The notes under the pieces are model-generated. The model was not told the origin of the DNA. It searched no databases and saw only the letters and a program-made list of their open reading frames with translations. DNA of 64,000 nucleotides from Zymoseptoria tritici IPO323 (Eukaryota; Ascomycota; Dothideomycetes; Mycosphaerellales; Mycosphaerellaceae), in assembly GCF_000219625.1 (NCBI RefSeq), contig NC_018217.1:3162001-3226000 (forward strand). Direction: 5' to 3'. Below, piece by piece: positions 1-64,000 of the stretch. The stretch's first letter is position 1; each line of letters starts with the position of its first letter. A program made the translations under genes and the position numbers.

Positions 1-2773
1 CGTCGTCAGATTCGGCGTCTTCTCCATTGCTCTTCTGTGCGATCTGCGGTTCGGGAATGAAGAGGTCTCCGACTGCCAGACCAGCTACAAGGGCGATAGT
101 ATGTGCTAGAGCGCCATTGCGCAGGCCGAGCAGGAGCATCTTGCCGAAGCGAGGGTTGACGGGATAGTGGATGAGCTCCTTCCCGATGTCTGTGATCTTG
201 CCAACTCTCTTGTCGATCGCTCCAAGGTTTCTCAGTAGTCTTTCTGCCGCCGAGAGCTGCTCGCTCTGTGGAGGCGTAGGGAATGGAAAGTTAACGACAT
301 TGTCAACCTCCATGTTCTTGAGCTGCAGGACTGTACCCTCGATGGGCGTCCTCAAAATTTCCGGCAGGGTATGCTCATCAAAGTACTGCTCATATATAGC
401 AGAACTGTACAGACGATAGCAGTGTCCAGGACCCGTCCTACCTGCTCGACCCATTCGTTGTGAAGCGCTTGCTTTTGATATCCAGTCGATTTTGAATTCT
501 TGCACGCCAGTAGAAATGTTGTATTTCTTCTCTTTGCTCCGGCCACTGTCGAAGACGTACTTGATACCTGGAATAGTGAGAGACGTCTCAGCTACATTCG
601 TCGCCAGCACAATGATTCGAGAGTCGTCAGGCACGGGCTCAAACACTCGCATCTGTTGTGATGTTGGTAGTGAAGCATACAACGGTAGGACATGTGCTTT
701 GAGAGGACCTTTCGGCTTGGGTGCAGCCGGGTCGTCTTCCACCGCGAACTCCGTATCGTCTTCGTCATCGTCGAATCCTGTGATCTCCGGCTCGTCGTCG
801 TCTGACTGATCGTCAAGTTCACGTTCCAGGTAGTCATTACTGTTTCTGTTCTCGGACCCATTTTCACGCTTCTTTGAAAAGTCCAGACCGGCAGCCTGTC
901 CTCCCAAAGCGTCCTTCAACCTCTTAGCAACAGTCTGAATCTCCTCCTGACCCGTCAGGAAGACCAGAATACCACCAGGTGGCAGCTTCTTATGTCCTCG
1001 CGACACTTTAGCTACAGTCTCCGCGACATAGTCTCTCTGCGTTCGCCTGGCGAAATGCTCAGTAACAGCATACTGCCGGCCCTCGGCCTGCACGATCGGC
1101 GGTCGGATACTCCTGAACAGCCGGTCGTTCGCGAGGAAATCTGCTACCCGCAATGTAGCACTCATGATGATGAGCTTCAGCGGCTTGTGCTTTTCCGGCG
1201 CTTCACGGCTGAGCTCCTGTCGAAGAGGAACGATGCGGGACAGCATACCAATGAGGATGTCGGTATTGACACTCCTCTCGTGAGCTTCATCGATGACGAT
1301 CGCGCTGTACTTGCTCAGAACAAAGTCATTGCCAATCTCTCGAAGCAGGATTCCATCGGTCATGAATTTGATGCTGGTATCTCGCGCTGCGGTGCTGTCG
1401 TATCGGACTTGATGCGCCACTTTCTTGCCGAATTCTGGTCCTAACTCGTGAGCTACGCGACTTGCAACCGATACCGCTGCTACTCTCCGAGGTTGTGTGA
1501 TGCCGATCATGCCGGTCATCGCATAGCCATTCTCGAGCAACATTTGTGGGAGCTGTGTCGTTTTTCCAGACCCTGTTGCTCCACAGACTACCACAATCGG
1601 GTTATTGTGAATGGCCTCCATGATTTTCTGCTCATCCTGCACGACTGGTAGCTCCAGCCGAGCTGCCTGCACCTCCTCAGAGCGCGGGACCACTACCGCA
1701 GTGGCGGGTCGATATGCGTCTTTGTTCGGGTGTTGAACTGCGTTGGCAATCTCTACAACTTCTGTGTCGGGCGAAGGTGCTCGCGGTTTGAACGCTGCGC
1801 TGATAGCAGGATCATTTGTAGGAGCTGTTGAAGGTGTGAAGCCGAGCGACTCATTTCGTTGTGAATCTGCCCACGCCTTGAATGCAGACACACGAGCTGG
1901 TCTATCTTCTGACGGATTATCATCGCTCTCTGGCTCTGAAGAAGACTCTGAATCCTCTTCATCCGACTCCTCTTCGCTGTCGGATGCGACAGGCGGCTCC
2001 GAGAGCAAGCCCTCGTTGCCCGAGTCGAAGCCATTCCATTCATCTTCTGACGCCGCACTGTCATCTCCTTCCGATGTATCAGAAGCGTCATTCTCATCAC
2101 TGGCCACGTCTTGTTCAACACGCGACCGCGCAGGATTTGCCTGTTTCCGCCTCTTTCGTTTCTTGATCATCGGCTGGCCCGTCTCGTCTGTCTCCAAGGG
2201 TCGTTTTAGGCCACTACCGAATGAGGTCGCAAAGCTTGTCGCCGGCTTCATAACCGCCGCGGCGACTACCTCCTGTTCAACCTCATCCTCGCTGTCCTCG
2301 TTGTCTACCTCATCCTCATTCTCCGCTCCATGACCCACATCCTCCATGTCCGGTCTCCGCTGGAATAGCACCTCATCTTGTCTTCCATCGACATCCAAGC
2401 CCTTCTCCCTCTCCCTCAACGCCCTCTCCACCTCCTCCCGTTTTGTCTGCTTCTGCCGTCCCAGCTTCTTCGAGGAGTGCAGCAAACTCGTATCCACTTT
2501 CCCCACGGCCAACTTCTTCAACAACTCCAAATTCTCCTCTTTCCTCAATTTCGTGTCGATGTACTTGTCCAGACGCTTCTTCTTCTTACTCGTCAACTTG
2601 GTGTCCGGCACAGTCAATTCGTCCTTTAGCTTGCGCCGACGTTCGTCCTTCTCGGACTGCGTGGTTGGCTGTATCGATTCTGCGTTGGTGTTGACGTCGC
2701 GACCTTGTGACAGATGCGTCTTTTGTTTCTCCAGCCGCCGATGTTTCCGTTCGCGAGGCACGAAGGGGGCCAT
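1..2773 (-). CDS. ECM16: DEAH-box RNA helicase, Ecm16/Dhr1 (DHX37) type, 3' end outside window
   Basis: Member of the DEAH/DHX37 helicases that release U3 snoRNA from pre-ribosomes during 40S subunit assembly in the nucleolus (family knowledge). The frame is open from ATG 2773-2771 to the window edge, about 924 codons, with no intron seen. A long N-terminal tail (about residues 1-350) is rich in Lys/Arg and acidic Ser/Asp/Glu runs. Then come Walker A GATGSGKT (residue ~398), DEAH (residue ~495, bases 1280-1291), an SAT motif (~535), an acidic insert (~650-700) and QRMGRAGRTG (motif VI, ~770). This start was chosen because the basic N-terminus MAPFVPRERKHRR follows at once. Homologues are about 1,200-1,300 residues, so the HA2/OB-fold end lies outside. 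It is transcribed divergently from the SAC phosphatase gene. Confidence 0.9.
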   Translation of the reverse strand, partial: MAPFVPRERKHRRLEKQKTHLSQGRDVNTNAESIQPTTQSEKDERRRKLKDELTVPDTKLTSKKKKRLDKYIDTKLRKEENLELLKKLAVGKVDTSLLHSSKKLGRQKQTKREEVERALREREKGLDVDGRQDEVLFQRRPDMEDVGHGAENEDEVDNEDSEDEVEQEVVAAAVMKPATSFATSFGSGLKRPLETDETGQPMIKKRKRRKQANPARSRVEQDVASDENDASDTSEGDDSAASEDEWNGFDSGNEGLLSEPPVASDSEEESDEEDSESSSEPESDDNPSEDRPARVSAFKAWADSQRNESLGFTPSTAPTNDPAISAAFKPRAPSPDTEVVEIANAVQHPNKDAYRPATAVVVPRSEEVQAARLELPVVQDEQKIMEAIHNNPIVVVCGATGSGKTTQLPQMLLENGYAMTGMIGITQPRRVAAVSVASRVAHELGPEFGKKVAHQVRYDSTAARDTSIKFMTDGILLREIGNDFVLSKYSAIVIDEAHERSVNTDILIGMLSRIVPLRQELSREAPEKHKPLKLIIMSATLRVADFLANDRLFRSIRPPIVQAEGRQYAVTEHFARRTQRDYVAETVAKVSRGHKKLPPGGILVFLTGQEEIQTVAKRLKDALGGQAAGLDFSKKRENGSENRNSNDYLERELDDQSDDDEPEITGFDDDEDDTEFAVEDDPAAPKPKGPLKAHVLPLYASLPTSQQMRVFEPVPDDSRIIVLATNVAETSLTIPGIKYVFDSGRSKEKKYNISTGVQEFKIDWISKASASQRMGRAGRTGPGHCYRLYSSAIYEQYFDEHTLPEILRTPIEGTVLQLKNMEVDNVVNFPFPTPPQSEQLSAAERLLRNLGAIDKRVGKITDIGKELIHYPVNPRFGKMLLLGLRNGALAHTIALVAGLAVGDLFIPEPQIAQKSNGEDAESDD

Positions 2774-3092
2774 GGTGGGTGGTCGAGTTGGTAGGAGACC
2801 TTACTTTTCTTGGTCGTCATTGCACGCATGAACTTTTTGTAGATTAAAAGCTCGGATGGTCGGCAAGTGGGGCGGATGATCGACCGGGTCGGAACAACGT
2901 GCGTTGAGGTACCTAGGATTTAGAGTTGCTCTTCCAAGTCCCTACCCTCCCACCATCCATCAAATTGTATGAAATATTGATGCCCTAGAGGTCCCATGTG
3001 ACAATCTTCATGGCTACGTCACAAAGCCCAGATATCTCACGAACATCTCCCACTTACAACTTCCTCTCCCTCACGATCGACCACACTCCAAG
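2774..3092. promoter_or_regulatory. Shared divergent promoter region
   Basis: This 319 bp gap separates the divergent starts of the helicase (2773, minus) and the SAC phosphatase (3093, plus), so it must hold both promoters and both 5' leaders. A pyrimidine-rich stretch with CT/CCA runs precedes the plus-strand ATG. I see no clear TATA box or other named site. Confidence 0.5.
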
Positions 3093-5989
3093 ATGCCAGG
3101 ACTGGCGAGGAAACTTCTGATCTTCGCAGCGGTTGATGGTGTCTTCCTTCTCCCAGTAGGAAACCGAGGCGCAGAATCCAACAGCAAAGGATTCAGGATC
3201 GACTATGGCACGAACACGGTATCCTCCGCCACAAAGCAGGACGACGGCGATGAGAGGGCGCTAGAGGTACACGGAATCGTTGGTAGGCACTCCAATAGCG
3301 AATCTGTATAACCGATCGCTGCTGATCTCGCCGGCCTCCAGGTCTACTCAACCTCGTCTCATCATCGTACCTTATCTCTATCACGAAGCGCGAAGAGGTC
3401 GCACAGCTCTGGGACAAGCCCGTATTCACAATCCGCGATGTCACCTTAATCCCGCTCGCTTCCAGAGCTGAAGCACAACGGGCTATATCTTCCGCACAGG
3501 GAGCTTTGAAACAGAACACAAAAGCAGGAGAGCTGGAAGACACAGATGTCAGCGATGTTGGCGAGGATGCGGAGACGTCCTCGATCGGAAGTGACGATGA
3601 TAATGCACCCCAATCGAAGCCAGAAGATGAGGCGGCAGCTCTAGAGGTACCGAAGACGGGTATTGCAAAGCAGAGTACAACTTTTGTAAAAGATGTGGTG
3701 CAAGGAAAGGGCAACTATGGACGTTTTGCAACAAAGTGGTTCAGCAAGAATGGTGGACAGGCGAACGCGAGACGAAGTCAGGGTCTGACGAGGGAGCAGG
3801 AATCACAAGAGTTGGAAGCACTGCCAGACGACAAATCAGCAGAGGCAAGTCCAAGGCCTAGTGGCGAGTCTGGACGAGATGACAAGGCTTCCGGACAGGA
3901 ATTTTCGAAGTCGGGGATCAAAAAGAGGACGACCATCGAACGACTCACACCTCGGATTCTGCGAAGTGCACGGCTTTACTTCAGCTCTGGCGGGTTCTAC
4001 TTCTCCTACGAGCACAATCTTTCAACGATGCTGTCGCAGCATGACAGCAACAGCTCGTCGGTGCCACTCTGGAAACGATTCGACAGTCTTTTCTTCTGGA
4101 ACAGCCATCTGTTGAAACCTTTCACAGATGCTGGCCACGACGCTTTAGCTCTGCCGTTGATCCAGGGCTTCGTTGGTCAGCGTAATTTTTCCATCGCTCG
4201 CAAGACTGGCTCCGAGAAGGATACGGTGCACGAGAAGGAACCACAATCCACAGACGGCCTCGATGAAGCATTTGAAAAGCCTTCTCAGCCACTAGACTCC
4301 AACTCACACGAACTCCTCCTCACCCTCATCAGCCGACGTTCGATCAAACGAGCCGGGCTACGATATCTAAGACGAGGCATCGACGACGAAGGCTATGTCG
4401 CAAACAACGTCGAAACCGAGCAGATTCTCTCCTCAAAATCCTGGAACCCCTCAGAAAAGACCTTTTCCCTCGTCCAAGTCCGCGGCTCCATGCCCCTCTT
4501 CTTTTCCCAAAGCCCCTACAGCTTCAAACCTCTCCCCGTCCTCTTCGGCTCCGAAGCAACCAACCAAACCGCTTTCCGCAAACACTTCGCCTTCCTCTCC
4601 CAACGCTACGGCCGCTGCTACGCCGCCTCTCTCGTCGACAAACACGGCACCGAAGTCGTCATCGGCGAGAAATACCAGCACCACGCCGAACTCCTCAACA
4701 CCTCCGGCGGCATCGACTCCCGCCCGTTGGGATTCGAATGGTTCGACTTCCACTCCGCCTGCAAGGGCATGAAATTCGAAAACGTCTCCCTCCTGATGTC
4801 AACCCTCGAACCCTCTCTACACTCCTTTTGCTGGAACGAACGCCAGAACTCCCAACCTACCCGCAAACAATCCGGCGTTTTGCGCACGAATTGCATGGAC
4901 TGCCTCGACCGCACGAACGTCGTGCAATCCGCCGTCGCAGGCTGGGCATTGCAGCAACAACTCGCCGAACTGGACTTGTCCATAGACCTCAAAACCGACA
5001 TGGGCACGCAATGGTTCAACACACTCTGGGCCGACAACGGCGATGCCATTAGCAAGCAATACGCCGGCACGTCCGCTCTGAAAGGCGACTTCACCCGTAC
5101 CCGGAAACGAAATTGGACAGGCGCATTATCGGACTTTAGTCTCACGCTGAATAGGTACTACAACAACATCTTCGGCGACTACTTCCTACAAACAAACATC
5201 GACTACCTCCTCGGCAACGCGGGCCCACTCGTCTTCGAAGAATTCGAAACAGACATGATGAGCCAAGACTACGCCCTCGACATGCGGAGCGTACGACAAA
5301 ACGCCATCGACACGTGCATCAAAATCGTCCTCGAAGACCCCAAGGAAGACTTCCTCTCCGGCTGGACGCTGAGTTGTCCTCGCCAATCGAATTCCCTGCG
5401 AACCCTGCCGATGGAAGAATGTGTCCTCCTACTCACGGATGCGGCACTGTACTTTTGTCGTTTCGACTGGGAGACGGAGAAGGTGGGGAGTTTTGAACGG
5501 GTGGAAATGCTGGATCTCAAAGCGTTGTGGAGGGGGACGTATATTACTAGTACATTGGGAGAGGCGCATTTGGATGAGAGTAGGAATGTGGGGTTTGCGG
5601 TGAAGTATTCGCAAAGTGGAGGGAGCGTGGTGAGGACGAATACGAGGAGTTTGTCGGTTAGTGAAGGACCGAGTCAAGAGGAAGCTGAGAAGAAGAGTGG
5701 GAAAGCGAATGAAGTGTTGTTGGCGTTCAAGGCCTTACCGGCTAAAGCGTCGGCGGTTAAGGGGTGGGGTACGGAGGAGGATATGAGCGAGGGAGAGCTG
5801 GTGCGGCATATTTGCGAGGAGATTCGGAAGACGTGGGAGAAAGCGGCGCGGAAAGATCGAGGTGGAGAAGTGGAGAGTGAGGGGTTGGAGGTGGAGGAGA
5901 GGGATGTGTTGTCGGCGGCGGACGCGAGGAAGAGTACGACGTATATTGAGTCGTTGGGATATTCGTTGAAGAAGCTGGTTTGGTCTTGA
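3093..5989 (+). CDS. SAC-domain phosphoinositide phosphatase with hSac2-like domain (two exons: 3093-3282, 3342-5989)
   Basis: Predicted 945-residue phosphatase that removes phosphate from phosphoinositides on membranes. An intron at 3283-3341 (GTAGGC...CCTCCAG, 59 nt, CTGAT before the acceptor) joins two open frames, giving ...HGIVGLLNLVSSSYLI..., a normal SAC N-terminus. The frame has a disordered acidic segment (about residues 125-230). The SAC catalytic motif CMDCLDRT (C-x5-R-T, C about residue 581, bases 4892-4915) is intact. A C-terminal segment (about 700-860, ...VLEDPKEDFLSGW...) resembles the hSac2 domain found after SAC in INPP5F-type proteins. I therefore favour the INPP5F/Sac2 branch over Sac1 or Fig4. 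No membrane anchor is evident. It converges on the F-box-like gene with 92 bp between stops. Confidence 0.88.
3283..3341 (+). other. Intron of the SAC phosphatase gene
   Basis: The donor GTAGGC and acceptor CAG bound 59 nt. Without splicing the frame from 3093 stops at 3311. With splicing the two frames join into one 946-codon reading frame. Confidence 0.85.
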
Positions 5990-6081
5990 TGGAGAGGAAA
6001 GAGAAGGGTCTACAGCACAGGATTTCTGGCCGGAAGGCCTTTTGAATGTGGAACATCGAATCTACGGATCCATTGAAACGT

Positions 6082-6846
6082 TCACCACACCCACCACCTC
6101 AACCCGACCCCTGCCTCGCCACCTCTGATCGACACCACCCCTCTCCGTTCACAAACCCCCAAACTCTCCTCCTGCCCTCTCCTCGTCTTGTCCAGCCCGC
6201 AAAAACTCGCCTGCACGACTAGTGTTCTGCGTCCCCTTTCCGACTTCGCCACGCACAGTTCCCTCACCTCCTCCCTTCCCAGGGTCCTCCACTTCGGCCG
6301 GTCATCCTTCCGTAGACCATCATCCGCTGACTCATGGTCTGGTCGAGCAAGTACGACCTCCTCCCACACCAAAACCTCCCCCACCCAAACCCCCGCACAT
6401 TCCCTCCAGATCTGCCTACACGTCCTGAAGAATTCCGGTTGTGCGAACAGGGCAGCAGAGTTGGACGGCCGTGGGGAGGCGTTGCGGCGGTGAGAAAGGG
6501 AAGCGTGCATGACGTACAGGAAGATTCGATTCCGCAGTTCGGGCGGGAGTTTGAGGAGTGGAGAGGCGGAATTTTGGAGGTGGAGGATTTGGTGCCGGTA
6601 TTGCTCGAGGCGGAGTTTGAGAGATTTGAGGGTGGAGGGTGGGAGGGTGGAGAGGGAGGCGAGGGAGGGGAGAGTGTAGAGGAAGTCTGTGGTGCTTGTA
6701 GGAGGTGAGGATAGAGCCGTTGTTGTTGTTGTTGCTGTGCGCTCCATGGTGTTGGGTGTGGTTGTTTGATGCACGTGCTGAGTTGCCGGATAGCTGCCAG
6801 GTGGATTGGAGCAGGAGCTGGGCTGTGAGCGTCGTTCTGGTGGCAT
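6082..6846 (-). CDS. Small F-box/2EXR-like protein, function unknown
   Basis: A 254-residue single-exon frame. The first ~75 residues are low-complexity Thr/Ser/Pro. A helix with Leu/Arg repeats follows. Next is the LLKLPPELRNRIFLYV segment (about residues 97-112), the LPxELRxxIY pattern typical of fungal F-box-like or 2EXR proteins, then ...FFRTCRQIWRECAGVW..., the second conserved block of that group. F-box proteins act as SCF ubiquitin-ligase adaptors, but many fungal proteins with only this short block have no known partner. A second Met at about residue 34 (MERTATTTTT) is an alternative start. A longer frame on the same strand (6264-7328) is a low-complexity shadow. Confidence 0.6.
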   Translation of the reverse strand: MPPERRSQPSSCSNPPGSYPATQHVHQTTTPNTMERTATTTTTALSSPPTSTTDFLYTLPSLASLSTLPPSTLKSLKLRLEQYRHQILHLQNSASPLLKLPPELRNRIFLYVMHASLSHRRNASPRPSNSAALFAQPEFFRTCRQIWRECAGVWVGEVLVWEEVVLARPDHESADDGLRKDDRPKWRTLGREEVRELCVAKSERGRRTLVVQASFCGLDKTRRGQEESLGVCERRGVVSIRGGEAGVGLRWWVW

Positions 6847-7359
6847 TGGAAAGGTGTAAGTCGATTGTCAAGGTAGAAGTCGGTCGTTGACCTTGATGGC
6901 GGAGTCCGGGGCGATTGTGGGGACAATAATGAGGGGAAATGGGGTCGCGATGTGGGTAATAATCTTGGAATTCCAGATTCTTGGAACACAACGCTTTTAT
7001 GTCTTTTGGGCCGGCCAAAGCGCGAAACCATGGCGGAATACATACAGCACGCCCTAGAGCTGCATGAGACTTTCTCTGCCTGTACATAAAGTCCAAGATG
7101 CGCTGGAATAGCGCTGCGTCCGTGGTTGTCTGTCGATTTTGCCTTGAGTCTCCGAAGTAGCGCCGTGCACCTGCCCGATCCGGCTAAATTGAGAAGAGAG
7201 CAAGTCGGTCCAGACATGGCCGCTGCTCGTAGGACGACTTTTCCACCATCTGACTTCAAGTCCCATCTCGAACAAGCCTCGGGACGTCGAAGAGATGCGA
7301 CGTGCTCGCGGAATGGCGCTTTCTCCAATAGCGGTCGCTAAATACCGGCGACAACCTCA
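6847..7359. other. Intergenic, no gene seen
   Basis: About 510 bp between the start of the F-box-like gene and the stop of the next minus-strand gene. It should hold the promoter of the former and the terminator of the latter. Open frames here are low-complexity and I do not support any. Confidence 0.5.
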
Positions 7360-8445
7360 TCAGAAACTCGACCTCCGCGGTTGCAACGCCTCAAGATCGT
7401 CGACCTCTCCATCCTCCTCCACTGGCATCCTTCTTTGGACAGCCGCCATCCCACGCTGGTTTCTCACGTGATCCACGTACGTCCTCAGTGGCCTCGTCTG
7501 CTCAATCACCGGAGTCCGCAACAGTGAGCTCTCTTCAACAGGCGGCCAGGAGGAAGGTGTCATCGATGGAGGCTCGTCGACTAGGCTTCTGAGATCGTCG
7601 TAGGCGAATGATCGCATCAGGATGGATGGGCCGGGTTTCGGTGTGAGGGATCCTGATCGGTCGCGCCAGGTGGTGGTGGAGTTGTTTGAATGGAGGGCAG
7701 TGGAGGCTGGTGCGGAGCGAGGACTCATTGGTAAGGAGCGTGGTCGTGGCGTTGCGAGTTGGCTGAGTCGTCGGACTGCGATTATTCCTGTTGCGGGTTC
7801 ATGACGGAAGGTGGGTCGGATTTTGGAACGGGCGTCGAGTCGATGGTTAGATGAGGGAGACTTGGTGTCCGACGAGTCTGCGAGGCTGGAGAGAGGATTG
7901 TCCACGGCGGAGTCGATGCTGCGTTTGCGCTTGATCGTGATTTTGCCTGATCGGAAAGGTGATGGTGGCACGAGCGGCGAGCGGCGAAGCGGTATCGCAG
8001 TTTGTGGTGGAGATTCGAGATCCGAAGGCGTACGTGATCTAAGCTCGGCATTGCCGTCTGCTTCAGCAACATGCCAGGGAGCAGGCGTATCCGGCTTTCT
8101 CCACTTTGCTTTTGACCCAGCAATATCGGGCACATCAATCGGCTTGGGCTTCAGCAGGCGGCGTGGAGCTATCTTCCGAAACGTGTTGAGATCCTCGCGG
8201 ACACAGACCTTCTTCGAGCTCGTGTGTAGCCGGTGATTGGACTCGCTGTCAGAGGAGGAGTCGGAAGGTGTATGCGAGGTGAACGAAGAGCCATTGTTCT
8301 TGATTGACAGAGTCGCCAGTACCGCGTTGAAATCACTCAAGTTCTTCTCGCTGAGCCTCGGCGACAATGGAACATGCTCCCATTGCTCGGAGGAGTGGAA
8401 TGCTGTTGCTGGAGTCGGAGTGATGATGCAAATGGAATCGGACAT
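7360..8445 (-). CDS. Hypothetical disordered Ser/Pro-rich protein
   Basis: A 361-residue uninterrupted frame not recognised as a known family. It is dominated by Ser, Pro and Arg with basic patches such as KITIKRKRS (about 165-175), a plausible nuclear-localisation signal. It also has several SP/TP sites and a short conserved-looking stretch PGPSILMRSFAYDDL (about 272-286). There is no signal peptide or membrane segment. Composition and the clear Met start make it more likely real than spurious. It could be a phosphorylated nuclear regulator, but nothing in the sequence assigns a function. Its promoter lies in the gap shared with SEC63. Confidence 0.6.
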   Translation of the reverse strand: MSDSICIITPTPATAFHSSEQWEHVPLSPRLSEKNLSDFNAVLATLSIKNNGSSFTSHTPSDSSSDSESNHRLHTSSKKVCVREDLNTFRKIAPRRLLKPKPIDVPDIAGSKAKWRKPDTPAPWHVAEADGNAELRSRTPSDLESPPQTAIPLRRSPLVPPSPFRSGKITIKRKRSIDSAVDNPLSSLADSSDTKSPSSNHRLDARSKIRPTFRHEPATGIIAVRRLSQLATPRPRSLPMSPRSAPASTALHSNNSTTTWRDRSGSLTPKPGPSILMRSFAYDDLRSLVDEPPSMTPSSWPPVEESSLLRTPVIEQTRPLRTYVDHVRNQRGMAAVQRRMPVEEDGEVDDLEALQPRRSSF

Positions 8446-9606
8446 TCTGGGCGAATGCTGTCAATGCGCTGCTGTTATGTCGGTGAATGAGGGTTGGATG
8501 TCAGAAATATCAAAGAGTGAGAAGCAATGTAAAGAAATACTGTCAATGGCAGATGACCTTGTGCAGGTGACGTGAAGCTAGCCAGTAGCTGAGGAAAGGT
8601 AAAGAAAGTGATGCTGTATTTGACCGGGCAGGGAGATGGCTGCGGATGAGTGATATACACCGGTCCCGGGAGAATGACCTTTTCTGTTTGATGAAGTCTC
8701 ACATGGCTCGACGCCTCAATACCACCGTGCAAGACAGTAATCTTGTCGGTGGCAGCGTTTGTGAAGACAACACGTTTCGTGTTGATGTGGTTCGAAGCGA
8801 TGCGGGGAGGTGCGGCAGGCGCAACGGGCCTTGACGTCGCCAGGAGCAGGGAAGCTGCCATTCTTTCCAGCATCTCCCTCCATACCGCAGTCTTTCGGCC
8901 GTATGTGATCGATCTCGTTAGCTGACCTTCTGCGATGGAGTCTCGATGTTCTTATCCTCATGTTCTCATCCTCCAACGAACACAAGGCTGACCACCGCCA
9001 AGTGATCAACGCGGGTGCAACACACCACGCGAGAGATTGTTCTGGAAGTGAGATTCTCCTTTGCCGCCATGGATCACTTGGCCAACACTGACTGCCCTGA
9101 GCCTGCGGTCGTCCGTTTCCAGCCGCTGCCGGACGTCACATGAGAGACGGCTGCACGCGACCAGGGCGGCGTCGACACTAGTCTCGGAGGAATTGTCACG
9201 ATCGATGATGATGATGCTGTGAAGGAGTCTCGAAGAATGTCTCGATGATATTTCAGCATGTCCAAGAGTTGAGGAGATGAAGATGTTTGAGGAGATCAGG
9301 AGTGGGATGCCATCGATGGATGTATTTCGAGAGACAAAGTTTGAGACTAGTCCCATCTGGGAATCCTTGCAATGCGAGACTCTGGCGAGGTGGCATCTCA
9401 AGAAACGTCACAAAGAATCTTGAAGGAGGAAATTCCCCATTCTCGACCTCATCCATCCACACACACTCGACACTCCTTTGATTGGGAAATTTTGTGGATT
9501 GGATCTGAGACTCTGAACGATCGATCTCAACTCCAAGACTGCGCGACAGTCCATCCCACCCTTCAGGACACGACGTCCGCCCTGACCCAGGAGACCGCCA
9601 GCGACC
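8446..9606. other. Intergenic between divergent genes
   Basis: About 1.16 kb between the start of the disordered-protein gene (minus) and SEC63 (plus). It must contain both promoters. Several short frames exist (for example 8475-8873 minus), but none has recognisable domains or a convincing start. A short ATG repeat lies near 9205. Confidence 0.5.
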
Positions 9607-11829
9607 ATGTCGAACGAATACAACTACGATGCGGACGCGCAATTCTTTCCCTTCTTCGTCCTGACGATGAGCTCGCTCGTCACCATTCCTCTCACATACT
9701 CCCTCCTTAAGCCCACCGCCGACGTATCGCAACTCCGAAAAGCCGGACACATCAACTCCGACTTCAAGCCCGAGCACGCCGACATAATTAATGCCCAGCG
9801 CACAAAGCAAAAGCGGAAGGAGCTGCGACTGAAGAGGACGATAGTCGCCGCGATAGGATGGGTCACAATCGCATACATGGCCTACCTCATGTACATTACT
9901 GTGCGAACGGCGCCTGTGATCTGGAATCCCTATGAGATTCTCGACATATCCATGTCAGCCACCGAGAAGCAGATCAACTCGCGGTACAGGAGACTGTCAA
10001 CCACCATGCATCCCGATAAGCGAAGACCGAATGAAGCGCTGAATCAGACGATGGAGACGGTCAACGATGAGTGGGTGGAGATTGTAAAAGCATACAAGGC
10101 GTTGACGGATGAGGAGATTCGGAACAACTTTATTCAATATGGAAACCCAGACGGCAAGCAAAGCACCAGTTTTGGAATCGCTCTACCGCAATTCCTCGTC
10201 GCGGGTGGAGCTGGAAAGTACGTGCTGGCTGTGTATGGATTGGTACTGGGAATTGGTCTTCCATACCTGATTGGCAAGTGGTGGTACGGCATGCAGAGAT
10301 TGACCAAGGAGGGCATTCTCACGACGACTGCTGGTGACATGTTTCGCGAGTATCAGGATCCGATGGAAGGTGGTGATGTCCTCGCCGCTGTCGCGACTGC
10401 ATCAGAGTTCAAGGAGATTCTTCACGGCTCCAAGGCAGACAGCGGGCTCAGCACGGCTGAGAAGAAATTGTCATCTTCAGAATATGTCAACTCCGTCATG
10501 CGACCCAAGGATATCAAGAAACTGCGAGAGCTCGAGGATCCCGTTCGCAGAAAGACACTCGCTCTGCTCTGGGCATATCTCACACGACTCGATTTGGACG
10601 ACACCACACTGGAGGCCGAAAAGTTCGAGCTCCCACCCACCGCACTGCGAATGGAGGAGGCCTTCGTCACCATCTGCCAGTCCTTTGGCATGACCACATC
10701 ACTCCTTTCCACCTTCCACCTCAACCAAAGTCTGATTCAAGCCATCCCACCAACCAAAGCCGGTCGATCACCACTCCTTCAACTGCCACACTTTACTCCG
10801 AGCATTGTCCGTCAAATTGAGTCCTCTGCAAACAGCGGCAGCAATCACATGACCATCCAATCCTTCATGGCTCTTCCCACCGAACAACGCCAATCCCTCG
10901 CCAGCGCAGCCGGCCTCCCCACCTCGCACCTCAAACTCGCCGAGTCCGTTGCCCGCCAACTTCCTTACCTCCAAATCGAAAAGACCTTCTTCAAAGTCCA
11001 AGGCGAAAAACTCCTCACTCCATCCTCCCTCGTCAACTTCGTCGTCAAAGCCCGCTTCATCCCACCCGGTACTCCCGCCTCCGCCATCCCACCCGTCAAC
11101 CCAGATGACCTCCTCGACCCGGACCCCGCCGAAAGCGACCTCAACGCGCAAAAAGTCGAACCCGAGAAATTCGACGTGCCCCTCGCTCATGCACCATACT
11201 TCGCCCGCGACCGCGCCCCGCACTGGTACCTCTTCCTCGCCGACCATCGACAGGGCAAAATCGCCGTCCCACCGTTCAAATTCACGACGTTTGACAAGAA
11301 GGCTTTCGATGCGGACGGCAAGCCTACATTTGCGGTGGTTACACTGAAGATGACCTTTGCCGCGCCGCCGCAGGTCGGAGAGTATAAATTCCAAATGCAT
11401 TTGATTTGTGATAGTTATGTCGGTTTCGATCGTACGGAAGACGCGGTGATGAATATCGAGGACGCGAGTAAACTTGCCGAGGGAGATCGGGAGGATGAAA
11501 TTTCGGAGCCGGATGAAGGTATGCTGCTCTCACCACCACCACCCTATCCCGCCAAGCACAACACTGACGAAGGACTAGATACCATCGCCGGCCAAATGGC
11601 CGCATTGCAGGGTAAACCCACGGAGAGCAAGTCTCACGATCATGGTCACTCTCATGGTCACGCGCATCCGAGAAGGAATGAGAAATTGAGGAAGAAGTTG
11701 GAGGAGGAGGAGAGTGATTATGAGAGTGGCACGGATGGGAGTGAAGATGAGGAGAGCGAGACGGATACGGATACGGATTCGGAAGCGGAGGAGGCGGCGA
11801 AGAAGGAGAAGAAGGGGTGGTTCTCGTGA
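9607..11829 (+). CDS. SEC63: ER protein-translocation subunit Sec63
   Basis: A 740-residue single-exon protein. Sec63 sits in the ER membrane with the Sec61/62 channel, and its lumenal J domain recruits Hsp70/BiP for post-translational import (family knowledge). Seen in order: membrane segment ~13-33, second segment ~77-97, J domain ~105-175 with HPD at 135-137 (MHPDKRRPN), third segment ~200-222, then the Brl/Sec63 region ~230-620. The tail has a His/Gly run (HDHGHSHGHAH, about 675-685) followed by a strongly acidic Glu/Asp/Ser stretch and a short basic end, as in other Sec63 proteins, where the acidic tail binds Sec62. Length matches fungal orthologues. The start is the first ATG in frame, preceded by CGACC. 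Confidence 0.95.
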   Translation: MSNEYNYDADAQFFPFFVLTMSSLVTIPLTYSLLKPTADVSQLRKAGHINSDFKPEHADIINAQRTKQKRKELRLKRTIVAAIGWVTIAYMAYLMYITVRTAPVIWNPYEILDISMSATEKQINSRYRRLSTTMHPDKRRPNEALNQTMETVNDEWVEIVKAYKALTDEEIRNNFIQYGNPDGKQSTSFGIALPQFLVAGGAGKYVLAVYGLVLGIGLPYLIGKWWYGMQRLTKEGILTTTAGDMFREYQDPMEGGDVLAAVATASEFKEILHGSKADSGLSTAEKKLSSSEYVNSVMRPKDIKKLRELEDPVRRKTLALLWAYLTRLDLDDTTLEAEKFELPPTALRMEEAFVTICQSFGMTTSLLSTFHLNQSLIQAIPPTKAGRSPLLQLPHFTPSIVRQIESSANSGSNHMTIQSFMALPTEQRQSLASAAGLPTSHLKLAESVARQLPYLQIEKTFFKVQGEKLLTPSSLVNFVVKARFIPPGTPASAIPPVNPDDLLDPDPAESDLNAQKVEPEKFDVPLAHAPYFARDRAPHWYLFLADHRQGKIAVPPFKFTTFDKKAFDADGKPTFAVVTLKMTFAAPPQVGEYKFQMHLICDSYVGFDRTEDAVMNIEDASKLAEGDREDEISEPDEGMLLSPPPPYPAKHNTDEGLDTIAGQMAALQGKPTESKSHDHGHSHGHAHPRRNEKLRKKLEEEESDYESGTDGSEDEESETDTDTDSEAEEAAKKEKKGWFS

Positions 11830-12071
11830 GGAAGAGGGGATGAGCTGTATGGCGATAGGAGTGAAGTATAGTGGGTATGCATTTTCAAGGTGCATGAACG
11901 TATTCCGAAAGGCGACGTTCTTCAGCGCTGGTAGTGTTCGCGATGTCGACTAGAAGAAGCATTCTTTGAAAACGTGTCGTTCGAGCTCGCAAACGCCGCA
12001 GCATTCAGGAAGGAAAAAACCACTTCTTCACCCGCCAGCCATACCGCCCATCACTCGGGGTGCCGGCCAAC

Positions 12072-13411
12072 TCAAAGCTCATTTCTGGGCCTCAACGAAC
12101 CCTCCTTCACCCCGACCACGACGCCTCGGATCTTCACCTCCGTCGCCGTCTGCCAGCCCACCCCATTCTGCGCATCCTTGTTCTCCTCTGTCCCGGATGG
12201 GTACAGCTGCGCGATCCTCGCCACATCGCCCGCCGAAACTTTCGTCAGTGCTAGGTCCCCATTGATGCCTCCTCCCATCCACAGGCTTCCGCCGTTCACG
12301 CCATCTTTGCGCGTGATCGGTCTTTCATTGGGGAATCCACCTGCGTACGAGTCGTAATTCATGATGCTGTCGTAGTCGTATGCGGCGCTGTGTTCGCGTT
12401 CGGCGGCTAGCACACCAAGGATACCATGCGTCAATTCGGGGACTCGCTTCAGGAAAGACATGGCTCCCCCGAAGTAGGCTTCGGCGTACATTTGATCGTT
12501 GCAGCTACGATGTTGGTCAGTGGTCGTCGAAGTGGAGAGCGTTTGGCGGGATGATGAGGAACAGTAGGACGTACACCAAGGCCATTCTTTCCTCCATGTC
12601 CATCTCACCGAACATGGCCTTTTCATCCTTGGCTACTGCCATTTTCGCGGCTGGGTAACCTCTGAGGCTTCTGCAGCTGTACTTGAGGAAGTTGTCGCGG
12701 TCAGGCCGTTGGTGCTCGTGATCCAGACCAAGAACGTGCCCTGATGGTATGATCCGTTAGCGTCAGTCTGTCAAACTGAGTGCAAAGTCTGGGGGAATTG
12801 TAGGAATTTCTCGTACCGAACTCATGTGCAATTTCTCTCGCTGCGAACTCCTTGTGAAGCCTTGGAATCCATGGTTGGAACGCACAGACGTGCATAACGT
12901 GTCGGTGCGGAGCAGCGAACTGATTGCTTGGGGTGTAATGATACCCGACGCTAGCTTCGGTTCGGCAGGCAGCATTGTGCGCGTCGTTGCCGTCTATGGT
13001 TTCGTCGGAAATCATCAGAGCGTCGGTGGCTACCCCTGGCGAGGCGCAATAGTTGTGTTTGTTCCCTTTAGTGCCCGGGTCGAGAATGATCTTCATCGCC
13101 GAGACTCGCATCGCCTCACCCCAGTATGCAATCGCGAGATTGAGGGGCTCTTCGAGGTTGTCGGCTGAGCGCTTGTCTTTGAAGCAGTATCGGACTGGCT
13201 GCAGCGCATTCGGATAGCCACAAGTGGCGGGCCAGGGGTAGTTGTATGGAGCCTGCAATGGTTCGGCAATAGGTTTGACGCCATACCAGCGACGGGCGAG
13301 GTGGTGGCCAAATTCGGCGTGAGTGTAATTTGCGGAGTGAGGCCCAGGGCAGGAGTACGCTGTCCAAGTGAGAGTGGCCAGAGCGATGATGAGACATTTG
13401 AGGATCTCCAT
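12072..13411 (-). CDS. Secreted astacin-like (M12A) metalloprotease, three exons
   Basis: Exons 12817-13411, 12575-12740 and 12072-12504 give 397 residues in frame. Introns 12741-12816 and 12505-12574 have GTACGA/CAG and GTACGT/TAG borders. Residues 1-20 form a signal peptide (MEILKCLIIALATLTWTAYS). Splicing the first intron completes the zinc site HEFGHVLGLDHEHQRPDRD (H196, E197, H200, G203, H206), the astacin form of the metzincin motif HExxHxxGxxH, followed by Glu and the RxDRD signature. A Met-turn SIMNY (M302) follows in exon 3. All catalytic residues are present, so the enzyme should be active. It probably cleaves extracellular protein. The pro-region is short (about residues 21-70). 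An unspliced reading would stop before the second zinc ligand. Confidence 0.88.
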
Positions 13412-15247
13412 AATCAGCTGAAGGCTGCCGAATGTATTTGTTGCTGTGTATATGGTTTATCGTGGTGGCCTGCTTCGATTGAGCGAAAGGGTGACGAAGC
13501 CCAGTTATAGTCCCGGCTGTTGTTTGTGACTTCGTGAAAGGATTGCACTGAAGTTTGACAGACCTTTCTGGCTTGATTGCATGTGCTCCGCTTGCTTCGC
13601 GATGCTGCTTGTTCAAGCGACGCACTGAGCAATTGTCGCTAAGGAGTGAGCTGTCGTGAAGTGAGTGGTAAGGTAAGGAAGAAGTGTGGAAGGTTGATTA
13701 AAGAATGGGTGGCAAGTAAAGGTCCTTCGAGAATAGTTGAGCATTGACCACAACGCACATGCGTTGCGTGAATACTCAGCACAGTCATGTGCAATTGCTG
13801 GCCATACTTCTCCGGCTTGCTGGCCCTTGGCGACGGTCGATCTCTTATTTGCTCTTCGGCATCGAGTGCGTGTGTAGAGGTGAGCAGATTAATTGAGCAG
13901 CGAAGGCCGAAAGCACCGGTGAGCCCTTGTTGCCGGATCCTGAAGCGAATATGTCCCTCCCATTGCCGCGCGAGACGCAAATTCGCCTCCGTAAAGGGCT
14001 GTAAGATCTCACACATGAATGTTGCCCCTTACGAGGCTCATCATGTGTAAGGCTCAGAGCTAGTGTTGTTACCTCTGCTTGCTGGTTTAGCTGCTGTAAA
14101 TTCGACGCCTTGAGGAACAAAGCTCTCTAGCGAAGAAGTCCATGGCCAGCATCTCCAGAGAATCCGAATGAGATCTGCCCTGCGTGGATGGCCGGCCTAG
14201 ACTTCTGTTTGGCTTTCTTTGGAAGATACCATGAGGCCTGTAATCAGGACGAAGACTTCGCAATGCTCGACCAATGTCGATGCTGAAGGCACAATCACTT
14301 ACATAGTCCGAGATTGTTACCCATGAGAACTCAAGTTCGCGGCTGAACGCAACAAGACTGCTCGATCGGTGTGGATCGTGTGGCAGAGAAAGTGCTCTCC
14401 GTATCGAATAGCTCTTGCTGACCCTCATGGCGGCTGTGATGCGTGCTACACGAGAGCCGCCCGTAAACTTGGTCGTTTTGACCCGTAGGACTTGCTTCTC
14501 GCGAGTAAAGGAGGTGAGGTTGAAAATACAATGGTGACGGAAAGCTTGGCGGTACCTCATGGCCTGCACAAGATCTGAGCGTGGCAGACGTCAGTGCTGT
14601 CGTTCATCGTGATCTCGCTTCCAACAGGGGCCATCCATGAACAATGGAGACTCTTCCCGGAATCGCGATTGCCTTACTGAGGCTTACTCGGAGTTGGACA
14701 TCCCACTCTTGATCTTGTTGACGAGACCATTTCCATTGAAGGAAGAACACATCAATATATTGATGGACACATACATGCCATCCATTCTAAGCGCCATCCA
14801 TTCCACGCGGCTGACCTGACATTCAAGCGCCACTAACGGCAGAGCATCGGGCAATTCTTTCCTTCTGTGATCGATCGTCGGATCAACATCGCGTCCGCCA
14901 AGTGCCAGCAACGTGGTGGTGCTGGGATAGGACAGGGTTCGCGACAAGCGAGCCAACATTTCGACCTCATCTTCCTGCTCTCAATTGATTGTCTTCTTCC
15001 ATCTTGCGACAGCGCATCCTACCGTGCACATTGTGGTGCAAACAATCAGTCCTACGGTATCATTCACTCCTGAGATTCCTTCTTCCCTACGAGCCATTGC
15101 TGCCATGTCGGTGATTTCGGGACCCTTCAGTACGAGAGAAAGATAGCACCTACCTTGCCTGCCCGCCCGTTTACCACTTGAGCATATACTACCGCAGACA
15201 TCTACATCACTTTGTATTTCTGTCGAGACTAAGAGGCCGCAGCAAGC
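13412..15247. other. Intergenic, no supported gene
   Basis: About 1.8 kb between the divergent protease and channel genes. It contains only short frames (such as 13639-14016 and 14087-14569 minus) with no recognisable motif or plausible splice structure. The last ~200 bases before 15248 are pyrimidine-rich and likely form the promoter and leader of the channel gene. Confidence 0.5.
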
Positions 15248-18200
15248 ATGGATCCTGGGGCTACCACTCCCTCGTCCAGTTGCACCGAGACCAACTGGTT
15301 CTTGCAAATCTTCAACTGTCCGCGATCTGTCGAAGGTTCCTCACCCACCACCATCGGGGCGCTGGTCGCCGCGCTGGCCGTTTCGTTCGCATCCCTCGGT
15401 GGCCAGACTCTCATCTTCACCATCCTCCGATTGAAGCTCACCAGAATCTATCGACCCAAGTCATATCTCGTCCCGGAACGAGAGCGGGTCCCACCTCCAC
15501 CGGGAGGTATCATCGGCTGGATCTACCCTCTGTGGACCACCTCCAACCTGACCCTCATCCAAAAATGTGGTCTCGATGCATATTTCTTCCTCCGCTACCT
15601 TCGCATGCTCTTGAAGATCTTCTTTCCCATGGCCATACTCTGTCTACCTGTACTGCTTCCTATCAACAACAGTGGTGGGAATGGCTTGCAAGGACTGGAC
15701 AAGCTGACCGTGGCAAATATCATTGCTACCAAAGGAGACCGATTGTGGACACATCTGGTCTTAGCAATCATCTTCATTGGCTGGCTCTGCTATGTCGTGT
15801 TCATGGAACTTCGAGGATACATCCGCGTCCGACAGGCCTACCTGACAAGCCCGCAGCACAGAATTCGCGCTTCAGCCACCACCGTGCTTGTTACTGGCAT
15901 TCCACGCAAATGGCTGACGCTCGAGGCGCTCTCGGGTCTGTACGACGTCTTTCCCGGTGGCATTCGCAACATCTGGATCAATCGAAATTACGATGCATTG
16001 GCCGAAAAGGTCAGCGACCGCGAGTCTATTGCTAAGAGCTTGGAAAACGCGGAGACGAATTTGATCAAGAAGTGTCGGGAAAAGCATGCCGAAGCTGAGA
16101 AGAAACGGGCTAAGAAGGAGGGTTACAGGACGAAGAGCAAGGAACAATTGAAGCAGGACAAGGCAGATGAGGATGCTGCAGCAGAACGACTGGCTGAAGG
16201 TCAGGGCGTCAGCGCTGGAGCCCATCACGAGACCCAACATGGCATGCAGGATATTCTCGACGAGGACGATCGACAGGAGGATAATTACACCAGTCCTGGA
16301 CACAAACCTCGCGGATTTGCTGGTAAAGTCGGCCAAGGGATTGGCAATTTTGGCAAAGGAGTTACCAAGTTCGGTGGACGAGTGGTGGGAGATTTTGACA
16401 CGACTCTGCATAAAGCTGGAACCGATTTGAATCGCAACGTTGACGTCCTTAACACCGGCGGTATTGGCGGCGGATTCGTCGTGGACGACAGCTTGTATGA
16501 TTCACCTGCGGCTCAACGATCTAACCAGAATCTACGCGCGGATGGACTCACTGGCCTACGCAAGCCTGGACAGACTGCTAAGCAGCAGCTGGATGGAGCG
16601 AACAATGAGCGGAGTCAAATGCAGGCACGCCCTCGAAATGACTCATCTGCCATCGCAGACGCTCGAGGTAGGAATTCGTCCAACAGCGACGACACTCTCG
16701 GCGGCCCGCATATTCGTATGACCCGTCCGTCTGCAGATGAACCGCGGTCGACCATGGAGACCGAAAAGCCGCAAGCGCAGAAAGCACACCGTAAGCCATG
16801 GAATTTCCTCAAGAACCAAGATAACAACCTGGTCGTGCCATCCCCCCAGCCTCATCAAGCTGAGGGAGAAGACGGCTTCCCGCTTCACCATGGAGAAAAG
16901 TCTCACTCCGAGGACAAGCAGAAAGATCGGAAGAAGAAAGATGTGAAGTCCACAGACGAAGAATACGACTGCGCCTTCGACGAGGAATGGGATGAAGACC
17001 AAGACGAAGAGCCATACTGGCGCCGCCACATCGAGCCCAAGGATCGCGAAACCATGCGACTACCCCTGTTCTCACCAGGCTGGTTCCCTGCACTCCCTCT
17101 TGTTGGAAAGAAAGTGGACCGGATCTACCATTTACGACGCGAGCTGGCTCGTCTCAATTTGGAGATCGAGGAGGACCAGAACGACCCGGACAAATTCCCC
17201 TACATGAACTCGGCTTTCATCCAATTCAACCATCAGATTGCTGCGCACATGTGTTGTCAATCTCTTAGCCACCACATCCCACAGCAAATGGCTCCTCGGA
17301 TTGTCGAAATCAGTCCTGACGACGTCATCTGGGACAACATGTCCATCAAATGGTGGGAACGATATCTCCGAACATTTATCGTGCTGCTCGTCTGCGCTGG
17401 GCTTATCATTCTCTACGCCGTTCCTGTGGCTCTGACTGGTCTGATATCCAATGTTGGCCAACTGGCTACCTTCGCGCCTTGGCTCAGGTGGCTCAACGAT
17501 GCACCCAAATGGGTCATTTCAGCGATCGAAGGTATTTTGCCTCCGCTCCTGCTCGCCTTGATCCTGGCATTGGTGCCGGTTATCTTCCGGCTCATGATTC
17601 AGCAGAAAGGTGTGGCCACTGGGAATGCAAAAGAGATGGGCGTGCAAACTTGGTACTTTGCCTTTCTGTTCATTCAGGTCTTCTTCGTTGTTACGCTATC
17701 CACTGGTTTTAGCGAGTTTGTCAACAACTTTGCCAATAATCCGGGAGAGGTGGTGGAGACGTTGGGGAAGACTCTTCCACAATCGTCCAACTACTTCTTC
17801 ACCTACCTTACGGTGCAAGCGCTTTCCAACTCTGCCAGCAATCTCTTACAGACCGGCAGTCTCTTCGGGTGGTTCATCCTTGCACCACTGCTGGACTCGA
17901 CAGCTCGGGCGAAGTGGAAGCGCCAAACTGAGCTCAACCGAGTCCAATGGGGATCCTTCTTCCCGCCGTTCACCAACTTTGCCGTCATTGGAATTATTTA
18001 TTCCATTTTGTCGCCGCTGATTCTGGTGTTCATGCTCCTCATCTTCGGCCTTTTCTGGATCGTCTATCGCTACAACGTCCTCTTCGTCTACCAATTCAAG
18101 AACGACACCGGTGGTCTGCTCTTCCCAGTCGCCATCAACCAACTCTTCGTCGGCGTGTACTTTCTCGAGGTCTGCTTGATTGGTATTTTCTTCACCACCA

Positions 18201-19066
18201 TCGAGAACGGCACGGTCGTCACTCTACCGCAAGGCATCATCATGATCCTGGTCCTCGTCGCTACAGTTGGCTACCAAATCCTCATGAACTCGGCTTTCAA
18301 CCCTCTCTTCCAATATCTGCCCATCACCCTCGAAGACGAAGCCGTCATCCGCGACGAAGAATTCGCCCGCGCGCAAGCCAGCAAATTCGCGCCTTTGACA
18401 CAGCAGGAAGAGCAAGAAGCCGAGGACCCTCGAGACATACAGGATGTGCTCGAGAGGAAGGAACGCAACGAACACGACCAGGACGTCGCCGCCGAGGACT
18501 CTGAACGCCGCAACATCGAAGAACACCGTCGTCCCTCGGCTGTGCATCCGACACCCTCTTCTTCTCCGAATGAAAAGGCAAAGGCTTGGTACCATAGAAC
18601 GGAAGCCACGCCCGCCGCTCTCAACCCGGAGAAGTGGAAACACGTCGGCCCCGAAGCCGTCGCTCGCCTGCGCTACCTCGCCGACGGCAAACCCGTCAAG
18701 TCGCAGAACGCCAACAACACCAACGACCCGGAGTCCCAAAAGACCGTCGGCGACGTCCTCTTCGCCGGCTACGCGGACGAATTGGAAGATCTCACCCCCG
18801 ACGAACGCGACTTGCTCGTGCGCTTCGCGTTTCAGCATTCTGCGCTGAGGGCGAAACGGCCGGTGGTGTGGATTCCTAGGGATACGTTGGGGGTTAGTGA
18901 TGATGAGATTCGGCGGGCGAAGAGGATGTCTACGGTCAAGCTGGGAGGGGAGGAGAGGGTGAACATTTGGATGAGTAATGAGGGGACTGCGTTGGATGGG
19001 AAGGGGAGGGTGGTGTTTCGGAGGAGTCCGCCGGATCTTCGGAGTTTGGATTTGATTGCGCTGTGA
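15248..19066 (+). CDS. OSCA/CSC1-type (DUF221) cation channel with PHM7 tail
   Basis: A 1,272-residue single-exon membrane protein of the CSC1/OSCA/TMEM63 family, known for osmosensitive calcium-permeable channels in the plasma membrane. Three N-terminal membrane segments (about 37-60, 118-140, 163-185) match the RSN1_TM block. A cytosolic region (about 205-690) follows, with a coiled Lys/Glu stretch (~255-310) and a long low-complexity insert (~310-610). Then come the conserved ...NSAFIQFNHQIAAHMCC... block (~655-675) and a 7TM core (~700-1020). The C-terminus (about 1100-1272) has the PHM7-type extracellular tail ending RRSPPDLRSLDLIAL. The protein is 300-400 residues longer than typical, mostly from the insert and tail. 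Which fungal paralogue it is (CSC1, PHM7, RSN1) cannot be decided by eye. Confidence 0.9.
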   Translation: MDPGATTPSSSCTETNWFLQIFNCPRSVEGSSPTTIGALVAALAVSFASLGGQTLIFTILRLKLTRIYRPKSYLVPERERVPPPPGGIIGWIYPLWTTSNLTLIQKCGLDAYFFLRYLRMLLKIFFPMAILCLPVLLPINNSGGNGLQGLDKLTVANIIATKGDRLWTHLVLAIIFIGWLCYVVFMELRGYIRVRQAYLTSPQHRIRASATTVLVTGIPRKWLTLEALSGLYDVFPGGIRNIWINRNYDALAEKVSDRESIAKSLENAETNLIKKCREKHAEAEKKRAKKEGYRTKSKEQLKQDKADEDAAAERLAEGQGVSAGAHHETQHGMQDILDEDDRQEDNYTSPGHKPRGFAGKVGQGIGNFGKGVTKFGGRVVGDFDTTLHKAGTDLNRNVDVLNTGGIGGGFVVDDSLYDSPAAQRSNQNLRADGLTGLRKPGQTAKQQLDGANNERSQMQARPRNDSSAIADARGRNSSNSDDTLGGPHIRMTRPSADEPRSTMETEKPQAQKAHRKPWNFLKNQDNNLVVPSPQPHQAEGEDGFPLHHGEKSHSEDKQKDRKKKDVKSTDEEYDCAFDEEWDEDQDEEPYWRRHIEPKDRETMRLPLFSPGWFPALPLVGKKVDRIYHLRRELARLNLEIEEDQNDPDKFPYMNSAFIQFNHQIAAHMCCQSLSHHIPQQMAPRIVEISPDDVIWDNMSIKWWERYLRTFIVLLVCAGLIILYAVPVALTGLISNVGQLATFAPWLRWLNDAPKWVISAIEGILPPLLLALILALVPVIFRLMIQQKGVATGNAKEMGVQTWYFAFLFIQVFFVVTLSTGFSEFVNNFANNPGEVVETLGKTLPQSSNYFFTYLTVQALSNSASNLLQTGSLFGWFILAPLLDSTARAKWKRQTELNRVQWGSFFPPFTNFAVIGIIYSILSPLILVFMLLIFGLFWIVYRYNVLFVYQFKNDTGGLLFPVAINQLFVGVYFLEVCLIGIFFTTIENGTVVTLPQGIIMILVLVATVGYQILMNSAFNPLFQYLPITLEDEAVIRDEEFARAQASKFAPLTQQEEQEAEDPRDIQDVLERKERNEHDQDVAAEDSERRNIEEHRRPSAVHPTPSSSPNEKAKAWYHRTEATPAALNPEKWKHVGPEAVARLRYLADGKPVKSQNANNTNDPESQKTVGDVLFAGYADELEDLTPDERDLLVRFAFQHSALRAKRPVVWIPRDTLGVSDDEIRRAKRMSTVKLGGEERVNIWMSNEGTALDGKGRVVFRRSPPDLRSLDLIAL

Positions 19067-20067
19067 TGAAGGGCGTGGTTGTGGCATTGAGTGGAGAGCG
19101 GCATGGACGGCGTTTCTTTTTTCCTCTGGCATTGCGACTTGTGTATAGGTTTGGGATACCCTTTGAGGCATTTTTATTGGGTGTGTTGTATGTGGAGCGA
19201 GCATAGATGAATCCGACGTGTAGCCGTTGGACATCTCCCATACCTTAGCATTGTATGGTCCTGCCATGCGGCCAAAGGACTCTCGAGACTCCCAGAGACC
19301 AGGCTCATAGAGTCTTGGCACTGACGGGACTGCGCCATCGCTTCTTCCGTCTCGACTTCCCGTCCTTTTCTGCCTCACCATCAACTCGACCATCTCCGGG
19401 CCAGTGACTCCCAACGCCACCACGGCGACTCCGACGGTGCCAACATGCCGAGAGAGTACATGCATCGGGCAGGCAAAGAATTTTGCAAGGCTACCCGATG
19501 ACTTTACTCTTCTAGGGAAGCGGACGAGGAGGTCTGTTGGCCACTACTGCAGCCTCGCAGCACCCGCGTCTCCGGCTTTCAACCAGGCGCATCTAGACCA
19601 TCGTACGCAAAGCTGCCCTGAATTTGTGTCGAGCGAGAGATGGGACCTTCGTGGGAGCATGCTCCCGAGTGGTGGGTAGTTGCGGAGCTTCGAAATTGGA
19701 CTCTCTATGGAGACAGCACTGCTCAGCCGGCCATTGCTGCGAAGTCTACCCTGGCAAGCCATCGCCAACGCTCTCAAGTCCATGCCGGAGCGGACCAGAG
19801 TCTCGACCGTCCGCGCGCTGCCAAAACTCTATGAAGTAGAAGTCGATCAAAAGAGCCTGCTCGCGCAACCCTGGAGCGAGCTCGTCCCCTCACGAGCTAC
19901 CTTCCTCTTGTCCGTCTTTCATCCAAGCAAAGCGTTTTCGAAACGTTCTCGTTCTCGCCTCCTGCGTCTCGCAGGGAGCTGCCGCTTATCTACTACCACA
20001 GTCGAACACCCGCGACCGGAACTCGTGCCTCAGACAGCCCTGGATGAATTACGAGCTGTTTGGCCCA
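19067..20067. other. Intergenic plus unresolved 5' end of the next gene
   Basis: About 1 kb. The first part should hold the channel gene's terminator. One or more 5' exons of the Ser/Thr-rich protein gene probably lie between about 19,600 and 20,060, because the downstream frame is closed by a stop at 20045-20047. No single exon here could be chosen with confidence. Confidence 0.4.
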
Positions 20068-21510
20068 GTACACACCCGCTCGAATCTGGTGTGCTGAGTA
20101 TTACCCCAAACCAGAGAAGACTATGACGGCGGTCTCGACCACGGAAAAGTTTACCAAGACCGTCGGCGGTTGCAACAATACTCCGCCTCCGTCTTCTATC
20201 AAAAGTGAGGCAGAGCTCAAGCCGATGGCAGAGTCTGCAGAGCCTCATCTTAGGCCTCGCACGTCACAAGGACTTTGGGACATTTGGGACCTTGTTCGCA
20301 AGTAGAAAGATACCGTGAAGACGGTCTGCGATTGCATTCAGCCTGAGAAGACGATGATGCAGACGAAGACCACGACCTTGACTGTGACCGCATACACGAG
20401 TTGCAAGTCGACCTCGACCATGGGACAGCCTGTCGCCACCACGAGCATTAAGACTGCTACCACTGCCACCACGACTACCGGTACCATGAGCACTCGAGCG
20501 ACCGGCGCCACAACCACTTCTGGTGTCACAAATTCTAGCTCAACGACGGCATCCAGCGCCCTTTCCAGCACGGGGTCAAACGAGAGCCCGGCGATGGCGT
20601 CCCCAACGCCGTCATCTACAAAAACAGCAACCATAGCCTCGTATTCTACATCCACGTCTTTGACGACCGAATCGTCTGCAGCCGAATCTACGACTCTGTC
20701 GATAGTCTCTTCGTCCGCCACTTCGTCCACCGCTTCGACTTCCGCCTCGACCACCTCTTCTACGATACCGGAAATTCTGACGTCGTCTTCGACAACTCAA
20801 GCGACTTCGACAATAGAACCAGATTCAACGACGATGGATTCTACAACATCGTCTGTGACAACGTTTAGGTCAACTGCATCGTCTTCGGCAACGGTGTTGC
20901 CAACAATGTCCACTTCGATGACGCCGAATGCTGCCTCTACAAACATCATCATTAACCCGGGATTTGAAAATGGTTCCTTCACTGGTTCTTACATTCAGGC
21001 GGACAACTGGGACAGACCGAATGGGGGCTTTCCACAGGTCAGGAACAACATCGAAAGCGCACAATATGCTCACAGTGGAACGGCGTACGAGTGAGTTCCA
21101 GCATCGCCTTCGCTGCATGGCACCAGGCCTTCACTAACGCCAAAGCAAGGTCGTTGACGTCGTACAATTCGGATGACCACTACATCATCACCGCAATATC
21201 CCAAATGACCAGCCACGGATCTCCCGAAGTCGCTACTCTGAGCTACTGGTTCGCCGTAACCGCCGTCGAGACCGCTACCTGTACTTTCACCGTCCAGTTT
21301 GGGGGCGTTTCGGTCTACACGCAGACGATTACCTCTACCGATTCACCTGCAGATGGACAAGCCTCGGACTATAAGCAAGTGGTCGTGCCTGGGTTGATCT
21401 TGGGCGATAGCAAGGTACTCGAGTTCGACTTCTCATGCATCTCAACAACGACGTCTGAGTACGAAGGGAAGGGCGTTGTGTCGCTTGACGACGTTTTCCT
21501 AGGCTTCTGA
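20068..21510 (+). CDS. Ser/Thr-rich, probably cell-surface, protein with C-terminal beta-sandwich domain; 5' end incomplete
   Basis: Proposed exons are ~20068-20204, 20306-21090 and 21150-21510. The middle intron (20205-20305, GTGAGG...AGTAG) removes an in-frame TAG and joins ...PPSSIK to KDTVKTVCDC. The last intron (21091-21149, GTGAGT...CAAG, CTAAC branch site) joins ...SGTAYE to SLTSYNS. The N-terminal part has a Cys-bounded Thr-rich repeat (PEKTMTAVSTTEKF..., PEKTMMQTKTTTL...). A ~200-residue Ser/Thr mucin-like stretch follows. Then a ~170-residue domain begins NIIINPGFENGSF, the usual opening of galactose-binding-like/CBM beta-sandwich domains at the end of fungal wall proteins. A heavily O-glycosylated secreted or wall protein is inferred. 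The signal peptide exon was not found and no GPI signal is visible. Confidence 0.6.
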
Positions 21511-22488
21511 GAGGGGGCAGTCTTTTGACGAGGGGCATAATTGAACTCTACGGCGTTGCGAGGCATACTGCAAAAAAGAGCATATCGCAGTAAGGCAAGC
21601 AAGAGGGAGAAAAGAATTCGCAATTGTTTTTGGCGGATGTGGACCTCTGATACGATCGACGGCATTGCTTCCCACCGGCTTTCGCAACCAGTGCTTGTTG
21701 ACATTGCGTGTACAGAAACATGGTGAATGGTCAACGCTGACTGAAAGAAACGTTCTTGTTACCCGTTTACAGAGCCATCGAGGGCCATTGGCAGCGGTCT
21801 TGTCGTTGATCATCATCATCACTTCAGGAAGGCACCGCTCTCGCACACAGGAGCACGCTGACGACCTTGCCTTTGTTCCCTCGATAGGGCCTCATCTCGA
21901 TCTGGCTCCTGGACCTTTGATGGAAACGCATTCATCCGCGCCACAAGCACTGGAACATTCTGTTTCTCCTATCAAGGTACTCTCATACTTCCTTGCGGTT
22001 CGGAATTGAACCTGCAGGTCAACGTACTGCGAGGACCCGACAATCTGCATTCTGCACGCTACGCTCGAGAGTGTAACTGCGACGAGAAGAGAGTGACCAC
22101 ATCATGGAAGCCGTGATTGTGACGAGCAGAGAAGAAGGCGAGATCAAGGTGGAAACAAGGCAACCAGATCAGGACAGGACGACCAAGGAAGAGACACCAA
22201 GTTAACATGTCGCTGCTCTCGACTACGTGAAAGACGGACGGCGGCTGCAAGAATGGTCCAGTCCGCATCCCATCCTCCATCAAACGATATTTTGAATAAG
22301 CTCGAGCCGGACCATCCCTTCTTTCGACCTTCACCTCCATCTTCTTCCAACGCTCTCTCTCGAAACTCATGCTCCCCTCCCATCCCACCTCGCGGCGTCA
22401 AGACAGTCCTCAGATGTTGTCGTACCGGTATGCAGGGCGCAATGGCCATCCCTTCGCAAAGGCTGTGTCGACGCCATGAAGTAGTGGT
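21511..22488. other. Intergenic, no gene seen
   Basis: About 980 bp between convergent genes. No supported frame and no repeat that I could identify. Base composition resembles the euchromatic left part, not the RIPed block. Confidence 0.5.
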
Positions 22489-22735
22489 TCAAGGATAGCA
22501 ATTCACAAACCAGCCGTCGCTGTTCAAGATTGTTAACGGAACTCCCACGAAGCAAGCAAACAAATCGGCAAGTCGCAAAAACCTACTCTTGACACGTCCC
22601 TGATGATTGACAGGTGGTCACGCCGTTGTTGTCTGTGACGCTGGTGACGCAGCATTGTTGGCCTACGTAGTCGCACGCGCTGGCGATGGAGATGGTACAG
22701 CCGAGGATCGCGGCGACGACGGCGGTGAAGCGCAT
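22489..22735 (-). CDS. Small secreted cysteine-rich peptide (59 residues, two exons)
   Basis: Exon 1 is 22587-22735 and exon 2 is 22489-22519. The intron 22520-22586 has GTAGGT...GAACAG borders and a GTTAAC branch-like site. The product has a clear signal peptide (residues 1-20, MRFTAVVAAILG...SIASA) and a 39-residue mature part. Six cysteines lie at 21, 28, 29, 42, 48 and 57, an even number with an adjacent CC pair, so three disulfides are likely. Without splicing the frame ends at a TAG after residue 50 with only five mature cysteines. This is why I favour the spliced form. Small secreted Cys-rich proteins in fungi include effectors and antimicrobial peptides, but no family is recognised here. 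It lies 250 bp from the duplicated segment bordering the transposon block. Confidence 0.65.
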
Positions 22736-22989
22736 GATGGTTATGTGTGTGGGCTGGTGTTGAAGCGATGCGTTGATTCAAATTGATGGTTCGTTGCGTG
22801 TTTTTTCGTTGTCCGCGGGAAAAGTCGTTGGAGTGTTGGGAAATGGAAGAGAAGAGTGTGACTGGCGTGCTTATGAAGATGGACCACTGCTCCGCCCGGC
22901 GAAGCGGGAGATGGCAGTGCTTAAAGAGAGACTGGGATTGCGTGGCCTCTCTGCCCAAAGTTAGAACCAACAATGCTGACATGAACAGG

Positions 22990-24030
22990 AAGATCGCTCA
23001 CCGTCGAAAACTCAATCAGAGCACTCTTGAGGCACTGATCGAGTTTTCTTGCGGGCTGACGTTGACTCGGAGTCCGGACGGCCCGGTGACCAGGTTCAAG
23101 GACTGGCCAGGTGCTCTTCCTTTGCGGACGGATGCTGTACTGTGAAATTTGCCCTCATGTAACTTACAGGGTTGAACCCTCTTGACACAGGCTTTGCACG
23201 ACAACCTCGACGACGCGGGACGTCGCGGGCCATGGATTGTATGTCAAAGCACATGGCAACTGACCATCGCTGTAGGGACGCTCCCTCGGCGAGGGTTCCT
23301 GCATCCAGAACAATCGATGTAACTCTGAGGGACTTATCATCACTCCGGACACCGCCGCATGCAAGCCCGGTCCTTCTTCCCCTGTCAATGGCAACGAACC
23401 CTAGGGACGCTCCCTGAGCGGATCTTCCTGCGTTCAGCGCAATGGAAAGGAGGAAGTTGAGTTGCGTGGAGCTTGTTAGCGTTCGGCCTGATTTGATGCG
23501 TGTTCTCGAGGGTAACAGTCTTTGCCCGTTCAATCAGGGGAAGCTCAAAGGAGACTTCTACCCAAACTCATCAACGTCCTCCTTGCACACGTTAGCTCTG
23601 AAGAATGTGACACAACTTCGGACACCGCCGGATGCAAGCCCTGTCTTTTTTCGTCTGTTACTTGGTCCATCCTCGTAGCCTCTCTAGGGTGTTGCGATCG
23701 ACGACAGAGTCAGACAGCTGATGAGCATCTCACCGCTCTTCATGGCAACAGATCCCCGCTGTAGGGACGCTGAGCGGGATTCCATGCCTCCAGGACGACG
23801 GATGTTGCCTTGAGCGATTTGACTTCACCCCGCACCCCGCCGGATGCAAGCCCTGTCTTTACCCCTGTGTCACTTGGCCCATCCTTGTAGCCTCTCGGGG
23901 GTGCTGCGATCGACTACGCCGTACGGATTCGAACATCCGATGAGCGCCAGACGTTCGAGAGCACCTCATCCAAGAGCGCCTCGCTTCTCTTCTTCCTGTT
24001 CACATCCAGTCCTACACATAAGCTCTGCAT
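22990..24030. repeat. Left copy of a ~1 kb flanking duplication, with internal tandem units
   Basis: This segment matches 48470-49228 in the same orientation. Shared blocks include a start near gctcac(c/g)gtcgaaaact, then ggtgaccaggttcaaggact, gcacgacaacctcgac and gagcgcctcgct(t/c)ctctt. It is diverged but shows no RIP. Inside it, units around 23,340, 23,620 and 23,835 repeat a block with caccgccggatgcaagccc, and agggacgct recurs. The right copy has only one such unit. No coding frame is supported. In the right copy the same sequence lies directly upstream of a secreted peptide gene, so this may be a stranded promoter region. Confidence 0.7.
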
Positions 24031-24630
24031 CCCATTGCAAACTCGTCGGGTGGAGACAGGTACCTACAGGGGCAGGAATAAAGCGGGCGCTATACCGCAG
24101 CACCATACCAGAACAGTATAGCGATCACATCTCTCCTTCCACTTACGCCCTGTTCGCCTAGAAAGAGTTAGACACTAACATGGGACAGCCGTCCCGTCAA
24201 GGACCTTCGGCTTTTCACCGGAATCACCGCTCTACCAGCAATGGGATCTTCCTAATAAAAAGCCTTCGTTAACTTTAGGGTGCGTTTACCTCCTACTTAA
24301 GAATTAGTTATCTAGTAAAAACGCGAGATAATAGCTATTCTTACAACCGTTTACCTTACCGTCGCTGTAAATTAACTAGTTAATTCGTGTACGCTTAATC
24401 TCGCTACTCTATATCTATATAAGGTTAGTAAATAGCTGTCCTAGTAGTTTTGCTATTCTTATATACTATAGTATAAGAATAGCTATATCTTTAGTCCGTA
24501 CGATACTATAAAGGGAATAGTTATAAACCTTCCGAGTCTATAGTAATATCGCGTTGCCGAGCGCGTTATATACGTATAGTAATCTAGTCCTTATATATAT
24601 ACTATTCGTAAGACTAGCCGAGCTAATACT
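24031..24630. other. Junction and AT-rich RIPed start of the transposon block
   Basis: The non-RIPed sequence ends near 24,250. After that CA and TG become rare and TA frequent. I could not find a terminal inverted repeat for the Harbinger-like host element here. Confidence 0.5.
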
Positions 24631-24634
24631 ATAG

Positions 24635-25766
24635 AAGAAGAAGGGTAAGGAGCTAGCCTCCGGTCGTAAGCGTAAGGTAAAGAACGAGACTAATAATAAG
24701 GAAGATAAGGTAGTAGTAGTACCTAGATCTAGTAAGAGTAAGGGTAAGAAGAAGCTACGGAAGAAGTAGAAGAGGTAGGTCGAATATAGTAGTAACCTTC
24801 TACGGCTTAGTCGCTAGTCTAATAAGGAGATATCTATATTATTAGAGGCGTTATTAAGGCTTAAGAACCGCGCTCTCTTATAGTATAATAACTCGTTCGC
24901 GTCGAGGGACTTACGACCGATTATACGTAAGTTTTATAACCGGTAGTAGCGCTTCTTTAACTACTAGTTATTAGCGAATAAGTAGCGTAACTTAAAGAAG
25001 GTATATATACTATATACTACTTACTTAAAGTACATTAATAGATAGAATAGACACCCTACGAAGCTAGTAGACGAGGACGTCGAGGTAGCTTATTACGAAG
25101 CTTATCCTAAGTATAAGCCGTTTAGAGATAATTGTCTACTATTCTTAGAGGCTATCTTTGCTATTATAGGCTCTAATATAGCTACCGGGGAGCATACTAC
25201 GAATAGCCGTAACCTTACTACTCCCTCTAAAGATAAGGACGAGCGTAGTATTAAGAGCGACAATTCGGAGGGCGGTATAGATAAGGATACCGAGGGTAAG
25301 GAAGAGCGCGAGTCGTAGGACGTTAAGGTCGAAGAGGTAGAAGGAAGCGAGTAGATCCTAAGAGTAGCGTAGTTAGTAAAGGACAATAAGGAACGCTCGA
25401 AGAAGGCTAAGAAGGAGTCTATTATTAGTAAGGTTAATCCTTAGTATCTAAAGGTATTAGCAAAGATAGTAACACTATTATAGCTTACTATCGCCGCCCT
25501 AGCGAAGAAGGACGAGTAGAAGGAGAAGGAGCAAACCCTATTAGAGCTAGTTAGTAAACGGCTCTCTAAAGTAGGCGTACTTAAAGGTATTAGCGACGAC
25601 GACAAGGATCTACTTTTAATAGAGTTGTTAGTAAACCCTAACCTCGCCGTCGCCGCTAAACCGTACCTTAAGAAGGAGCTAAGTAGCCGCTTTAAGTCGT
25701 ATCTAAGAAGGATTATTACGAAGGCTAAACTAGCTCTATCTCTAATACTACTACCGGCGGCGCTAG
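24635..25766 (+). pseudogene. RIP-degraded lysine-rich ORF of the Harbinger-like element, first part
   Basis: One plus-strand frame gives a basic N-terminus (KKKGKELASGRKRKVKNE...), a middle ...RHPTKLVDEDVEVAYYEAYPKYKPF..., and an acidic/charged C-terminal half, interrupted by TAG/TAA codons. It is broken at 25766 by a SINE-like insertion and may resume at 26509. Harbinger elements commonly carry a second, DNA-binding protein gene convergent with the transposase, and this position fits that role. The family was not recognised by sequence. Confidence 0.45.
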
Positions 25767-26495
25767 ACGGCCGAACAGACTGCACCTTCACGCGGTGGCC
25801 GTCGTAAGTACCTTCCTTGGAAGGGAAACTAAGATAGTCTGGAAGAAACCTCCTCGAAAACCTCTCGAATCCGCCCGAAATCCTTCTCGAAATCCGCCTC
25901 GAAACACGAGCTACAACAGAACAACAGCACGATTCGAACGAATAGCCCTCTACGCTACGAACGAGAAGAAGAAGGAGAAGTAGTCCACTCTGCCCTATAC
26001 GCGCACCTCCTCGAAATCCGAACCGAAGCACTTTAAAGAGCTGGAACAGTCGGTAGAATCCACAACTCTGCGATCAACCTGCCTGCGTAGCTGTATGCGT
26101 TTGGAAGCGGCATATAGTTCTACAAAGGCGTATTAAGGACAAGAGAAGGCAGCGAGTTGGACAGCTGCTTTTGCACGGCATTTTGCACTGCTTTTGCATT
26201 CAAATTCGTAGCGTGTGTGCGAAGCGGAAGGATCCGCTGAAAATTCTGCAAAAGCTTGGCGCGAAAATTCTGCAGCCTTGGGCTGCAACACTCGTTTGAT
26301 TTCCTTTGTCTCGCATTTGTTTAAAGTCCTTTGGCATTGCCTTAGGCACGGGGTCTCCCCTAAGGTCAAAGAATACCGAAAAATCTGATTGTAACTAGAT
26401 CTACTGCTTTGCCTTTATAGCAAAGCCGTCCTACATAGTCTTGGACTCCGAAAGGACATAAATAGAACAAACAAACAAACAAACAAACAAACAAA
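25767..26495 (+). mobile_element. SINE-like non-LTR element, copy 1
   Basis: A 729 bp element starting acggccgaacagactgcacc and ending in an (AAAC)n tail. It is flanked by a 13 bp target duplication ccggcggcgctag (25754-25766 and 26496-26508). Its last ~180 bases, from about taggcacgggg through gccgtcctac to the AAAC tail, match the 3' end of the LINE at 34602-40192. There is no long coding frame. The 5' end is identical in position to copy 2, so it is a defined element and not a random 5' truncation. Confidence 0.8.
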
Positions 26496-26508
26496 CCGGC
26501 GGCGCTAG

Positions 26509-27027
26509 TAGCGGCGCTAGCGTAATATTAGATATACTATAATTAGTAGGCTAGTTATAGAGGCTCGCTGCCGCCGATTAGTATAATATAAGGCGGCCTA
26601 TATAGTAGTTATTAATAAAGAAGGTAGAGTTAACGAAGCGGAAGTTAGAAAGGTAATATTAAAGGTTGCTTACGCTAAACTAGTAATTTTAATAGTAGAG
26701 ATGCGTATAGGAAGGTAAGATACCCTTAAGTATCTTACTAGAGATAAAAGTAGGGCTATACTATCGATTTATATAGAGGTATTTTAAGAATTCGTCGTTT
26801 TTCGTCCGGATTAGGAAGGAGCTACCTTATTTTAGCGCTAATTTTAAGCTTTAAGTATAGCGCGGTATCTTCCTACTCCGCGATGTTCTCTATCTATAAA
26901 TACGAGAATCTTAGCGTATTTTAGAGGAGGTTTATATTATAGCCTTAGCGTAAGATATATACAATTTAACTAGTAAATATATATATTCTTTATAATAACG
27001 ACGTTTCTAAGTCTCTTACGGAATTAC
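26509..27027 (+). pseudogene. RIPed continuation of the Harbinger-like plus-strand ORF
   Basis: After the first SINE the plus strand can be read as ...KNSSFFVRIRKELPYFSANF... with many TAG codons where Gln or Trp would fit. It looks like the C-terminal part of the upstream ORF, cut off by the second SINE at 27043. Identity is unknown. Confidence 0.35.
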
Positions 27028-27042
27028 TAGTCGAATTCGTCG

Positions 27043-27773
27043 ACGGCCGAACAGACTGCACCTTCACGCGGTGGCCGTCGTAAGTACCTTCCTCGGAAGG
27101 GAAACCAAGACAGTCTGGAAGAAACCTCCTCGGAAGAAACCTCCTCGAAAACCTCTCGAAATCCGCCCGAAATCCTTCTCGAAATCCGCCTCGAAATACA
27201 AGCTATAACAGAACAACGGCACGATTCGAACGAACAGCCCTCTACGGTGCGAACAAGAAGAAGCAGTCCACTCTATCCTATACGCGCACCTCCTCGAAAT
27301 CCGAACCGAAATCGCACCTCTTTCCCTCTAGCGGAAAAGTGCACTTCAAAGAGCTAGAACAGTCGGTGGAATCTACAACTCTGCGATCAACCTGCGTAGC
27401 TGTATGCGTTTGGAAGCGGATGCAGTTCCACAAAGGCATATTAAGGATAAGAGGGGGCAGCGAGTTGGACAGCTGCTTTTCGAATTTGCAGCGTGCGTGC
27501 GAAGCGGAAGGATCCGCTGAAAATTCTACAAAAAGCTTGGCGCAAAAATTCTGCAGCCCTAGCTGCAGACAACGACACTCGTTTGATTTCCTTTGTCTTG
27601 CGCTGTTTTAAAGTCCTTTGGCATTGCCTTAGGCACGGGGTCTCCCCTAAGGTCAAAGAATACCGAAAAATCTGATTGTAACTAGATCTACTGCTTTGCC
27701 TTTATAGCAAAGCCGTCCTATATAGTCTTGGACTCCGAAAGGACGTAAATGGAACAAACAAACAAACAAACAA
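27043..27773 (+). mobile_element. SINE-like non-LTR element, copy 2
   Basis: A 731 bp element with the same 5' start and (AAAC)n end as copy 1. It is flanked by a 15 bp target duplication tagtcgaattcgtcg (27028-27042 and 27774-27788). It carries small indels relative to copy 1, including a duplicated gaagaaacctcctcg unit near 27,125. RIP damage is light, so it is younger than the surrounding DNA. Confidence 0.8.
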
Positions 27774-27788
27774 TAGTCGAATTCGTCG

Positions 27789-28569
27789 TCTAATTAAGGT
27801 CCCCTTATATCTAAGCCCTTTATTTCGAGGAATTCTTAATAATCCTTGTATATTAACTTAGCTATCTTATCTCGGAAGCGCACCCTATAGTTACTACTAA
27901 TATCTCTAAGGTTATCGAATCCGTCCTTATCCTTACCGTCCGTATCGTCGTTACTATCCTTATCGCGAGGGCCTAATAACTCCGGTTCCGAAGATAGAGG
28001 CTAGTTACTACTTAAGAGAATAAAGTTATAGAGTACGAAGTAGTAGAGGATAAACCGCGTCTACTTACGGATACTATACCTCCTATATACGCCCTATATA
28101 AGGATTAGAAACCGCTTCTTAAGGATACTAAAGACACGCTTAACTATATTACGTAGTTATAAATACCGTAGATTAAATAGCTCTTCCTTCGTCTTAGGTC
28201 GCCGCTACGCTACCCTCTACTCGCGGATATAATACCTCGTTTTCTCGTATAGTATAAGGAGCCTATCGTTAACCGTAGAGTAACCGCTATTAGTAAGGTA
28301 ATACTAACTAGGCGGTATATCGAATCCCTCCTTATATACCTTCTTTAATACGGTACTATCCGGTATAGAGCCCTCGTATCTAACGAGTACGAACTAGAAC
28401 ACTATATCGAGGTTATAAGCTACTATAGCGTTCTACGAGATCGTCCCCTTACGACTATTCTATATACCTCTAACTTCCTCCGGTAGATTTATCGGTAGTA
28501 ACGTACTATCGATAGCTCTAATAGCGTTCTTAAACTAGTAGAACTTACTAAATAGTAAGTAGCTAGTAT
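27789..28569 (-). pseudogene. Harbinger-like (DDE_Tnp_4) transposase, C-terminal part, RIPed
   Basis: Read on the minus strand from 28569 this gives the conserved DDE_4 pattern NAIRAIDSTLLPINLP, then SRKGTIS(*)NAIVAYNLD, VRYEGSIPDSTVL, PPS(*)YYLTNSGYSTVND and RYYIRE, ending FRDKIAKLIYKDY. The stops (asterisks) sit at expected Gln/Trp positions. The N-terminal part of the same gene is found at 48001-48400, after the inserted LTR element. The transposase is inactive from stops and from the insertion. Confidence 0.75.
28566..28569. repeat. Target-site duplication GTAT, left
   Basis: GTAT directly before the left LTR equals GTAT at 47997-48000 directly after the right LTR. Confidence 0.7.
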
Positions 28570-28843
28570 TGTGAGGGGGGAACTTCCAAAGGTTCCGATC
28601 TCCCGCGGATAGTAGCAGTGCGGACGTATGGAGTAGCATAGGGGGCAAAAAGGGCGGCAAACTGTATAATTAGAGTAAAAGGTAGGGGGGGTAAAGGAGG
28701 TAGTATTAAGAGCTCTGTACTGTTAGGCCTCGTGTGCGTAGGGTGGTGTCTCTGTAGGTCGGTGTCTTAATAATCCTCCGACCTGCATACGAAGCTAAAG
28801 CTAGATACAGACCGCACGTAATAGTACGATATTCCCTACTATA
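28570..28843 (-). repeat. 3' LTR of element A
   Basis: 274 bp, a direct repeat of 47723-47996. It lies downstream of the polypurine tract when read on the minus strand. Confidence 0.85.
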
Positions 28844-28845
28844 TC

Positions 28846-28859
28846 CGTCCCCCTCCTGT
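28846..28859 (-). other. Polypurine tract of element A
   Basis: The minus strand reads AGGAGGGGGACGGA immediately upstream of the 3' LTR, as needed for plus-strand DNA priming. Confidence 0.6.
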
Positions 28860-29135
28860 AGTGTCTAACCTAGACACTGCAAGAACCCAAACTATACTAT
28901 TATATACGCTTATAGCGTAAAAACCCTCCAGATCTAGCACTAGCGTCGTCCTTTTTAACTTGTTGCTAACGTAGACTGTCCCTATCCTCGGGTTTTGTAC
29001 CTACTACGTATATCTATCGCATGCATTGCATCCAAAACAAAAGAAACAAAACAAAAGAACTAACAAAAAGAAAAAAGAACCTTAAAACAAGCGCTAGTGC
29101 AGAAAACAGCCGCTCCTTATGTCCTGTTCGCACCA

Positions 29136-29178
29136 AATGTTTCCCAGACCCGATGCGGATTTTAGTCCGGGAAACATT
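29136..29178. repeat. Palindromic motif (copy 1) in element A
   Basis: Arms aatgtttcccagacc and agtccgggaaacatt enclose a 13-base spacer. The same palindrome with consensus arms TGTTTGCTAGACC / AGTCTAGGAAACA recurs at 32779, 33118, 33173, 42455, 45943 and 46206. Confidence 0.6.
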
Positions 29179-29189
29179 GTAAACCTATC

Positions 29190-31962
29190 GCTAAGTACTA
29201 TCCTCCTACTGCATGTCGCGTCTAGGTACGCGCTTGCTATCCTTGCCGATAAGTAAGTCGGGGACTTCCTAGGGTACTGCGATGTCCGTATCTCCCTACC
29301 TAAGCAGCTTACGTTCCCTGTCGTCTACATCGTTAGGAGCGACTTTAGCTAGTAGAGGTTAGTGCTTCTAGAAGTCGGTCGGGTGCTTGTCCTTAGCGTT
29401 ATAATACGATCGGTTACCGAACGTATTCCTCTCCGCGTACTTAATGTCCTTATAGTTTACCTTTACTCGAGCTACAGTCGCATCCTACTGCTTCTTAATC
29501 TATGCCCTTAGATTAACAACATTAAGGCGTATAAGCTTCTCTAGTTCGACGACGACTCTAGGGCTCTCCTACTTCTCGTAAGCAATAAGTGCAGCAGCGA
29601 TATAGTTGTTAGGTGTTAAAGACACAGCCGTAGGGAAGGCGTAAGGAATCTTGCCGTACTTGTTAATAAGCCCGGAGGGTGTCTTGTCGGGGGCGGTTAG
29701 GTCTATATAAGCTTTGCGCAGCATCTCCTAGTTACTAGCTTCGGCACATTCGAGAGAACTATCTAAATACACAGCTACGAACTAGGGAAGAATCGTTCGA
29801 CGTTCGGTCTCTGCCTTAGTATCGACACTATATAGCAGATGCGGAACCGTAATACGAACATTAAATGCCTTGTAAGGAACGTGTTCCTACTTAAGCTTAT
29901 AGCGATCTAGGAAGTGTTGCGGCAGCACCGTATTATTAATCTTCTGTACTGCTCCGTCTGCGCAGTTGTTAGCCCTTATCTACTAGTACCATTCCTAAAA
30001 GATCTCCTTCTTATGCATCCTCTTAACAAGCACCGTGTAGTCCTTCTTGCCCTCGTCTGTTAAGGAGACCGTACCTTAAATCTGGTTAATACCGCGATTC
30101 TCCTCGACTATGCGGCTAACCGTAAGGTCGATGTGCTTAAAGGTAGTGTTGTCGCCCTTCTTAGTGCTTTTAGCGTAGTATAGGTACGACACTAGCCAGT
30201 GCTTATAGTTACCTCGTAGAAGAACATATAGCAGCCAGTATAAGATGTCCTAGCGGATAAGCTGCTAGATCTAAGAGTAGCACATCGTGCGAAGCTATCC
30301 GTAGTTAGGCTAGCTATTAATTTCGCGCTAATGCTATAAGTACATATCTATTTCCTTATTAATAATCTTGCAAAGGGCCTTGTCCTGTCCAATCTACGCG
30401 AAGAGGGGAATGTTAAGCGTGCTATTTCTCTTAAACTCGTTCTCCTAACCGGCCGTTAAGTACATCGCTTAGCGAGCCTTATTAAAGAAGCCGTTAAAGT
30501 TGAGCTGGCCGAGTTCTCTGCGTAGAACGTTATTGTCGAAGCGGTACGGCCTAAGGAAGTCCGATAGTCGAGATAGACGAGCATCCTTAAACCACATCTT
30601 GTACGTCTCGGAACCTGTCTTTAGCTAGCTGAGCTTATACGTATCGTACTTAAGGGTAGTGAGTTTAAAGAGCGTGTTGTTCTTTGCTATTACATTCCCG
30701 GTCTTTACCTTAATTCCGAAGTACTAAAGTAGGTCCCTTGCATAGTTGTAGTATAGGAACGTGCACTCATCCTTTAGCTTCGTACTGTCCGGATATAGCA
30801 GCTATAGGCATCGAAACAGCTAGTTTGGGGTAGCAAGGCGTTGCGAAAGCGGAAGCCTCCTTAGGCTATTAATCGTAGCGATGATTTAAGGTAAGGCGTT
30901 CTTACAATTATAGGTCGTGTTTGTGGGTTCCGTAATAGGTATGCCGAGAGCGATCTGTGTTTTAGTTACTGCCTAACTTACCGAACGAGCCCTTCCCGTA
31001 GTGCGAACAATAGGAGACGCGTAGATACTCCCTCCGAGACTAGGGCTGGAAATAGATCTGCCGGAGTATAGTGTTTAGGGGCGGCCGGAGCTACTCTCGG
31101 AAGGAGTACCGCGGATAGGAAGACTGCCGAGATTAGCTGGCTTTTCCTTAGTTTTGGACCGCGTGCTTATAGTAGGAGGTGCTTCGATCTGCTTCTAAGT
31201 GTTAGATCTAGACGTAATTTCCTTCTCCTTTCCTTTAGGCTTGTAGGGCACTATCTACCTACGACTATCTATATGCCGGTTGTACGTGTTGCGCACGATA
31301 TTAATCTGCTCCTGCGTAGGGCGATCGATTCCTCCTAGTTTAGCGACTGTAAAGAAGTCCTTAGTAGTGTACTTAGTCCCTCTCGGATCTATATGTCCCT
31401 GTCTAGCGCCCTAACTGTACCGACGAATGTATTCTTGTAAAACAAGTATAGCTACTGTCGTACCCTTATCGGACTACGTCTTGTACTTCGAAGACAGCTT
31501 TCGAATCTCTTTTGCTATGTTCTCGGATTTGTACACGTATTACCTTAGTTCCGGGTTTATATCTATTACGTCCTGTCCCTATTCTTTTGTAAGGGCGTCG
31601 TAAATGCCCTTCTTGCGGTTGCGGGTCCTCCTGCTATCTGTAGCTGCCGCTACTAGCCTCGGATAAGCAGCTGCAATACTATCCTGTCTAGTAATCCTCC
31701 CGGTTCCTAAGGTAATAGGAACCTAGTTTATCCGCACGAAATCCTATATGCCTACTGCAAATTCTGCTGCTTTTTCTAATCCTAATTCTAAGGTATTAAC
31801 AATATCTAACACTACTCGCTCGCGGTCCGTATCTAGCATGCTCTTAAGGAGACTCTCGAGTTTTCCTAGCTCTCTAGTGTTCTACGCAGTCGAGAAGGCT
31901 ACACGCATTTCTTTATTATTTGTTAAGGGTGCGCTCCGGAGGCGAGCTAGGATGTTATCCAT
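29190..31962 (-). pseudogene. Extra ORF of element A after integrase; candidate 2OG/Fe(II) oxygenase-like protein, RIPed
   Basis: One minus-strand frame runs from ATG 31962 for about 900 codons with stops only as TAG/TAA at Gln/Trp-like positions. The first ~330 residues are helical and then basic/Ser-rich (MDNILARLRSAPLTNN...). The C-terminal half has GDNTTFKHIDLTV (HxD at 30127-30135), ITVPHLLYS (His codon 29839-29841), RRTILP 13 codons later (Arg ~29797-29802) and TPSGLINKYGKIPYAFP. HxD...H-x(~12)-R is the metal and co-substrate pattern of double-stranded beta-helix 2-oxoglutarate oxygenases. From memory, similar segments occur in uncharacterised fungal proteins. The function is inferred, not shown. 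The 3' end is approximate because stops obscure it. Confidence 0.5.
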
Positions 31963-33240
31963 GTCGGTAGTAGTATGCGTAGTTGCGCTCGTTGTTAAGG
32001 TGTGTTATATGCGCTCGGTGCGCTCGTATCGTTTTAAAGCTGTTTTTGCGCTAATGCGCTCGGTTAGTATATATGTTGTATGCGCTAATACGCTCGGTTA
32101 GTATATATATTGTATGCGCTAATACGCTTAGTTAGTAAGTGTGTCGAGGGGGGGCTTATAGATAGTGTTTAATCAGGTCGAAGGTCTGCGAGGACGCAGA
32201 TAAGGTTCGTCTAGGAGGAAAAGGAGTCGTTAGGGGGGGTGCAAGGAGATAGGAAAGAAAGAAGATATAGTAGATATTATAGGGAAGTCGGAGGTGTAGA
32301 GAAGATTAAGGCTTTTAAGTAGGGCGAGCAGGCAGAAAGCAGGTCCCTTACTTGTTTGTAAATTGTGTGCGTGCTCGTGCTCGTAATTGTTAGAAGAGCT
32401 CGTAATTGTTAGGAAAGGCCTATAATTGTTATGTCGGTAATTGTTGTATTAGTAATTGTTAGTTTGTGAATTATGTGCGTACTTGTGCTCGTAATTGTTA
32501 GAAGAGCTCGTAATTGTTAGGAAAGGCCTGTAATTGTTATGTCGGTAATTGTTATGTTAGTAAATGTTTCGTATTAGCAGTCTCGTAATTGTGGCAGAAT
32601 ATGCATAATTGTCTAGAAAAAGGCAGCCTAGCCCCTAAATATCCGAAAGGGTAACTAAGCTTTATAAATTATAACTCCCTCCCCTTTAGGGTAGAGAACG
32701 TATATTTAGTACGCTCTAAACAATAGTAGATTAGTCGTAGCTAGTAGAGACACCTAGGTAATGTCCTATCCTTCGCAAATATTTACTAGACCCCTTTCCC
32801 TAAATAGTCTGGCAAACAACTAGGCCTATCCGGCAGCGCTAGCCTTTAAAAGATGTCCGCTAGCAGGAGGCAATAACAACAGCTACTCGCTCGTGATTAT
32901 ATGCGTGAATTTGCTCGTAATTGTTCTTCGTAAATGCGCTAGTAATTGTAGTACGGAAGAGTTTAGCGGTGTCGGTCTATTAGATAGATAGCGGCGAGGA
33001 CGGAGATAAGGTCGTGCCGGGGGTCTTGTTGTAAGTAAAAGAGCTTACTTTAACACAAAGAAATGTGTGTGTCTCTTTAGGTAATAATAATGTTTGCCTA
33101 AGAGAGCGAGCGGAGCCTTTGCTAGACTACCGGTCTAGGAAACAACTATAGTAAGCCGAGAGCATCCGTCGCTATGTTTGCCAGACCCTTAGTCTAGGAA
33201 ACATTTTAATGCGAATTATAGCCGCACTTAGATTCTTAGG
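31963..33240. repeat. Repeat-rich spacer between integrase and extra ORF
   Basis: No gene. A ~40 bp unit with gcgctaa(t/a)(a/g)cgctcggttag occurs three times at about 32,050-32,130. Two ~110 bp tandem copies at ~32,360-32,570 contain ctcgtaattgttagaagagc, and the 9-mer gtaattgtt recurs more than ten times up to ~32,940. Three palindrome copies lie at 32779-32818, 33118-33144 and 33173-33205. Confidence 0.6.
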
Positions 33241-33329
33241 TACTGTAATTGTTCTTCTAGGGACAGCGAGGATTCCCTTACCCCCTATACGATATTCGGA
33301 GGTCTAGGAGTAGGTTCTCTGTACTGTTT

Positions 33330-34588
33330 AGCGGCAGGGTCGTCGCCCTAAGGTAATGCCGGCTCTTTATCCTTACTCTTAATACTTGCAAACCATTTAG
33401 GGTTTAAGTCGCCGCGTGTTAGCTCTTCGAGCTTATTAATATGCTCGAGGTAGTCTGTAGGGACTACCCGAAGCATATCCCTAGACTATATGCCTTAGAG
33501 CTCTGCCTCGTCTAGTTCTACAATCTTGTAGGTACTAGTATCTAGGCTTATACTTATTACTCGGTAGGGCCCCTTCTATCGAAAGGACAGCTTCTCGTAG
33601 GTAGACTTTCGCTCGCCTCTTTTTAACAGCACGAGCTGCCCCTTCTTAAGCGGCTTGTTGTCGATATTATAGTTTATATCCTAGTACTCCTTCTAGGCAT
33701 CTCGTAGCCTACGCTATAGGGCGGTAACTTCTCTAACATCCTTCTTAGAGCAGAAGATCTACCTTACTCAAGCGGCTAGCAAGTCCTCGGTTGTACGCAC
33801 TATCTTCTAGTTAATCGTTTTCTAAGTGTCGTACCGCAGCTTAATAGGTAGGACGACATTAAATACATAGAAAAGACTTGCCGGCGTACATCCCGTAGAC
33901 CTGCGAACAGTAGTGCGGTCTGCCTATAGTGCTGCGTAGAAAAAGGATCTCCAGCCTTTTAGCTTGCCCTACGTGCACTTTAAGAAGACGTCTAGGATGT
34001 TAGGATGTCCACGCTCGACTAGACTATTCGCTTTAGAGTAGTAGGCGGACATACGACTAAGGTTTGTATCTATTTAAGCTAGCAGCTAAGGCACATCGCC
34101 GTAGTTCTTAGGCCCTCTATTAAAGAAGATCCGGTTATAGGCTCTAGTGCGTAAAAAGACGTCTTTAAAAAGAAACTTCGCGACCTGCCTTAAGCTTATA
34201 CCTTAATTCTGCCCCTTGTTTACGATCCTTCCTTCCGGCTATCTAGAGAGAGACTCCCTAGCTATAATAATGCTTCCGGAGCTATCGACATAAACGACGT
34301 CTACATGCTACGACTCGCTAACATAGCTGTTATATCTTAGGTGTAGTTCCGACATACTTGCTAGTCCGGACGATCGAAGAAGATACTTAGGGCACTTTCC
34401 GACGAAATCTCGGACCTGCTTATATAGGCCCTGCTAGTAATACCGACAAGCGATCTTTATGTAGGTCCCTTTACGCCCTCTGTAGCCGGAGGTAGGGTCC
34501 CTATAGAGGGTACGGATAATCGACTTCTGCTTAGACTCCTTGTCTATAACTCTGTATAGCGGCTTGTTAATTCTTTTCTAATACTATA
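33330..34588 (-). pseudogene. Integrase region of element A pol, RIPed
   Basis: Reads on the minus strand from the LINE junction. A zinc-binding start (YRDPTSGYRGRKGTYIKIACRYY, with CPKYLL later; expected His/Cys partly mutated to Tyr) leads into HVDVVYVDSSGS (first Asp of the DDE core), SAYYSKANSLVERGH (the Glu region), and a C-terminal part YEKLSFR(*)KGPYRVISIS typical of Gypsy integrases. Stops are TAG/TAA. The upstream RT/RNase H part continues after the LINE at 40206. Confidence 0.7.
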
Positions 34589-34601
34589 GGCAGCGTTCCC
34601 T
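34589..34601. repeat. LINE target-site duplication, left copy
   Basis: ggcagcgttccct here equals 40193-40205 and marks a 13 bp duplication made by LINE insertion. Confidence 0.85.
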
Positions 34602-34813
34602 GTTTGTTTGTTTTGTTTGTTTGTTCCATTTACGTCCTGTAGGAGTCTATGACTATGTAGGACGGCTGTCTCGCGACAGCAGTCTATCTATGTACAATCG
34701 TTGTTCTCTCGTATCTCTTGACCTTAGGGAAAGACCCGTGCCTAGGATAGTAGCCAGCTAGTATCGAAGGACTTTAAAGAAAGACAAATAAGGAAAAGTA
34801 AAAGGAGTGTAGG

Positions 34814-37800
34814 CTAGACGGTCTCGTCTTCGCCTCTTGCTAGGTGCCAGGACCTAGAAGCAATCTTTGTATCCGAGAGAAAGGTAGTAAGGTGTTTCCG
34901 GAGTTCCTTATCTTCTACTATTTCTAGTAGAGATTGTGCTTGTCGTAGCGGTAGTGGCCTAAATACATCGTAGATAGGGCAGCTACATACGAGGTGTTCT
35001 GCTGTTTCTCGTCGTCCGCAAGGGCAGTCTGGCGTCGTTACGTGTCCAAAGCGATAGAGATAGGACTTTAGGTATCCGTGTCCTAATAGGATAGTATAGA
35101 AGGCACTAGTTAAAGCGCGTCTTCCTCCTATTCTATGTTTTCCTGGCGAGCTCCATGGAAATCGACTAAGGTAGCTATTTGTATTCCTAGGTACCTTGTT
35201 AATCTCCCGTTGTCTTGCTATTTCGTATCGGGTTTTCCAGACGCTAAAGAGATCGTCTTTTGCGTAGTTAGCCCTCTCGTGTTCTACGAAATGCTTGTAT
35301 TGTCGGAGTCGATAACAGAGTAGTTGTATCTGTGTTCTCTGTCGTTTTTGCGGAAGTATCTCTCTCGAGTCCTCGTGTCGGACTTCTCGCGTATCCGAAG
35401 GCGCGCTTTGGATAGCGAGTCTTACGGGGTGGTTTTCGGGTAGCTTTGCTGCGCGTAGAGAGTATAAAATTGACTGTCTCTCTAGGCGTAGATCCGGGGG
35501 GAAGAGATTTGACTCTACCTCGGACGGGACGTTTGGGGCGGTACGGAAAACGCCTAGGATCTTTCTACAAGCTTTACTTTGTAGAGATACTAGAGGTTTT
35601 ATGCTCTTTTTCGACCGCCACCAAACCGGGGCCCCGTAGTCTGCTATTGTAGTAACGCAGGCTAGGTAGATCTTTCTTAACGATATAGAAGATAGACCGC
35701 GTTCGGTGTTTGCTAGTCTTTCTAATCGATAGAATGCTGCTTGTGCTTGTGCCGATCTTATTGCAATGTGCTCCTTAAAGGTAAGACCGGCGTCTAGCCA
35801 AATCCCAAGCTACCTTATCGCTTTCTTTGCCGGGCGAACAATGTCGCCGTTTGGAAGAATTACCGGGCAATCGGACCCTTTCCCTTTCGAGAAGTGTACT
35901 AGGTCTGTCTTTGCTAGGTCGAAAGCAATCGAGTTCTTCTTTCCTAGGTCTATTAGCCTTCTTGCCTCACGTTCTAGTACCTTAGAGTTCTTCTTAAGGG
36001 ACGTAGACGAGGTAGATAGTCTAATGTCGTCGACGTAGGAACTAGGAGTAACTCCTTGTAGCGAGAAGAATATGTCGCGCGTATAGATAAGAAAGAGGAT
36101 AGGAGACATCGGGCTGCCTTGTGGAACGCCGATCTCTACGTCCTGGAATTCCTGTATCTGTCCGTCGAATGCTATTCGTAGGCGTCTATTGCTCATAAAC
36201 GACTGAACCCAACGTATAAGGCTGTGCGGAAGCCTTAACTGGATCATTATTCTTAACAGTCGGTTCTTTGCAACGTAGTCGTATGCTCCTCTTACGTCGA
36301 GGAAGATAACCGAAGTCTTCTTTTTCTTTCTTCGATTCTCCTCGATTTCGTTCGTTAAGAGAAGCACCGTATCGATAGCCGATTTCTTCTTTCGCCCTCC
36401 TAACTGCGAGTCGTGTAGAAGGGGCTTCGTCTCTGCGATAATCCCTAGGCGTTTTGCGAGTATTCTCTCGCTAATCTTGCCGAGGCAGTTTAGGAGAGAG
36501 ATAACTCGGTAGGCCTTAGGGACCGAATAGTCTAGTTTTCCCGGCTTTGCTAGAACTGCGCCTGTCGCAACTTTCTAGCATCGGGGGTAGTGTCCTTCGT
36601 CGAGTAGCCTTCTGTATATACGTAGAAAGGTAATAGGAATAGCGCCGTACGCTTTACTAATAATAGCTTGCGTAATGCCGTCTAGGCCCGGCGTTTTTCC
36701 TTTTACTATCTTCGTGCTACAGGCGGCAGCGAGTTCCTCTTCGGTTAGCGTAGTCCAGCCCCAATCCCCGGCTGTATACGCTTCCTAGCGGCTAGGTAGA
36801 GGTTCCTCGGCAGGAGGGCGCGGAAATAAGGCTTCGGAGAAGGCTTTACATTTCCCCTCGAAAGAATCTTCGTTGTTTATCGTAGGTATCTGTCTTCGGC
36901 TGCTATTCCTAGTATAGGACATAGCTTTAAAGATAGATTTCGAGTCTTCTTTTTCGAGGAAGGCGTTCCAGTGGTTCTTCTTAGCTGTTTTAATAGCTTG
37001 GAAGTACTCGTTTCTCGCTTTCGTATACGCCTCTTTCTCGTCTAGCGTCGGCGTACGTCCGCAGGTAAAGGTCTGTCTATATGTTCTAGACATTGTGCGG
37101 CGTAGCGTGCGTAGCTCTCTATTCCACTAAGGTTTTGCGCAGGCGTATACTACTTTCTCTGGGATTGCTCCCCGCATCGATTCGGTAATACACGAGGTAA
37201 AGGAGTCTGCGATGTCGTCGAGGGAGTTCGTATAGTCAATAGACGTCGCCTTGCTTATTAGGAGATCTGTAAACAGTTCCCAATCCGCGGAAGCTATATC
37301 TAGAACTACTTTCTTCTGTTGGGCTCGATCTTGCGCGCCAATAAGGTCTATAGATATAGCCTTATGGTCTGAGCCTGTCGGAATCGTTCTCTAGTCGATT
37401 TCTTTCGTAGATAAGGATCCTCTTGTAAACGTAAGGTCTAGGACCGACTCTGCGTCTAGGTGCGGCCTATAGAAGGTCCCGACACCTATCGTATTACGTA
37501 GAGTAAAGCCCTAGTCTTCTATCCACTCTATAAATTCGCGGGCGCTAGTAGTATCCTTTCCCCTCGGATCCCAGGACGGGTGTCTAAGGTTAAAGTCTCC
37601 TACTAGTAGAGTGTTTGGAAGGAACGTGTTGCGTAGAGAGTAGAGGCTTCTCTCTGTTGTTCGTCGGTTTTGCAGGTTCTCGGTATCCCGAAGGTCCTTC
37701 TCGTTGTAGAGATTAACTATCTGGATCTTGTTGCCCTTCTTGTCTGAAATAACAAAGGAAAGTATGTCGCTGTCGTCTAATAAAATAGGAGAGATATTGA

Positions 37801-38059
37801 CGTTGAGTCTTGTGCTAATATATAGCATTGTTCTTGGCCGGATCGTCGAATCCGTAGTCGTTGGGAATAGCTGGTTGTACTCCCGGTGTGCGATAGATCT
37901 TGTCTCTTTGTAGCCTGTTATCGGGTCTTCTATAGTCTACGGTTCCTGGACTAGTAGAAGGTCGGCTTTCTGCTTAACCGCGACGTCTAAGGTAGACTCT
38001 GTAGCCTCGATAGATCGGTTAAGATTGACGTAGAAAATCCGTAGAGAGTGTTCTAACAT
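34814..38059 (-). pseudogene. LINE ORF2: endonuclease, reverse transcriptase, C-terminal zinc knuckle
   Basis: One 1,082-codon frame with no indel, broken only by about seven TAG codons, for example VQEP(*)TVD at ~37,936 where Trp fits. Order: AP-like endonuclease (RIFYVNLNRS..., LLVGDFNLRHPSWDPRG at ~37,580), linker, RT core with DVRGAYDYV, GVPQGSPMSPILF and SYVDDI (35810-36367), thumb/connection, and a Cys/His segment DCPCGRRETAEHLVCSCPIYD (~34,950-35,030) typical of LINE C-termini. The ATG at 38059-38057 overlaps the ORF1 stop (38055-38053) in ATGTTAG, suggesting translation by termination-reinitiation. Apart from the stops the catalytic residues are present. Confidence 0.85.
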
Positions 38060-38659
38060 GTAGAACGTTCTAGGGGCCTCCCTTTCTGTTGTATACAATC
38101 CTTCGCCTTCTCGACTCTTAGGCTGTCCGCGCCTACGTATAGACGGTTTTGAATAGCCCTTTTTGCCTCCTCCTCGGTGGCAAAACCTACTAGAACTGTC
38201 GCCCCAGTAAGAGTCCTTCTTCTCTCTTCGTTTGTTAGCCAAATCGGGGTGCCTGCGAGTTTAAGACCTCTATTAAAGGTCTCAATTTCTCGTTGAATGT
38301 CCTGTAGGCCCGTTGGCGTGTTGAAGTTCGCGGTCGAGACGCCGTGGACTACGACCTTGTGCCAGAGAGAGTCCTCTATTACCCGTGCCTCGCCTACGAT
38401 ATCGGTAACCTTAGTAAGGCTATCGATCGTTCGTTGGCGGGCTTTCTCTGTTGCAAAGTTTAGGACAATGTTACCCCGAAATGATTTCTTTATCGCAAGG
38501 ACAGCTAGCTCTTGGTCTTCGCCTTTAAGAGCGTCGTTGATTTTGTCTCGGGTTGCGATCTGGTCGAGTTCCTTCTCTTTATCCTTTGGTACAAGGATAA
38601 GAGGCATCGGTTCTGCTTGTTCTTTCGGCTTGCTAGCCCTCCGGGAGACGGTCGTCCAC

Positions 38660-38692
<33 letters not shown>

Positions 38693-39231
38693 GTTGTCTT
38701 TGTTGTCGAGGAGGTAGAGGTAGAGGTAGCGGATCCGCTGTCTCCCTTAATAACGTCTGCGAAAGTAGGCTTCTTCGCCTGTGCTGCTAGTTTCTTTGTT
38801 GTCATTTCTAGGTTCGAGACTTGCTTTGCGAGGATTTGGGACGTTGTCCTAAAGTCTGTACGCTCGGTAAAGTGCCGAAAGACTTCGAGAAGGTCGAGAA
38901 CCCGGGTTTGTTCTCCTGGAAACCCGACTAGATCCCCCGCCGCTTCGATTAGTAGCTGTCGGGCTTGTAGGATCTTCTCGTTCGCGGGCGTGTAAGAGAG
39001 TGTTTGTTTCTTTCCGAGAGAAGGGCTGCGAGTCGGGGAGATACTGAATTCGAAGGGGTTTTGCCTTTTCCTAGGTATAAAAGGAATGCCGGTTCTTTTT
39101 AGTAGTTCCTCCGGCAACGGCAGGGTTTTGAGAGACTCAAACGTAACTTCCTCGTCCCCTCTAGCCGTAGCTTTTGGAGTCTGAGGGGCTGAGCTTGCGT
39201 CTGTCATTTCCATTTCCGTCTCGGTAGACAT
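38053..39231 (-). CDS. LINE ORF1 protein (RNA-binding/Gag-like), intact frame
   Basis: A 392-residue open frame beginning MSTETEMEMTDASS. It has an acidic N-terminus, a helical middle (about 95-150), a poly-Gln run of ~10-11 residues (about 183-193, encoded by a TTG repeat on the plus strand at 38661-38690) and a C-terminal half with alternating charge. Two RRM-like beta patterns lie there (LAIKKSFRGNIVLNF, GATVLVGFATEEEAKRAI). ORF1 proteins of LINEs package the RNA. No CCHC knuckle is seen. It is the only intact transposon frame of this size in the block, which supports a recent insertion. The large plus-strand frame 38297-38995 is its shadow. Confidence 0.75.
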
Positions 39232-40192
39232 TGTCTTGTTGTTGTTGTTTGTTGTTTGAAAAGAGGCTTAGCAGTCTTACGCCGAGAGGGCTGCTTGTTC
39301 GTCTCTATTTCCAATCGCGTTCGGGTCCTAGCCTACTTGCGACACTAGGGCACTCTTCTTCCTACTATACAAAGTAGGAGAAGGTATACTTCAAAGAGGA
39401 GAGAAGAGATATATAAATATACCTCTGCTTCTAGGAAGTACTCTGGCCTGCAGCAACGTGCGTCTTCGTAGCAGGCTTTAGAGGCGTTCTGCGGGTAGCT
39501 GTAGCAGGTTCGGGACAACCTTTGTCTCTAGGGAAAGGTAGGCCTATACTCTATACAGAGTATCTAGCTATACAGCTAGTACTACTACTCTAATCCCTAG
39601 AGGTGCAAATTCGTCCTTACTAAACCACACTGCTCCTTTAGCTTCCTCTCTCGGCGGCGTAGGACAACAGGTAACTCTAGTGTAGAGAGAACTAAGTGTA
39701 TGTGTATGTTTGTGTATCCTGGGGACACTGCTCTTGTTTGGCCTTTGGCTCTTTCAGAATTCGACCAAATCAGGCGTTTGATAGCTAGAATAAAAGCTCT
39801 CGTCGAGGGCTTTCAAACGGGCTACACGGCGTCCGAATCGGCGGCGTATTGGTTGTGTTGTGGTGTGTTGAAGTGTTGTAGTGTTGTGTTGTGGTACAGG
39901 TTGTGAACCTTCCTTGTGCAATGCCCTAAACAGGGAATATTTCGAGTGTGGGGGAGGTAAGGTCGGAATAAGGTTTCGGAGGTGGGGGCCAAATCCCGGA
40001 GTTTAGGGTCAAAATTTGCACCCCAAAGGGGGCAACAAGGTGAATCTTTGAACTCCAGTAGCGGCGTGGGTTTTGAGGGCAGCGAGGTGAATGCGGGTTC
40101 GTTGGAACGGCCTTGATAAGGGCTTTCGAATGGTGCGTGTTTGGTGATGATCGGGTCAATATTGGGTGTGCAATGGAAGTGCGGATGTCGAT
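39232..40192 (-). other. LINE 5' leader
   Basis: About 960 bp upstream of ORF1. It includes a TG-rich stretch at 39845-39905 (repeats of tgttg) and G-rich segments at 39,940-40,040. It is not RIPed. An internal promoter is expected here for a LINE, but no specific motif was identified. Confidence 0.5.
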
Positions 40193-40205
40193 GGCAGCGT
40201 TCCCT
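40193..40205. repeat. LINE target-site duplication, right copy
   Basis: ggcagcgttccct, identical to 34589-34601. Confidence 0.85.
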
Positions 40206-42600
40206 AACTAGGTAGCGAGATGCCCGTTTCTTAAAGGTATACTAGCTGTTCCTGTTTACTCCTACCGGTCGTCGAAGGGTTAGGAGGTAGTATACTACAT
40301 CGCGGTAGAAGTCCGAGAGGAAGTAGTTAATACTGCTCCGAACAAGCTCCTCTTCTAGAGCAGGGGTAATCTCTTCGGCCTCGACATAATTCGCGTATAC
40401 TGCATATAGCGTGCTGTTAATTATTTCTTCGTAGTCCTGCTTATGCTCCTTGTTAATGTTATCGGACTAAGTACGCAGTCGTCGAGATAGCGCATCTATA
40501 GCAGTGTATAGTCGGCCGGGAACATGCTTTACATCAAAATCAAACAGTCGTATCTATAAAAGCCACCTTGTTATTACTGCGTTAGGCAAGTCGGTCGGTA
40601 GTTAGTTTAACTAATAGACTAGAGTATTCGCATCTAGCTTAAGCAGGAAGTAAACACCGTAGAGATAGTGCTTTAGCTTTTTTAATGCCTTTAAAACACT
40701 AAGACACTTAAGTTTCCTAGCATCGAACTTTCGCTCGTTCGGCTTCTAGATGCCGCTTTCATACCGAGATAGGTGTCTTGTCTTGTAGTTGTCGACATCT
40801 CGTTGCATAAGGACTGCTCCGAACCTATCCCTAGATGCATTAATAGTAAGGATAATCTATCCTCCCGAAACATAGTCTATAGTCTTAAGAGCCGGTGTAG
40901 TAACGAGAGCCTTCTTTAATTTCTCTATCGATGCGTTATGCTCGGCAGTCCAATACTAGCATATATTAGGCTTTAGTAGATTGTATAGCGGAGCTAACAC
41001 CTGTACATACTTCTTAATCTAGATCTGGAAGTACACGACTACGCCTAGGAATACTCGAACCTCCTTAGGGTTGTCTGGAGCAGGCTACTCGGTAATCTTG
41101 ACGACTCGTGCTTTATTAGGGTAACAGCTATGCACATTACAAACGTACCCGACAATTAGTACCCCTGTCGAGAACTATCGCGACTTAAGAGCTAATATAG
41201 TAAGTCCGGCTCTCTTAATATCGGTAAGGACTACGTTAAGGTTCGTAACATATTCCGCAACCTAACGTCGGATGCCGGGCTCGGTTTCCTTATTATCGTA
41301 CGTAGTACGTAGACCTTTAACTCTAATGTCGTCTAGAAAGGGGCGAGCTTAGTAATTTATATGCTCCTAAAGGATAGTAGTTATAATCCTTTGGAACTAA
41401 GCGACCGAATTCGTTCCGCCTATAGGAATCCCTATGTGCCTAAACAGCCCGAGCGGTGTATGGAAGGAGGTGAGGTCCCGACAGTGCTCGGCTAGGGGTA
41501 TTTAGTCGTATCTAGAGAAGAGGTCTATAAGCGAGGTAGTAGTGCACCCTACGAAGTCTGCGGAAAAGGAGTCTGCGTCCGGTAGTATATTAGCATCCCT
41601 TAGCGTAACACAGTTTACTTCTGTAGCTAAGTTAATAAGTCGGTACTTCTTCTCCTCCTTCTTTTCCTAGACACGCTCCCCTTCCGGCATAGGGTCCTTA
41701 GCTTTTAGTAGCTTTAGGTTGTCTAGCTTCTTTTGCACGATAAACTAGGGGTTCCGGTATGTACTATAGGATAGCTCGATTACTCTATTGCGGGCTCGCT
41801 TACTAACTATCTGTATTACTACCTTCTCGAGGGCTGTAGGGATAGGGAAGTTCTTGCACTGCCAGGCCTTGTGCGGAATCGTGCGGATCTCTACTAGTAG
41901 GGAAACATCCTCGTTAAGGCGACTAACATATAAGAAATCCTAAGCAAGAGACTTCTCTCGTCGGAAGAGACAGGCATAGAAAAGCTCGAGCTCTTTCGGC
42001 CTTAGTTCGATCGTAGTCTTAAAGCTGTTTATGCGTTTAGGGGTAAGTCTCGAACCCTTCTCGATGTCGGAAAACTTAGGGATAAGGTACTTGTTGTCCT
42101 AGGGGTGCGTGCTTAGCGTAAGTTTGGCCTTATTTTTAAGACATCTCTGCTGCTAGTTAAAAGTACTACTAGGGGGCTTGCTGCTAGTGTCGTAAATACT
42201 ACTATTAACGGGTCTAATCTTGTCCGCCTTGCGTTTGTACATAGTATATGCATTCGGAGCGGATCCTGCCTCCTATTCCGTTTTTCGCTAGAGGTAATCT
42301 AACTAGAGAATATCCGCCTACTTAATAATTAGCGACGCTACTCGAGCTTGTAAGGTAGTTTCCTAGACTATATCCGAGGGATTAATAGTATATTTTGTCG
42401 AGGTAATAGTCCGGAACTCGTCCTAAGCCCTTACTTTATCCTAGGTGCTGAGGAAATGTTTGCTAGACCCGGGGTCTAGGAAAGGTTTCGGGTCGACTTC
42501 GACTAGCAGTCTCGTTCCGGACGACTGTAAGTAATCCTCCGGATAGTTAAATAATGCTACCGCGTTACCGGGGTGTCGGCAGCCTACTTATTTCCCAACT
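40206..42600 (-). pseudogene. RT and RNase H region of element A pol, RIPed
   Basis: On the minus strand the RT core reads KYRLINLATEVN, LRDANILPDADSFSADF, SLIDLFSRYD(*)IPL, DLTSFHTPLGLFRHIGIPI and GGTNSVA(*)FQRII, characteristic of Ty3/Gypsy RT. The RNase H end reads FDFDVKHVPGRLYTAIDALSRRLRT just before the LINE. Stops (asterisks) are at Gln positions. The frame is offset from Gag/protease (42,982 and 41,447 are not in phase), so there is either a programmed shift or an indel between ~42,500 and 42,980. Confidence 0.75.
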
Positions 42601-45600
42601 CCTCGGGCTTGGTCGTGTAGAATGCCTCGGTCGGACCGTACCTATCTCCGTATCCCTTAACTCTAGTAAAGGTAATTGTTGTTCTATCCGGTATCGCGAT
42701 TGTGCACTTGAGGGACCCGTCGTCGCAGTTTACAGATCTAAGCCGTACCTGTCTAGTCTATAGTCGGCCGAGAAGGAAAGGTGCAGTCCGTGCAACAAGA
42801 AACGATAAGTAGGTAAGGACTCCTATAACCTCGATCGGTACCCGCTCTACAATACCTAGGAAATCCGCACAGCTACTAACCGTATTTATCTGTATTAGCC
42901 GGCAGGTGCGTATACTAACACCCGCTCGCTTTACCGCAGACTAGCTTATAATGTTCCCTTTAGATCCCTTGTTAATTATAGCACGACGCTCCCTATGTCG
43001 TTTCGGACCGACAATGCATTCCACAACGGGTAAGGGTACAATAACATAGTCTCGGTCGTTAAAGGACAACCTCGCGTCCTTAGGGTCTTCGTACAGGTCC
43101 TATATTAGTCTCGGGGGCATTGTAACATATAGCTCCTTAATTATAGGACCGAGGAAAGCAGGGTTATTGTCTTCTATCTCTTCTACGAACCTATTACGTG
43201 CATAAAATCTAGAGGGTAGGATGTGCTTAGCCGTAGCACTGCCAAGTTCAAACTCGACTCGCACCCTATAAGAACAAAGCGGCTTATCTATATCGTACTA
43301 GTATACTGCAGTAGCAGCAATGTTGTCCTCCTTAACGATAATCGACAGCCCGGCTTCCTTAGCAGCTATTGCGAAGTCTTCTTAGTTCCGAGCATAGCGC
43401 TTAAGAAGTCCCCTAGCTATAGCAGGCGAAGTAGCGAGAAGCTCCCTAATAGGGATATTAGACGGCTGCGCTAGTATCCTGTTAAGCAGCACCTTTTCTA
43501 TGTTAAGTTACTCTCGAAGGTAAATGTCCCTTCTCTAAGCACCCTTTCTAGTCGCAGCAGGCTTCTGGTTCTTCTTTTTCTTTAGCAGCGGGGGGTTAAC
43601 GAAGCCCTAAGAAGGAGGGGTAGGATCTAGATCTATGCTTCTAGTAGGGTCCTAGGTTTAGCTGTCGTTTGCGGACTGCGGCTGGTTACCGGTGTCAAAT
43701 GCACTATTACTAGTAAGAGTGCCCTGTGTCGACTGCGAGCCTTCTTCGACTACCTTTATATACTCTTCCGTGTTAGGGATCTTACGGGCATCGATCTTAA
43801 TAGACACTGTCTTCTTTAGCTTTATAACACAGCTGGTATTATTGCTCGGCTTGGCGGCTAGCTCCTTTCCCTTAGTCGTGCTTGTTAGCCTAGTCGTAGC
43901 GTTCGTAGATAGAGAGTTAGTACGGATCTGATTTACATAGGGGGCACAGGGGTCTCGCTTATTAATGTACACCAGATCCTTAGGAACCGTACTTCTAGCG
44001 ACGATGTTGCACTAGTTTCTATTTATATTCGTCGCTAGTGCGGGTCCTACAGGGGAACCTAAGCCTTAGCCTAGGTAACTAGGTTAAGCTAGTAACGAGG
44101 GTGTAGATTTCGAGGTCGGTAGAACAGGGCTAGGAACAAGTGCCGGGTTAAGAGGTGTACTTAGTACATGTGTCCGAGGAGCAAAGGCAGCTGTAGGTAG
44201 TTTATAAGCTAGCTAGTACTTCTTAGCATCCTCGATATTCGCATCGGTAGGCTAGGTAATAGCCCTTCCCTATGCTTTCTCGATAGCGGGAGCTATTATC
44301 CGGAGCTTAGGCTAATCCGGCTAGTTCCTGAACTGCATCTTTCGTCTGTTGACATTACCTTCTCGTCCGATATACTACTTCTTTTTACTATCGCGGTATG
44401 TCCAGCCCGCACTTAGGAGGTAGTTTATATACTTGCATTCGTAAATACTATAACCGGGTTTAAAGTAATAAAAGCATATATACTTAGAGGCTTCCTAGTA
44501 GAAGGGGTTCGAGCTGCTAGACGACTAATAGGGCACTAGTCTAGGTCTAGCGACATTGTACAAGTAGTACTCTAGAGAATTAGGGGTGTTATTAGTATGT
44601 AGCGTAGCTATATAAGACTTCGGAAAGTCTCCAGGTGGATTAACAGCTACACGTATACTTTTCTTAGCTCTCGCACGCTTAATCTTAGCAATAGTTATCT
44701 TAGAAAGCTTTTTAGACAGGTCCTCTATGTCCGGTAGCTTCTCTTTTAGTACGCGTAACGACTAGACTCTATTGTTCGATATATCTAGCTTCGGATACCT
44801 CTTCTTAGTCTAGTTAACAAGCTAGCTAGTAACCTGGCTCTTGCCCTTACCGTACAACTCCTAGTAAGCTATACGGCTTGTAACGTACTTGAGTATCGCA
44901 TCGTACAATAGAGGAAGCTAAGTACAGGAGGCTAGGTTCGAGACGTCTACCTCGAGCTTGTTTATAATTTCCTGTCCTACCTCGGAGGGCAAGCCTTTAA
45001 GGAAGAGGTAGTATCGAGCGACTTCGTTGCATTATTTAAGAGGTATCCTTTTCGAGACCGCTTTAAAAGTTATAACGTACTTACGCAGGTTATCCTTCTG
45101 TCCGGAGACATCCCAGACTCTTTCCTTTGCGTACAGCTCCTCGAGGAAAGGGAGGCTATACTTATACACCTAGCTATTATAGTACCGATAGTAGGAAAGA
45201 GCCTCTTCCTTAAAAGCTTCGTAGTTATCGCTGTTAAAGCCTAAAAGACTCTCGAGCTAAGCTCGAACATCTAGCACCGAGTATCGAGCAGCAAGTCGGA
45301 TCCTTTCCCTATTAGGAGTGCGTAATCCTTTAAAGTACAAATCGAAGAAGTCGGCTATAGTCTAAAAGAAAGTCGAGGCATCCTTGCCGTCGAAGGATAG
45401 AGCACTAGGCTCTCTAGGGAAGGGTACGCGACTACGGTAAGCAGGGGCTTTGTTGTTGCGAGTAGCTGCGGTAAGGGCAGTAACAAGATCTGCGATATTT
45501 ATGTTAGTAGGCTAGGGAGCGGGAACTGTACTATAGGTCGCTATAGTAGCAATCCCTTCGGCTTAAGGGAGAGCCTTATTAGTCGACCCTTTAGTCGAAT

Positions 45601-45796
45601 TAGTCGCAAAGCGAGCTAATAGAATCCTATTACTATCGCGGAAGGCGCGTGCATCGGAAGGTGCCTAGATAGGGCTATTAGTTCCGGAAGCCTTGCCGGT
45701 ACTTAGGGTATTGCGGAGAATCTCTAAGGGAGTATTAAGATAGCTACGACGGGAGGGTTCGTCTAGGCTATTGTTAGGAGTGTTATTAGGAGACAT
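42600..45796 (-). pseudogene. Gag and aspartic protease region of element A, RIPed
   Basis: ATG 45796 (MSPNNTPNNSLDE) starts a minus-strand frame that stays in phase to about 42,980. Gag has ...SFDGKDASTFFQTIADFFDLYF..., a helical capsid-like region, and a knuckle YICFYYFKPGYSIYECKYIN in which Cys and His of CCHC appear as Tyr (TGC to TAC, CAT to TAT, both RIP-type). The protease reads RAIINKGSKGNIIS, where Asp-Ser/Thr-Gly is expected, so the active site is mutated. The listed frame 43658-43972 is a fragment of this ORF. Confidence 0.65.
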
Positions 45797-47700
45797 CGTA
45801 ATAGCGATATACAGATTAGTATCGCAAATAGGGAAATAGGAAGTAAGGAGTACAGATGTATGTTCGGAAGGCGTATAGGAAAAGGTTAGCAAGTCGTCGT
45901 CGATACCGGGGCGGCGGGAGTAGGCTATTTAAAGCTCTCGAGGGTTTGCTAGACTATTAGTCTAGGAAACATTGTTACTACTAGTAGTGCACTACAGCTG
46001 ATTATACTATTTATACATAGTCCGGGGCTATATTTAATAGTCTCCTTAGTGCGGGCAGGGTGTAATCGTACGTTCCGGGCACGTAGGACGGCTAAGTATC
46101 TAGAAACTCGAGAATAAGGCAGGATCGCTCTTCGTGCGGTGTAGAAGAATCTAGGGTAGGGAAATAAGGACTAGGGATGCGTCTAGGGTCTGTAGCTCGG
46201 TATTATTTGTTTACTAGACCCTCTTCCTAATTTAGTCTAGGAAACATCCTATCCTCGAAAGGTCGCACCTCTTAGACCATTCTAGCTAGCTAGAGCCGAG
46301 AACTACATATCGCATTCTCGTACCGAGAACCTAGTATCGGTAGATCTAGGCAGGGCTTATGTGCTCCCTAGTTCTAGTGCCGGGTTCGTAGCGATATTAT
46401 CTGCTATTGCCTCGGAAAGCAACACTAAGGAGCGGTCGGACGATCGGTGCGATAGGGCGACGTTTCTTAGGGTATTCGCGACGCCTACGCCATAATGGCT
46501 AGTCAGTCTCGTTTCTTATAGCCATTCTATTAAGAGCACGGGACAGCTTACGTAACCGAGTATTCTCTAATGTCTAGCATGTCTATTATAGCTACTACGG
46601 CGGTCGGTAAAGTTTTCCAGGTACTTAAGGGCTCTTTTTCTACCCTGTTTCTCTTTCTTTTCTTTACGAACGCTACGTATAGGCTGTGCTGCACGCCTGG
46701 CCTACCTGCCTCGGCAGGTAGTCGGGCATAGGAAAAGCTATAGCAGTACGATTTTGGCCCTAGGAGGCTTATTTTCACCCTATTTTGCATCCGCTGGAGT
46801 TAATATTATCTCCGTAGTAGTATTGCGTTTTAAAGGCGTGCAGCTGAGCTCGGTAGCGTAGTCGCTCGTACAGGTGTAGGAGCGATAATCTCTAATGTCT
46901 ATTATATCTATTATAACTTTTACCGCGACTAGTAAAGTTTTCTAGGTACTTTAGGGCTCTTTTTCTACCCTATTTCTCTTTCTTTTCTTTACGAGCGCCT
47001 CGTATAGGGTTTACCGTACGCCTAGCGTACCTGCCTCGGCAGGTGCGGTCGCCGCTTGTCTCGCTTACCTTTACCGGTAGGTAGTCGGGTGTAGGAAAAG
47101 CTATAGCAGTATGATTTTAGGCCTAGGAGGCTTCTTTTCGCCCTAAATCGCGTCTATTATAGTCGATATGCTCTCCGCTATAGCGTCGCGCTTTAAGGGC
47201 GTGCATCCGAGTCCGGTAGCGCGGTTGCATGCATTAGTGCGAGAGCGCTTTATACCGAGCCTCTATACGATGTTAGTGTCCCTTTTTTATGTACTCTTTT
47301 GCTCCCTCGGTTTCTTCCTTCTCCTTCTTAGGCTGTATCGACGAGCTGCTTAGCGTAGGGTGTGCAGCTTAGTAGGGTATAGGGAATGTGTATGTGTGTT
47401 CGTGTGTTCGTGTATTTAGGGTGTATTCGGTAGTAGATCTAGCAATGTGCACATAGCGATTTATGTATTAAGGTACTTTGTATTTTAAACTTAGACTTTA
47501 AACTTAGGTACTTAAGCCTACTGCCCTAGCTAAGGGGCAGAGGTATATCGTAATCCTTTCTTCGAGGGAGGGTATTCGTCGTATGCGTCGTAAGTACTCG
47601 AAAGGCGACTGGCGCTGTTGTCGAGGTCGTAGCTACTCCGCACTTCCGCACTGCTGCCTACCCTTTATATATCCTCCTTCTCCGCTTTCGCGAAGGAAGG
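45797..47700. repeat. Leader of element A with a ~320 bp tandem duplication
   Basis: No supported gene. Two diverged direct copies lie at about 46563-46880 and 46885-47240. Both contain ctctaatgtcta..., gggctctttttctaccct, tttctctttcttttctttacga, acctgcctcggcagg and ggaaaagctatagcagta. The motif acctgcctcggcaggt is a perfect 16 bp palindrome in both. Palindrome copies of the TGTTTGCTAGAC type lie at 45943-45973 and 46206-46247. Confidence 0.6.
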
Positions 47701-47719
47701 AGTCTTACATCGTCTACCA
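47700..47719 (-). other. Primer-binding site of element A
   Basis: The minus strand reads TGGTAGACGATGTAAGACT beginning 3 bases inside the 5' LTR. TGG matches a tRNA CCA end. Element B has nearly the same sequence at 60377. Confidence 0.65.
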
Positions 47720-47722
47720 AAA

Positions 47723-47996
47723 TGTAAGGGGGGAACTTCTAAAGGTTCCGATCTCCCGCGGATAGTAGCAGTGCGGACGTATAGAGTAGCATAGGGGGCA
47801 AAAAGGGCGGCAAACTGTACAATTAGAGTAAAAGGTAGGGGGGGCAAAGGAGGTAGTATTAAGAGCTCTGTACTGTTAGGCCTCGTGTGCGTAGGGTAGT
47901 GTCTCTATAGGTCGGTGTCTTAATAATCCTCCGACCTGCACACGAAGCTGAAGCTAGATACAGACCGCACATGACAGTGCGATATTCCCCACTACA
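47723..47996 (-). repeat. 5' LTR of element A
   Basis: 274 bp, a direct repeat of 28570-28843 with ~15 transition differences. Followed by the GTAT duplication at 47997-48000. Confidence 0.85.
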
Positions 47997-48000
47997 GTAT

Positions 48001-48430
48001 TATTCTTCTCCTTTATTATTATCTTCTTATACGGCGGCGGCGGTATATACTAGCTCGGCATCTAGATATATTCCTTTATTACGGGTAAATAATATATATA
48101 CGAGAGTTTAGAGTCTATATTAGATATAGTAAGTTCGATAAGGAAGTAGCCTAAACCCTTACAGGAAGCGTAGAAAAGGATATAGGCTACTAAGATAAAG
48201 TACGGGGCTACGCTACGTATTAAAGAAGGGCGCTAGTCCCTTATAATACTCCCCTCCTCCCGCTACGCGAATAAGTCGTTAGTAGCCGACTCGAAAATAC
48301 TAGACTATATACCCTCCCTCCTAAAACTATCTAGAATTCTTCCTATTATCTACGCTTTTCTTTATATTATTAAGTGTCCGACTATAATACGCCGGACATT
48401 TACGTGACAGTCAGTTATGACAGTCAGTTA
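48001..48430 (-). pseudogene. Harbinger-like transposase, N-terminal part, RIPed
   Basis: The minus strand reads GLGYFLIELTISNIDSKLSY, then MPS(*)YIPPPPYKKIIIKEKNN just before the LTR element. This leads into the DDE part at 28569. The outer end has a 13 bp tandem pair gacagtcagttat (48406-48431) and an atttacgt/acgtaaat inverted pair that could belong to the element's end, but no matching left end was found. Confidence 0.55.
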
Positions 48431-48469
48431 TTTACGTAAATGGCTGACAAAATCCGATCCCTGATAATA

Positions 48470-49228
48470 TCGCTCACGGTCGAAAACTCAATCGAAGCCC
48501 TCTTGCGGCAGCGATCGGAATTTCTGTGAGCTGACATTAATGACTCGGACAGGCTCGGTGACCAGGTTCAAGGACTGGCCACTGATTCTTGCTTTGCGGA
48601 CAGATGCAGCTGAGATGCTGTAGCCTGTACGGTGGAAACTGGACACAAGGTCTCACGGTCGGTGGGAGTTCCACTCCTGCACAGGATTGAACCCGCTTGA
48701 CACGGGCTTCGCACGACAACCTCGACAACGCGGGGCATCTCGGGCCACGGATGGCATGTCAAAGCACATGGCAACACATCGCTTCAGGGACGCTCCCCCA
48801 GGGGGTGTTCCCGTGTCCACTGGTCCAGGACAACGGATGTAACTCTGAGGGGTTTGACATCACTCCGGACACCGCCGGATGCAACCTAAGCCCTGTCCTT
48901 TTCCGTCTGTCACTTGACTCATCCTCGTCGCCTGTCTGGGGTGTTGCGATCGACGACGGAGTCGAACATCCGAGCGTGAGACATTCGAGGGGACCACATC
49001 TACAACACCTGGACCAAAAGCAAGAAGTAGTGTAGCCCCTTGGGCATATCAACGGCCTTTCCGCACCAATGCGATCTCTGAATCAACTGCCGAAATGTGC
49101 TCAAGCAGGGTAGATAGACTTTGTCGACCGTTCTCGCTATTCCTGTACGCAGGATACAGGTTGTAAGAGCGCCTCGCTCCTCTTCTTCCTGTTCATACTC
49201 ATACCCACACTTCGGCTCTGCATCTTCC
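48470..49228. repeat. Right copy of the flanking duplication
   Basis: Same orientation and order as 22990-24030 but shorter, with one caccgccggatgcaa unit (48867) instead of three. It is not RIPed and is moderately diverged. It ends about 70 bases upstream of the start codon of a small secreted peptide gene. Confidence 0.7.
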
Positions 49229-49299
49229 CAACAAGCAGCTTTGATCAGCTCCAACTCGGTCCACAAACCCACCTCAAGAGTCCACCGTCCATCAACAAT

Positions 49300-49546
49300 A
49301 TGAAGCTCTCCGCTTTCGTCTCTCTCCTCATCGTCACCATGAGCGCTGGTGTCCTCGCCGACTACACCAACTACGTACGCGCAACCCTTCGCACCTCTTT
49401 TGCGTGCTCCTTCTGACTTGACCTCTCCCTCACAGAACGACTGCAAAAGCGATGCGGAATCTTCTTGCGCTTTCCAGGGACGTGAGGGCGATTGTCACAA
49501 GGAAAAGCACAATGGCAAAGTGACCTACACACCATACTGCAAATAG
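49300..49546 (+). CDS. Small secreted peptide with four cysteines (61 residues, two exons)
   Basis: Exons 49300-49374 and 49436-49546. The intron 49375-49435 has GTACGC...CTCACAG borders and a CTGAC branch site. Residues 1-20 form a signal peptide (MKLSAFVSLLIVTMSAGVLA). The 41-residue mature part is charged, rich in Lys, Asp and Glu, with cysteines at 28, 36, 45 and 60, allowing two disulfides. The size and spacing recall secreted antifungal or effector peptides, but no family is recognised. It sits in the non-RIPed island next to transposons, a common setting for fungal effector genes (inference). Unspliced, the first exon would run into a stop in the intron. Confidence 0.65.
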
Positions 49547-50438
49547 ATGCCTCTCGCAGGCTCTTCTGGATCGGCCATACTCAATCGTCTCATTCTCCGG
49601 TACGACAAGATACTGGCCGACGCCGCACTCTCTCTTTTCCGGTCAACACTACCCACGAGACCTGCGATCCAGATCACACCCGCCGACTTGCACTCTACTA
49701 TCTCACCTCGATTTTCCGATTCAAACTGGTCACGCCGAATCTCTCGACGGTTGAAGGAGGTTCATGGCTGGCTATTGGGTCAACATTGGCGTTGAGAAAT
49801 CGGCTTCTCCTACCGCATGGTCACTTCTGTCCATTGCCGCTTGCTACTGCTCTCTGGTCGCTGTCGCTTTCTGCACTGCGTAACTACGCTACTGTTGGGT
49901 CTCTACGGAGTATTTCAAAATACACCGTCTCGTCTCTTTTGTATGTAGTCAGTTGATTTTCTGTACAAGTCATTCTGCGTGCCGCTTTTCATTTCAGGTC
50001 CAGAGCAAGTCCACGTACTTGCCATCATGGTCGTCTGCGTAGCCTCATCCTCCACTCTCAGCGACTCGTCTGATATTATCGGAAGCCTGCTACAAGATCC
50101 CATATTGCTGCGGCCAGCAGACTTCGCCATAACTGGCTGGCGGTCTAAACGTACAATTCCGCGGACTGTCCCATCTTCATGTCAAGCGATGATAATCACG
50201 GGAGGACCAAGCCTGCCGGTCGAGCTAGGACTGGAGACATATTGCGGCACCGCGCAGATAGAATAGAGGATGATACTAGGGATAGTGCAAGCGATGGGAA
50301 GTTACTGCCCAAACGGACCAGCCAAAGACAGGAAGTCGTTCGTTTCTTTCGTTGGAATCGCGAACGTTTTTGATTGTGTGCTACATAGGCGGCCATTGCC
50401 CTTGAGCATGCCTTTCCCGGCCGCATCCCAGTCTTCTT
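49547..50438. other. Intergenic, no gene seen
   Basis: About 890 bp with normal base composition between the peptide gene and the convergent aspartic protease. Short frames lack domains. Confidence 0.5.
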
Positions 50439-51879
50439 TTAATTCCAGTCGACACCTCCAAAGATGAGTTGCAAGTTTTCCAAGTCGTGCACCACCACAG
50501 CGTTCCTTATGAAATTGGCGCCGAAGATGGGTGTTGGAGGATGGGGGTCATCCGGCGAGGTAAAAAGGGGCTGGAAGCCAAGTAAACACGATCCATCATC
50601 GGGATTCTCTCCCAAAGCATCGTCGAGCAGGACGTCGCGAGGATTGATGGCGAAGTCTTTCCCGCCGATGCGGAACGAGATCTCGGGTGGCGTGGCGTTG
50701 CAAGGCGGAAAGTACCAGAAGTTGGCGAATGGGTTGGGAAACGGGACTGGGTCGAATGTTCGAATTATCGCTTCGATGACATCCAGAGGCAGCTGGGACA
50801 CGGGAGTCCCAGAGTCGACCACAGAAGGTACCGGACCGATATTCTTCTGTGTCGGCGGTTTCCACTCGATGTATTCGCCGTTCACCGTGAAACCATCGGG
50901 ATGGAAGCTGTAATATAGGTAATCACCGAGTCTTCCGAGGTCTGCATTGGTATTCGGAACGATGGGACTTGAGGCCCACACGCCAGTGTATGGAAGACTG
51001 GCCGGCTGAGGTGCGCCTCCAAGCGCTAAGAAGCCACCCGGAGATCCATTGGTGTCATTTTTGCCACGTCTGTAAAGACCGACGGTGAATTGTGCCGGAA
51101 CGATATCGCCGTCGTCGATGGCTGAGAACAACCAAGGATTGTACGGCACGTTGCTATTCAGAGGACCGTTGTCAGTTCGTGCGTCCAATAAGAACGAGGG
51201 GAGCAACTCAACCTACCCGTGGTCGTTCCTGGTCGGATTTGTATAGTAAGCTGCTGTGTTGTTCGGAAATGCGAAGCCTGGAAGTCTTTGAATCAGGTCG
51301 GGATCTGATTTCTATTGGTTCGTTGCATACCGATAATCCCAGAGGTGAAGTTGTTGCCGTGCGGCCAATATGCCGTGTTGACCAGTGCGTATTGCTGTCT
51401 GGATACGGTGATTCCGCCATATGAGACGGTACCATAGCCGAAGTCGCCAGTAGCGAATGACCCGTCGCCGTAGCTTATGTTAAAGAGCTGGTCTTCGATG
51501 GTCCCTTGAGAAAATGCTTCCGGGCCAGCACTGTGGGACGTGCGGCGTTAGCATGCATTCAGTTGTAGAGCCTATGTCATACGAGCATCCTCACCGTAAG
51601 GGACACTGATACTGTTCCCTGCGTGTTTGAGACTGTCAGCAAAGGGTCGAGAATACAGCGCATAATGTCTGGTACTAACACTGGTGCGCCGTCCGCATCT
51701 TCGCACACGAAATTATGCTTGGCCAGAAACAGATCCGAGCTACCGGTGTCGAAGAGAACCTGGTAGTCGCTGCCATCGATGTTGACAGTAAGTGCGTAGG
51801 CGGCGCCCGCCGCGACATTGTCTAGAGGTCCAGATCCACCTTGTGCAAGTTCCACATCGAGAGAGAACAGCGGTAGCAC

Positions 51880-51887
51880 GCTGTCGG
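51880..51887. repeat. hAT target-site duplication, left
   Basis: gctgtcgg, identical to 55935-55942. 8 bp is the hAT hallmark. Confidence 0.9.
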
Positions 51888-52099
51888 CAGAGTGGTGAAC
51901 AATCAATCGACCCATCCCCGAAGGGGTTGGATTGATGGATTGACGCCATGGCCAGGATTGATTAATAGACCAATTCAATCGCCATGGTGAGGATTGATTA
52001 ATGCCATCGCATTAATCAATCCGGTAGATTGGTAGATTGGTGATAGATTGGTAGATTGAGGATCGATTGAGGATGGATTAGCCGGTGTAGCCAGCCTGC

Positions 52100-52864
52100 T
52101 GTAGGCACCGCCGGAGGCCAGCGCGCCGCAGGCGGAGCGATTTTGAAGGATTGGTTAATCGGTATAGCCAAGGATTGGTCAATCCGAGTGGTTTAAGGGT
52201 GTTGTTAGCGTTGGTAAGGGTAGTGTTGTTGTAAAGGTGTAGGTTGGGGTTAATTCGAAGAAGTTGTAAACCTAAGCTCAAACCCTAATTGCGGAGCCTT
52301 ATAAATCTGTTGATTCTATTGGTCCGGGAGCAGCCGAAACGCGGGGACTCCGCGCATATGCTAGCGCAGAGCCGCATTTTAGCTCCAAACTAGTCCGCTC
52401 TAACATCATATACTTCTTGATACTGGATTTCTCTACTAAGAAATCTACACACTGTGATTTGCAAGGGCGCTTTACTAAGATCTCGAATAGCGCTTTCCTA
52501 TAAAAAAAGAATAAGTATTATCGGGTATGTGGTTGTGGAGTTATCGAAGCTAGAAATATCGTAAGGTTTTAAGATTAAGAATTAGACTTTCAGCTATAGC
52601 AATCTCTCGACATTTAATAACTAAACAGCTGTAATACCAACATCATTCTTAAAACTTACCACATTAACATAATTTTTGATTTGCATTTAAGCGCAGTCTT
52701 TGCGCTTTCTAATAAACTACTTTTTGTTGTAATAGCATATCAGGATTATATTTAAATAGTCACCGCAACATGTTAACAATACTAGCGTCGGAGATGCTAA
52801 GCCGCACCGTCAAACTCTGATTCTCGAGCCTTATTCCTTATACTTTACTATTAACAATACTACT
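52100..52864. other. hAT 5' non-coding region
   Basis: About 760 bp between the left subterminal repeats and the transposase start. AT-rich, with no supported gene. Confidence 0.5.
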
Positions 52865-55451
52865 ATGTTACGCCCTCCTTTATCTTACGCGGCATTATTA
52901 AACGTATCGCCGTTCCTATAGCACATCCTTAACTCCGAAGCCGCTAACAGTATCCTTACCGCGTCCATCGCTCCCTTAGAACTACCGATCCCTACCGAGT
53001 TTTAACGTACGAACGACTACCTTAGTCACGTAGCTCAAGCGCCAGCTGCTACACCGATCCGTGGCTACGAGGGCCTCGATCTTACGCGGCCGTCGCTTTA
53101 TAGCTTTACTATCGCCGTTTCTTCCCTTAATAAGGACTCCTAGGTGTAGCAGTATAGCTATCGGCTTAATAAGACAGACAACAAGGGCAAGACGGTAGAG
53201 TAGTAGCTCTGTAGGACTTGTTATTAGAAGAGATCTGGCATACTACACAAGTATTAGACGAGCTCTTAGACGAGCAGTGCTAGTAATTATCTAAAGGTAG
53301 TGCACTAGCTTAATAAACACGGAGTAATAACAGCAGAAGCACTACAATCCCTAAGGAAGCGCAAGGTAACAGACATGTTTGGACTGCCTCTCGAGACTAA
53401 CTACATTACTATTAGTCGCATTATAGCTACGTTTGATGCTAGTTACTTTAAGGCTATGCTTCTTTAATAGATTATCTTCTACTCGATCCCCTTCCGCAAG
53501 GTTAATAACCTTAAGTTTAGAGAGATGCTAATCTACCTTAATCCAATAGTTGAAAGAACGCTGCCAGATTATACGACTATAAGCCGGTAGCTGCACAAGG
53601 TATACAACAGTTTCCTCGGTGTTGTAACTAAGCTGCTCGCAACAGCGCTCGGCCTTATTTACTTCTTAATAGACATGTAGACGTCCTCGAATAGCATTGC
53701 TCTTAATAGCCTTATAGCGCACTTCATCGACAATACTAGCAAGCTCTGGAACTTCGTCCTTAGCCTACCTGCACACTATAGCTCTTATAGCGGCGTTAAC
53801 ATCGCTAAAACTACTATTGTAATTATATGCTAATTCTCTATTCCTTACTACCGGATCGGCTACTTCTATAGTAACAATGTAAGCAATAACGACACGTGCA
53901 TAGCTGCTCTTGCAGGTGAATTCGGCCATAGCTTCGACCCTATTAAAAGGAGACTGCGCTACGTTAGCTACATCTTTAACCTCGTTGCGAAGGCTTGTAT
54001 AGTCGGCTACAAGGACGACGACTCTTTAGAAGTGGAGCTTAATCAGGACGGCAAGAAGGCATTCGAGATGCTACTAACATAGCGCAAGAAGGGCTCTGTT
54101 AGCAAGCTCTACAACATTATTGTATACGTCCTTATCTCGCCGCAGCGTAAGGAGATCCTCGCTTATTTGCAGCTGCCCTCCGACGTAGATAACTACACCG
54201 TTGTAAAGACGATATACAAGCTTATTCGCGACAACGACACACGCTAGAACAGCTTGTATGCTATAATCGAGCGTGCAATTAAGCTACGTAATCCCCTTAA
54301 TGCATTCGTGCTCTAGATCGTAACTAAGTAGTACGCATATAAGGCTAGTGAACGCACACTAAATATCGACACTTCTACTAACTCCTTCGCAGACATCCTA
54401 CAACTACAAGCATGGCTACAAGCCGGTTAATAAACGCCCTTAGAAGCGCCAGCGACCAACGATCCTTAATAACCGCCTTACGTACGAGGATTGGCAGGTG
54501 TTAATACAATATATAAAGATCTTAAAGCCGCTCGCTTAGGCTACACTACGCCTTTAAGGAAAGGTCGGTTAACATAGTTAGATCTAGCTAGTGTTGCCAA
54601 CGCTTAAGAAGCTACTTGGTCACTTCGAGGACATAAAGCGGCTATACAGCGTCGACAACGCTAAGGCGGTAATAGAGCAGTATCCTTATGCAACTAAGCT
54701 GGACTAAGAGTTCCACTTCCGCCAGAACGTTAACCTCGCGTAGAAGAAGCTAGATGCTTACTACACCCTTACAGATATGACACCTATCTACGTCGTAGCA
54801 GTCGTGCTTTATTTACGCTACAATATAGGCTGGCTTGTGAAGAAGTGGAGTGCGAAGAAGGACTAGATCGCCAACGCGAAGGTGGAATTAAAGGCGTTGT
54901 GGACTTACTACTCGCAGCAGCCGAACAGATTTAACAGCAACAACGCATACGATAGCAGCGATATCATACCCTCTTAGTTAGCCTCGCAACTACAACGCAC
55001 ACGCGGTCCACGCTATTACCGAGTGCTCGATAAAGACGAGCCGGACGACTTCGACATAGGCAACAGCAGTAATAAGGCGCGTGCAAAGCAGCAACGACCG
55101 GTAGCAATAGTGGATAAGCAATGGTCGCTTTATACCGCTATAGAGTCTGACTACTATATCGGCGACGTGTATGCGTAGTAGTAGAAGAAGCGCTTTAAAT
55201 AGCCTTAATTAACAGCCATAGCGCTAGACGTGCTTACTACGCCGCCTATAAGTGACGAGCCAGAGCGGCTGTTTAGCAAGACTAGCCTTATAGTTACAAG
55301 CTATCGCAACCGCCTTAAAGAAGACACTATATTAACAACCGCCTTACTGCACAGCTAGACTCGTAAGGGCGTAATATTATAGCAAGACTTCAAGCCGGAA
55401 GTGATACTGCTAGACGACGACGGCGACGGCGACGGCGACATGGCCGAATGA
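52865..55451 (+). pseudogene. hAT transposase of the inserted element, RIPed
   Basis: ATG 52865 starts MLRPPLSYAALL. The frame then carries TAG/TAA codons at Trp/Gln positions, for example LIDM(*)TSSNS, TIICxFSIPYYRIGYF, DTR(*)NSLYAI. A BED-like Cys/His segment (~53,205-53,310) precedes the core. A frame change occurs near 54,400 (before NRLTYEDWQVLIQYI). The C-terminus has the hAT dimerisation block PPISDEPERLFSKTSL, then SYRNRLKEDTI, ending in an Asp/Gly run and TGA 55449-55451. Confidence 0.78.
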
Positions 55452-55934
55452 ACGCTTATAACACCCTTACTAAGAGCCTTACTAAGAGCCGCACCAACAA
55501 CACCTCTACTGCCCTTACTACTATAAACATCACCGGCTGAGTTATAAAAACTGAAGGAGTTTCCAGCCTTCTTATTAGCCGACCGTTTAACAGCAGATTC
55601 GTCGTTTCTAGCTCCTGTGCGAGTCGTTTGCGCGAGTAAGAGATGTGCGGCGGCGTGCTCGAATCTACCGCCGAGCGGTGGTAACGGAGGTCTCGAATCT
55701 ATGTTGTATACAGCTATATCCTTTAATCTAGCTATATCCTTCAATCTATTAATCCACTACTAATCTACTAATCTATCTACTAACACTATTAATCCATCAA
55801 TCCCCTTAATCTATCGCCATAGCTAAGATTGATTAATTGTAACCCCTGCAATGCAGAGCGACAGCGAGGATTGATTAATAGATTGACTAATTCGATGGAT
55901 TGGTCAATCGGCCGATTGATTGTTCACCACTCTG

Positions 55935-55942
55935 GCTGTCGG
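55935..55942. repeat. hAT target-site duplication, right
   Basis: gctgtcgg, identical to 51880-51887. Part of protease exon 1. Confidence 0.9.
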
Positions 55943-56699
55943 TGATAGCAATCCCAAGGTTGGCAATCAGCAGCGTATTGAGATCAACGTCGAACTCAAG
56001 ACCGTGGAGATCTCGGCCTCGTTCAAGCTGGGAAGCATCTCCAAGAGATTCTGATCCTGCTGCTCCTGCAGAAAATCCGGCAGAAACGAGAGTGACGAGG
56101 TGCGCCAGCGCGCTGAGCGAACCAAGGGACAGAGAATCGTGCATCGCTCAGGTGATGTGGGCAGCAAATGACAGACGCAAGCACTTCCAGTCGAGGTGGC
56201 AGTCTCGCCAGCTCCTCCAGTATGCGTATCGCGCCATCGGGTCAATCTCTTCTGTGGTCCTTAGCCCCCCCCGTCGATGAAAGTATGTCTGGCATCTGCC
56301 ATGTTCAAGGCAGTGTTGTACATAGTAATAATAATAGTAAATTGTACCCTATTTACTCCTTACTATTACTAAAAAATCGCGTACTAATAGTAATAGTAAT
56401 AGTAATAATTTTTTTGAAAAAATATTAATAGTAATAGTAATAGTAAGAGCGAATAGTAGATAGTAATAGTAATAATAATAATATTTAGATACAAAAACTA
56501 GATATATACTATATAGCTATATATTCCTTGTCTATAGCCTTATAATACCTATAATATATAGTTATACCTTAATATCTATATATATAAGTAATATATTCTA
56601 TAGAAATAGATATATATATTATAATATCTCTAGCTAAGTATAATTATAGGTTAACTTTAAATATATTCTATATAGTATATACTATTATATATACTCTAA

Positions 56700-59351
56700 C
56701 TAAGTACTCTCCGAGTTTTCGTCCTCGCTAGAATCTAAATACTCTATAACCTTCTCTTTTCCCTTATTTAAAGTACTATTAATATCTATATCGTCTTCGG
56801 TATAATCGAAGTCGTTTATAGTACTCTCTTCGTCGGGAACTACTCCTAAACACTTTAATATAATAAGCTTTTTAATAGTATCCGGCCTAAGTCGATTACG
56901 CTTCTTAGTAACTATATCTCCTACTCTAGAGAATACTCTTTCGGCCGGAGCCGAGGTAGGTATTATAGCTAGATAGTCTCGCGCTATTTGAAATAGAATA
57001 GGGTATTTATTCTGTACTAATCTCTAATACTCGTCTATTCGCGTTTTTCTAATAGATCGCGGCTCGGCTAGATAAGTATCTACTTCGTTTATATTAGTAG
57101 AAGCAAGTATACTACTTTCTTTAATAAATAAGTCGTCCGAGTCGCTTTCTAAGCCTAAAGACTACGTAGACATAAAGCTCGAGTCGAGTATACTACTACT
57201 AGCCCGAGACGTTATAGTATTACTAGTAGTAGCCGTAGTAGAAGGTTTTTTATTTAGCTCTCTTACTTTAGTATCTCTATCTTTATATAGAGTATATACA
57301 TCTTTAAAATGTGTTATAATCTTTGTAATAGCGTCTGAACTAGCGTCGTATTTCTCTAATACATCTGTCTTATATCTAGGATCGAGAAGAGTAGCTATAT
57401 AGTAGTGCTTTAACTTATCGAAATTCTTATCTAGAGTACTAAAAATTGGATAATAGTCTAGTAATTTAACTTTAGCTTGCCCTAAACCGTAGTGTAGTAA
57501 AGGATATCTTTTCTCTAAATTATACTTAGGATCCGAAGAATATAGAAGCTTATTTATTACTTTTTTTAACTTAGCAACGATAATTATAGTATTAGAAATA
57601 GTAGTATAGTTATGCGCTTGTACTTTAATTGTAGGTCTTCTAAAGATTTGAAGTATATCCCGTACTAGCTTTAGATATTCCTACTCGTCCTCGTCTATAG
57701 TAAAGCTTTCTATATTATATTTACTAGTATCGCCGTTTGCTATTCTATTAGCCTCGGATAGAATAAGTACTATTATATTTTCGAAGTGTAGAAACCGGTC
57801 TATCATTTTCCAAGTTAAAAGCTACCGTATATCGTTATCTCTTACTAGTTTTTCGGGATTTTTAGTAATTCTTATATTAGTATCTAGCTTAAGCTTATTA
57901 GGATCTCGTTGGTTTTTAAGCTGTACCCGTTTATAAAGACTATTCTTTAAATAATGATTATTATTAAAGGCCGATATTATACTCTTAATCTTACCCGGTA
58001 GTGCTATAATAAAGTTATATTGCTTAATACTTTCTTCCGTCTTATATAAGTCCTGTCTTATATTAGCTAAACGCCCTTTAAATATTTTAGTATCGTTTCT
58101 AACAAAGAATAGATAATGTAGTAGAGAATTAGTAACTAGATTAAGAACGTGTGCTAGATAAGGTACGTCTATAATATTATAATTGCCTTCTTCTTCGTAA
58201 GTATATTTAATAAAGTCTAGTAGCTTATTAACCGGGCTCGCGTTATCTCTACTAATAGATATAATTCTATCCTTAATATTAAAATCGGTTACTACTCTAT
58301 TAAAGAATTTAAAGAGCACTTCTCCGCTATAGCTATTATTATCGTTTAACTGTTCAAAAGCTATTAATTTATTAGATAGTTTATTTAGACCTTTATTATA
58401 ATAATGTATAGTAATAGCTAGAAAGTCAAAGTTATTTAGGGCTTTATACTCGTCTAAAGTAAGAGCAAACTTGCCCGGAGTATTAGCAAAGGTAGTAATA
58501 AGATTGTTAATAGCATTATCGTATTTTTTATCTAGTAACCGGCCTAGAGTACGGCGGTCCATTCCCTTAGCATCGCTATTAAGATAATAGAGTAGTTCTC
58601 GAAATGTAGTACTCTTTACTAGATTTAACGGTAGGTTATTAGCTATAATAAAATTAAGCTATAGATCTCTAAATAGATTAAGATTAAAAGGACCTTGTTT
58701 ATTAGCTAGAACTTGTTTAGAAATAGATCCTTTACTACTACTACGGTTTAGATTTGTTTCTTTAAAATAACTAGTAATACTTTTAGAGCTACTAACGCTA
58801 CTATCGCGTTTAGAAGAGCCTTTACGTTTTCTTTTAGAAGCTCTACTACTAGTATCGCTTTCTATATTATCTAGATCTATAGGATTTTAACTAGTATCTA
58901 TATCTTTATTACTTCTTATAGATTTAGTAGACTTATTAGAAGTATTAGAGTCTTTAGAACTATTAGAATTATCCGACTTATCCGGGTCCGAGTCCTCTAA
59001 GCTATTAAAGCTTTCCGAGGAGTTATAGTAAGAAGTCTTTTTTTTAGGCTCTAAGTCGTCTTTATATATAGCACGGTGCTTAGTTTTAATATGTTTAACA
59101 AGGTTACTCGTATTAATAGGCTAAGTATCGACAGTTATTCTATTACAAGACGTACATCGAAGTTCTAATTTCGGGAGTACTCCCGGCTTTCTAGGTATAA
59201 TAAGCTTTCTTTCGTAATAGCGTTTAGCAAATACCGGAGGCATATATTCTATATTAGGCGGCTACTAATTAGGATCTAATAGCTCGGCTTCTGTAAATTT
59301 AATACGGCTAGCTTTAGGCTTAGAGGTCTTTTGCTTCTTAGGTCGAGGCAT
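56700..59351 (-). pseudogene. hAT transposase with BED zinc finger, RIPed
   Basis: An 884-codon frame with no net indel. N-terminus MPRPKKQKTSKPKASRIKF. BED-type finger LRCTSCNRITVDT(*)PINTSNLVKHIKTKH (~59,080-59,165), with Trp expected at the stop. A Ser/Lys/Asp-rich linker follows. The core FALTLDEYKALNNFDFLAITI (within open frame 57822-58562) is the DDE/RNase H-like region of Restless-type hATs, with SRDNASPVNKLLDF nearby. The C-terminal dimerisation block is PTSAPAERVFSRVGDIV, then RNRLRPDTIKKLIILK (~56,850-56,980). The few stops and Tyr/Asn-rich composition show RIP. Confidence 0.75.
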
Positions 59352-59859
59352 AGTTTCTAGTAGTTAGAATAAGAACCCTATTAGATTATAAGTATTTATA
59401 TTAGAGTATAACTATTATATAATATTAAGTAACTTACTAAATATACTAGATATACTAGATATACTAGATATAATATATAGAAACTATAGTAGATAAGTAT
59501 AAGTAGTAGTATATTAAGTAAGTATAATAGTTAGGTCTCGTAAGTAGATATAATAGTAAGAATAGAGATAAGAAAAGAAGAAGTAGATAGATAAACTACT
59601 AGCCTTATATATAAAATAACACGAGAGAATATAGCTGTTAATCTAAGAAAAAGCTAAGAGCCGTTAAGTATAGAAGATCTACTAAACCGCTTTATTAAAT
59701 TCTATTAGATAAGAATTAAGTAGTAAAACCGCTAAGATAAAGCTTTTTCTAATAATAACTAATATACTAACTATATTAGCTTAAAATAAAATACTTACGC
59801 TACTATAGTAAACTCTAATAGAAAGTATTATACCGCTAATAAGAAAGGATAGCCTTAAA

Positions 59860-60116
59860 CTACTACTCTAAAGTCTAATACTAAGATTCTAACCGCTATA
59901 GTAAACTCTAATAAAGAGAGTTTAACCGCTAAGTACGTTAAAGAGACAAGAGCCGCTATTCTAAACTCTAATAAAGTAAGCTTAACCGCTAAGTACGTTA
60001 AAGAGACAAGAGCCGCTATTCTAAACTCTAATAAAGCGAGCTTAACCGCTAAGTACGTAAAAGAGATAAGAGCCGCTATAGTAAAGTCTAATAAAGAGAG
60101 TTTAACCGCTAAGTAC
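59860..60116. repeat. 60 bp minisatellite (about four units)
   Basis: Units of 60 bp such as gagacaagagccgctattct...aaccgctaagtacgttaaa repeat head to tail. The units at 59941 and 60001 are nearly identical. Because 60 is divisible by 3, the minus strand shows a 20-residue repeat (LTYLAVKLxLLEFRIAALVS), which is likely incidental. Confidence 0.75.
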
Positions 60117-60371
60117 TGTTGTGGGGCAAATGGTGTCGAACATGGTTTATGGTATGGCGTGGTTTCAGGTCTTGGCGATGTACAGTAGTCGGATTCTTCC
60201 TTTTTTTGAGGATCTAACAACAACATCACCGGTCGTCGGTAGCACTTAATGCACTTCATAGCTACTGCTCATTTCTTAATGTAATTCCACGCTTAATACC
60301 GCGCCCTTAAGACACTTATGCACTTACCTCTTAGTGCCTTAGGTTAGTAGTAGTCGATTCTACCCACCACA
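60117..60371 (+). repeat. 5' LTR of Gypsy-type retrotransposon B
   Basis: 255 bp from tgttgtgggg to tacccaccaca, a TG...CA segment followed 5 bases later by a primer-site sequence. It is not similar to the LTR of element A. The second LTR would be outside the window, so this call rests on the ends and the primer site. Confidence 0.6.
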
Positions 60372-60376
60372 TTTTC

Positions 60377-60396
60377 TGGTGGACGATGTAAGACTC
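60377..60396 (+). other. Primer-binding site of element B
   Basis: tggtggacgatgtaagactc differs from the element A site by one base over 19. Both elements probably use the same tRNA primer. Confidence 0.65.
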
Positions 60397-61729
60397 TTCA
60401 CGGCTCCTTCACACGAAGGAAAGGGCATACTCGGTGAGTGCATAAGTCGTCTATATTACACATAATAGTTATAGGAAAACTCGGATCTACGGACGCACCC
60501 CTTAAGGACTCGGATATATAGTACTAAGAAAGACACACGGCATATAGAAGCTTTACTCGTACCGAAGACGGCAGTCGTGCACTCGTTCGTACTGCAGGCT
60601 GTTAACAGGGCGAAGTGGAAGCACTTAAATCAAGGAAACCTGAGCGCATGCCGAATCTATAGCATAGCTTATACAAGGTCACTAGAAACACAGCACATTC
60701 AAGAACACTAGGCGCATAGTCACTCGTATTATAGCTTATTTAAGGCTTAAGGAAACCTGAACGCACACCCGCTCGTAGTGTAGTTTATACAAGGCTCATA
60801 GTTTACCTCTGCTCTAAAGACGGCGTATGCACGCCCGCTCGTGCTGTGGTGCGCTAACATGGAGTACGAGGTGATCTCTTAATGTTTAAGGTTACGGTTA
60901 CTAAACGCATGGTCGCTCGAATTATAGTTCATTCAAAGTTAAGGCTTAAGGACACCTCCAATTTAAAGACGGTGCACGCACACCCGCTCGTGCTGTAGTG
61001 CGTTACTATAAATTGTGAGGTATAAACGGACGCATGCTCGCACGCAGTATGGTCCACTCGAGATTAAGGAATTAAGGAAACCTAAATGCGTGCCGAATCT
61101 ATAGCACGGTTTATGCATTGTTACTGTTACTGGAAAACCTAAATGCACGTCTATTCGTAGCGTGGTTTATGTACGGCTTAAGAATTATAGAAATCACGGA
61201 TTAACAGCACACCTCGAAGACACGAAGAAACTGGATAAAATCTAACTAGAATTACTAGATACCTAGAGCGTGGGCATGCTGAAAACCCTAAAAACTAGAT
61301 GCCTCGCGATCGATACAACACTTCTTCTCTAAGGAACCGGCGACTACAATCGCCGATTCCTACATTCCTCCGACACTTTCCGGCGATCGCTTATTGCTAC
61401 ACATTTTACTAGCAAGATCACTACTCGATCTGCAATACCTCGTTTGCTATTAAGGATCGAGTAGTCTAAGGGCCTAACTTAGCAAGGATATCGCTGTTTA
61501 GAGCCGGCTCTTAATATTGCGGTTTATAGATTACCCTCCGAGTAGGGAACGCACCGACTATATTAAAGAATCTTATGGAACCGAGCATTCGTGCTTAAGT
61601 ACCTCCTTATGCATACCCGACATTTCGAGGAATTATCGCCTTCTACACTAATTAGTTAACGATACCTTAGCTCCCTTATTTCGCAGTTTACACCCCCTCT
61701 TATTTTAAACCTTACCGACACTAATCGCT
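60397..61729. repeat. Leader of element B with diverged internal repeats
   Basis: No gene. A ~150-250 bp unit recurs about five times with blocks such as ggaaacctgaacgca, cacccgctcgt(a/g)(c/g)tgt(a/g)gt and tatagcac/tggtttat (60,640-61,200). Confidence 0.5.
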
Positions 61730-63140
61730 ATGTCTATAGGCAACACTAGCGACCCTACTAAGGCTACGGCTTCTTCTGCCGCTCGTGCTAAAACTAGCCC
61801 TTCCTTAAGCAAGGATAACTCGGAGTCTTCTTACGGCACTAATCCGACTACACCTAGCTAAGACGGCCTAGATTCGACTAAGCTTACTAAAGGGATTGGG
61901 CCTAACTAGGTTATGCGTAAACCGAAGGGCGACGTTGTACTCTCGGACTCTACCGATAGGCTAGAGGTTACCTTCGAGAGTAGTAATACAGCCGACTACA
62001 TGCGTAAGCCTGTAGCCGCCGGAAGACGTAACACCGTAGCACTATTCGTTCGTCTTGCCCCTTTAATACTAATGCCCGGAAGCACCGACGCTCCCCTCTT
62101 TAATAGTGCCGATGTAACTACCTTCTTCGAGAATGTTAAAGACCTCTTTAAGGACTGCTACGACCTGTCTAAACTGCCGGATCGTAAAAAGATCCGCAAG
62201 ACTATTAAGTACTATGTCCCTACGCTACGTTCGCAGTTTAAGTTATTCGACGCCTTTATTAATAGCGACTAGTCTACATTCAAAACAGAGGCCCTTCTTG
62301 CTTAGCGCTAGTTTAACTCTGCGGCTAGAACTAAGGACCGGTCGTTTCTCGAACAGCTAGTAGCTCGACAATCTGGTCGTTGCGAGACTGCTAGTAATAA
62401 GGAGCTTCTTACATTCTGCAGACACTTTAAAGCGATTGCTAGATGTCTGCAACCAAACTAGCTCGATAATGTCTCTCGTATAAAGATGTTCTTTAAGGGA
62501 CTTCTAGCCCGAGTTTCTCGCTCTATTTATAGTCGCCTCGGTATCAACCTCCGTAATCCTACTACGTATGCTAACTTTAGCACCATCTACAAGGCGGTTT
62601 TTACTAAGATTAAGGGTAAAGCTAGATTTAAGGAACTTAGCGGCGATGTAGAAGACAGCGTTGCGGCCAGTCTTGTTAGGGCACAAGAAATGCAGAAGCC
62701 GGTGCCTATAGTAGAGCGTAGCTCTTATTCCCTATTTGGTCTACAGCGGCAACAAGAGCATAAACCGAGTACCGCGATTAATAAGCTTAATCGACGCATA
62801 CGGGATCTTAAGATCTTTCGATCTCAGACTTAGTCTGCATAGCAACCTTAAGTGCCCGTAAATCCTCCGATTAACGCACCTGCTTACCGCGCCCCTATAG
62901 AAGACCTTAGCTTCTAGAGTTATATATATGCGAACGCCGGTTTACTGCCCCCTTAGCTTGGCCCTCCGGCACCCCGTCGTAACAGCATAGGAAGTACTAG
63001 CGCGAATAGGTATAGAAGTAGTAGAGCCGGGACTAACCGTAACGAGCTTATACGCCAGGGTCGCTGCCTTAACTGTAGAATGCCTAGTTATATGGCCCGC
63101 GACTGCCATTTTATAAACTTCCTTCTTAACTAGGGTTAGG
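61730..63140 (+). pseudogene. Gag of element B, RIPed
   Basis: ATG 61730 (MSIGNTSDPTKATASSAARAK) starts a single frame with stops but no indel. A helical capsid-like region contains FFENVKDLFKDCYDLSKL and MFFKGLLARVSRSIYSRL. It ends with a zinc knuckle QGRCLNCRMPSYMARDCHF (~63,056-63,112), in which the expected His is Tyr (CAT to TAT, RIP-type). The layout matches Gag of element A. Confidence 0.65.
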
Positions 63141-64000
63141 CGCACTAAGATGCCGCCTACTACTAGTATACTGGAAAACCCGGTGATCCGAACAAGAGAC
63201 CACTGCAGTTCCGAGGGATTAATTAGCAGCCGAGACTCTAGCTAATACTGCCAAAGCTAGAAGACGTATACAACATAAGGATTCCTTAGCTAGCATCCTT
63301 TAACTTCCCCGCCGTAGAGAGATCTTGGAGCTCTCGTAATATAAGCTAGATTAGCGGTCCGATTACTAGTGCTCGTAAACTCGGCTAGAAGCCTATTAGA
63401 ACACTTAAATACAGTCGCCCTTCTAAGCCAGATCCGGATGCGGTTTCTTTAGCACCCCCGGTGCCCGCGCCTACGACTAGCTCTAATGCAACCCCGGTTA
63501 GTAGCCGCTAAGGATAGACTTCGAGCTCCTACTTTAATAACATCCTCTACATTAAAGAAGATAGTTGCCCTGTTCTGGTGCCGGTCTATAATACCGAGGT
63601 CCTAGTAAATGCCGCGGCAGTTCCTAAGAAGGCAAATCTAGTAGTCGGTAGTATCTTAAAACTACATAATAAAAACCACCGCGTGCTAAAAGAGCGAGTT
63701 ATCGCAGACTAGTCTACGGCTAAGATCAAGACCCTAAAGTCTCACACCGCAGATGTAGTTCGTTCTTAGTCCACACTACCTACTAACAGCTAAACGATCT
63801 AAGGAACGAACTCGCCATTATCCGTTCGCTTCTTAGAGCCGCCGGTAGAATCCATCGAGCGAGACTCTTAGCGCCAACTAGCTGCTAAAGACTATATAGA
63901 AGACGCAGACTTAGATACCGAAGTTAGGCTAGTAAACCCTCTAAAGGAGCTAGCTAAGAAGAGAAGGACCCCTCCTAAAACTCAGCGAGCAGACAACTAT
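63141..64000 (+). pseudogene. Start of protease/pol region of element B, continues past window
   Basis: The Gag frame continues with stops through a Ser/Pro-rich linker to LVPVYNTEVLVNAAAVPKKANLVVGSIL and NPLKELAKKRRTPPK near the edge. No protease active site is clear before the window ends. Confidence 0.4.

What the first reader, a model, noticed from the sequence alone, without database searches (positions are those of the whole stretch)
29190..31962. LTR retrotransposon carries an extra ORF with an oxygenase-like HxD...H...R pattern
Between integrase and the 3' LTR, on the same strand as gag-pol, there is a ~900-codon frame that matches none of the usual retrotransposon proteins. Its second half has KHID, then VPHLL, then an Arg 13 codons later, the spacing of Fe(II)/2-oxoglutarate oxygenases. 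Relatives of such enzymes demethylate DNA, RNA or histones. If the protein modified DNA or chromatin, an element living in a genome that mutates repeats would have an obvious use for it. That role is speculation. The motif and the position are seen. The stops are only at RIP-type positions, so the ancestor was a full protein.
Basis: partly seen in the sequence, partly recalled or inferred. Interest (0 to 1): 0.78.

Follow-up and report, generated by a model that had tools for sequence, protein, structure and literature searches.

The report
Fungal retrotransposon carrying an oxygenase gene
A jumping gene of a fungus carries, besides its usual copying machinery, a now broken gene for an iron-dependent oxygenase whose intact relatives occur in other fungi, which suggests that some fungal retrotransposons kept such an enzyme for their own use.

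The parts
28570..28843 (-). 3' LTR of the element (272 bp aligned, 274 with the last two bases)
   Evidence: blastn pairs it with 47723-47996; TG...CA-type ends (final CA reads TA here)
47723..47996 (-). 5' LTR of the element
28566..28569 (.). target-site duplication GTAT, 3' side
   Evidence: flank printed; partner at 47997-48000
47997..48000 (.). target-site duplication GTAT, 5' side
   Evidence: 4-bp duplications also in the 8 other copies with both ends read
29191..31962 (-). third ORF (ORF3), 923 codons plus stop; RIP-broken; Fe(II)/2OG oxygenase with a long N-terminal part
30127..30138 (-). KHID: HxD motif, His610 (30133-30135) and Asp612 (30127-30129)
   Evidence: aligned H 98 of 99, D 97 of 99 in relatives; in 13 copies His610 kept in 13, Asp612 in 12
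29830..29832 (-). codon 711, position of the distal metal-binding His; TAT (Tyr) in this copy
   Evidence: His in 94 of 96 relatives; CAT in 9 of 13 copies
29800..29802 (-). codon 721, Arg at His+10 (probable 2OG-binding Arg; 722 is also Arg)
   Evidence: Arg in 93 of 96 relatives; codon CGT in 12 of 13 copies
34437..34577 (-). piece of pol: integrase zinc-binding region (weak)
   Evidence: Integrase_H2C2 E 0.0083, below cut-off; colinear match in the second family
40614..40745 (-). piece of pol: RNase H
   Evidence: PF17917 E 6.7e-7, above cut-off
33351..34601 (-). 3' part of pol (integrase), downstream of the nested LINE
   Evidence: frames; colinear tblastn matches to the second family
40193..42300 (-). 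5' part of pol (reverse transcriptase and RNase H region; limits approximate)
   Evidence: open frame by stop density; colinear tblastn matches at 34-67% identity
42600..45830 (-). probable gag frame (limits approximate)
   Evidence: lower stop density in one frame; no secure Pfam match
34602..40192 (-). nested LINE with RVT_1, not part of the element
   Evidence: RVT_1 at 35798-36541; absent from this site in the ten other copies fetched
32354..32568 (.). 107-nt tandem repeat between pol and ORF3
60117..64000 (+). 5' end of a copy of a second oxygenase-bearing LTR family (LTR 60117-60371); its oxygenase ORF lies outside the window (probably L029)
   Evidence: 92.8% to L034 over 3882 bases; 5' flank GTAC also follows the 3' LTR in L029

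Best explanation
ORF3 is the RIP-broken relic of an accessory gene of a Ty3/Gypsy-type LTR retrotransposon. Its product was an Fe(II)/2-oxoglutarate oxygenase of the DUF1479/PhyH-like structural branch, with a long N-terminal region and a Cys-x-Cys...Cys-x-x-His motif. It was copied with gag-pol and kept in at least two element families. Most likely mechanism: the protein was made from the element, bound iron through HxD...H and 2-oxoglutarate through the Arg, and oxidised a target that limited the element: chromatin, DNA, RNA or a protein of the host or of the element's own particle. Shown: element structure, co-mobility, fold of a relative, conservation of the catalytic residues. Inferred: that it was an active enzyme (about 0.85), that it served the element and not the host (about 0.8), that it worked in the nucleus (about 0.5), that its target was a nucleic acid or chromatin (about 0.3).
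Against: No activity or substrate is known. ORF3 itself scores no Pfam family. Only the oxygenase domain (model residues 435-770) was really tested by fold comparison. The NLS-like motif is absent from ORF3 of this element, and both halves of the Cys/His motif read intact together in only 2 of 13 copies (RIP-type losses possible). 3 of 42 pol matches have no ORF3 within 20 kb, and 2 of the 39 share theirs with a nearer pol match. The genomic context of the relatives in other fungi could not be seen: scans of viral and prokaryote contigs found none. The elements here are heavily RIP-mutated in spite of the gene.
Confidence: 0.82

Rival explanations
1. Counter-defence: the enzyme oxidises methylated bases (5mC or 6mA) or a methyl-lysine on the element's chromatin and so protects it from RIP or from silencing.
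For: RIP-type mutation of the copies shows that the host attacks repeats; 35 of 69 relatives with a scorable linker carry an NLS-like motif; fungal DNA transposons carry TET/JBP dioxygenases thought to do this (PMC12730594, abstract and passages).
Against: Closest solved folds are DUF1479/PhyH-type, not TET/JBP (a family that is not listed is not excluded). Copies here are saturated with RIP-type changes.
Confidence: 0.2
2. The oxygenase acts on a protein or RNA in the element's own life cycle (Gag, particle RNA, translation) and not on chromatin.
Against: No direct evidence; the RNA-editing match is no better than many small-molecule oxygenases.
Confidence: 0.25
3. A metabolic (small-molecule) oxygenase picked up as cargo that benefits the host or nothing.
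For: Many oxygenases in the fold list are biosynthetic, judged by their titles.
Against: Kept at the same place in two divergent LTR families; the relatives share a long extra N-terminal part with a Cys/His motif; no hhalign signal to two host PhyH genes.
Confidence: 0.2
4. Chance motif in a decayed non-coding stretch.
Confidence: 0.01

Closest known systems
Phalaenopsis (orchid) Ty3/Gypsy elements with an ALKBH5-like m6A demethylase ORF (PMC9289625; abstract and passages seen)
   Same: Large Gypsy element with an extra ORF whose C-terminal domain is an Fe(II)/2OG oxygenase
   Different: Plant host; AlkB branch with close similarity to host demethylases and tested activity; recent acquisition by its title. 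Here a fungus, DUF1479/PhyH-like fold, no host donor seen, relatives in several ascomycete genera, activity untested
TET/JBP-bearing DNA transposons of fungi (PMC12730594; abstract and passages seen)
   Same: Fungal mobile elements with a 2OG oxygenase, discussed as protection from methylation or RIP
   Different: DNA transposons and Helitrons; [quoted passage not shown] here an LTR retrotransposon with another branch of oxygenase
DUF1479 oxygenases: YbiU (4rgk, 7twe) and Candida albicans GIG2 (6akz)
   Different: 13-14% sequence identity; chains of about 400-450 residues without the long N-terminal part
Phytanoyl-CoA dioxygenase family PhyH (PF05721)
   Same: Profile matches at E <= 0.1 in 38 of 99 relatives; two sources name relatives PhyH
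   Different: ORF3 itself gives no PhyH match; two host PhyH genes show no profile similarity
Rotifer LTR elements with non-envelope ORF3 (PMC5408684; passages seen) and plant LTR elements with extra ORFs (PMC7264820; search listing only)
   Same: Accessory ORF beside gag-pol; in rotifers also called ORF3
   Different: Rotifer ORF3 types are GDSL esterase, DEDDy exonuclease or env-like; the word dioxygenase does not occur in that paper

Membership tests
Ty3/Gypsy-type LTR retrotransposon | Direct long terminal repeats with TG...CA ends | tested here: met
   272-274 bp LTRs
Ty3/Gypsy-type LTR retrotransposon | Short target-site duplication around the whole unit | tested here: met
   4 bp in 9 of 9 copies with both ends read, of 11 copies at hand
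Ty3/Gypsy-type LTR retrotransposon | pol order RT-RNase H-integrase | tested here: inconclusive
   RNase H above cut-off, integrase H2C2 weak and downstream of it; no Pfam match for RT in the open pieces scanned; order is colinear in the second family
Ty3/Gypsy-type LTR retrotransposon | Primer-binding site matching a tRNA | not tested
   The sequence after the 5' LTR was printed but not compared with tRNAs
Fe(II)/2OG oxygenase superfamily (double-stranded beta-helix) | HxD...H metal triad | tested here: met
   H 98/99, D 97/99, distal H 94/96 in relatives; distal His present in 9 of 13 copies of ORF3, Tyr in the window copy
Fe(II)/2OG oxygenase superfamily (double-stranded beta-helix) | Arg/Lys for 2OG about 10 residues after the distal His | tested here: met
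   Arg at +10 in 93 of 96, at +11 in 88 of 96
Fe(II)/2OG oxygenase superfamily (double-stranded beta-helix) | Fold | tested here: met
Fe(II)/2OG oxygenase superfamily (double-stranded beta-helix) | Iron- and 2OG-dependent activity | not testable with these tools
   Needs protein
Pfam PhyH (PF05721) proper | Score above the curated cut-off | tested here: not met
   ORF3: no family at E <= 10 in the two copies scanned; relatives P0002 and P0004 below cut-off. Four relatives carry a precomputed PF05721. ORF3 is not filed as PhyH
AlkB branch (as in orchid Gypsy) | Second Arg 17 residues after the distal His (ALKBH5 H266, R277, R283 in the passage of PMC9289625) | tested here: not met
   P0004 residue 665 (His+17) is Phe, after a Trp kept in 93 of 94 relatives
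TET/JBP branch | Structural or sequence match to TET/JBP | tested here: inconclusive
   Not named in the rows shown; a family that is not listed is not excluded

The most novel reading that the evidence does not exclude
An old lineage of ascomycete Ty3/Gypsy retrotransposons carries a dedicated nuclear oxygenase that undoes or blocks the modification by which the fungus silences or mutates repeats: the retrotransposon counterpart of TET-bearing DNA transposons, from another branch of the oxygenase fold.
Probability: 0.18. Interest if true: 0.92.

Novelty: new variant of a known kind. Interest (0 to 1): 0.72.

Why it matters
Extra enzymes in LTR retrotransposons point to what limits an element in its host. 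A 2OG oxygenase kept at the same place in two divergent fungal element families says that some oxidation helps them, in a fungus that mutates repeats. Intact relatives exist in other fungi, so the substrate question is open to ordinary biochemistry. It may also explain a set of 'hypothetical protein' entries of ascomycetes.

Tried and rejected
The whole-ORF profile search with 13 copies found nothing (by the tool's description the words come from the first 500 residues); residues 424-923 alone found two relatives. A fold of P0002 without alignment was useless, pLDDT 34. PDB searches by sequence gave no convincing relatives (weak MTH1 matches, E 0.37 and worse). Two host PhyH genes compared with the family profile gave no signal; a third (L033) was fetched and not compared. 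IMG/VR and GTDB scans found no relative. The chance-motif idea is rejected. That ORF3 is a separate unit that hopped next to pol is rejected by LTRs, target duplications and pairing; of 42 pol matches, 3 had no ORF3 match within 20 kb and were not examined, and 2 more share an ORF3 with a nearer pol match. TET/JBP and JmjC are not named in the PDB fold rows shown; this is noted, not used as exclusion. The N-terminal part was not folded alone (no jobs left). One tblastn match (a piece from outside pol, E 8e-4) is not colinear and was left out of the 19 pol matches. The species could not be named; passages of two papers on repeats of wheat-infecting fungi (PMC3017866; PMC3538342) name no such gene. 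Literature searches aimed at such a gene in retrotransposons. Judged by titles and abstract starts, and by passages of nine papers, none describes it; the PhyH gene of the Monilinia paper (PMC5987419) is discussed there as secondary metabolism, apart from the retrotransposons. One search looked for DUF1479 papers; listing only. Most subscription journals are not held.

Full report
What is there. blastn of twenty 10 kb stretches from ten other copies places it in an LTR element at 47996-28570 with 272-274 bp LTRs. In the window a LINE (34602-40192; RVT_1 at 35798-36541) splits the element; without it the element is about 13.8 kb. RNase H is recognised above its Pfam cut-off at 40614-40745, and a weak integrase H2C2 match lies downstream of it at 34437-34577, the order of Ty3/Gypsy. 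The reverse transcriptase was not recognised by Pfam in the open pieces scanned.

One mobile unit. Of the window and the ten fetched copies, nine had both ends in hand, and all nine have matching 4-bp target duplications outside the LTRs (read by eye from the flanks printed). A genome search with 2.5 kb of pol gave 42 matches, of which 39 have an ORF3 match within 20 kb downstream on the right strand. Two of the 39, at 10.3 and 18.1 kb, share their ORF3 with a nearer pol match, some matches are fragments of one copy, and three have none and were not examined; the searches score only the best candidates. In 13 of 13 copies read the frame is 2769 bases without frameshift.

RIP. Differences between the window copy and 12 others are 1830 transitions and 92 transversions; 1406 of the transitions are in contexts that can be CpA/TpG. 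Frame 1 holds no TGA among 522 stops over 13 copies, against 45 of 1772 in the other two frames. This fits RIP acting on Gln and Trp codons of a once open frame. The copies are related, and RIP also turns TGA into TAA, so the count is support and not proof.

Identity. ORF3 alone matches no Pfam family. Its residues 424-923, X at stops, found two intact proteins (E 4.6e-47 and 7.1e-30). A six-row profile then found 98 (only the best 7986 candidates were scored). Eleven rows carry host names: Venustampulla, Rhinocladiella, Candelina, Sclerotinia, Xylona (two), Vezdaea, Pseudocyphellaria and three Botrytis species; that these are ascomycetes is recalled. Over 99 relatives the HxD His is kept in 98, its Asp in 97, the distal His in 94 of 96 and the Arg ten residues on in 93 of 96 ungapped rows. 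A Cys-x-Cys...Cys-x-x-His motif lies before the domain: C 77 of 78, C 72 of 77, C 84 of 84, H 83 of 84 ungapped rows; in ORF3 both halves read intact together in 2 of 13 copies. PhyH is matched by 16 of 49 and 22 of 50 relatives at E <= 0.1. Profile comparison aligns ORF3 copies with the family over 763 columns at E 9.6e-68, so the N-terminal part belongs too.

VPHLL has its His three residues before the ligand position. The ligand codon is CAT in 9 of 13 copies of ORF3 and TAT in 4, the window among them, a RIP-type change.

A second family. tblastn of P0002 in the genome listed 60 matches, all with stops. Some belong to another repeat: besides L029 itself, 12 copies begin at the first two bases of a 3 kb query from L029 and end at 2680-2825, and a roughly 255-bp part at the end (2557-2811) recurs alone about twenty times, as an LTR does. 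L034, upstream of one copy, starts with that LTR and holds pol pieces colinear with the first family: 19 of the 20 listed matches, at 34-67% identity. The window itself holds the LTR and 3.9 kb of such a copy at 60117-64000, whose 5' flank GTAC also follows the 3' LTR in L029, inside the same 60-bp repeat: most likely one insertion, now split by others over 40 kb. The oxygenase frames of the two families share 27% identity over 569 columns and sit apart in a midpoint-rooted tree of 93 sequences; their common ancestor spans 39 tips, 35 of them relatives from elsewhere, support 0.85. The simplest reading is an old capture kept since; repeated transfer between elements is not excluded.

Function. 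No substrate is known. The conserved triad argues for an active enzyme. A basic NLS-like motif stands in the 60 residues before Cys-x-Cys in 35 of 69 scorable relatives against 48 of 802 control stretches, but not in the ORF3 copies here. PMC9289625 (abstract and passages) reports that a Gypsy-borne ALKBH5-like protein of orchids demethylates m6A RNA in vitro. [quoted passage not shown] I therefore rank a role for the element, in chromatin or in its RNA or protein, above a metabolic one, without being able to choose.

Limits. Context of the relatives in other fungi was not visible (searches found none in viral and prokaryote contigs). The window's own protein was not folded. Eight literature searches aimed at such a gene listed no report of it, judged by titles, abstract starts and passages; the library lacks most subscription journals.

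Noticed in passing
window 60117-64000: 5' LTR and gag-pol start of a second LTR family that also carries the oxygenase ORF; the same insertion probably ends about 40 kb away at L029, split by nested elements.
   Followed up: partly
window 59932-60093 and L029:2811-2990: 60-bp tandem repeat in which the second-family element inserted; it recurs at C7:1298352-1298961.
   Followed up: no
window 25766-26496 and 27042-27773: A 600-730 bp repeat present twice in direct orientation about 1.28 kb apart; a copy inside another element copy (L009) sits between ends that overlap by 13 bp, so it may be mobile.
   Followed up: no
window 34602-40192: LINE inserted in pol; alignments of copies to both sides overlap by about 13 bp, as a target duplication would.
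   Followed up: partly
window 46561-46858 and 46886-47221: Repeats of about 300-336 bp in the 5' part of the element upstream of gag, about 70-74% alike.
   Followed up: no
L030:150-1600: Gag-like frame with a zinc-knuckle-like stretch next to a second-family copy, same strand; probably another element (by eye).
   Followed up: no
G000:C4:283058-285646 and C3:820135-821334: Diverged copies (67-73% protein identity) of ORF3, perhaps an older subfamily.
   Followed up: no
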